Positions 1 to 33,297 of a DNA stretch of 33,297 nt are shown one piece after another. Below the pieces are notes generated by a model that saw nothing but the letters and a program-made list of their open reading frames with translations, did not search any database and was not told the origin of the DNA. Location of the stretch: positions 1 through 33,297 of the IMG/VR virus record IMGVR_UViG_3300025067_000002; one strand, given 5' to 3'. Position 1 is the stretch's first letter, and each line of letters opens with the position of its first letter. The position numbers and the translations under genes were made by a program. Origin of the DNA: a virus.

Positions 1-52
1 GAATAATAAGATGATAATAATATTATATAATATTATTATCATCTTATTATTC
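1..52. repeat. Terminal 52-bp perfect palindrome (probable closed hairpin end)
   Basis: Bases 1-52 read identically on both strands, with the symmetry centre between 26 and 27. The core is pure A/T and the flanks begin GAATAATAAG and end CTTATTATTC. If the genome ends are covalently closed hairpins, as in rudiviruses, sequencing through the loop yields exactly such a palindrome. The physical end would then lie near base 26 and the outer 26 bases would be the opposite strand. Confidence 0.85.
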
Positions 53-443
53 ACCTTTCAATTCTCCCCCGATCATTATATCGGATTTAATGGTGTATGT
101 TATATCGCAGTTGCGCCTTATTTATAGCGCGCTTATTATTATTATCGTCGTTATTATTCGGTGTTGTTAGTATCGTCGTATATTATGTGTTATCTTCTGG
201 GCGCCGTGTTGTTATTAATGATCGGCGCGCTTGGTCTGTTAATATTGCGTATCTGTAGATGTGGTGTTTAACAGGGCGGCAGGGTAAGAGCTAATAGAAT
301 CTGCCTGCATACGTTGCGCGGTATTTACAGTACGTCCTGCGGCGCTAGTAAGATAACTAACTGTACGGCGCTGACGCGATATACGTGTGGCGCGTGTCGA
401 GGAGAGGAGATGTGTGAAAAAAGTGTGTCTGCCGTTAGACGAA
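53..443. other. Subterminal non-coding region, left
   Basis: About 390 bp with no plausible gene. It is rich in TTATTATT-like runs near the tip. It contains a 10-bp inverted repeat CCGATCATTA (69-78) / TAATGATCGG (216-225) and, overlapping the outer arm, a small hairpin CCGAT (69-73) / ATCGG (80-84). Two TCGTCG units (145 and 172) are each followed by a TTATTAT/TATATTAT run. Such sites could bind replication-initiation, nicking or telomere-resolution proteins; this is inference from position. A poly-T tract on the minus strand (417-423) probably ends the PAPS-reductase-like transcript. Confidence 0.6.
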
Positions 444-1268
444 TTACAGCATGCAACTTCCTTCGCAACTTTTGCCGTAGTCTATGAAAGCGTCAAGAGT
501 GCTTAACTTGCTAGCGCGTCTGTAGAACTCCTGTAGTGTCAGACCTAGTTGTGCTAGGCGGAACGGTGCTGATGGTGTCTTGCTTTTTCTGTTTTCGTTT
601 ATGGCCTTGTCTATTTCCAACAGTTGTTGAAACTCTTCGGGGTAATGGCGTATCAGAAGGGCTATGTGGTGTATCGGCATGCCTGCCAGGCAGAGGCACT
701 CGCCTGAAAAGCCGATTTTACGCCACACTGGAGATTCAGGTATGCCATACTGTCTCATCAATTTCATGACCACAGAGTCGTCCATGCGCAACAGCGGCAT
801 CCACAGCTTCACCTTCACCTTGCCGCCATAGACGTGGTCTGCGAATACTTGTTTGTACAGCTTTTCCCTGAACCTGCTTTCTTTGCCGCGTATGCCTAAG
901 ACAACGAAATCGCCCGGACGGTAGTTTTCCTGCAAATAGCGAACTGTCGGTTTTAACTTCAGATCACGCACGCACCACCTGTAGCGATACGGAAACAGTG
1001 AAGGCCACATGCCGTATCTTTCAGCGTATTCGCGGAAAGTTCGCTCTGGTTTGATGACTGCAAGCTCCACGCCAAGCCATTCAGCATAGCGGTAGACGTA
1101 TTCTCTGGTTTCCTTGATGTAAATGGTAGTGTCTATATGAACTAGTCTAAACTCCCAGCCTCGAGCGTCGGCCACCTGTTTTGCTATGCGGCACGCCAAC
1201 GCGCTGTCTCTCCCGCCGCTGAAGAAGCAGTGTATTTTGCGCGTCTCTACTTCTATTCCAACGGCCAC
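444..1268 (-). CDS. PAPS reductase-like PP-loop protein (ITR-L copy)
   Basis: 274 aa with a GTG start at 1268. A longer frame reaches 1418, but its first 50 codons overlap the upstream 109-aa gene and are low in hydrophobic residues, so I prefer the GTG that overlaps the end of that gene by 16 bp and follows a GAGGGG stretch. The PP-loop SGGRDS is at residues 17-22. It is followed by the family motif RWCxxxLKxxP (Cys 99), a GIRxxESxxR element (about 125-133), Cys 191/193 (ECLC), and a Cys-containing tail (268, 272). PAPS reductase-family proteins activate or reduce sulfur adenylates; the relatives DndC and TtcA put sulfur into DNA or tRNA using Fe-S clusters. The Cys set makes a sulfur or Fe-S function plausible. 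The exact substrate cannot be told. Confidence 0.85.
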   Translation of the reverse strand: MAVGIEVETRKIHCFFSGGRDSALACRIAKQVADARGWEFRLVHIDTTIYIKETREYVYRYAEWLGVELAVIKPERTFREYAERYGMWPSLFPYRYRWCVRDLKLKPTVRYLQENYRPGDFVVLGIRGKESRFREKLYKQVFADHVYGGKVKVKLWMPLLRMDDSVVMKLMRQYGIPESPVWRKIGFSGECLCLAGMPIHHIALLIRHYPEEFQQLLEIDKAINENRKSKTPSAPFRLAQLGLTLQEFYRRASKLSTLDAFIDYGKSCEGSCML

Positions 1269-1582
1269 AGCCCCTCTCTGAATGCGTTTCTGAACGGTGA
1301 GCGCTTTGCGACGATCACCACGTCGATGTCGTCGAACCCGTCGTTGCTCGTTACAATGACATCCTTCAGGTTTCTGCCGTAGACGATATAGTCGTCGCTT
1401 TCTGTCACCGCTATCCACATGTCGCCTATCCTATACAGCGCAGGGAAGTCGTACTCGATGATCTCCTTATGCAGACTGCCGTCGAGGTCGCGGTACGTTA
1501 TAACCCCCGCCACCATGTATACGCTTCTCGCCTTTGCCGCGGGGCTTTTTGTTTCTGCACGGGTTTGGTTTTGGACACCCAT
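1253..1582 (-). CDS. Unknown 109-aa protein (ITR-L copy)
   Basis: 109 aa starting at ATG 1582, which lies about 25 bp downstream of the TTTTTAAA box at 1603-1610, so the mRNA is probably leaderless. An upstream in-frame GTG at 1597 is too close to the TATA box. I do not recognise the family. The N-terminus is polar and Lys/Thr-rich. From residue 25 on it alternates hydrophobic and acidic residues as in a compact beta-rich fold (segments around YMVAGVITY, WIAVTES, DDIDVVIVAK). It ends in a basic stretch. The next gene (PAPS-reductase-like) starts inside its last codons. Confidence 0.75.
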   Translation of the reverse strand: MGVQNQTRAETKSPAAKARSVYMVAGVITYRDLDGSLHKEIIEYDFPALYRIGDMWIAVTESDDYIVYGRNLKDVIVTSNDGFDDIDVVIVAKRSPFRNAFREGLWPLE

Positions 1583-1600
1583 GATCACCAAGAACACACA

Positions 1601-1616
1601 GGTTTAAAAACTTTTC
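1601..1616 (-). promoter_or_regulatory. Archaeal promoter of the 109-aa/PAPS unit (ITR-L)
   Basis: On the minus strand the 16-bp block GAAAAGTTTTTAAACC contains a purine-rich BRE-like part and the TATA box. The box centre is about 25 bp from ATG 1582. The same 16 bp occur at 1982-1997 in front of the 80-aa gene, which suggests common regulation. The mirror copy is at 31682-31697. Confidence 0.75.
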
Positions 1617-1684
1617 GCCCACACATGCCCCGGCCTCTGCGCGCCGTAGCAACACGCAACTAAGAAAAAACACCGAGACAGCCT

Positions 1685-1712
1685 AAAAGAAATAAAGAAA
1701 AGAAAAAAAGAA
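1685..1712 (-). terminator. Poly-T terminator after the 80-aa gene (ITR-L)
   Basis: The minus strand is a run of T with few C directly after the stop codon of the 80-aa gene. Archaeal transcription ends on such oligo-T tracts. The mirror is at about 31586-31613. Confidence 0.6.
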
Positions 1713-1720
1713 GGCGGGGT

Positions 1721-1963
1721 TTAGAAAAACGGCGGGAAGACCTGTTGCGGGGCCGGCGCCTCCACCTGCAGAACGTTGCTTGGGAAAACTACTATCCTCC
1801 TGCGGCCGTCGTCAACCTCCATGATCCACGTAGCGTGTCTCAAACCCAGCTCCTCGTAGATGCCGTCCAGCTCCGCGGCCACGTACTCGTCCAAGCCCGC
1901 TTCATAGACCGCCGCTACGCCCCAGTTGCCGAGCCTTATTAAGTCGTTTTTTTGTTGGACCAT
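1721..1963 (-). CDS. Unknown 80-aa acidic protein (ITR-L copy)
   Basis: 80 aa from ATG 1963 (ccATGg context). A TTG two codons upstream gives a slightly longer frame, but the TATA box at 1984-1991 is centred about 25 bp from this ATG, which fits a leaderless start. The protein begins with a hydrophilic Gln/Lys-rich turn, then a mixed alpha/beta segment with an acidic patch (LDEYVAAELDGIYEEL). It ends in a Pro/Phe-rich tail (PAPQQVFPPFF). I do not recognise the family. A long poly-T tract follows on the coding strand (complement of 1685-1712), a likely terminator. Confidence 0.75.
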   Translation of the reverse strand: MVQQKNDLIRLGNWGVAAVYEAGLDEYVAAELDGIYEELGLRHATWIMEVDDGRRRIVVFPSNVLQVEAPAPQQVFPPFF

Positions 1964-1981
1964 GGACAACCATAACTCACG

Positions 1982-1997
1982 GGTTTAAAAACTTTTC
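1982..1997 (-). promoter_or_regulatory. Archaeal promoter of the 80-aa gene (ITR-L)
   Basis: A second occurrence of GAAAAGTTTTTAAACC on the minus strand, with the same spacing to its ATG (1963) as the copy at 1601-1616. The mirror copy is at 31301-31316. Confidence 0.75.
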
Positions 1998-2072
1998 CAC
2001 CGCCTAGAAGCAACAGCTAGACTGCTACGGCTACGGCAATGCGCGCAACACGTCTAGACACGCGGCGCAACG

Positions 2073-2081
2073 CTTAAAAAT
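2073..2081 (+). promoter_or_regulatory. TATA box of the putative G+C-rich RNA (ITR-L)
   Basis: CTTAAAAAT lies in an otherwise G+C-rich surrounding. Its centre is about 24 bp upstream of 2101, exactly where the first base-paired stem of the G+C-rich block begins. No start codon sits at this distance. The mirror is at 31217-31225 on the minus strand. Confidence 0.55.
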
Positions 2082-2100
2082 GCGGACGATGGAGATACGC

Positions 2101-2405
2101 ATCCCGCCTCGGGGCAAGCCCAGGACGGGATAGCGCCGCCGCGCGACGACCCCCGGGGGGCCGGGGACCACCGTCGCGCGGGCCCACGCGGCGCGTCTAT
2201 ACGCCACCCATGCGCCGGGCGCGCGTGGGGGCGGGGGCCTCTCCCGCGTGGGCGCGGCTCAGCCGCGGAGGCGTAGCCCCAGCGAAATTCCCCCCGGGCG
2301 CCGCACTGCGGCCCGCGTCGTCGGCCGGCTCTAAAGGGGGCCGGGGGCCTAGGGGGGGTGGCCCGGCGCGCAGACGCGCCCCGCCGCGGGCTCCGCCGCG
2401 GTGCC
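2101..2405 (+). ncRNA. Putative structured G+C-rich RNA (ITR-L copy)
   Basis: About 305 bp, by eye roughly four-fifths G+C, in a genome whose genes are near 50%. In hyperthermophiles with moderate G+C, such islands typically mark structured RNA genes. Paired elements I can trace: 2101-2106/2126-2131 with an inner stem; 2133-2139/2188-2194 stacked on 2140-2148/2172-2180 (16 bp, no mismatch); 2200-2205/2270-2275 closing three hairpins (2207-2215/2221-2229, 2231-2235/2243-2247, 2254-2258/2262-2266); 2300-2304/2308-2312; 2365-2370/2375-2380 (loop CAGA); 2384-2389/2396-2401. T-rich sequence follows. A U-G pair at 2211/2225 would be a C-A mismatch in the antisense, which favours the plus strand. 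I see no SRP, RNase P or tRNA signature. Function unknown. Confidence 0.6.
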
Positions 2406-2645
2406 TATTTGTGTTTATGTTTAAGAAATAGAAATATGTAGCATACGGCGCGGCCCACGGCGCGGATATATATTTGACAAATGTAAGTCCAGGGCAGGGT
2501 GTACAAACATCCCCGACGAAAAACAAAAACCCCCACCCTCGTTATCCGTATTCCAGCAGAAGAACATAAAAAATGGATAACAACGCCAAGACGAAAACGC
2601 CAAAAAACAGACACCCAAAACAAAAACAGATGCAAAAAAAGAGAA
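2406..2645. other. A-rich/T-rich inner ITR tract, left
   Basis: About 240 bp from the end of the putative RNA to the ITR edge. The plus strand holds many AAAAAC/CAAAAAC units and few stop-forming patterns in several frames. Long frames there look like composition artefacts with Phe/Val/Lys-rich translations. A 7-bp inverted repeat GTTATCC/GGATAAC brackets 27 bp (2541-2547 and 2575-2581). I see no convincing gene. Confidence 0.5.
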
Positions 2646-2683
2646 AAACGCAAACAGGGAACCAGGTTATAGAAAAGAAATAA

Positions 2684-3004
2684 TTACTTTTTTGTTTGTA
2701 TTGAATGTCTGTTTTGCAGTATTGCGAGACGTACGGCAAGGAATGCGGCAATGAGTATTATGGCCACGGCAATGGCTATTATTATTATGCCGAGCCAGAA
2801 CAGGATGTACAGAGCTATTTCGAATCCCGTTGGAAGCACGGGGCGCGGTATGTTTGTTGTCTGCGAGATGTAGTATGACGCGTGTATGTATATCCAGTAT
2901 ATCGAGTACGGTATTAACAATAAAATACCTATGCCGAACAGCCGCCAGCCAATGTTTTGCAACTGAGTATACCGCTGGTAGTCTTTTTCCATGTCTTTTT
3001 CCAT
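2684..3004 (-). CDS. Small two-TM membrane protein (106 aa)
   Basis: 106 aa. After a charged N-terminus (MEKDMEKDYQRY) there are two strongly hydrophobic stretches, about residues 20-40 (FGIGILLLIPYSIYWIYI) and 62-92 (Ile/Ala-rich), then a polar basic tail. The topology is therefore hairpin-like, with both ends probably on the same side. A TATA-like TTATTAAG at about 3023-3032 is spaced for a leaderless start at ATG 3004. It is the first unique gene inside the left ITR. Family not recognised; it could be a virion membrane-interacting or host-envelope protein. Confidence 0.75.
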   Translation of the reverse strand: MEKDMEKDYQRYTQLQNIGWRLFGIGILLLIPYSIYWIYIHASYYISQTTNIPRPVLPTGFEIALYILFWLGIIIIAIAVAIILIAAFLAVRLAILQNRHSIQTKK

Positions 3005-3034
3005 GCGGGAAAAATATTATCTGCTTAATAAGCT

Positions 3035-3718
3035 TTAATCGAGAACAAACGCGCCGCTACCAGAATATCCTGGACGTGCTATTACTTTGTCTTTGCTGTA
3101 TGCTATGTATGCCTCTATTGCGTAAATCTTGCCGTTGTTTGAGACATATGCGACGCCTTTACCTATTATCTTTGCGTTGATCTCGACAAAATCCGCCATC
3201 ATATAATCATACGCTACGTAGTATATGGATGAGCCAACTGGGTTGCCAGTATAATACGGTGTCGGAGTGAAGCCAGCAATCTTTCCGCTTGCGTTGCCAA
3301 AAGACAGTATCAGGTCAGGCATTTCTTTTTCGACCCCCCTGTCTATCAAAGCGAAGTCGTATTTGTTCACACAGTTGCGGAACAGACATAAAACAGGGTT
3401 ATACTGTATTAGCGGCATCCTGTCGATTACTTCGACACGTTCGATTTTCAGATTTCTGCAACCTGCGCCGTAGCAACGCGCGTAGAGCGGAGATGAATCT
3501 ATACAATGAGAAGCCGTGGCGTAGCGGCCATTTGCGCCGAAAGGGGGCGAACATTTGACGAGTGTGCCATACTCCGCACTCATGAACTTCAGTTCTCCAG
3601 TCTCTTCGACGTGCCATCCCTCATGCATCATCTTCATAGCGTAGTTGTCAATTTTTCTGACGAACAGTATCTTCCTCTCGGGGTCGACAAACACGACGTT
3701 TTTCTTACGGAAAAACAT
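3035..3718 (-). CDS. Trypsin-like (chymotrypsin-fold) serine protease, 227 aa
   Basis: 227 aa with the three marks of the S1/PA-clan catalytic triad in the right order: TASHC (His 71), KYDFAL (Asp 121) and GYSGSG (Ser 219). The spacing is typical for this fold (about 50 and 100 residues). The final strand after the serine is short (GAFVLD, end of protein), so the C-terminal beta-strands and helix seem truncated relative to trypsins, as in small viral PA-clan proteases. There is no signal peptide, so it likely acts in the cell or virion. Six cysteines (56, 72, 82, 87, 111, 116) could form disulfides. It has its own TATA box at 3740-3747, overlapping the stop of the next gene upstream. Possible role: processing of viral structural proteins or cleavage of host factors (inference). 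Confidence 0.8.
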   Translation of the reverse strand: MFFRKKNVVFVDPERKILFVRKIDNYAMKMMHEGWHVEETGELKFMSAEYGTLVKCSPPFGANGRYATASHCIDSSPLYARCYGAGCRNLKIERVEVIDRMPLIQYNPVLCLFRNCVNKYDFALIDRGVEKEMPDLILSFGNASGKIAGFTPTPYYTGNPVGSSIYYVAYDYMMADFVEINAKIIGKGVAYVSNNGKIYAIEAYIAYSKDKVIARPGYSGSGAFVLD

Positions 3719-3741
3719 AACCGAATCTCGTAGGTCGGAAT

Positions 3742-4947
3742 TTAAAACTTTGGATCATTATGGACACCGTGGCTCTTCTGCATTTTTCCAAATAACAACG
3801 CGAGTAGTATAATCAACGTGATGACTATTGCCGCGATGACGACATAGCTATGTTCTTTATACGAGTCCGCTTCATATCCCGTCTCGGTTTTTGTCACAAC
3901 TTCAGTCACAGTTTGTGTTATAGTCTCAGTAGCCGCAGACGTCACATATATTGTTTCCGTCTTCGTCACGTGTTCAGTAATCGTCGTAGCCAGAGTAACT
4001 GTCTGCGTCTTGGTAAGTGTTGTTGTATAGGTAGTTGTGGCATGTATCGTCGTCGTGGTAACTGTTGTGGTTGTTGGGGGTGGGCATGGGGAGAACGTCA
4101 CTGTTACGCTAAGTTGCGCGTTCTGTGTAGATGCAAATGCGAGTTTTACCAAGTTGCCGCTGGGCGTGGCGTTGACCAGGACGTTGCTTTTGATCACATA
4201 CGTACCATTCCAATCGTTGACATAATACATGCAATAACGCGCAGTATTGGGCGCAAGCGCGCCGTTGCATTCATTGAACGGTTGGTAGGGCGGCTCTCTT
4301 CCCCAAGTCCATGGCGACAGCAGGAACTGTATGTATGCCTCCGCGATATCGCTAACAGACGAGCTATATACTTGTGTAGCATGGTGCGCTCCATAGCGCC
4401 ACGCCAGCCATGCGAAAAATGCGCCGTATCTGTACCAGTCTATTGTCCATTCAGTTAGTGAGAACGGGTTGCGCGTGTAGAGCATGTTGTCCCAGAATCT
4501 TGAGACGTGGCCATAGTGTTGCCATCTGTCGCCTGCTATATACACAGACGCAAGACCCTCTGCATGTGCCTCGACGTACCACGAGTACTGAGCGCCCCAC
4601 TGTTTTTGTACCGCCATCTGGAGCGCATGTGCCATTTCGTGAAACGCCATGTGTCTGATCTGGTATTGTTGCAAGTCGCATGCGAACTCCATACGCGTCG
4701 CGCAAAGCGAGCCGTATGTCAGCGCCATCTGGCTCAATCTGCTTGATAAAACAACGTGGAAGTTCGGACAAAGCGCGGGGCACTGCACGTCTCTGCAGTA
4801 AACGTCATACGCCTCCTTGAGACTACTCGTCACAGACGTCACGTAGTGTTCGGGTGCGTTGCATTCGTTCACCACAAGATACTGCGCAAACGCATGCGAC
4901 ACGATTGCGGCAAAAAATAAAAAGCACCAACGCGGGCAGAGGCTCAT
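3742..4947 (-). CDS. Secreted, membrane-anchored HExxH zinc metallopeptidase
   Basis: 401 aa. Residues 1-21 form a signal peptide with a likely cut after AFA. The catalytic motif AFHEMAHALQ (His 103, Glu 104, His 107) is followed by a VEAHAEGLA segment (Glu 130 as probable third zinc ligand), the pattern of gluzincins of the peptidase MA type (HExxH ... EGLA). Several Cys pairs lie in the ectodomain. Residues about 288-362 are a Thr/Val-rich stalk, and 366-389 a transmembrane helix with a short basic cytoplasmic tail. The stalk-plus-anchor design resembles archaeal cell-surface proteins, so the enzyme should sit outside the host membrane near the S-layer. The ATG overlaps the preceding gene (ATGA), so it is third in an operon with two membrane proteins. 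Confidence 0.85.
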   Translation of the reverse strand: MSLCPRWCFLFFAAIVSHAFAQYLVVNECNAPEHYVTSVTSSLKEAYDVYCRDVQCPALCPNFHVVLSSRLSQMALTYGSLCATRMEFACDLQQYQIRHMAFHEMAHALQMAVQKQWGAQYSWYVEAHAEGLASVYIAGDRWQHYGHVSRFWDNMLYTRNPFSLTEWTIDWYRYGAFFAWLAWRYGAHHATQVYSSSVSDIAEAYIQFLLSPWTWGREPPYQPFNECNGALAPNTARYCMYYVNDWNGTYVIKSNVLVNATPSGNLVKLAFASTQNAQLSVTVTFSPCPPPTTTTVTTTTIHATTTYTTTLTKTQTVTLATTITEHVTKTETIYVTSAATETITQTVTEVVTKTETGYEADSYKEHSYVVIAAIVITLIILLALLFGKMQKSHGVHNDPKF

Positions 4948-5270
4948 CCTGTGTCTTGCGTTTCCTCGTGCGTTGTGAATAGTCGCATCAGACGTTTAAG
5001 CTCCATGAGCTCCGCCATCATGTGTCTGTACATCCTCGCGATTATGTTGCCGATTGTGGCGGCCGAAAAGAATATTGTGAGCAACCACGACGCAACAGTG
5101 AACATATCGTAGCGGTATGTAAACAGAGACGCAGACGAGTATGCGCCGAATAGTGTCGCGAGAGCCATGTACACATACATGGCATCACCGCGCGTCGCCA
5201 TCCCGGCTAAGACGCCAAACATTGCCAGCAGGACGACCCAAGCAGTTATGTCGACTGTGTACACGATCAT
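4944..5270 (-). CDS. Polytopic small membrane protein (108 aa)
   Basis: 108 aa. Three to four hydrophobic segments at about residues 8-26, 31-48 and 58-78, followed by a Met/Leu-rich amphipathic helix with basic residues and an acidic, Thr-containing end. The start overlaps the stop of the 95-aa gene by 4 bp, and its stop overlaps the peptidase start by 4 bp, so the three are translationally coupled. Family not recognised. With a surface peptidase and another membrane protein in the operon, a holin-like, channel or complex-scaffold role is conceivable. Confidence 0.75.
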   Translation of the reverse strand: MIVYTVDITAWVVLLAMFGVLAGMATRGDAMYVYMALATLFGAYSSASLFTYRYDMFTVASWLLTIFFSAATIGNIIARMYRHMMAELMELKRLMRLFTTHEETQDTG

Positions 5271-5554
5271 ACCACCGACAGGCCGTATTTAGCTGCCAAC
5301 ACTGCGGAATATGTTGCCGTGTATACTGCTACGTCTTTAGCTGATTGGTCGCTAAACCATTGATACGTTACATACAACGCTGTAATCACTGCGCTTGCTA
5401 TCGCGCCTGACACATCTATAGTTGCAGTGTTAGCAGCGACTGTAGCTAACGCTACGTGGCCCAAATCTGTGTGCTGTATAGACCTAAATCGCATAACAAC
5501 ACGTGAGAGTACAAACGCCAAGCCTGCAAGGATGTAGATTAATTCGGTAACCAT
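5267..5554 (-). CDS. Small membrane protein (95 aa), first gene of the peptidase operon
   Basis: 95 aa with an N-terminal hydrophobic helix (about residues 3-22) followed by Arg residues, then a moderately hydrophobic Ala/Thr/Val-rich part with a second possible helix (about 48-66). The TATA box at 5575-5584 is about 25 bp upstream of ATG 5554, so the transcript is leaderless. Rudiviruses make a small membrane protein that builds the pyramids through which virions leave the cell. This protein has a similar size and one N-terminal TM segment, but I cannot show homology and treat that as a hypothesis only. Confidence 0.7.
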   Translation of the reverse strand: MVTELIYILAGLAFVLSRVVMRFRSIQHTDLGHVALATVAANTATIDVSGAIASAVITALYVTYQWFSDQSAKDVAVYTATYSAVLAAKYGLSVV

Positions 5555-5587
5555 ACCGTTTTATTCCGCGTGGAAATATAAATGTAA

Positions 5588-5722
5588 TTATCTGTGCAAC
5601 GCCAGCAACCTACGCAACCGTTTACGCGTGTTGTCTTCTGTCCGTTTTATGGCATGCCTCGCTACATACCTCGCTACATATTGTCTTAATGGAACATAGC
5701 CATTATTTATGTCCACATCCAT
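5588..5722 (-). CDS. Small basic protein (44 aa), leaderless
   Basis: A 44-codon frame on the minus strand from ATG 5722 (ccATGg context) to TAA at 5588. A TATA element (TATTTAAC on the minus strand, 5742-5749) is centred about 24 bp upstream, the usual leaderless spacing. The second half is strongly basic (KR, RKRLRRLL), suggestive of nucleic-acid binding. It contains an exact 12-bp tandem repeat (5657-5668 and 5669-5680) that encodes YVARYVAR in frame. It shares its promoter region with the divergent regulator at 5771. Whether it is really translated is not proven. Confidence 0.5.
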   Translation of the reverse strand: MDVDINNGYVPLRQYVARYVARHAIKRTEDNTRKRLRRLLALHR

Positions 5723-5741
5723 GGTTGCAAATGGCAGTAAC

Positions 5742-5749
5742 TGTTAAAT
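5742..5749. promoter_or_regulatory. Bidirectional TATA element
   Basis: GTTAAATA can be read as a TATA box on either strand. On the plus strand it is about 25 bp upstream of ATG 5771; on the minus strand about 24 bp upstream of ATG 5722. Both genes would be leaderless, and only one could be efficiently initiated from one TBP-bound box at a time. Confidence 0.5.
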
Positions 5750-5770
5750 ACATTTGAAATACATGATGGT

Positions 5771-6238
5771 ATGGCCCGGGGTGAGGTAAAAAACGCGGTA
5801 TATCAAGCGGTTGTACAACACGGTTGTTTATCGCCCAAAGAAATAGCCGACATAGTAGGCATACCAAGAGACATAGTAAATAGCGTCGTCCGAATGATGG
5901 TGAAACAGGGGATATTGGTGGCAATACGCGGCAAAAACCGTTGGCGGGGGCTTGTATACTGCGCGCCTGAAACGATGCGTGATTTAAACGAGAGCGGCAT
6001 GGTTGTGCAGACATGGATAAGAGTTAGCCTGTGTATCTCGTTGCCCCTCGACCTAGTGACCGAGCTCAAAAACGTGGCAAGAGAATACGACATGCCAGTG
6101 TCGCACGTAATTGAACAAATGTTGAGATCGCAACTACGTCCAGTCGAAAACGCGGCTTATAACCAGCATATAAAATCTGTTGATGTGATAAACGACAACG
6201 ATGTGGAGATTGAAAAAATGTTAATAAACGGCAGGTAG
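5771..6238 (+). CDS. Transcription regulator: winged-helix plus ribbon-helix-helix fusion
   Basis: 155 aa. Residues 5-65 form a winged helix-turn-helix (LSPKEIADIVGIPRDIVNSVVRMMVKQGIL, then a basic wing). Residues about 83-121 read as a CopG/Arc-type ribbon-helix-helix: beta strand IRVSLCIS, helix LDLVTELKNVAREY, helix VSHVIEQMLRS. The tail is acidic. Both domain types are very common in archaeal virus regulators, but a single protein with both is less usual and would allow binding of two different operators. The start ATG 5771 fits the TATA at 5742-5749. The next gene follows after 1 bp, so the pair forms an operon. Confidence 0.75.
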   Translation: MARGEVKNAVYQAVVQHGCLSPKEIADIVGIPRDIVNSVVRMMVKQGILVAIRGKNRWRGLVYCAPETMRDLNESGMVVQTWIRVSLCISLPLDLVTELKNVAREYDMPVSHVIEQMLRSQLRPVENAAYNQHIKSVDVINDNDVEIEKMLINGR

Positions 6239-6239
6239 G

Positions 6240-6767
6240 ATGCCACGCGGAGTCGCATTCAAAACACTTGGCCGCATCGGCATGGTGTACGATGTTGTGA
6301 GCAAGCATGGATGTACGACGATATCGGTACTATCACACGAACTCGGCACGACGCGTGCCCAGACGTGGAGCGCCTTGAGATATCTTGAGAAGGTCGGTTT
6401 GATACGTCGACAGAAATTTTCACGCATTATGTTTTACTGCCGTTCGGACACCGTTCTAACCATGGATCACATAATAAAAGCACTTAATTTCAACGGCAGA
6501 AGACATATACGCATTAGCGATATACTCCAGGCCGTTTGCGCATATATATCGTCATCACGTGGACGGACGGCAGTCATCAGAGTTAGTTACATTCTGCGTC
6601 ACCTGTTTTTAGACAACTCACCGATAATGAATGCCGTACTTACAGATATCTTAACCCATATAATGCACGATGCCGTGATAAGAGTGGAGCGTGAAGAAAC
6701 AAAAACGAGAATATATGTCGATATAAAAAAGGCGCAAAGGCAACTGCAGTCAATCTGTAGTGGTTGA
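6240..6767 (+). CDS. Winged-helix transcription regulator (175 aa)
   Basis: 175 aa. The N-terminal half (about 10-70) is a winged helix-turn-helix: ISVLSHELGTTRAQTWSALRYLEKVGLIRR followed by a beta-hairpin wing. It resembles the N-terminal domain of its upstream neighbour (both begin M-basic and contain KHGC/QHGC before the HTH), so the two may descend from a duplication. The C-terminal half is helical with a terminal basic segment and may hold a second wHTH. The start is preceded by GGCAGGTAGG, a plausible ribosome-binding site that overlaps the upstream stop. Confidence 0.75.
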   Translation: MPRGVAFKTLGRIGMVYDVVSKHGCTTISVLSHELGTTRAQTWSALRYLEKVGLIRRQKFSRIMFYCRSDTVLTMDHIIKALNFNGRRHIRISDILQAVCAYISSSRGRTAVIRVSYILRHLFLDNSPIMNAVLTDILTHIMHDAVIRVEREETKTRIYVDIKKAQRQLQSICSG

Positions 6768-6872
6768 ATCTATTTGCACGATTTTTCCGTCACAGTTGCT
6801 TTTTCCGCACAACGGGTTTTTCCAGAAGCCGGCAGAGTTGGACGAACGACTTAAAGAAAACTGCGAGAGAAA
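6768..6872. terminator. Intergenic T-rich termination zone between convergent genes
   Basis: About 100 bp between the convergent ends of the 175-aa and 228-aa genes. The plus strand holds three TTTTTCC units (around 6782, 6801 and 6817), which can terminate the rightward transcript. I see no gene here. Confidence 0.45.
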
Positions 6873-7559
6873 TTAAATGACGCACGCCTGTTCCAACCAT
6901 GCCATGAGCCATTCTGCGCTTTCTGACATGTTACGCGGCATATATCTCCCATCTGTCTTTTCCTTTAGTTTGGCGTTGGGCGCCATGTGATATGCAGCTG
7001 TGTCAAATGAGTAGATCTGGTTCAAAGTGTCGCCTAGATAACGCAAAACCCTGAGCGCCGGTCCCAAAAGATGCACCTTTTTCTGATAGAGTATACGCAA
7101 TGCGCGTTCTATACGTTCGGCACATAGACGTGGCCTGGCTGCGCATGTTGCGTCGCAGTGTTTGCGCGACGGAAGTGCGACAATCTCTGTCTCGTCTATG
7201 AGATTCATATATCTATCTAGATCTGTGTAAAACGACTGCAGGACGAGAACCGGGTTTGCGCCAAGCCGTTTGATTATTTGAGCGTATTTATGCCAGTTTT
7301 CTATAGTTTTCGTAGCGTCGCAGAAAACATCTGGAACAACTGCGTAGACGTCGGCGCGCACTACCGTCGAGACGCGTTTTATGACACGTAGATATTCTTG
7401 AAGCTGAACACCGTGGACAGCGGCGGCTATTCCTATGTCGATCAAAACAGGTGTGGCCTTCGAAACGCAACCGCACCTGGATGGTGTACATAGGCAACCG
7501 ATCTCTATTTTGCGTCTTTGAAGCGATATGTCTATTGGGTCTGGTACGTAGATAATCAT
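6873..7559 (-). CDS. DpdA/TGT-like base-exchange enzyme (228 aa)
   Basis: 228 aa. It carries the run of motifs I associate with the TGT-like TIM barrels of the DpdA group: VLIDIG (38-43), a HGxxLxEYL segment (49-57), YAVVPDVFCDATKTIENW (72-89; Asp 77 and Asp 81 as catalytic candidates), PVLVLQ (103-108), an IVALPS strand (126-131), VHLLG (162-166) and YSFDTAAY (183-190), matching the usual SxDSxxW/Y. TGT enzymes exchange guanine for a 7-deazaguanine in tRNA; DpdA does this in DNA. It is shorter than most TGTs and lacks the usual zinc site, but has two extra Cys clusters: CLCTPSRCGC (22-31) and Cys 135, 139, 146. I infer modification of viral DNA or host tRNA. A 32-aa frame precedes it in the same transcript. 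Confidence 0.65.
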   Translation of the reverse strand: MIIYVPDPIDISLQRRKIEIGCLCTPSRCGCVSKATPVLIDIGIAAAVHGVQLQEYLRVIKRVSTVVRADVYAVVPDVFCDATKTIENWHKYAQIIKRLGANPVLVLQSFYTDLDRYMNLIDETEIVALPSRKHCDATCAARPRLCAERIERALRILYQKKVHLLGPALRVLRYLGDTLNQIYSFDTAAYHMAPNAKLKEKTDGRYMPRNMSESAEWLMAWLEQACVI

Positions 7560-7566
7560 AAGCTGT

Positions 7567-7665
7567 CTATTTGTTCTTTTTCATGCCGCTTTTTCCTTCC
7601 TCTTCGCAGTGAAAATGCCTGCAGATGCGTTCCAAGCCTTTTAGTCTCAACCCATGGTTCACCAT
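7567..7665 (-). CDS. Short leader reading frame (32 aa) upstream of the DpdA-like gene
   Basis: A 32-codon frame from ATG 7665 to TAG at 7567, ending 7 bp before the DpdA-like ATG. The TATA box TTTTTAAA at 7686-7693 is centred about 24 bp upstream, which makes this ATG, not that of the DpdA-like gene, the leaderless start of the transcript. The peptide is basic with Cys 15 and Cys 20 and several His. It may be a small protein or a translational leader that controls the downstream gene. Confidence 0.45.
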   Translation of the reverse strand: MVNHGLRLKGLERICRHFHCEEEGKSGMKKNK

Positions 7666-7685
7666 GTACACTGCTACAATTTATG

Positions 7686-7693
7686 TTTTTAAA
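7686..7693 (-). promoter_or_regulatory. TATA box of the leader/DpdA-like transcript
   Basis: TTTTTAAA read on the plus strand, TTTAAAAA on the minus. It is centred about 24 bp from ATG 7665 on the minus strand. No equally good box lies at the leaderless distance from the DpdA-like ATG at 7559. Confidence 0.5.
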
Positions 7694-7818
7694 CCTAACT
7701 GTAGTGATGATGAGCATAAATAGGCATCTTAGCATACCTCATATATATGGGCGCAACACCGCTACGGACGTATTTGGTATCGCAGAAATATTTATAAACT
7801 GCTTGTTTTTTGAAAACC

Positions 7819-8271
7819 ATGGAAACCAAACAAACACATAACGGAAACCAGCACAGCACTGTCGACGCGAAAAAGAGCCTGAACAATATATTGATTCTGG
7901 TCAACGAACTGCGTAGTGCGTACGAAGAGGAGATTAGGTTGTGGTTTGTTGAGCGTGCAAAAAAATGTGGCGACGATTTGTCATGCATGCATGATGTTTT
8001 CGCAAGGCATAACGTATACAAGCAAACACGTGTCCATGAATATGTTGAATATGTGGCGCAACGGCTAATACCTGTCATAGAGAAGCTGTGTGCTACGCCA
8101 GGCAGAAGACATGAACCTCTAATTACGTTGTATTTGCCGATTGGGGATGGGATCTGGGAATACAGATACTACAGAACGCGTTGCGACGACTTTGTGAAAT
8201 TTGCAAGGAATCTCGCCAACGATTTGTGGCAAAAACAGGTGATTAGTATAGATACTAACGTGGAGCTATGA
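7819..8271 (+). CDS. Unknown 150-aa protein
   Basis: 150 aa from ATG 7819 (ccATGg), about 25 bp after the TATA box TTTATAAA (7791-7798). A TTG three codons upstream is less likely. The first 18 residues are polar and probably disordered (Gln/His/Asn/Thr). The rest is largely helical with a charged surface and a CGDDLSC pair that could form a disulfide. I do not recognise the family. The stop overlaps the next gene by 4 bp (ATGA). It opens the long rightward early-type block that includes the replication proteins. Confidence 0.75.
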   Translation: METKQTHNGNQHSTVDAKKSLNNILILVNELRSAYEEEIRLWFVERAKKCGDDLSCMHDVFARHNVYKQTRVHEYVEYVAQRLIPVIEKLCATPGRRHEPLITLYLPIGDGIWEYRYYRTRCDDFVKFARNLANDLWQKQVISIDTNVEL

Positions 8272-8480
8272 GCGTGGAAGTTTCCCCTGTAGGTAAGGAG
8301 ATAAAGATAACTATGCACGACGCAGAGGTTGTGTGTCCATGCTCAAATATATGGTCTGAGGATTATGGAAAGGCTGTTCTTTATCTAAGCGTAGAAGAGG
8401 CTCTGCAACTGGCCAAGGATATTTTGCGTGCCATTAAGACTGTGCTATCGAACGAATCTGATACGGCGGTTTTGGAGTAG
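8268..8480 (+). CDS. Unknown 70-aa acidic protein
   Basis: 70 aa, start overlapping the previous stop (ATGA), so coupled to it. The N-terminal half looks beta-rich with a CPC motif (residues 23-25). The C-terminal half is an amphipathic helix (SVEEALQLAKDILRAIKTVL). Net acidic. No family recognised. Confidence 0.65.
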   Translation: MSVEVSPVGKEIKITMHDAEVVCPCSNIWSEDYGKAVLYLSVEEALQLAKDILRAIKTVLSNESDTAVLE

Positions 8481-8503
8481 TAATCTCGACCCGTTTTTCT
8501 CAG

Positions 8504-8514
8504 TTTTTAAAAAT
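8504..8514 (+). promoter_or_regulatory. TATA box upstream of the PrimPol-helicase gene
   Basis: TTTTTAAAAAT. Its centre is about 29 bp from an ATG at 8538 that starts only a 23-codon frame, and about 64 bp from the ATG of the large gene. The large gene is therefore not simply leaderless, in contrast to most genes here. Confidence 0.55.
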
Positions 8515-8537
8515 AATACGGCCGTATCATTAGAATC

Positions 8538-8609
8538 ATGGTTTTACATGGTAGGCCACAACAGTTATTAACATGTACTATCTTCTCCGTATGGCCTACG
8601 ACTACTTGA
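8538..8609 (+). CDS. Possible 23-aa upstream reading frame
   Basis: ATG 8538 to TGA 8607-8609 gives 23 codons, overlapping the start of the 881-aa gene in another frame. It is the first ATG after the TATA box. A still shorter frame starts at 8548. It may only delay ribosomes, regulating the replication gene, or may not be translated. Confidence 0.25.
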   Translation: MVLHGRPQQLLTCTIFSVWPTTT

Positions 8610-11218
8610 TACGGGTTGCGGAGTTGCTTGAGGTCTCTGGTTTCAACGTTGTGCCGGTGACCGCGGAAAAACGGCCTTTGGGGCGTTGGTCGTCAAATGA
8701 GAAACTCTACAGCGCCGAAGACGTAGCCAAAATGCGGGATAGGGTAAGGGCAATTGCCATAACGGGCGATTACTACGCGAATAGTGAGTATGCAGTTATC
8801 ATCCTTGACATAGATGAGCCAGACACGGCGGATGCAGTCCTGTCAACGGTGTTTAGAGATTGGCGCCGCGAACTGTGCGGCGGATACGACGCGTTCTGCG
8901 GCCTTACTGGCCCGCGGCCCAAGGGCAAGGTCAAATGCAATAGTGACATATGCGTGAACGAAGAGACGGGAGAACGCATGCGCGTCGACGAAGTGAAACG
9001 CGGTATGTATGTGGTGTTGCGCGTGTTGCGTAATTGTGCTGGTAACCTTTCGACCTCGCGGTTCGGCGCAATAGAGCTGATCTTTAACAACATGCAGACG
9101 GTGTATGGCGATCACCCCTCTGGCCTGCGCTATGAGTTTGCCAAATGGTTAGATGACAGGTGGGTGAAGACTGACACCCCAGGTCCTGGCGTCATACTGA
9201 CATGCGACGAATTTTCGCGTTTAATATCAGCACTGAGGAAATTGAGGCCGTCAAACGACATACAGAAGACGCAACATGTGGCCACGTTGCCCCAATGCCG
9301 CGAATATAAACCACTTGCGGATCCGCAACTCCTGTTGGAAACGCTTAAACGTCTGTGGCCGGCCAAACGCGAAGACGGTTCGTATTTCCATGATGAGATT
9401 CTCTACGCAGTGATTGGTGTGGCATGGTGGAGATGTATTGATCATGAATCTTTGAAGGCCGTATTGTCAGAACTTTTCAGCTGGGCTGTGAAGGAGGGTT
9501 ACGACAACGAGCGCAAAGTACGCGAACATTGGACTCAGACATTTAATTACATCTACGGTGGGAAGGCGCAAAAGGTGTGGGGTATCAGGTATCTCGAGAA
9601 CGTGGTTAGTAACGTGGCACGCGCCATGGGTCTTGACGACGGTGAAAGCAACGACATACTTGACGACATTCTGAAAGCAATAGGAATAGGAGAGCTACAC
9701 AGACCTGTTTGTACCACAATAAAATACATACGCACGCAGAAAAACGGCAAATTTGTATCTATGCCTGCCGTAAAGCTGTGCAACAGCAAGCAGGGTATAG
9801 TGAAGGTCGAGAAAAAACATAAGGACGGCAACGTAGTGACTACAGTCACCAAAGTTGTTAATGCGTATATCAGTGAAATGACCATCTATAGAGATGCCGA
9901 ACTCGATATAGACTACATATCGGCAAAGGTGGAGATTCCGCAACTTGCAACAGAAGAGAGGCTGTCGATGGCGCGCATCTCTGCGCTCGAGCGTATACTC
10001 AGACGTCGACAGGTAGTGACTAGTCCGAACTGGCAGGTGCTTATTGACTATTACCCGCGGCAGGTTGATTACATCATTAGCGGTTTCGTCTGCGGCCCCG
10101 AGCCTGATCGATATCCATGTGCGGTACGCGACTATTTCGATACAGGTTGCCTTACAGACACAACACGCGAAGAGAGCCGGGTTGCGATAGAACGCTTCAC
10201 AGAACTGCTGAGCAAATATGCGCCGTCAGGCGCATGGTACGCCACCGCGATTACCGCCTTTTTCCATGGCGCTTTTCAGAACTTTTTCTTCACGCGCAAG
10301 CTTTGGGGCGTAAGGCCGCAGATTCTGGCGTTTGTCGGGCCGCGGGGCACCGGCAAGACTACGATTGCGCGTACGTTGTTAGAGACGTTCTTTCCCCGCG
10401 TTGCGCACAAGCTGTTTTTAGGGGCGGCATCTGTGCTGACACCGGCACGTGTTGGCAGAATGCAGGATAACCTAGTCACAACGCTTATGGTCATTGACGA
10501 AGTAGAAAGCGTTTCGCATAAACAAGATGTGTATGCAACGTTGAAGAGCTATATCTCAAATCCCACAGCATGGCGCACCGCCATGGGAGATGAGTGGCCC
10601 GCGCGGGCCGGCCTCATTCTTACAGCCAACGCATTGGTTGTAGACGATCCAGAACTTATGGATAAGATCTACACTATACATTTCACAGACACGCCTCAAC
10701 TTGAAAAGCGCTCTGAGTTCGCACGTGAGCTACTGTACGCGCTCAAATACATGAACAAATTCGGCGCGTACTATCTTAAGTATGCAGAGACGCATTGGCA
10801 GGACGTCAAGGAGTATATACTTGCTTCAAGCGCGTCGCGCGGTGCGGAGCTCTACGCCAAAGCGATAGCCGACGACCTGAACATATCTATCGAACTTACG
10901 GAGCCTGGAGATGCATCCACTGTTGTTGTCACCGCTGTCGATAAATACATAAGATGGATGTACAACTATGTAGTCCGGTTTAGCGGCATAATACGCGACG
11001 ATGCCATGCCGGCATGGCGCGTCGTTGACGAGGCGTTGCAAAAGTCTCTGCTACCTCATCATCGTGCCGTGAATGACCACGTGCTAATAATGAGGACGAT
11101 ACAGAGCGAAATTATGGTGAACATCAGGACATTGTGTGAGGAACTGGGAGGCAAACTTGATCGACATGGTTGCGTCGTTGAGCGTAATGTTGTGATAGAC
11201 AAGTTTTACGAGTCGTAG
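8573..11218 (+). CDS. Primase-polymerase / AAA+ helicase replication protein
   Basis: 881 aa. The N-terminal part resembles archaeo-eukaryotic PrimPol domains of plasmids and viruses: FNVVPVTAEKRPLGRW (24-39), the metal-binding YAVIILDIDEPD (73-84; Asp 79 and 81), and IELIFN ... YGDHPSG before a YEF segment. The stretch RGMYVVLRV sits where PrimPols usually have a G-H-x-Y-R motif, so the catalytic His may be replaced by Met. The C-terminal part is a P-loop ATPase: Walker A GPRGTGKTT (about 588-596), Walker B LMVIDEVE (about 639-646), and sensor-like LILTANA, as in SF3/AAA+ replicative helicases. Start: ATG 8573 or ATG 8591; neither has a clear ribosome-binding site. Likely the main replication initiator/primase-helicase. 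The classical rudiviruses I know lack such a gene. Confidence 0.8.
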   Translation: MYYLLRMAYDYLIRVAELLEVSGFNVVPVTAEKRPLGRWSSNEKLYSAEDVAKMRDRVRAIAITGDYYANSEYAVIILDIDEPDTADAVLSTVFRDWRRELCGGYDAFCGLTGPRPKGKVKCNSDICVNEETGERMRVDEVKRGMYVVLRVLRNCAGNLSTSRFGAIELIFNNMQTVYGDHPSGLRYEFAKWLDDRWVKTDTPGPGVILTCDEFSRLISALRKLRPSNDIQKTQHVATLPQCREYKPLADPQLLLETLKRLWPAKREDGSYFHDEILYAVIGVAWWRCIDHESLKAVLSELFSWAVKEGYDNERKVREHWTQTFNYIYGGKAQKVWGIRYLENVVSNVARAMGLDDGESNDILDDILKAIGIGELHRPVCTTIKYIRTQKNGKFVSMPAVKLCNSKQGIVKVEKKHKDGNVVTTVTKVVNAYISEMTIYRDAELDIDYISAKVEIPQLATEERLSMARISALERILRRRQVVTSPNWQVLIDYYPRQVDYIISGFVCGPEPDRYPCAVRDYFDTGCLTDTTREESRVAIERFTELLSKYAPSGAWYATAITAFFHGAFQNFFFTRKLWGVRPQILAFVGPRGTGKTTIARTLLETFFPRVAHKLFLGAASVLTPARVGRMQDNLVTTLMVIDEVESVSHKQDVYATLKSYISNPTAWRTAMGDEWPARAGLILTANALVVDDPELMDKIYTIHFTDTPQLEKRSEFARELLYALKYMNKFGAYYLKYAETHWQDVKEYILASSASRGAELYAKAIADDLNISIELTEPGDASTVVVTAVDKYIRWMYNYVVRFSGIIRDDAMPAWRVVDEALQKSLLPHHRAVNDHVLIMRTIQSEIMVNIRTLCEELGGKLDRHGCVVERNVVIDKFYES

Positions 11219-11274
11219 CTTCCTCTCAAGCGACCTCTGTTAAATAAATAAAAAAGTGGTCTGAACCTTCAACA

Positions 11275-11613
11275 ATGCGGGTAGTGTTTGTCGACAGTCT
11301 ACATACCTACGCTTTCTGGCACGATACACACTATATACTTTACGTAGAGCCAATTTCCGATATAGAGACTTTAGTAAAGAGAATCAGGGAACTGGTGTCG
11401 GGTTGCGACGATGTTAAATATGTACACTTCATCAGGGATATATACGTGATAGATATGCTACGCAGATACTTCAAAGACCTGCACCCCGACTTGACGCGGG
11501 CACAGTACAGATACCGAGTAGGCGACGTGATCGTTGTTGTGACGCCACAAGCCGCAATAGACACGTACACATATCACATAATCACAGCAATGCCGGTACC
11601 TCACAACCCTTAA
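11275..11613 (+). CDS. Unknown 112-aa alpha/beta protein
   Basis: 112 aa from ATG 11275, preceded at about 11240-11255 by an A/T-rich TATA region (TTAAATAAATA). Alternating strands and helices: RVVFVDSL, HYILYVEPI, a helix ETLVKRIRELVSGC, YVHFIRDIYVIDML, and a strand VGDVIVVVTP. This suggests a small alpha/beta fold. Cys 43 is isolated. I do not recognise the family. Confidence 0.75.
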   Translation: MRVVFVDSLHTYAFWHDTHYILYVEPISDIETLVKRIRELVSGCDDVKYVHFIRDIYVIDMLRRYFKDLHPDLTRAQYRYRVGDVIVVVTPQAAIDTYTYHIITAMPVPHNP

Positions 11614-11650
11614 GCGCAAAACTTAAATACATGAAATTTCATTAACACCC

Positions 11651-12007
11651 ATGGAAACCAAAAACGGGAGAATAATAAAGGTCTCGTGGAGAATTACGAA
11701 CGCAGGTGGCCTTACGATACCAATTGCGTTCAAGTTAGAAGGGTTCAAGCTCTCCTACATAAGACCAATAGCCGAAGAATCTAGCAACTCGGGGACGCAT
11801 GGCATGTACTATTATAGCGACGTAGATTTGATTCTGCAACTCATCCAAAGCAATAAGACTCTACACAGATATGTGCAGATTCATACATGCAACACGAATG
11901 CTTCACTGTGCGAACAAGTGAAGAAATTAGCCTACGAAGAGTGGGTGTTAAAGCGAAAGGAGCCAAGAAGAGTCGTGGACAGGATACTGTCTGAAGCGAA
12001 GCCGTGA
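11651..12007 (+). CDS. Unknown 118-aa protein
   Basis: 118 aa from ATG 11651 (ccATGg), with TATA box CTTAAATAC at about 11621-11629 giving leaderless spacing. N-terminal beta-strands (IIKVSWRIT, PIAFKLEGF) and a C-terminal basic helix (WVLKRKEPRRVVDRIL). HTCNTNASLC may be a disulfide pair. It is coupled to the helicase gene through a GTGA overlap, so it might cooperate with it. Confidence 0.75.
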   Translation: METKNGRIIKVSWRITNAGGLTIPIAFKLEGFKLSYIRPIAEESSNSGTHGMYYYSDVDLILQLIQSNKTLHRYVQIHTCNTNASLCEQVKKLAYEEWVLKRKEPRRVVDRILSEAKP

Positions 12008-13638
12008 TCACCTTAGTAGTGAGAGATAAGGAATACAGGTGGCGGTGGAGTCGAGACGTTGTGGAGATACTTAGGAAGTTTGCGAGGTTTGATGGAAACA
12101 CAAAAACGTGGCATGCGGACACAGTCCCATGTTGGGCCGCCAGTGTTCTTGGCGTGGAGCAGTGTAGCGACGTGAGGTGGTACCGAGGCTACGCGTATAT
12201 CTCAAACGTGTCGCAAGAGATAATAGAGCGCGAAACGTGTTACACAATTGAGAGGTGGAAACCTATGACATGTGAAGATATGTGTTCTTCGTTATCATGC
12301 TTGGATAGGTGCAAAACTGAGGGCTGGCGCAAAGTTGCCAAGGTCAAGGAGAAAATCTGTCTTGCAAAGAAGACAGAAAAAGGCGACTGGGCCGTGCCCA
12401 GAGGGCTGGTGTTACGCGTCGCTAAAAATGTCCACGATTTTGCCGAGTTTCTGAAACCGCTCGAGACAAATGAAGTGTTACGCGACTACCAGATCCAGGT
12501 TGTTAACAACCTGTGGTCGCAACTACGCAAGATTGGTTGCGGCACAGTGATGATGGCGACTGGCGCTGGCAAGAGTTTCACTGCGGGTTACCTAGCTAAG
12601 CAACTCGAACGTAGCGGATACACGGTGGTAATGACTGCGTTGCAAGTTGACTTAGTGAACCAACTGGTGGAGTTCGCGCGGAGGTTTGGCGTAAAGAATG
12701 TTTACGGTGTTACAATACAAACACTATATAGACGTCTCGCCAAGAGAAACGTGGCAGAAGACGCGGAAGACGAAGAAGACAGAGAGTTGTTAAATGCGTA
12801 TGCAGATGAGATTGAGATAAGCGACGACATCGTGGAGATACTCAGACGCAAAGACACCGCCGTGATACTCGACGAAGCACACCACGTGCCGGCAGAAACG
12901 GTGAAACGTGTGGTTACAGAGATAGGAGACGGATGGGGGTTGCGGATAGGTTTGACCGCAACCCCCTGGAGAAATGACGGCAGAGATCTTGAGATATATG
13001 CGGTTCTTGGCGATGTTGTTGAACCACGTATTTCGTCGTCATATCTGATTTCTCGCAACTACGCAGTACCAGTTGAGATCCGCGTAGTCAACGCGCCTAG
13101 TTGCGATGTCAATTGTGCAGACGACGGGGCGAAGGGCTTCATGTGCATACGCAAGGCGCTTGTGGAATGTGATAAACGGAACAAACTCATCGTGAAGCTT
13201 GCCATAGAAAGCAAAAAGCCGGTCTTAGTGACCACCAAGCTTGTCAAACATGCCGAACTGCTTTACAGACTTATTAAGCAAACTGGAGCATCGGTCGCTC
13301 TCGCAACAGGTGCTGTGAAAGGCGAGAAGCGCAAGGAGATATACAGAAACGTGCTGGATGGCAGGATAGACATATTAGTCGCCACAACAATTGCAGAGGA
13401 GGGTCTCGACCTGCCGCCGTTACAAACGATGATACTTGCGCTCGCAGACAAGAGCAGGACACGTACGTTGCAACGTGCCGGCCGTCTTGTGAGGCCTTGG
13501 CCGGGGAAAGAGACAGGAGTGTTGTATGAGATTAGGGACAATGTTGAGTTCTTCGACGAACACCTGGAGCAACGCTTAAAACTATATGCAACCGAGCCAA
13601 TGTGGAAGATAACAATCGACGAACGGAGGTATGGATAA
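12004..13638 (+). CDS. Superfamily 2 DNA helicase (XPB/UvrB-like core)
   Basis: 544 aa from GTG 12004, overlapping the previous stop by 4 bp. Motifs: LRDYQIQVV (Q-like, about 160), Walker A ATGAGKS (185-191), Walker B DEAH (290-293), motif III LTATPWR (from 317), IDILVATTIAEEGLDLP (motif V) and QRAGRLVRP (motif VI, 490-498). This is the order of XPB/Rad25-like SF2 helicases. The first 150 residues hold an extra domain with a Cys cluster TCEDMCSSLSCLDRC (about 93-107), which could bind zinc or form disulfides. It probably unwinds or remodels DNA during replication, transcription or end resolution. The next gene starts inside its last codons. Confidence 0.88.
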   Translation: MITLVVRDKEYRWRWSRDVVEILRKFARFDGNTKTWHADTVPCWAASVLGVEQCSDVRWYRGYAYISNVSQEIIERETCYTIERWKPMTCEDMCSSLSCLDRCKTEGWRKVAKVKEKICLAKKTEKGDWAVPRGLVLRVAKNVHDFAEFLKPLETNEVLRDYQIQVVNNLWSQLRKIGCGTVMMATGAGKSFTAGYLAKQLERSGYTVVMTALQVDLVNQLVEFARRFGVKNVYGVTIQTLYRRLAKRNVAEDAEDEEDRELLNAYADEIEISDDIVEILRRKDTAVILDEAHHVPAETVKRVVTEIGDGWGLRIGLTATPWRNDGRDLEIYAVLGDVVEPRISSSYLISRNYAVPVEIRVVNAPSCDVNCADDGAKGFMCIRKALVECDKRNKLIVKLAIESKKPVLVTTKLVKHAELLYRLIKQTGASVALATGAVKGEKRKEIYRNVLDGRIDILVATTIAEEGLDLPPLQTMILALADKSRTRTLQRAGRLVRPWPGKETGVLYEIRDNVEFFDEHLEQRLKLYATEPMWKITIDERRYG

Positions 13639-13894
13639 CGTAGTGGAAATAGATGTGATAAAACGCAGGTACGGATACGTGATACGTGTTCCTGCAGACG
13701 TTTTAGGACGCTACGTCCCGGAATATCTAAAGCTTGTGTGCAACGGTAGGGATGAGATTGTCGCGCGTCTTGTCTACAGGTCTACTAACTACGCGTATTA
13801 CCGTGTCTACTTCAAATACGTCTTCAGGCTACTCAGCAGTCTGGAAAATGGTGTACCATGTACATTGCTCATTGATAATGGACAAAACATTTAA
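13631..13894 (+). CDS. Unknown 87-aa protein
   Basis: 87 aa. ATG 13631 overlaps the helicase end by 8 bp, with GGAGG just upstream (13625-13629) as ribosome-binding site. Beta-rich start (NVVEIDVIKRRYGYVIRVP), then Tyr-rich strands. It may be an SH3- or AbrB-like small nucleic-acid-binding fold, but no motif proves this. Probably same transcript as the helicase. Confidence 0.65.
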   Translation: MDNVVEIDVIKRRYGYVIRVPADVLGRYVPEYLKLVCNGRDEIVARLVYRSTNYAYYRVYFKYVFRLLSSLENGVPCTLLIDNGQNI

Positions 13895-13917
13895 ATATGA
13901 GCAATTATTTTGAACCC

Positions 13918-14223
13918 ATGGGCAAGGTCTATCTACACGAGAAGAAAATCACCACAAGGAGACGCACAGTAAGGGTGAAAGTTATGACGAAACAAACACC
14001 GCCAAGAAAAGCTTTAATACGTTTGGTAACAGAAAACGAATCGTTTGATGTTGTAGGCACATTGGTGACGGCCTACACTAAAAACGACGGTTTCATAGCG
14101 TACTATGACTTACTGGCGCGGTACCGCGACATGGTTGAGCAACATTTACACAAGATACAAGATGCTATCTTGTTAGGCGAGGCTACGGGTGAAACGGCAG
14201 ACGAGACAGTGCAGACGCGGTAG
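13918..14223 (+). CDS. Unknown basic 101-aa protein
   Basis: 101 aa from ATG 13918 (cccATGgg). The frame is open from 13897, but a TATA box (ATTTAAATA, about 13889-13897) overlaps that earlier ATG and is placed right for a leaderless start at 13918. The first 40 residues are very basic (KKITTRRRTVRVKVMTKQ), suggesting nucleic-acid binding. The middle is beta-rich, and the C-terminus is a helix with an acidic Thr-rich tail. Confidence 0.65.
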   Translation: MGKVYLHEKKITTRRRTVRVKVMTKQTPPRKALIRLVTENESFDVVGTLVTAYTKNDGFIAYYDLLARYRDMVEQHLHKIQDAILLGEATGETADETVQTR

Positions 14224-14228
14224 AGCGC

Positions 14229-14474
14229 ATGTCCGAGTCGTTGCGTAAAAAAATTCTTGAGTTTTTGGAGAGTTTGAAAGACGGAGTCACGTCCAAATAT
14301 GAAAACAACGAAATCGTATGGCTTTTAGATCCAGCTGCAGATTATGACATGTACGCCAAACAGGTTGGCAACAGCTTGACCATTTATCTTTATTCCAGAT
14401 ACGCACGATGTATAGTACGTGTATATATCGACAAAAACGACAACTGGCGTCTCAGGAGTGTGTCATGTCGATGA
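14229..14474 (+). CDS. Unknown 81-aa protein
   Basis: 81 aa, 5 bp after the preceding gene. Helical N-terminus (LRKKILEFLESL) followed by an apparent antiparallel sheet (IVWLLDP, SLTIYLYS, CIVRVYIDK, WRLRSVS). It may be a small RNA- or protein-binding module. The stop overlaps the start of the zinc-ribbon gene by about 10 bp. Confidence 0.65.
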   Translation: MSESLRKKILEFLESLKDGVTSKYENNEIVWLLDPAADYDMYAKQVGNSLTIYLYSRYARCIVRVYIDKNDNWRLRSVSCR

Positions 14475-14689
14475 ACAACGATATTTACGAAACACAAAGA
14501 AGCTACACGCGCGGCACATTTGAACTTATGTCTCATCTCGGCATATACCTACAATGTTCATATTGTGGATATGTGTTCGACATGCCGCGGATAGATGACC
14601 ACATGCGTTGCCCACGTTGTGGTTCAGTTATACACATGCTTGAGGCTCCTGTCGTTGAGGTCAGGAAAAAACGCAGGAGGCTGAAATAA
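14465..14689 (+). CDS. Zinc-ribbon protein (74 aa)
   Basis: 74 aa from ATG 14465 (a second ATG at 14471 is possible; the longer frame from 14408 lies inside the previous gene). Two CxxC knuckles, CSYC (31-34) and CPRC (49-52), are spaced as in zinc ribbons. A basic tail KKRRRLK follows. Likely DNA- or RNA-binding, for instance a transcription factor-like module. It overlaps the genes on both sides (10 bp and 1 bp), showing a compact operon. Confidence 0.75.
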   Translation: MSMNNDIYETQRSYTRGTFELMSHLGIYLQCSYCGYVFDMPRIDDHMRCPRCGSVIHMLEAPVVEVRKKRRRLK

Positions 14690-15150
14690 TGAGCACCGTC
14701 TGGGTGCCAGATGAGCTGAAACAACGCATCGAGTTCTACGCGAAGATACATGGCAAACCTTTATGGCGGGTGGTAGAAGACGCCATGGTATTTTACGAGA
14801 TGTTTCACAAAGGCGCTTTGATAGACAGGAAGACACATAACCTCAACGTGCCACAGGCAGCAAAGGCCGTTTGGTATATGGTGAAACTCGGAATAGGTGT
14901 TGGCGCCCTGAAAGCTGAACTGACGCCACAACGCGCAGAGCTACTGCAGAAGACGATAAAGCAGGTCAGAGAAAGACTCAACATAGACGTGGCTCTCTTG
15001 GAACGCGCTTTGTATGACTACATCCAGAAGAAACTTTCACATGACATGAACGAAGAGGAAAAACGCGACGCGGAGATTGAACTAACGAACGCGTTGAAGC
15101 TGGTCTACCTGGACATCATCTACAGCCTTTTCACCCGGCATGAAGGCTAG
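14689..15150 (+). CDS. Helical 153-aa protein with ribbon-helix-helix-like N-terminus
   Basis: 153 aa, ATG sharing a base with the preceding stop (TAATG). Residues 1-35 (STVWVPDELKQRIEFYAKIHGKPLWRVVEDAMVFYE) read like a ribbon-helix-helix unit: a short strand, a helix after PDEL, a turn, and a second helix. The remainder is helical with charged heptad-like segments. It may be a DNA-binding regulator that ends the early operon. T-rich sequence (about 15209-15225) lies in the convergent gap that follows. Confidence 0.6.
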   Translation: MSTVWVPDELKQRIEFYAKIHGKPLWRVVEDAMVFYEMFHKGALIDRKTHNLNVPQAAKAVWYMVKLGIGVGALKAELTPQRAELLQKTIKQVRERLNIDVALLERALYDYIQKKLSHDMNEEEKRDAEIELTNALKLVYLDIIYSLFTRHEG

Positions 15151-15210
15151 CTTTTCGTACACACATGTTGGTGAAGAAAAAGGAGAGCTGTTTCAATTGG
15201 CGTGGTTTTT

Positions 15211-15525
15211 CTATTTTTTTATTATCTTTATAACTCCGCGTCTTTCAAGTTCGGCTTTTCCGTAGAGCCAAATCATATATTTCAGTTTTGAAATTTCGCT
15301 TTTCAACTTAAGCAACAGTTCGCGTGAATTGGCGTAGTGGATGTGGAAAATCTGCGACATAACGTCGTTGCATTGCAGTTGTACAGCAGCTTGGTATTGT
15401 TCCCACGGCAAATTGTATTTTGTGGTTTCGAGTATGGTGGCCACACAGTTATCTATTTCGACCTCGACAGGCAGGACTACCAGGTCTATCTCGCGTCTCT
15501 GTCTAGATGTAGAAGAAGCACCCAT
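15211..15525 (-). CDS. Unknown 104-aa protein
   Basis: 104 aa from ATG 15525. The minus strand has TAAATATATAC about 25 bp upstream, so it is leaderless. The N-terminal half has two beta-strands (IDLVVLPVEVEI); the C-terminal half is a long helix with heptad-like Leu (SRELLLKLKSEISKLKYMIWLYGKAELERR), probably a coiled coil. It ends in a basic tail. Position at the start of the virion block suggests a structural or accessory protein; no family recognised. Confidence 0.7.
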   Translation of the reverse strand: MGASSTSRQRREIDLVVLPVEVEIDNCVATILETTKYNLPWEQYQAAVQLQCNDVMSQIFHIHYANSRELLLKLKSEISKLKYMIWLYGKAELERRGVIKIIKK

Positions 15526-15560
15526 GAGAGGAAAAATACTGTGTGTATATATTTACGTTG

Positions 15561-15821
15561 CTATCTCCGTCTGCCGTAACGTTCTAGGAACCTGTGCATC
15601 CTCTTGACATTAGCGACGACTTTCCTTGCCGTGTTGAACAGGTCTCTTAATTCGTCCTTTGTATATTCGTCCTTCTGGTCTAAGGTGGCAAGTTCATAGG
15701 AGAGCTCTTGTGCGCTCGATAGCAGGTCGAGGAATATCGATTGGAGTTCGGCAACTGTTTTGTCTTCGGGCGTTTCTATGCGAACCTCTTTCTTCTCTTC
15801 GGTTTTTATTTCGCTACCCAT
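15561..15821 (-). CDS. Coiled-coil 86-aa protein
   Basis: 86 aa from ATG 15821 (ccATGg). The frame stays open to 15851, but those codons overlap the TATA box (CTTAAATAC on the minus strand), which is correctly spaced for 15821. After a Lys/Glu-rich start the protein is almost wholly alpha-helical with leucines at heptad spacing, ending in a basic stretch (HRFLERYGRRR). Possibly a small structural or DNA-associated virion protein. Confidence 0.65.
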   Translation of the reverse strand: MGSEIKTEEKKEVRIETPEDKTVAELQSIFLDLLSSAQELSYELATLDQKDEYTKDELRDLFNTARKVVANVKRMHRFLERYGRRR

Positions 15822-15853
15822 GGACGAGGACAAATACGGGTATTTAAGCATTA

Positions 15854-17170
15854 CTAGATGAGTAAACTGCGTTTCTTAACGGCCTCGCCGATCTCTATCT
15901 TTCTTGTCATCAGGCGTAATATCCACTCTCTGCTACGTTCATACAGCTCATTCAGCTTGCTCTCGTCTAGGCCCATCGATTTCCAATAAGTTATCCAATA
16001 GGTCTTGGTCTCCTCATCCGTCAGCAGTTCAAAAACTCTGTGGCCCCAGCCGTGCCGCTTAACCAACCCGATAAGGTGCTTCAGCGCGTTTGCATACATG
16101 TTCTGCGTAAACACGTCCTCATCCTGCGCGAAAGTTCTTGCAAATGCGTCAACCAGGTGGACAAACGCCATCAGTTGCCCCCACGTCTCTACGCGCCTAG
16201 ACTTCCAGTACGTTTCGCGCTCTTCGCCAGTGGCGTAGTTTGCGAGAGCCATAGGCGTATAGAGGTACCCAGAGATGTTTCTTTTGATCATCCTGTCTAC
16301 GGTGTCTGTGATGGGAGGGCTTTCATATGTTCTTTCGACGTCTGTTCTGAATAAAGAAGAGTCGGGAGTCAGGAAACATTGGTCCAGCACGGCAACATTT
16401 AGCATGCACCCGAGAATCGCATCGGAGAGATACGTCACAGAGACCTCCTCCACCTTCCCGTCGTATGTAAGAAACTCGGTCTTTGTGTCGTCAGGCGCTA
16501 GCTTTGAAACGTTTAGACGCGAATAATTGAGCGTGAAGAGTTCAGTGTAAGTACGTTTCATCAGCTCGATGCGGTTATACACAGATGCGACCGTATCAGA
16601 GGACACGTCCAGCGCCTTGGCCAGCGCCTCAACGTGTCTACGTCTGGCGTTCCAGTCCTGGTGGCGCTTAAACATGGCAAGTATCGTGTTCTTGAGGAAT
16701 TCGCGCATGGCTTCTGGGTCGACGTAGCATTCACCGTACCGCGTTTGTCCAAAGATGCACTTAGGTATGACGCCTGGACATATAGATGGGTCAAAGTTCG
16801 CGGCGCAGAAATCTGCGAAGTTGAGTTGCATGTTGAGCTCGGATAGTAATCTGTCCAGCGGGAGACGTTCTACGACGATGTTTAGACCGCGTAGCATCTC
16901 CTCTAGCGACGGCAGTCTGTACTCGAACTGTATCTTGAAAATATCTAACTCGATGGGGTCTATGCCGAACTGCATTAACACAGACACTGCAGAGAACACA
17001 AACTCTGGAATGACTAGGTTCGTCCAGTCTATGTATATATCATAGGTCTGCATAAAACGCAAGAAGTTCGTCCACTCCCCATCTGGGGTCATCACTTTTT
17101 GGTGGTACGCGCGTTTCTGGCGGTTTATCTCCTCCAGGAGTCTGGTCAAGTTCGAAGTAACCGTGTTCAT
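15854..17170 (-). CDS. Probable minor virion protein (438 aa)
   Basis: 438 aa, largely helical, without transmembrane segments or recognisable catalytic motifs. It follows the glycosyltransferase with a 4-bp overlap (ATGA), so both are made from one transcript. Several Cys pairs (DFCAANFDPSICPG, ECYV) may be disulfides. In rudiviruses a conserved 400-500-aa protein is encoded in the same neighbourhood as glycosyltransferases and virion genes; by size and context this could be its counterpart, but I cannot confirm sequence homology. Confidence 0.7.
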   Translation of the reverse strand: MNTVTSNLTRLLEEINRQKRAYHQKVMTPDGEWTNFLRFMQTYDIYIDWTNLVIPEFVFSAVSVLMQFGIDPIELDIFKIQFEYRLPSLEEMLRGLNIVVERLPLDRLLSELNMQLNFADFCAANFDPSICPGVIPKCIFGQTRYGECYVDPEAMREFLKNTILAMFKRHQDWNARRRHVEALAKALDVSSDTVASVYNRIELMKRTYTELFTLNYSRLNVSKLAPDDTKTEFLTYDGKVEEVSVTYLSDAILGCMLNVAVLDQCFLTPDSSLFRTDVERTYESPPITDTVDRMIKRNISGYLYTPMALANYATGEERETYWKSRRVETWGQLMAFVHLVDAFARTFAQDEDVFTQNMYANALKHLIGLVKRHGWGHRVFELLTDEETKTYWITYWKSMGLDESKLNELYERSREWILRLMTRKIEIGEAVKKRSLLI

Positions 17171-18207
17171 ATGTCTTTCACGACGTGTCTGATCAATTTT
17201 TTATATTGCTGGGTTGCGTCAAACTGTCTTGCCTTCTCTGTAGCTCTAGCTCTATAGTCGTCAAGCGTCTCTCTGTGTATCAGGTCTGCAACGTATATCA
17301 CGGTATCTGCGAACTCGTCTGTGTCGTACATGAAGTGTTCGTAGACTATCCACGAATGGTATGGACGTTTCTGTCTAAAACGTATTACGTCTTTGGCGTT
17401 GACGTAGAAACCGACGCTAAACTCGGTGAGTGGCGGCAAATCTGCATGTACCGCAGGCACGCCTAGGGCCATCGCCTCCAGTACCGGCATGCCAAACCCT
17501 TCTGCCAGTGATGGCATGACGTAGATGTGAGACGACGCGATAAGAGAAAGCATCTCCTCTCTTTCAAGCGTGCCGTAAATCGGGGCGACCGCCACAGCAT
17601 TTCCCAGACGCTCAAAGTGTCTGTCTGCGCCTGGCGTCGTCACTATAAAGAACTTTATCCGCCTGTCCTTCTCTGCGACGCGGCTAATTACCTTTGCGTA
17701 CCAGGGAAAACCCTTGCTTGGCAGGTCACGTGCGATTGTCAAAGCCACTATGCGTTTCTCCCTGTCTATGCCGTATCGTTTCATAATGGCACTCCCAGTG
17801 TGAATCTTCACGCGGCGCAACAATGTAAAATCTATACCGGGATGCACAACGTCCACAACATGCAACTTCCTGTACTCAAGTCTGCTACGCACGTAGTTGC
17901 TCATGGCGACGTACCGTATGTACTTCATGGACGGTTGCACTTCCAATAGGAACCCCTCCAGGGAGATGTACAACAGGGTGGCAATTCCGGCAACCGTGTC
18001 CATGGCAGGATATGAATATATAGACGGAAACGCGGGGTCGCCATGTCCTATATAGATCACAGAATCTTTGCTAGGGTCTAGTTCATGGGGAGCATATGGA
18101 CGATACCCAACATATGCGCGTATGCCGAAAACACGAGAGATGAAGCCAACATCTTCGCCTATATTTTGATAAACAGGAGCGTTGCCGTAGACTACACGAA
18201 GAACCAT
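17167..18207 (-). CDS. GT4-type (GT-B) glycosyltransferase
   Basis: 346 aa. The C-terminal domain shows the GT4 hallmark EGFGMPVLEA (Glu 236 and Glu 244, the E-x7-E motif that binds the donor sugar nucleotide), preceded by YGTLEREEMLSLIASSHIYVMPS and a strand that begins the nucleotide-binding Rossmann domain (KRIVALTIARDLPSKG). The N-terminal acceptor domain is shorter than usual, so the enzyme is compact. Rudiviruses often encode such enzymes, probably to glycosylate virion proteins. ATG 18207 is preceded on the minus strand by GTAAACAAAAT (about 18237-18247) as a weak promoter. It is transcribed with the 438-aa gene. Confidence 0.85.
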   Translation of the reverse strand: MVLRVVYGNAPVYQNIGEDVGFISRVFGIRAYVGYRPYAPHELDPSKDSVIYIGHGDPAFPSIYSYPAMDTVAGIATLLYISLEGFLLEVQPSMKYIRYVAMSNYVRSRLEYRKLHVVDVVHPGIDFTLLRRVKIHTGSAIMKRYGIDREKRIVALTIARDLPSKGFPWYAKVISRVAEKDRRIKFFIVTTPGADRHFERLGNAVAVAPIYGTLEREEMLSLIASSHIYVMPSLAEGFGMPVLEAMALGVPAVHADLPPLTEFSVGFYVNAKDVIRFRQKRPYHSWIVYEHFMYDTDEFADTVIYVADLIHRETLDDYRARATEKARQFDATQQYKKLIRHVVKDI

Positions 18208-18276
18208 GGAAAAAAGAGAGACGGGGAGAAAAAAAGATTTTGTTTACACCACGCGTCTGTCGCCCATGGACAGCTA

Positions 18277-18687
18277 TTACGTACCAGACCCGCCGCCAGA
18301 CTCGCCGCCAGACCCGCCGCCGGTATAGGCACCTCCGAATATCGCGTTGATTATGGCATCGAGTATTGTCGGGTCTGCGCCAAATGCAGTGACGTAGAAC
18401 GATTTCAAGCCGTCTGCGATCTTTGTAGCAGACTGGCCGCTTACTCTCTCCAGGTGTCTGGTAAGTTTGTTGGCGAAGCCGAGGTACAGAGCTCTCATCG
18501 GACCGTTGACTCCGTTCGTGTCGAGAAGTGGCACTATCTGCTCCTGTATTGTCGCGTATTTGATCTGAGCCTCCTGTGCCCTCTCTAGCGCAATGTCTCT
18601 TACTTGCGAGAACCTGGCCGCGATCGTCTCAGGTACGAACTTTGACGCATACTTGTTGTATCTGTCTAATCCGCTTCTGAATTTCAT
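18277..18687 (-). CDS. Major capsid protein, rudivirus type
   Basis: 136 aa, helical. Residues about 58-118 match the rudiviral capsid signature as I know it from SIRV: GVNGPMRALYLGF, a following helix, GLKSFYVTAFGADP, and ILDAIINAIFGG. In SIRV-type virions dimers of this four-helix protein wrap A-form DNA. The C-terminus carries an extra Gly/Ser-rich tail (YTGGGSGGESGGGSGT) that known rudiviral proteins lack, to my knowledge; it is encoded by a 12-bp repeat. The TATA (TTTTTAAT, about 18708-18715) is placed for a leaderless start, and a run of G sits just before the ATG. The single-gene unit fits strong late expression. Confidence 0.88.
   Translation of the reverse strand: MKFRSGLDRYNKYASKFVPETIAARFSQVRDIALERAQEAQIKYATIQEQIVPLLDTNGVNGPMRALYLGFANKLTRHLERVSGQSATKIADGLKSFYVTAFGADPTILDAIINAIFGGAYTGGGSGGESGGGSGT
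18285..18320. repeat. Three 12-bp tandem repeats in the capsid gene
   Basis: Units CAGACCCGCCGC, CAGACTCGCCGC and CAGACCCGCCGC at 18285, 18297 and 18309, on the minus strand encoding the Gly/Ser-rich tail of the capsid protein. Unit number could vary by slippage without breaking the frame. Confidence 0.85.
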
Positions 18688-18836
18688 GACCCCCCCTTGC
18701 GCGCCACATTAAAAACGTGGCACGTCGTCACAATGTCAAGCGTTGAACGGCGCTGTTAATAGACGTCTGTCGTTGACAAACATAGTCTGGCATAGGTGGG
18801 CTAAGATTTATAAAATGACATGACAGCCAACTATGT

Positions 18837-19373
18837 ATGGCGCTGTTTGACAACGAATACGACCCGGTTTTGGAAAGGCATGTAGAGTACCTGTACGAAG
18901 AGGCCAAACATTTCATACGTCAGACGATTATATCGCACGTAACTGGGAAAATACGCGGTTCGATTGAACTGTTGAAATACAATCTACGCATCAGACCGAA
19001 CTTCTCCATAGATGTGAGGCAGATTGACGAGGAAGGACGTATAGGTGTTGAAATGCATGTAACTGTGTATTTAGATGAGAAGCTGTTGGAAAACGTGAAG
19101 AAAAAAATTAGAGCTGAGGTTTATGCCAAGGGCAGAGATGTGAAGATAAAAGCGCAGGTGCTGAGAAGATTAGTATTTAACGAGCTACGTTCATCTTCAT
19201 ATGGCATACAGGATCTGTATAGCGGTGCCCCAAAGGCTCGTGATAAAATTAGAAGAAGTGGAACAGCGCTATGGCATCAAGAAGGAGGACTTGATTATCA
19301 GAACGTTGACGAAGATTTTGGAAGAGGAGATAAAGATATAGAACACATGTCCGACGAAGAGGAAGTACAATAA
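18837..19373 (+). CDS. Unknown 178-aa protein, start of the right virion operon
   Basis: 178 aa from ATG 18837. TTTATAAA (18807-18814) is a good TATA box about 26 bp upstream; an ATG at 18833 is out of frame. Residues 1-115 alternate helices and strands with many charged residues (IDVRQIDEEGRIGVEMHVTVYLDEKLLENVKKK). The last 60 residues are polar and acidic, probably disordered. It diverges from the capsid gene across 149 bp. Family not recognised; position suggests a virion-assembly or minor structural role. Confidence 0.7.
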   Translation: MALFDNEYDPVLERHVEYLYEEAKHFIRQTIISHVTGKIRGSIELLKYNLRIRPNFSIDVRQIDEEGRIGVEMHVTVYLDEKLLENVKKKIRAEVYAKGRDVKIKAQVLRRLVFNELRSSSYGIQDLYSGAPKARDKIRRSGTALWHQEGGLDYQNVDEDFGRGDKDIEHMSDEEEVQ

Positions 19374-19404
19374 AATTTTTTATCTCCGGCGCATTTACAC
19401 GTAC

Positions 19405-19704
19405 ATGTCTACTAACTTAATCAACAGGCTCCTCGAGGGGATACCGGATGTGGCGACACGGATTGACGTCATGGCTACGATCGGCCTGTTCAAAGAGGCG
19501 TACACGCGTGGAAAGCTTGATGAATCTAAACTAAGGACCTATCTTTTGGAAATCGTAACAGACGTGCTGATCATGAAGAAGCCCGACCTAAACCCTGATG
19601 CCCTTAGGGAGGAGGCGTCGCGGTGGGTCGACATTATGGTTCAGGTGTTTAAAGTCGAGAGACTGAAGAGGGAGGCCATGTCGCTCCACCTTGCACATGA
19701 GTAG
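19405..19704 (+). CDS. Unknown helical 99-aa protein
   Basis: 99 aa, nearly all alpha-helical with acidic and basic clusters. An AAAATTTTTTAT stretch at about 19372-19383 may be its TATA box or the terminator of the previous gene. It ends 20 bp before the giant gene, so they are likely co-expressed. Such a small helical protein before a tape- or fibre-like protein might be a chaperone or connector (inference from order only). Confidence 0.65.
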   Translation: MSTNLINRLLEGIPDVATRIDVMATIGLFKEAYTRGKLDESKLRTYLLEIVTDVLIMKKPDLNPDALREEASRWVDIMVQVFKVERLKREAMSLHLAHE

Positions 19705-19724
19705 CCCCCGCCAACACGGCAGAC

Positions 19725-22700
19725 ATGACTGACTTCGTTGGAGGCGACGTTGGGGATTTTGATGTTTCTATATTATTCAACATAGACGTTAGCGAAAGGA
19801 CGGTTCCGCGTCTCTCGCTCGAGGAGCTTGAAAGCATAGATTGGGAACTTGTTGCAAGCGCAACTCTTGGCGTCGCAGACCCCATAGGGCAACTACGGGA
19901 GTGGCTTGCATCTGTTCTGGCCGGTTTCGTCGACGTACTTAAGAACTTCTTTTCGGCACTGGTGTCGCCTATAGCGTCAGCTGTGTCGCAGATTTGGTCT
20001 GTCGTATCTCAGATACCGTCTGCGCTGTCGTCGTTGATATCTGCGTTGCAAAACATTGTACTCGACCCCGTAAGGAACTTGATCTCCTTCGCCATAGATG
20101 CGTTCGGGCGGTTGCGCGACGCATTTAGCACAATCATCAACGCGGTGTCTACTGTCTTTAACACACTGCAGGAGCGGGCGCGCGAGTTGCTTTCGACGAT
20201 TGCCAACGCGCTCTCGGAGATACCAAATCGCATATCTGAGATAGCGAGATCTATCTCGGACGCGCTTGGGCAAATACCTCGCGCCGTGTCTGACATAGTC
20301 GCTTCTCTGACTCGCGCGTTTAACGACGTAAGGGCCACGGTATCCAGCATGGTGTCTGAGCTAGCAAACAGAATTGCGCAGATACCCTCTGCGTTGGCTG
20401 AGGCTGTGAACAGGATTGCGTCTATGTTGGGCGAGTTGGGTAACCGGGTGAGAGATGCGGCTTCTGCCATAGCTTCGGCTGTTTCAGACGCGCTTGGGCG
20501 CATACAATCTGCCGTATCGAATTTTGGAAGTGCGCTTCTAAATGCGCTCAACACCGTGGCCACCAATGCCGTGAATACGATCGGCGGCTACCTGAGGACG
20601 TTGGCTGACAACGTCGCAAAGTTCGGCTCAACGCTTGCAGACTCTCTTGCCAGGGTTGCGTCTTCTATTTCAAACGTGATAAACGAGCTGACGTCCCGTA
20701 TAAGAGAGGGCATGTCTGCGATACTTGGCGCGCTGTCCGACGCGTTTGTGAAGATCCGCGACATGTTTGGGCAGGTTGCCGTTTCTATCTCGAACGCCAT
20801 GGGGGAGCTTGTCGCACGCACGAGAGACGCTATCGCGTCGCTGAGCGGTGCGGTTGGAGAAGCATTCGCACACACGCGTGAAGTTGTCGAATCTATAATC
20901 GGTCAGATAATTGGTCTGGGGGAAACGGCAGCTGGTATAGTACGGACCGCGTTTGGCGAAATAGCTAAGTGGATACAAGAGGCCACGAAAATATTGCATG
21001 GTATAGGCGCGGCTTTTCAAGGTTTCATGAACGCGGTGCTGTCGTTGCCGCGTGAGCTTTGGAACCTTTTGCCTAACGAGATACGTAGCGCGTTTATAGC
21101 GATCTACAACTTCTTCACCCAGACTGTGCCTAAATTCTTCATAGAAGACATACCGAACTTCTTCCGCCAGGCGGTTAAATTCTTCACGCAGGATGTCCCC
21201 CGGTTCTTCACCGAGACGTTGCCGCAGAAGCTACAGGAATTCGCCCAGTGGGTGTGGCAGAGTCTGCCAGACTGGCTTAGAGGCGTTCTAACCGCAATCT
21301 ACGACTTCTTTACTAAAACAGTGCCGAAGTTTTTGACCGAGGACGTCCCGAACTTCTTCCGCCAGGCGGTTAAATTCTTCACGCAGGATGTCCCCCGGTT
21401 CTTCACCGAGACGTTGCCGCAGAAGCTACAGGAATTCGCCCAGTGGGTGTGGAACCAGTTGCCTCAGTGGTTCAGAGACGCCCTTACGGCTGTCTACGAC
21501 TTCTTTACTAAAACAGCACCGAAGTTTTTGACCGAGGACATACCGGAGTTCTTCAGGAATGCCAGACAGTTCTTCGAATCTGCCATAGACTTCATAAAGA
21601 ATCTGCCCGACAAATTGAAAGATTTGGGCAGGCGGATCTGGGAAAACATTCCTGAACCGTTGAAGAAGTTTGGCGAACTCATACGCGGCATGTTCGACAA
21701 GCTGAAGGAGGAATTAACCGAATTTTTCAAAGACCCTGGAAAGTACATATGGGAGCGGCTCGTGACGCCGATGTGGAACGCGGTTAAATATGTTGGCGGT
21801 GTATTAGGGGAGTTCTTGGGCAGGGTCTATGAACTTTTGGCTAATGCGTTTAAAACTGCGCTGGGTGTTGTAGCAAGCGCAGTTGCGTCGGTTGCAAGCG
21901 CGGTAATGGATATAGCGTCTGGCGTGTTTAAAACATTTAGTAAAGTGGCCGACTACGGTTGGAACATAATTGCGAGTGTTTTCAACATCAGGCTGGTGGG
22001 CAACTCAGAGTTTATCATGGAGGAGTGGAACAAGTGGTCTAAGGAAATCGAAGACATATTTCAGACTGGTTACATGAGGGCAGAAGGGATCGGAAACCAG
22101 ATGTGGTGGGCGGGGGCGCAACTGATCGTGCCGTTCTGGCGCGCCACACTGCTTGCGTATCTGCTAAAAGGATTGGTGAACACTTTCTACGACTATGAGA
22201 TAGTCTGGGAGCCGCAGGTAGCCGGGTCGAAGCTTGCCGGGGTGAAGTGGCGTATAAACATGGCTGAGCTGTTTGGCTCGTTGCTCGAAGGCCTGCCTGC
22301 GTTCGCTCACGCCTTCGCCATCGGTAGCTCGTTCGCCCTGTCGCAACTGTATCTACAGAACGTGCAACACCTATATACTCCGCGGGCAATCCAGTTCTAT
22401 GAAAAGGTTAAGGACAAGCTGATAGGCGACGTAGCCAAGGTGTTTGGTTACGACAACGCGATATATAACTTCTTCATTATGCCGCCATCAGTAGACGATA
22501 TGGTCGAATGGGGCAGGAGGTGGGTTGCCGTCATTAAGGGCCGCAATCCCGAGGCCGGGGTTGCCACTAAGGCTGAGGGCCTAGGCGCTGAGATGAGGGT
22601 AAACAGCATGTCGCAGGTCCTTGACACGATTAAATTGTACATGCTGTACCATGGTCTGCCACGGTGGTATATTGAATATCTTGCCCAGGACCCTGAGAAG

Positions 22701-25496
22701 TTTGCAATAGAGTTCAAAGACCGCTTCGGCATGATCAGGAGGTTGTCTCTTAGTCCACTTTACGAATTGCCAACGCATTCCGAGATGGCCAGGATGACTC
22801 AGAGAGACATCTTCCCGGGCGTGGATGTAATGAAGGCGCTTGGATGGGTGCGCGGGTGGCCAGAGGACTTGACAACGATGATGTACCTGCTCACGTTCAA
22901 GTACCCATCATTTGAGAAACTGTGGGAGTTCTACATGAGAGCAACCGCTGGCATGCTCTGGTTCAAAGCGCCTGATGTTGCAAAGAGCGTCTTCGCCAAG
23001 GAGGCACAAGAGATAGGCGCGGGCGCGCCCGTCGATCCGCTTACGATACAAAGGGCGCTTGCATCACGCGGCGCGGCTGGCATGTCTGCTATTGAGCTTG
23101 CACTGAACACGTATCTGAAGTGGCTAGAGTATTCGAACTTCAGCTGGTTTACAGAGAAGACGACTATGTACGGCATCAACGTTGGTCAGCAGATCATATC
23201 AGCGCTTGGGGGCTGGGTTGCCGACTCGTGGTTGATGTGGGATGTTGCTGCGGATATCCCAGGCAAGATAGACATGCGCTGGATGTCGCGCTATGGCATA
23301 TTTCAGCTGATGGCTGAACGAATAGGCGAACAATTCTTCACGTCGTACACGCCTATGGTCGACGTAATTGGTAAAGTGATGGACCCAGAGCCACGCTCTA
23401 AGATAACAGTCGAGTTGCACTGGTTCTCAAAGCTTCTGCAGTCAACTGGCCTCCATCCAGCCTGGGTCCCTGTGACAACTGTTGCTGAGAACATCATGGT
23501 CATCGCCGACGAGATGACGTTGCTGAGGACCGGCTGGCTCAATTTGTTCAGAGATGGCTTGATAACACACGACGTCATGGATCAGTCACTAGCTGGGCTG
23601 TTTACCGTTGCGTATAAGGTAGGTTTCTGGAACCCCGACACGAAGCAGTGGACTACCGGATGGGTGAACCTGCCCGTGCGCTGGCTACCGCACGAACGCA
23701 AGTTGCTTGAATATCGCGCATTGATAGACAGAGTTGTGTTGCTGTACAGACGTCTGCATGGCTACCTGCAAAGCGCGGTGAGAGCGATGGTAGTTAGGCC
23801 AGAGGAGGCGCGGGCAATGATGTTGGAGTTCGCCAAGATGCTGGACGCGCATTACGCGAAAATCGGAAAAGAGATAACTGGCTTCGACGTCAGGCTCAAC
23901 ATCGACACCGAGTTTATAGACCTTTGGTACCATACGGTCGAAAAACTTGGTTACTACGAGGCGTATAAACGCGCGAGGAGGTGGTGGGAACGTGTCAGCG
24001 GCTGGTTGCTGTACAGGATAGCGCAGGGATACGTAGATGAGCACGATGTGGTCCAACTGGTAAACGAGATCAGAGAGGTGGCGAAGCTGACAGACATCGA
24101 AGTAGTTGCATACTACAGACTCGCCAGGGCGCTGTTCGGCGCTGTGGTGGCTAAAGAGCGTGTGCCCACGCCGTGGCAGTTGGCAACGCTCGCGGAGTAT
24201 ATGCATGTCCCCGCTGACCTGATAGCGAAGTCGATAGAGACGCACAAGATCGCTGATGAATTTAGAAACATGTTAGCCAAGTATATCTATGTCAAACCTC
24301 TAAAGAGCGACTACAGATCCGTCATCACAGATGCAATGCGGCTGTACCGCATTGGCAGGATAAGCAAAGAAACGCTCGACGCGATTATAGAGGGCGCCAA
24401 GAATTATGGCTTCACCGAGCCCGAGATACAGCTACTCAAGCTACGCGGTGAACTGCTGTCGCTACTTGTCGATACAGAAGCTAAATCGCTACGCGTGCCT
24501 ACGCCGTGGCAGTTGGCCACACTTGCTGAATACATGACCGTGCCGGCCGAACTGGTGGCCAAGTCCATCGAGGAGTATGGAGTCGACACCGCATACGCGC
24601 CGTTTGTCGCGCGGTACATATTAATGCGCCCGCTTAAAAGCGACTACAAGTCGGTGATTTCGCAGGCAGTTAGGGCTCTTAGATATGGCGCAATTACGAA
24701 GGATACGTTCGACATGCTTTTGCGCAACGCGCTTAACTACGGTTTCACCGAGACTGAGATCAGCCTGGTCAGAATGGCCACAGAGCTTGCGCTTGCCGTG
24801 GAAGAGACGCGCGAATACGTGCCGTCGCCCACCATGCTCGCGACGCTGGCCGAGTATATACCCGAGGTGCGTAACTACATCAAACATGTCTTTGAAACGA
24901 AGAAGATACGCGGGGTGTGGGCAGACATGTGGGCAAAGTACATCTATTTACGTCCAGTGGTGGACGAAGTAAGAAGGTGGGCATCTGCCATGTACGCACT
25001 CATAGAATCCGGGATAGTGCCGTTGAGCGCTCTTGGAGACGTGTTTAGAGTTCTCTCGACTTATGGCTATGAGGAATTGGAGAGGGCGATAATAACGCGC
25101 ACAGTTATGGCACATGCCGCCAGGCGGGCCTGGGCGGAATTGCTGGGTTCGGCAAGACAGCTTGCAACAATGTCGCGTTATTCAGACGTGGCTATGGACA
25201 TGGCGTGGAGCCGCGTACAACGTATCATAGACCTGCTTCCTGTTGATAACAACACAAAAGAAGCGATCAAAACCATGTGGAGGCAGTACATAACGCACTA
25301 CCAGAACTATCCAGAAATACGTTCATACGTCACAGAGCTCGTGGCAGCTTATGCTTACGGTGTTCTTTCAGATATTGATCTGGAACGTGAGCTGAATTAC
25401 TTAAAACAGCTTGGCGTGACTGATGTTACAATTGCGCTTATACGCCGCCGTGCGAAGTTGCGCCGAATTAGATATGCCGTTATGAGTGGACGCTAA
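19725..25496 (+). CDS. Giant repeat-rich virion protein (1,923 aa)
   Basis: 1,923 aa, the largest gene. Residues about 60-430 are a long chain of amphipathic helices with a recurring S-x-I-x-x-A-L ... RI pattern, like phage tape-measure or fibre shafts. Residues about 455-640 hold three copies of a 65-aa Phe/Trp-rich unit (PNFFRQAVKFF starting at 477 and 542, a diverged one at 607). The middle is Trp/Tyr-rich with hydrophobic segments. Near the C-terminus a unit of about 110 aa starting RVPTPWQLATLAEYM occurs at 1479 and 1590, with a diverged copy at about 1698. Rudiviruses have a single large protein (about 1,000 aa) at the virion ends; this may be an enlarged counterpart. Alternatives: membrane-remodelling or entry protein. 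No catalytic motif seen. Confidence 0.8.
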   Translation: MTDFVGGDVGDFDVSILFNIDVSERTVPRLSLEELESIDWELVASATLGVADPIGQLREWLASVLAGFVDVLKNFFSALVSPIASAVSQIWSVVSQIPSALSSLISALQNIVLDPVRNLISFAIDAFGRLRDAFSTIINAVSTVFNTLQERARELLSTIANALSEIPNRISEIARSISDALGQIPRAVSDIVASLTRAFNDVRATVSSMVSELANRIAQIPSALAEAVNRIASMLGELGNRVRDAASAIASAVSDALGRIQSAVSNFGSALLNALNTVATNAVNTIGGYLRTLADNVAKFGSTLADSLARVASSISNVINELTSRIREGMSAILGALSDAFVKIRDMFGQVAVSISNAMGELVARTRDAIASLSGAVGEAFAHTREVVESIIGQIIGLGETAAGIVRTAFGEIAKWIQEATKILHGIGAAFQGFMNAVLSLPRELWNLLPNEIRSAFIAIYNFFTQTVPKFFIEDIPNFFRQAVKFFTQDVPRFFTETLPQKLQEFAQWVWQSLPDWLRGVLTAIYDFFTKTVPKFLTEDVPNFFRQAVKFFTQDVPRFFTETLPQKLQEFAQWVWNQLPQWFRDALTAVYDFFTKTAPKFLTEDIPEFFRNARQFFESAIDFIKNLPDKLKDLGRRIWENIPEPLKKFGELIRGMFDKLKEELTEFFKDPGKYIWERLVTPMWNAVKYVGGVLGEFLGRVYELLANAFKTALGVVASAVASVASAVMDIASGVFKTFSKVADYGWNIIASVFNIRLVGNSEFIMEEWNKWSKEIEDIFQTGYMRAEGIGNQMWWAGAQLIVPFWRATLLAYLLKGLVNTFYDYEIVWEPQVAGSKLAGVKWRINMAELFGSLLEGLPAFAHAFAIGSSFALSQLYLQNVQHLYTPRAIQFYEKVKDKLIGDVAKVFGYDNAIYNFFIMPPSVDDMVEWGRRWVAVIKGRNPEAGVATKAEGLGAEMRVNSMSQVLDTIKLYMLYHGLPRWYIEYLAQDPEKFAIEFKDRFGMIRRLSLSPLYELPTHSEMARMTQRDIFPGVDVMKALGWVRGWPEDLTTMMYLLTFKYPSFEKLWEFYMRATAGMLWFKAPDVAKSVFAKEAQEIGAGAPVDPLTIQRALASRGAAGMSAIELALNTYLKWLEYSNFSWFTEKTTMYGINVGQQIISALGGWVADSWLMWDVAADIPGKIDMRWMSRYGIFQLMAERIGEQFFTSYTPMVDVIGKVMDPEPRSKITVELHWFSKLLQSTGLHPAWVPVTTVAENIMVIADEMTLLRTGWLNLFRDGLITHDVMDQSLAGLFTVAYKVGFWNPDTKQWTTGWVNLPVRWLPHERKLLEYRALIDRVVLLYRRLHGYLQSAVRAMVVRPEEARAMMLEFAKMLDAHYAKIGKEITGFDVRLNIDTEFIDLWYHTVEKLGYYEAYKRARRWWERVSGWLLYRIAQGYVDEHDVVQLVNEIREVAKLTDIEVVAYYRLARALFGAVVAKERVPTPWQLATLAEYMHVPADLIAKSIETHKIADEFRNMLAKYIYVKPLKSDYRSVITDAMRLYRIGRISKETLDAIIEGAKNYGFTEPEIQLLKLRGELLSLLVDTEAKSLRVPTPWQLATLAEYMTVPAELVAKSIEEYGVDTAYAPFVARYILMRPLKSDYKSVISQAVRALRYGAITKDTFDMLLRNALNYGFTETEISLVRMATELALAVEETREYVPSPTMLATLAEYIPEVRNYIKHVFETKKIRGVWADMWAKYIYLRPVVDEVRRWASAMYALIESGIVPLSALGDVFRVLSTYGYEELERAIITRTVMAHAARRAWAELLGSARQLATMSRYSDVAMDMAWSRVQRIIDLLPVDNNTKEAIKTMWRQYITHYQNYPEIRSYVTELVAAYAYGVLSDIDLERELNYLKQLGVTDVTIALIRRRAKLRRIRYAVMSGR
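21153..21452. repeat. 105-bp direct repeat inside the giant gene
   Basis: 21153-21257 and 21348-21452 are identical over 105 bp at an offset of 195 bp (65 codons). The flanking segments 21298-21340 and 21493-21535 are also nearly identical, so a 65-codon unit is present two and a half to three times. The lack of silent differences indicates a recent duplication or ongoing gene conversion. Confidence 0.95.
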
Positions 25497-25525
25497 AGCT
25501 TTTAACCCCATATATAGGTGGCTAT

Positions 25526-25732
25526 ATGTCTCAAACTTATTCACAGCAACACAAGTCGGTAGACGACGTGGTCAAAGAGCTGGTGGAGTCTATGAATAAG
25601 CAACTGAAAGAGAGCGAAAAACATATAGCAACCCTTCAGCAAACAACACAGCAGTTGCAGAAACTCAGTGAAGAGCTAAAGAAACTGTCGCAGGAGCTTT
25701 CAAAGCCTATCCAGACATCAGCACAGAAGTAA
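25526..25732 (+). CDS. Small coiled-coil protein (68 aa)
   Basis: 68 aa, Gln/Lys/Glu-rich with leucines in heptads (LQQTTQQLQKLSEELKKLSQELSKP), so a parallel or antiparallel coiled coil is expected. A CTTTTAAC box (about 25498-25505) is a plausible TATA for a leaderless start at 25526. It follows the giant gene by 29 bp and precedes the next by one base. It may oligomerise fibre components. Confidence 0.7.
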   Translation: MSQTYSQQHKSVDDVVKELVESMNKQLKESEKHIATLQQTTQQLQKLSEELKKLSQELSKPIQTSAQK

Positions 25733-25733
25733 A

Positions 25734-26333
25734 ATGTCATGGAAAGGTCTAAGGCACAAAGGAACAGAAGTATTGCGTTCGTCGGAGTGGAACACGGTGA
25801 TAGACGCATTGGACGAACTACATGGCATTTTGACAGACGGGGAACACGACATAAATGTGAGAAATATCAACGCGCACTCTGGCACGTTTTCGGGATCGCT
25901 GTACGTCCAGGGCAGGGCCGTGCTTAGAGACGGAGACCCTATCACGGTGTCTGACTTTGGCGATACTGCAGTTGGGCAGATAACCCAAGCGATAGATCAG
26001 TCCTCACTGTTGAGCGCTATTCTTGCTGAATTCGCGCCTGTCTATGCACAAACCGTCCTGAACGCCACGGAAAACACAGACGGCGCCGAGCTTATACTCG
26101 ACAAAGGCGGCCGCCCGTACGTCTCTTTATATTACAACTTAGGCGGTCCTGGCGAGCTCTATGTAGAGGTGAGCACAGATGGCGTACACTGGCGCGTGTT
26201 GGACCAACGCGTATTCGACACCGCGCCCGCGACGGGCATGCTCAGCTATGCAAACGTGGCACATGGGTTAATACGCGCTCGTGTCCCCACCGCTGGCATA
26301 GACGTAGAGCTGGAACTGGTAGCAAGCAGGTAG
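25734..26333 (+). CDS. Probable structural/fibre protein (199 aa)
   Basis: 199 aa. The N-terminal 75 residues hold a helix (EWNTVIDALDELHGIL) then short repeats resembling beta-helix rungs (HDINVRNINAHSGTFSGSLYVQGRAV), as in tail-fibre shafts. The C-terminal 90 residues are beta-rich with a sandwich-like pattern (YVSLYYNLGGPGELYVEVSTDGVHWRVLDQR). No enzymatic motif. First of four closely packed genes (gaps of 3, 1 and 1 bp), presumably a cassette for the terminal fibres. Confidence 0.7.
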   Translation: MSWKGLRHKGTEVLRSSEWNTVIDALDELHGILTDGEHDINVRNINAHSGTFSGSLYVQGRAVLRDGDPITVSDFGDTAVGQITQAIDQSSLLSAILAEFAPVYAQTVLNATENTDGAELILDKGGRPYVSLYYNLGGPGELYVEVSTDGVHWRVLDQRVFDTAPATGMLSYANVAHGLIRARVPTAGIDVELELVASR

Positions 26334-26336
26334 GAT

Positions 26337-26819
26337 ATGCCAGAATTAGTGATGACGACAGAATACCCCGCCGTCATTCCGATAGACGACAAAGGCTACG
26401 TCGTAAAACGGAGAACTGGCATTGACATGGTGGTATGGCGCGTACCGGCCGTCGAGGTTGCTTATACCGATACTGCAGAAATGACGATCAGGATGAGCAT
26501 GATGGTAGCTACGGCGGCGGCGGATGTGCCGATGTCGCCTATGCCATATACGCCTTCTCCATATGCAACCACGTATGAGGCGCTTAACACATCATTAAAG
26601 ATAGCAAGCCGCTTCCATGTCATGACATACGATATGCCGATGTCGCCTATGCCATATACGCCTTCTCCATATGCAACCACGTATGAGCCGGTTGAATCGA
26701 CATTTAGAACTGCGTCTAGATTCGCCGCGATGCCGTCCTACACAATGACTTCAATTGTCGCGCCGTCGGCATCCACAACGTCCGAGGAAACTATAAGTAC
26801 CTCGTATAGAATTAACTAG
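26337..26819 (+). CDS. Repeat-containing structural protein (160 aa)
   Basis: 160 aa. AGGTAGGAT before ATG 26337 is a possible ribosome-binding site. The first half is beta-rich; the second half contains two copies of a Pro/Tyr/Met-rich unit (PMSPMPYTPSPYATTYE), 36 residues apart, and a Ser/Thr-rich end. The unit resembles an extended, possibly elastic or glycosylated linker, and its Thr/Ser content offers sites for the virus glycosyltransferase. No known family recognised. Confidence 0.65.
   Translation: MPELVMTTEYPAVIPIDDKGYVVKRRTGIDMVVWRVPAVEVAYTDTAEMTIRMSMMVATAAADVPMSPMPYTPSPYATTYEALNTSLKIASRFHVMTYDMPMSPMPYTPSPYATTYEPVESTFRTASRFAAMPSYTMTSIVAPSASTTSEETISTSYRIN
26527..26687. repeat. 53-bp direct repeat in the 160-aa gene
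   Basis: 26527-26579 and 26635-26687 are identical, offset 108 bp (36 codons), in frame. This is the second structural gene in the window with an exact internal duplication. Confidence 0.95.
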
Positions 26820-26820
26820 C

Positions 26821-27837
26821 ATGAGAAGCCGCAAACAAGAGATAAGGGCCGCGGCACATGTCAAAGGTTACTTCATGCTGGATGGCAGAGCCGTGAGGAA
26901 CAAGTTCACGCGTAATATGGGCTATATTATAGATGGCTTGCTTAGACGGGCAAATGTGTCTGTATACGACGAAGGAGGTGCTTCACGTACCTTCCAAACA
27001 GGCTCGGGCGGCTTGATATATGGCGTGTCGAGCGCATCCACAACTGCCGAAAACATGGGGCCGTCGCTCTTCGTCCAGTTTGGCGGCGGCACGACACCGC
27101 CAACGGTCACAGACAACAATCTGGCCGTAGCGCAGGAGGTTTTGCCTACTAACTACATAGACATTGTAGAAGAGACGTCTACAATACGTCTAGTGGTTGC
27201 GGCTAAGTGGACGCCTGACGTGGACCGCGGATATGAGGAGGTGGCGTTGAAGCTGTTTATAAGTCCTCATGACAACTGGGCAACTATGCTGTCGCGCGCC
27301 GTCGTTTCCCCAACAGTGGCGCGCAACGCGTACTCAACATACTTCGACGGCTACGCGCTCTCCTTCCCCGCAACGATAACGAAATGGTTTGTGCGTGCGC
27401 TGATGTGTGCTTCCGTGGGCCAAAACAAAAGGCCCACAAGGTGTCTTCCAGCTCTCGACATAGACGAAAGCAACTTCGTCATTCAAAGCGCCGACACGTT
27501 TGCCGGCGCACCCGATGTGCGAATCGGCATGGACAACGCTCCATCTTCCCCGAGCGACGCGAATCTTAGGGCTCCTCTCGGCTCTCTTGAAGGTCAAACT
27601 CAGACGGTGGAGGTGGACACCGCCGCGCAGGAGGTGCGGGTGGTGCGCTGTGGCACCATCGCGCCTACCTCCGACACACCTCTCGGTGAAATCGGTCTGT
27701 TTACCACAGTCAAAGGCTATGCAAACGGCGCCGCGACGACCAGGACAATAATGGTGGGGAGAATACCACTGCCCGAAGTGCAGACCCTATACGCGGGGGC
27801 CACCTACACAATTTGTTACGTCATCAAACTGGCTTAG
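26821..27837 (+). CDS. Probable virion surface/fibre protein (338 aa)
   Basis: 338 aa, beta-rich, Gly/Ser/Thr-rich, no signal peptide, TM segment or catalytic motif. The segment LFVQFGGGTTPPTVTDNNLA and the end (PLGEIGLFTTVKGY ... MVGRIPLPEVQTLYAGATYTICYVIKL) recall phage and archaeal-virus fibre proteins in which an IGxG/TTxxTxxDxxL pattern is followed by an E-I-G-L-F element. It starts 1 bp after the preceding stop. Likely a receptor-facing or baseplate-type component. Confidence 0.65.
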   Translation: MRSRKQEIRAAAHVKGYFMLDGRAVRNKFTRNMGYIIDGLLRRANVSVYDEGGASRTFQTGSGGLIYGVSSASTTAENMGPSLFVQFGGGTTPPTVTDNNLAVAQEVLPTNYIDIVEETSTIRLVVAAKWTPDVDRGYEEVALKLFISPHDNWATMLSRAVVSPTVARNAYSTYFDGYALSFPATITKWFVRALMCASVGQNKRPTRCLPALDIDESNFVIQSADTFAGAPDVRIGMDNAPSSPSDANLRAPLGSLEGQTQTVEVDTAAQEVRVVRCGTIAPTSDTPLGEIGLFTTVKGYANGAATTRTIMVGRIPLPEVQTLYAGATYTICYVIKLA

Positions 27838-27838
27838 C

Positions 27839-28207
27839 ATGCCTGTTTTCGTTGAGGACAAGTACGACTACGTGGGCGAGGTGGCCATACCCGCGCTTGG
27901 GCAGGAGGTCACATTGGTTGAGATACCGGGGCAACGCGATGACTACATAATGGAGGGTTGGATTGACATCTCTCAGCTTGACACTGGCGACGTCTTGGAC
28001 ATACGTGAATACGTTGCGCTGAACAGCACAAACTATAAGCTATATCTCTGGAGACGGTTCTACGGACCTGTCCCAGAGCCTGTCATGAGGATACACACTA
28101 AGACGTATCATAAAAACATGCGAACAAAGATAACAGTAACGCAACTGGAGGGGGTGCCTAGATCTGTAAGTTACGTCTTCATCGTTGAGGTTTTAGGCAC
28201 AAGTTAA
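27839..28207 (+). CDS. Small beta-rich structural protein (122 aa)
   Basis: 122 aa, starting 1 bp after the previous stop. Mainly beta-strands (YVGEVAIPALGQEVTLVEIPG, YKLYLWRRFYGP, KITVTQL, SYVFIVEVLG) in a pattern expected for a beta-sandwich or jelly-roll-like minor protein. No cysteines. It ends the four-gene cassette. Role inferred from context. Confidence 0.65.
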   Translation: MPVFVEDKYDYVGEVAIPALGQEVTLVEIPGQRDDYIMEGWIDISQLDTGDVLDIREYVALNSTNYKLYLWRRFYGPVPEPVMRIHTKTYHKNMRTKITVTQLEGVPRSVSYVFIVEVLGTS

Positions 28208-28236
28208 CTATATATTTTTCCCGCATCTTTTCCCAC

Positions 28237-28767
28237 ATGTCGAAAGATAGAATCAAAGGGACTTCTGTGGCGCGTCTCTATAAGTTCAACGACCCGACGG
28301 GCGAGGTCGCAGACATGGCCATGAAAGGTTTGCCTGTCGAAGACGTGGTTTCTATGGTCAAAAACGCTCTAGTCGGCACGATGACTATCAGCGGTAATCT
28401 TTTTCTCGACGAAGGCATCAACCACATTTGGAAACTCGTCACGGGCCAAAACGTAACTCCGTTTTCTTCAAACTCGTGTATAGGCGTTGGAGATGGGACC
28501 GACCCGGAAGACTCAGAACACACCGGCCTCACCGGCACAAACAAGTACTACAAGCAGGTAGATGAAGGCTATCCGCAGATCGACGGCACATATATCTACT
28601 TTCGCTCTACGTTTGGACCCGACGAGGCGAACTTCAACTGGAATGAGTGGACTGTGGCAAACGGCTGTGGCGATGAGTATATCAATATGAACAGAAAGCA
28701 GACAAACATGGGAACTAAGGCGCCTGGCGCAACGTGGGTCCTCGAGGTGTCGATGTATATAATATGA
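28237..28767 (+). CDS. Tail-fibre-like protein with IGVGDGT motif (176 aa)
   Basis: 176 aa with a TATA (CTATATAT, about 28208-28215) spaced for a leaderless ATG at 28237. The order GNLFLDEGINHIWKLVTGQ ... CIGVGDGTDPEDSEHTGLTG is a pattern found in tail-fibre and minor structural proteins of many phages and archaeal viruses (N/G-x-L-L-x-x-G ... IGVGD-x-T ... T-x-L-x-G), followed by beta-strands. It supports a fibre module here. Confidence 0.7.
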   Translation: MSKDRIKGTSVARLYKFNDPTGEVADMAMKGLPVEDVVSMVKNALVGTMTISGNLFLDEGINHIWKLVTGQNVTPFSSNSCIGVGDGTDPEDSEHTGLTGTNKYYKQVDEGYPQIDGTYIYFRSTFGPDEANFNWNEWTVANGCGDEYINMNRKQTNMGTKAPGATWVLEVSMYII

Positions 28768-28768
28768 C

Positions 28769-28933
28769 ATGAGCTGTGTTATACTATGCGACGACGTTGC
28801 TGGCGTAAATTTGTGTTATAAGCAACTAGGCGACCTTCTCGACTACGAGACGCTTGTGGGCATCTACAACGTTCTCGTGTGTAACCACAACAAATTCGAC
28901 GAATACGCCAACGCCACGTCTGTAACAACGTGA
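28769..28933 (+). CDS. Small Cys-rich protein (54 aa)
   Basis: A 54-codon frame from ATG 28769 to TGA 28931-28933, fitting exactly between its neighbours: it starts 1 bp after the previous stop and overlaps the GTG of the next gene by 4 bp (GTGA). That placement is the main reason to believe it. It has four cysteines (3, 7, 16, 38), including a CVILC pair. Family not recognised. Confidence 0.65.
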   Translation: MSCVILCDDVAGVNLCYKQLGDLLDYETLVGIYNVLVCNHNKFDEYANATSVTT

Positions 28934-30642
28934 GTTTCACACAGACGTTTCCCGCAAACCTTGTTAAATTCTCTTTTTTGAAAGAGCTACTACCGCTGTT
29001 AGAGTTCGCCAGGATACGCGAACACGTGATTAGGCTGGCTGTACTGCCGTACCCGGCCGAGAGCGGCACGGGGCGTGAATCTAGTTTGCTTGCTCTCATG
29101 GACAGTTTTGGAGCCACGACTGCGGACGAATTGGCTAAGATAGTGGCCCAGACGTTTGACGAATACCGTATTTTGGACTCCTACTTTAGACATGTCATAT
29201 TTCCGCATCTTCCAGATGCCGGTAGAGGAACTGTAGACGCTCTCATAGTTCTCACAGACGTGTTGCAGGTGTCTGCAAAAGATGCCTTGTCGTTGATGTC
29301 TCTGCATGTGTCAGACTACCGCAGAACAGTCGAGGAGCCCTCAGTATTCCTAAGCTCAGTTGAGGAGAGGTATACAAAGGAGCGCGTCATGCCTTTTACA
29401 AGGAAACTAGAGACAGTTGCGGAGGGTTCCAACGTCGCATCTTCCTACCGCGACAGATATAGCAATTACATCGGAGGCCTAGCAACTGGCATGCCTGCAT
29501 ACGCATGGCACTGGAACGATTTGTACAACTACGCGGAGTCGATACTGAACTACGTTGGTAAGATCATAATAGCGCTCAAGAGGAAGTATGGGAACAACAA
29601 AAACTACGTGTCTATGATCGAGGAGCAACTTGAAGGTGTTTATCTAGATTGTTTTACTAAACTGCAGGGTTATGAAAAGTTGCGAACGGGCGACGTCATC
29701 ATGCCCAAACACACAAATGCATTAATCGACATAGCATCTTGCATCGACAGACTGAGAAAGGCGTTGCTTGCCATAGGTCTTCCCGTGTTGTCAAGAAGAA
29801 TATCGATGACAGAAAGAATGAGAATAAACATAACTGGCGTGCCAGTCATAAAGGTTACGTACGACGTGTGGGGGCTTGAGTATCTAGAACAGTTATTCCA
29901 GCCAGAGGTAGTCCTTACATATCCCTGGTCATGGTGGGAATACCGCTGTCTTATCGACGACGATACGATATTTCTGACATCTGTGTGGGACTGGAACACA
30001 GGGGAATATCTCAGATACTACTTAAGTTGGTACAAGGCCGTGGTTGGCTTGGTCGTAGCGTCTCAACTTTGCAACTGTCCTTACGGTTCGTACGTGGCCT
30101 ACCCTGACATGTATCCGAACTATCCCGGGCTGATGTGTTGGTGCCAGTGCTATCAACACGGTAGTTCGTACTATGCGGTTCCATGCGACGGAGGAACTGT
30201 CGTCGATGAATGTATGGCAAATTACATACCGCACCAGCCGCCGTGGCCTTGGTCGGCCACAGATTTTTCGGTAAACGAAATTGTCGACGTCTGTGTTGGC
30301 TCCGAGTGGAAGGTGCCGCACGCAACGCCGTGGTACCGCGGCCCCGGAGGGGAGAACTGTACGCGTACATACGTCAGAATATACGAAAGCTACATCATCG
30401 AACTGCCGCTGTTCCGCATGTGGGAAAGCGTTGATATGCTCAAGCGCTACATAGAGGCGCTGTCTAGATGTTTATTAAAAACGTGGCCGCCCAAACGGGT
30501 CGTGTTCAACATACCAAGAAACGACAGGTGGTGCCGCATTGCAGGTCTATGCGAGTACCCAACACTAGAAGAAACCGTAAGAGAACTTGCTAGGAGACTG
30601 GGATGGAATTTCAGAACTGTAGGTACGAGTTACTGCCGTTGA
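28930..30642 (+). CDS. Large Cys/Trp-rich protein (570 aa)
   Basis: 570 aa from GTG 28930. The first 320 residues are helical and charged. The last 250 are rich in Tyr, Trp, Pro and Cys (CNCPYGSY, MCWCQCY, HQPPWPWS, WYRGPGG), like an extracellular or disulfide-stabilised domain. It shows no signal peptide, so exposure would be through virion assembly or a non-classical route. It is the last gene of the right operon, ending 10 bp before the ITR. I do not recognise the family; a receptor-binding or terminal virion role is a guess from composition and place. Confidence 0.75.
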   Translation: MSFTQTFPANLVKFSFLKELLPLLEFARIREHVIRLAVLPYPAESGTGRESSLLALMDSFGATTADELAKIVAQTFDEYRILDSYFRHVIFPHLPDAGRGTVDALIVLTDVLQVSAKDALSLMSLHVSDYRRTVEEPSVFLSSVEERYTKERVMPFTRKLETVAEGSNVASSYRDRYSNYIGGLATGMPAYAWHWNDLYNYAESILNYVGKIIIALKRKYGNNKNYVSMIEEQLEGVYLDCFTKLQGYEKLRTGDVIMPKHTNALIDIASCIDRLRKALLAIGLPVLSRRISMTERMRINITGVPVIKVTYDVWGLEYLEQLFQPEVVLTYPWSWWEYRCLIDDDTIFLTSVWDWNTGEYLRYYLSWYKAVVGLVVASQLCNCPYGSYVAYPDMYPNYPGLMCWCQCYQHGSSYYAVPCDGGTVVDECMANYIPHQPPWPWSATDFSVNEIVDVCVGSEWKVPHATPWYRGPGGENCTRTYVRIYESYIIELPLFRMWESVDMLKRYIEALSRCLLKTWPPKRVVFNIPRNDRWCRIAGLCEYPTLEETVRELARRLGWNFRTVGTSYCR

Positions 30643-30652
30643 TAATATAGGC

Positions 30653-30892
30653 TTCTCTTTTTTTGCATCTGTTTTTGTTTTGGGTGTCTGTTTTTTGGCG
30701 TTTTCGTCTTGGCGTTGTTATCCATTTTTTATGTTCTTCTGCTGGAATACGGATAACGAGGGTGGGGGTTTTTGTTTTTCGTCGGGGATGTTTGTACACC
30801 CTGCCCTGGACTTACATTTGTCAAATATATATCCGCGCCGTGGGCCGCGCCGTATGCTACATATTTCTATTTCTTAAACATAAACACAAATA
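30653..30892. other. T-rich inner ITR tract, right
   Basis: Mirror of 2406-2645. Here the plus strand is T/G-rich directly after the 570-aa gene, so the tract can serve as a transcription terminator for the long right-hand operon. Inverted repeat GTTATCC (30717-30723) / GGATAAC (30751-30757). Confidence 0.5.
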
Positions 30893-31197
30893 GGCACCGC
30901 GGCGGAGCCCGCGGCGGGGCGCGTCTGCGCGCCGGGCCACCCCCCCTAGGCCCCCGGCCCCCTTTAGAGCCGGCCGACGACGCGGGCCGCAGTGCGGCGC
31001 CCGGGGGGAATTTCGCTGGGGCTACGCCTCCGCGGCTGAGCCGCGCCCACGCGGGAGAGGCCCCCGCCCCCACGCGCGCCCGGCGCATGGGTGGCGTATA
31101 GACGCGCCGCGTGGGCCCGCGCGACGGTGGTCCCCGGCCCCCCGGGGGTCGTCGCGCGGCGGCGCTATCCCGTCCTGGGCTTGCCCCGAGGCGGGAT
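30893..31197 (-). ncRNA. Putative structured G+C-rich RNA (ITR-R copy)
   Basis: Exact mirror of 2101-2405, transcribed (if the reading is right) on the minus strand toward the unique region. Its TATA-like box is at 31217-31225, and the hairpin-plus-T-rich end is near 30893. It diverges from the 80-aa gene. See the left copy for the helices. Confidence 0.6.
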
Positions 31198-31300
31198 GCG
31201 TATCTCCATCGTCCGCATTTTTAAGCGTTGCGCCGCGTGTCTAGACGTGTTGCGCGCATTGCCGTAGCCGTAGCAGTCTAGCTGTTGCTTCTAGGCGGTG

Positions 31301-31316
31301 GAAAAGTTTTTAAACC
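31301..31316 (+). promoter_or_regulatory. Archaeal promoter of the 80-aa gene (ITR-R)
   Basis: BRE/TATA block GAAAAGTTTTTAAACC. The TATA centre is about 25 bp upstream of ATG 31335. Identical to the block at 31682-31697. Confidence 0.75.
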
Positions 31317-31334
31317 CGTGAGTTATGGTTGTCC

Positions 31335-31577
31335 ATGGTCCAACAAAAAAACGACTTAATAAGGCTCGGCAACTGGGGCGTAGCGGCGGTCTATGAAGCG
31401 GGCTTGGACGAGTACGTGGCCGCGGAGCTGGACGGCATCTACGAGGAGCTGGGTTTGAGACACGCTACGTGGATCATGGAGGTTGACGACGGCCGCAGGA
31501 GGATAGTAGTTTTCCCAAGCAACGTTCTGCAGGTGGAGGCGCCGGCCCCGCAACAGGTCTTCCCGCCGTTTTTCTAA
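31335..31577 (+). CDS. Unknown 80-aa acidic protein (ITR-R copy)
   Basis: Identical copy of 1721-1963. The start ATG at 31335 lies about 25 bp after the TATA box TTTTTAAA (31307-31314). The gene is followed by a strong T-rich tract at about 31586-31613. It stands as its own transcription unit between the putative RNA gene (divergent) and the 109-aa gene (same direction). Confidence 0.75.
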   Translation: MVQQKNDLIRLGNWGVAAVYEAGLDEYVAAELDGIYEELGLRHATWIMEVDDGRRRIVVFPSNVLQVEAPAPQQVFPPFF

Positions 31578-31585
31578 ACCCCGCC

Positions 31586-31613
31586 TTCTTTTTTTCTTTT
31601 CTTTATTTCTTTT
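31586..31613 (+). terminator. Poly-T terminator after the 80-aa gene (ITR-R)
   Basis: T-rich run with several TTTT+ blocks just after the stop at 31577; mirror of 1685-1712. Confidence 0.6.
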
Positions 31614-31681
31614 AGGCTGTCTCGGTGTTTTTTCTTAGTTGCGTGTTGCTACGGCGCGCAGAGGCCGGGGCATGTGTGGGC

Positions 31682-31697
31682 GAAAAGTTTTTAAACC
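31682..31697 (+). promoter_or_regulatory. Archaeal promoter of the 109-aa/PAPS unit (ITR-R)
   Basis: BRE/TATA block GAAAAGTTTTTAAACC. The TATA centre is about 25 bp upstream of ATG 31716. Twin of the block at 31301-31316. Confidence 0.75.
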
Positions 31698-31715
31698 TGT
31701 GTGTTCTTGGTGATC

Positions 31716-32045
31716 ATGGGTGTCCAAAACCAAACCCGTGCAGAAACAAAAAGCCCCGCGGCAAAGGCGAGAAGCGTATACATGGTGGCGGGGGTTATAA
31801 CGTACCGCGACCTCGACGGCAGTCTGCATAAGGAGATCATCGAGTACGACTTCCCTGCGCTGTATAGGATAGGCGACATGTGGATAGCGGTGACAGAAAG
31901 CGACGACTATATCGTCTACGGCAGAAACCTGAAGGATGTCATTGTAACGAGCAACGACGGGTTCGACGACATCGACGTGGTGATCGTCGCAAAGCGCTCA
32001 CCGTTCAGAAACGCATTCAGAGAGGGGCTGTGGCCGTTGGAATAG
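31716..32045 (+). CDS. Unknown 109-aa protein (ITR-R copy)
   Basis: Identical to the gene at 1253-1582. The ATG at 31716 is in a gatcATGggt context and is preceded by GAAAAGTTTTTAAACC (31682-31697), almost the same promoter as the 80-aa gene upstream. It is the first gene of a two-gene unit with the PAPS-reductase-like gene. Confidence 0.75.
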   Translation: MGVQNQTRAETKSPAAKARSVYMVAGVITYRDLDGSLHKEIIEYDFPALYRIGDMWIAVTESDDYIVYGRNLKDVIVTSNDGFDDIDVVIVAKRSPFRNAFREGLWPLE

Positions 32046-32854
32046 AAGTAGAGACGCGCAAAATACACTGCTTCTTCAGCGGCGGGAGAGACAGCGCGTT
32101 GGCGTGCCGCATAGCAAAACAGGTGGCCGACGCTCGAGGCTGGGAGTTTAGACTAGTTCATATAGACACTACCATTTACATCAAGGAAACCAGAGAATAC
32201 GTCTACCGCTATGCTGAATGGCTTGGCGTGGAGCTTGCAGTCATCAAACCAGAGCGAACTTTCCGCGAATACGCTGAAAGATACGGCATGTGGCCTTCAC
32301 TGTTTCCGTATCGCTACAGGTGGTGCGTGCGTGATCTGAAGTTAAAACCGACAGTTCGCTATTTGCAGGAAAACTACCGTCCGGGCGATTTCGTTGTCTT
32401 AGGCATACGCGGCAAAGAAAGCAGGTTCAGGGAAAAGCTGTACAAACAAGTATTCGCAGACCACGTCTATGGCGGCAAGGTGAAGGTGAAGCTGTGGATG
32501 CCGCTGTTGCGCATGGACGACTCTGTGGTCATGAAATTGATGAGACAGTATGGCATACCTGAATCTCCAGTGTGGCGTAAAATCGGCTTTTCAGGCGAGT
32601 GCCTCTGCCTGGCAGGCATGCCGATACACCACATAGCCCTTCTGATACGCCATTACCCCGAAGAGTTTCAACAACTGTTGGAAATAGACAAGGCCATAAA
32701 CGAAAACAGAAAAAGCAAGACACCATCAGCACCGTTCCGCCTAGCACAACTAGGTCTGACACTACAGGAGTTCTACAGACGCGCTAGCAAGTTAAGCACT
32801 CTTGACGCTTTCATAGACTACGGCAAAAGTTGCGAAGGAAGTTGCATGCTGTAA
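32030..32854 (+). CDS. PAPS reductase-like PP-loop protein (ITR-R copy)
   Basis: Identical second copy of the gene at 444-1268, encoded in the right terminal repeat and pointing to the right tip. The GTG start at 32030 overlaps the end of the 109-aa gene (stop at 32045), so the two are probably co-transcribed and translationally coupled. See the left copy for the motifs. Diploidy of a metabolic or modification enzyme in a small viral genome may reflect selection for dosage, or simply ITR expansion. Confidence 0.85.
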   Translation: MAVGIEVETRKIHCFFSGGRDSALACRIAKQVADARGWEFRLVHIDTTIYIKETREYVYRYAEWLGVELAVIKPERTFREYAERYGMWPSLFPYRYRWCVRDLKLKPTVRYLQENYRPGDFVVLGIRGKESRFREKLYKQVFADHVYGGKVKVKLWMPLLRMDDSVVMKLMRQYGIPESPVWRKIGFSGECLCLAGMPIHHIALLIRHYPEEFQQLLEIDKAINENRKSKTPSAPFRLAQLGLTLQEFYRRASKLSTLDAFIDYGKSCEGSCML

Positions 32855-33245
32855 TTCGTCTAACGGCAGACACACTTTTTTCACACATCTCCTCTCCTCG
32901 ACACGCGCCACACGTATATCGCGTCAGCGCCGTACAGTTAGTTATCTTACTAGCGCCGCAGGACGTACTGTAAATACCGCGCAACGTATGCAGGCAGATT
33001 CTATTAGCTCTTACCCTGCCGCCCTGTTAAACACCACATCTACAGATACGCAATATTAACAGACCAAGCGCGCCGATCATTAATAACAACACGGCGCCCA
33101 GAAGATAACACATAATATACGACGATACTAACAACACCGAATAATAACGACGATAATAATAATAAGCGCGCTATAAATAAGGCGCAACTGCGATATAACA
33201 TACACCATTAAATCCGATATAATGATCGGGGGAGAATTGAAAGGT
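32855..33245. other. Subterminal non-coding region, right
   Basis: Mirror of 53-443. The plus strand here is A/C-rich and T-poor. The 10-bp inverted repeat lies at 33073-33082 and 33220-33229. A TTTTTT tract at about 32875-32881, just after the PAPS-reductase-like stop codon, is the likely transcription terminator. Confidence 0.6.
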
Positions 33246-33297
33246 GAATAATAAGATGATAATAATATTATATAATATTATTATCATCTTATTATTC
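33246..33297. repeat. Terminal 52-bp perfect palindrome, right end
   Basis: Identical to the palindrome at 1-52 and symmetrical about 33271/33272. It supports the same closed-hairpin reading for the right end, so both genome ends appear to be present and the window is a complete replicon. Confidence 0.85.

Follow-up and report, generated by a model that had tools for sequence, protein, structure and literature searches.

A probable structured non-coding RNA gene in the inverted terminal repeats of a rudivirus-like virus

The viral contig IMGVR_UViG_3300025067_000002 (33,297 bases, G+C 0.50 overall; the whole of this stretch is referred to here as the window) carries a short G+C-rich block, the island, towards the inner end of each of its inverted terminal repeats (ITRs), which raises the question of whether this block is a gene for an RNA, a DNA element or something else. 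Our analysis indicates that it is probably an ITR-borne gene for a structured non-coding RNA that is undescribed as far as we have searched.

At both ends of the genome the ITR runs for 2,645 bp without a mismatch, and its outermost 52 nt (1-52 and 33246-33297) form a perfect palindrome, as would be expected if the ends were covalently closed hairpins that the assembly had read around; the palindrome is thus consistent with closed hairpin ends but is not proof of them. Positions 18277-18687 encode a coat protein matching Sulf_coat_C (E 3e-23), with 36-42% identity to the coat proteins of Sulfolobales rudiviruses, on the basis of which the virus is rudivirus-like and its host would, by inference, be a hyperthermophilic archaeon. 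A search for the host by DNA matches between positions 1-20000 and 229 genomes of one archaeal class found none. The ITR also contains a PAPS-reductase-like gene (444-1418, minus strand) with a copy in the right ITR, and so occurs twice per genome.

The sequence-only reading from which this work started had described a sharply bounded G+C-rich island duplicated in both ITRs, and both parts of that description hold. The best-scoring G+C segment of the window is 2103-2405, with a score of 70 and an identical mirror at 30893-31195; the second-best segment anywhere in the window scores 9.7, and the maximum reached in 20 dinucleotide shuffles of the entire window is 12.5. The G+C content of the island is 0.82. 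A canonical G-quadruplex motif, GGGGGCCGGGGGCCTAGGGGGGG, lies at 2336-2358 on the plus strand of the island only, and none is found in the island of the relative described below.

Archaeal promoters were scored with a BRE/TATA matrix trained on the upstream regions of 14 protein genes only, the island being excluded. The site CGCAACGCTTAAAAATG just ahead of the island ranks 127th of about 66,500 positions, with antisense candidates being weaker (ranks 374 and 1102), and the corresponding site of the relative (6906-6922) ranks 87th of 103,490 with the same matrix. In many of the protein genes the BRE/TATA site ends 17-21 nt ahead of the start codon, as in leaderless transcripts, and applying this spacing to the island sites gives a predicted +1 at 2101 in the window and at 6940 in the relative. 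At each of these predicted starts the first helix of the respective predicted fold begins, so that by sequence the promoter stands at the correct spacing before the island in both viruses. The TATA box that had been placed at the right distance from the first stem is therefore borne out, as a TATA-like site at 2072-2080 with an implied start at 2101. The other end is less clear: a terminal hairpin followed by T-rich sequence had been proposed, and a terminator scan does locate a hairpin with a T-rich tail at 2382-2403, but with 2.0 sites expected and 2 found, this feature alone is no evidence of termination. In the relative there is no T-run directly after the island, the next long one being about 100 nt onward.

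The predicted fold of the island (Table 1) agrees in part with the stems previously traced by eye. For the nested 7 + 9 bp stems, the 9-bp helix (2140-2148/2172-2180) and an inner 6-bp helix are present in the fold, but the 7-bp outer stem (2133-2139/2188-2194), although perfectly complementary, gives way in the predicted fold to a rival pairing of 2133-2139 with 2398-2404. The four-way junction suggested at 2200-2275 is not predicted, the minimum-energy fold giving instead one long arm (2182-2253) plus a small hairpin at 2254-2266. Nor can the traceable perfect stems serve as proof of structure at 82% G+C, since those of 8-9 bp are no commoner in the island than in shuffles and therefore prove little alone; for perfect stems of at least 10 bp there is a slight excess (2 against 0.3 in shuffles).

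Table 1. Coordinates in the window of the island and its associated features, most of them predicted
Feature	Position	Strand	Basis
BRE/TATA promoter of the putative RNA gene	2066..2082	+	Matrix rank 127; upstream region alignable with relative
Putative structured ncRNA gene, left ITR copy	2101..2405	+	G+C segment, promoter spacing, fold, counterpart in relative
5' hairpin AUCCCG...CGGGAU, beginning at predicted transcript start	2101..2131	+	Mean pairing probability 0.95-0.99
9-bp plus 6-bp hairpin	2140..2180	+	Pairing probability 0.99-1.00 at 37 C, 0.95 at 80 C
Long arm closed by 10-bp perfect helix	2182..2253	+	Closing helix pairing probability 0.99
3' domain, predicted three-way junction with arms 2290-2357 and 2358-2387	2270..2397	+	Predicted fold
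T-rich stretch, possible termination site	2406..2424	+	Sequence; terminator scan not above chance
A-rich downstream flank common to relative	2502..2664	+	Alignment beats 500/500 shuffles
Mirror copy of the putative gene, right ITR	30893..31197	-	100% match, perfect ITR
Same promoter, right ITR copy	31216..31232	-	Perfect ITR

Folding energy was compared with that of dinucleotide-matched shuffles, for which the main tests used 37 C energies; the counts are values per test, uncorrected for multiple testing, and several tests bear on the same two island sequences. For the plus strand of window 2101-2405, 11 of 300 shuffles are as stable (z -1.8), a modest signal, and the minus strand is unremarkable (z -0.75). 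The promoter strand of the relative's inner island is matched by none of 120 shuffles (z -3.4, and -4.0 in another run), and its minus strand is also somewhat better than shuffles (z -2.0). The energy gap between the strands favours the plus strand, with 3 of 120 shuffles as extreme in the relative and 34 of 300 in the window. With folding at 80 C the signal is lost in the window (z -0.5) and reduced in the relative (z -2.1). On the promoter strand at 37 C the folding signal is therefore strong in the relative and modest in the window.

The relative in question, G002, is a 51,809-bp contig found by a scan with a 1,923-aa protein of the window, and coordinates given for it refer to L010, its first 12 kb. 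It has many core genes in common with the window, among which the major capsid (coat) protein is 72% identical, an 881-aa ATPase 58% and the 1,923-aa protein about 50%. It also has a perfect ITR, of 7,640 bp, with a 120-nt terminal palindrome, and since bases 17-79 of the window align at 79% with the region of that palindrome, the two viruses have a probable hairpin telomere in conserved form. An island of 440 nt (L010 6942-7373) is situated near the inner ITR edge, as it is in the window. The flanks upstream of the two islands (window 2044-2107, relative 6884-6950) align to a degree that only 5 of 500 shuffles equal, or 1 of 500 for the core stretch, and the A-rich flanks downstream (relative 7461-7628) align better than every shuffle (Table 1). 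As the promoter and downstream flanks both align above chance, the two islands are, on alignment, positional counterparts. The A-rich flank, lying between the island and the ITR edge, is conserved though no gene is apparent in it.

The islands themselves are another matter. Local sequence alignment of the two islands alone is not above chance, and in global alignment 8 of 500 shuffles are as good, with a control pairing reaching 19 of 500. An early score for the whole region, which none of 200 shuffles equalled, had suggested sequence homology, but with the islands alone this was unconvincing and it was rejected, the early score being attributable to the homologous promoter and the boundary between A+T-rich and G+C-rich sequence. 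Judging from these alignments the G+C blocks have either diverged beyond recognition or been replaced, between flanks that are common to both viruses.

The first helix is AUCCCG/CGGGAU in the window (mean pairing probability 0.95) and AUCGCCCC/GGGGCGAU in the relative (0.97), the strand starting AUCCCG in the former and AUCGCC in the latter; should these helices be homologous, compensated changes would account for two of their first six pairs, which is no more than suggestive given that only two sequences are compared and the pattern was noticed post hoc. Structure alignment was performed with a LocARNA-like program written for this analysis, which is not a published tool. Global alignment of the two islands beats 111 of 120 shuffles (9/120, z 1.8), which is not significant. 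For the 3' domain, which was chosen post hoc, 13 of 300 or 63 of 300 shuffles score as well, depending on which sequence is shuffled, and a resemblance between the predicted 3' domains is at most suggested. The RNA reading gains from the positional counterpart in the relative, which on the corresponding strand folds significantly more stably than its shuffles.

A second G+C-rich region of the relative, L010 4732-5154, was considered as another copy of the island and rejected, there being no folding signal on either strand. Between it and the island lies an ORF (L010 5308-6297) that by eye resembles a DNA adenine methyltransferase and is flanked at 5135-5180 and 6310-6360 by a similar motif, approximately CAGGCCCCCGCCCC...GAAA...ACGC(G)CATxTTTTTA; this ORF and the flanking motifs are perhaps an inserted cassette.

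How widely the element is distributed was assessed in other viruses. No G+C island is present in the 4-5 kb ends of the seven Sulfolobales rudiviruses checked (SIRV1, SIRV2, ARV1, SRV, SBRV1, SMRV1 and MRV1), where the highest 250-nt window has a G+C content of 0.33-0.54. These members of the Rudiviridae resemble the window in their linear genomes, in terminal repeats that are annotated in several of the records, and in a related coat protein, and differ from it in lacking the island. A more distant relative, G006 (26.4 kb), likewise has no island; its right end (L048) carries a 32-nt perfect terminal palindrome that marks a probable hairpin telomere. The remaining relatives are fragments or have no recognisable ends. 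They include contigs from archaeal assemblies, G118 (L044) and G172 (L045, L046 and L053), with coat proteins 51-52% identical to that of the window, which may be incomplete further members, or proviral or co-binned relatives. Among the genomes sampled the island is therefore found in two genomes only, the window and G002, and as far as sampled the element would belong to a narrow lineage. Separately, an unrelated virus, the Pyrobaculum spherical virus (L062), likewise has G+C-rich structured intergenic DNA, with long near-perfect hairpins at 3203-3320 and 1260-1360; on either strand the stretch 3190-3320 is more stable than its shuffles (z -3.8 and -4.8), and it has no Rfam match.

The absence of any known RNA family, as the sequence-only reading had it, is upheld by the searches made. 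The window has no match at the gathering threshold to Rfam 15, which includes the archaeal SRP RNA and RNase P RNA, and a permissive search of the island gave only three chance-level matches (E above 7). The islands of the relative have no Rfam match, the covariance models of GOLLD and ROOL do not match the window, and an ARAGORN scan of the window found no tRNA or tmRNA gene. No protein match to the island was found, nor any similar DNA in phage records; one 17-base pattern from the island has no exact match in IMG/VR, and comparison of the island with the 229 archaeal genomes gave short G+C-rich matches only, which were taken as chance. Within the open-access literature searched we found no account of any virus infecting hyperthermophilic archaea that has a gene for a large structured non-coding RNA, and no precedent for such an RNA in the terminal repeats of an archaeal rudivirus-like virus.

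It could be argued that the island acts as DNA, as a site or barrier in replication, recombination or end resolution that is constrained mainly in composition, with any RNA being incidental. This would suit an element that is present in two copies within the ITR, the islands being alike in composition and place with no alignable sequence, and the strong folding of both strands, including the minus strand of the relative. However, both viruses have a promoter spaced exactly to the edge of the island, the promoter strand gives the stronger folding signal, and the ends of seven Sulfolobales rudiviruses lack such a block, so that it does not serve replication in rudiviruses generally; a DNA role is considered unlikely. 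Less likely again is that the islands encode a new, lineage-specific family of large structured RNAs that serves in a ribonucleoprotein machine copying, resolving or coating the linear genome, and not as a decoy for the host. The narrow distribution speaks against the element being essential to replication or virion assembly of the rudivirus type.

A role as a structured leader or attenuator at the 5' end of a longer transcript running inward would account for the upstream promoter and for the want of a T-run directly after the island of the relative, but the first genes past the ITR boundary (2684-3004, 3035-3718 and 3742-4947) are on the opposite strand, leaving no downstream gene to control, and such a leader seems decidedly improbable. 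Scarcely any weight is given to a packaging RNA of the phi29 type, or to an RNA that takes part in copying or coating the genome. The packaging RNA of phi29 is structured and, like the putative island RNA, has its gene close to one end of a linear genome, but it is single-copy, about 174 nt long and works with a portal motor. In rudiviruses the DNA is wrapped in coat protein, and no portal-type packaging motor is known for them; furthermore the ends of the seven other rudiviruses checked lack the element, and no match to such an RNA was found in Rfam. It is equally hard to credit a G+C-rich protein-coding gene, for although ORFs of 73 aa (plus strand) and 109 aa (minus strand) overlap the island and the relative's island has open frames of 66 to 123 aa, a scarcity of stop codons is itself expected to leave long frames open, these frames miss the predicted transcript start and extend into the A+T-rich flank, and none is common to the two viruses, in keeping with the original view that the island is not coding.

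The explanation that we favour, and hold to be rather better than an even prospect, is that the island, with its own promoter, encodes a non-coding RNA about 305 nt long that is stable, has several domains and would most likely act in trans as a decoy-like accessory RNA. Host RNA polymerase would initiate from the BRE/TATA promoter at 2101 and 31197 and transcribe inward, producing an RNA whose 5' end is held in a helix from nucleotide +1 and whose 3' end lies in the closing helix at 2398-2404, with release in the T-rich sequence after 2405. Having two copies of the gene near the termini would provide a high and probably early dosage. We infer a decoy-like role in trans, in which the RNA would bind a host protein or ribonucleoprotein involved in defence, translation or RNA decay; action as a decoy seems more likely than action as a template or guide, and nothing found here points to a specific partner or target. 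A sequence that changes rapidly while place, promoter and composition stay constant is compatible with an RNA that is directed at the host and evolves fast, and the same pattern also fits a DNA block constrained in composition alone.

Such an RNA would probably represent a new family of a known kind, the viral accessory or ornate RNAs, with no matching Rfam model. GOLLD and ROOL are large, highly structured non-coding RNAs of prokaryote viruses that have no coding capacity and whose function is unknown; they come from bacterial systems, range from about 660 to more than 800 nt in length, have many sequenced members with covariation and often occur near tRNA genes (PMC12286853). The putative island RNA shares with them its large size, predicted structure, viral origin and lack of coding capacity, and differs in being archaeal, about 305-440 nt long, located in an ITR, with no tRNA nearby and no match in Rfam. 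In eukaryotic systems, the adenovirus VA RNAs and herpesvirus EBERs are short, stable, structured and independently transcribed RNAs that bind host proteins. They are a working analogy only, as they differ from the island RNA in polymerase, size, host domain and sequence, and the target here is hypothetical.

Finally, if the RNA is real, viruses of hyperthermophilic archaea would also carry dedicated RNA effectors, and the island would provide a naturally heat-stable RNA for structural work. Furthermore, the combination of a promoter and a G+C island near the inner ITR edge would then be a signature by which more of these genes may be found.
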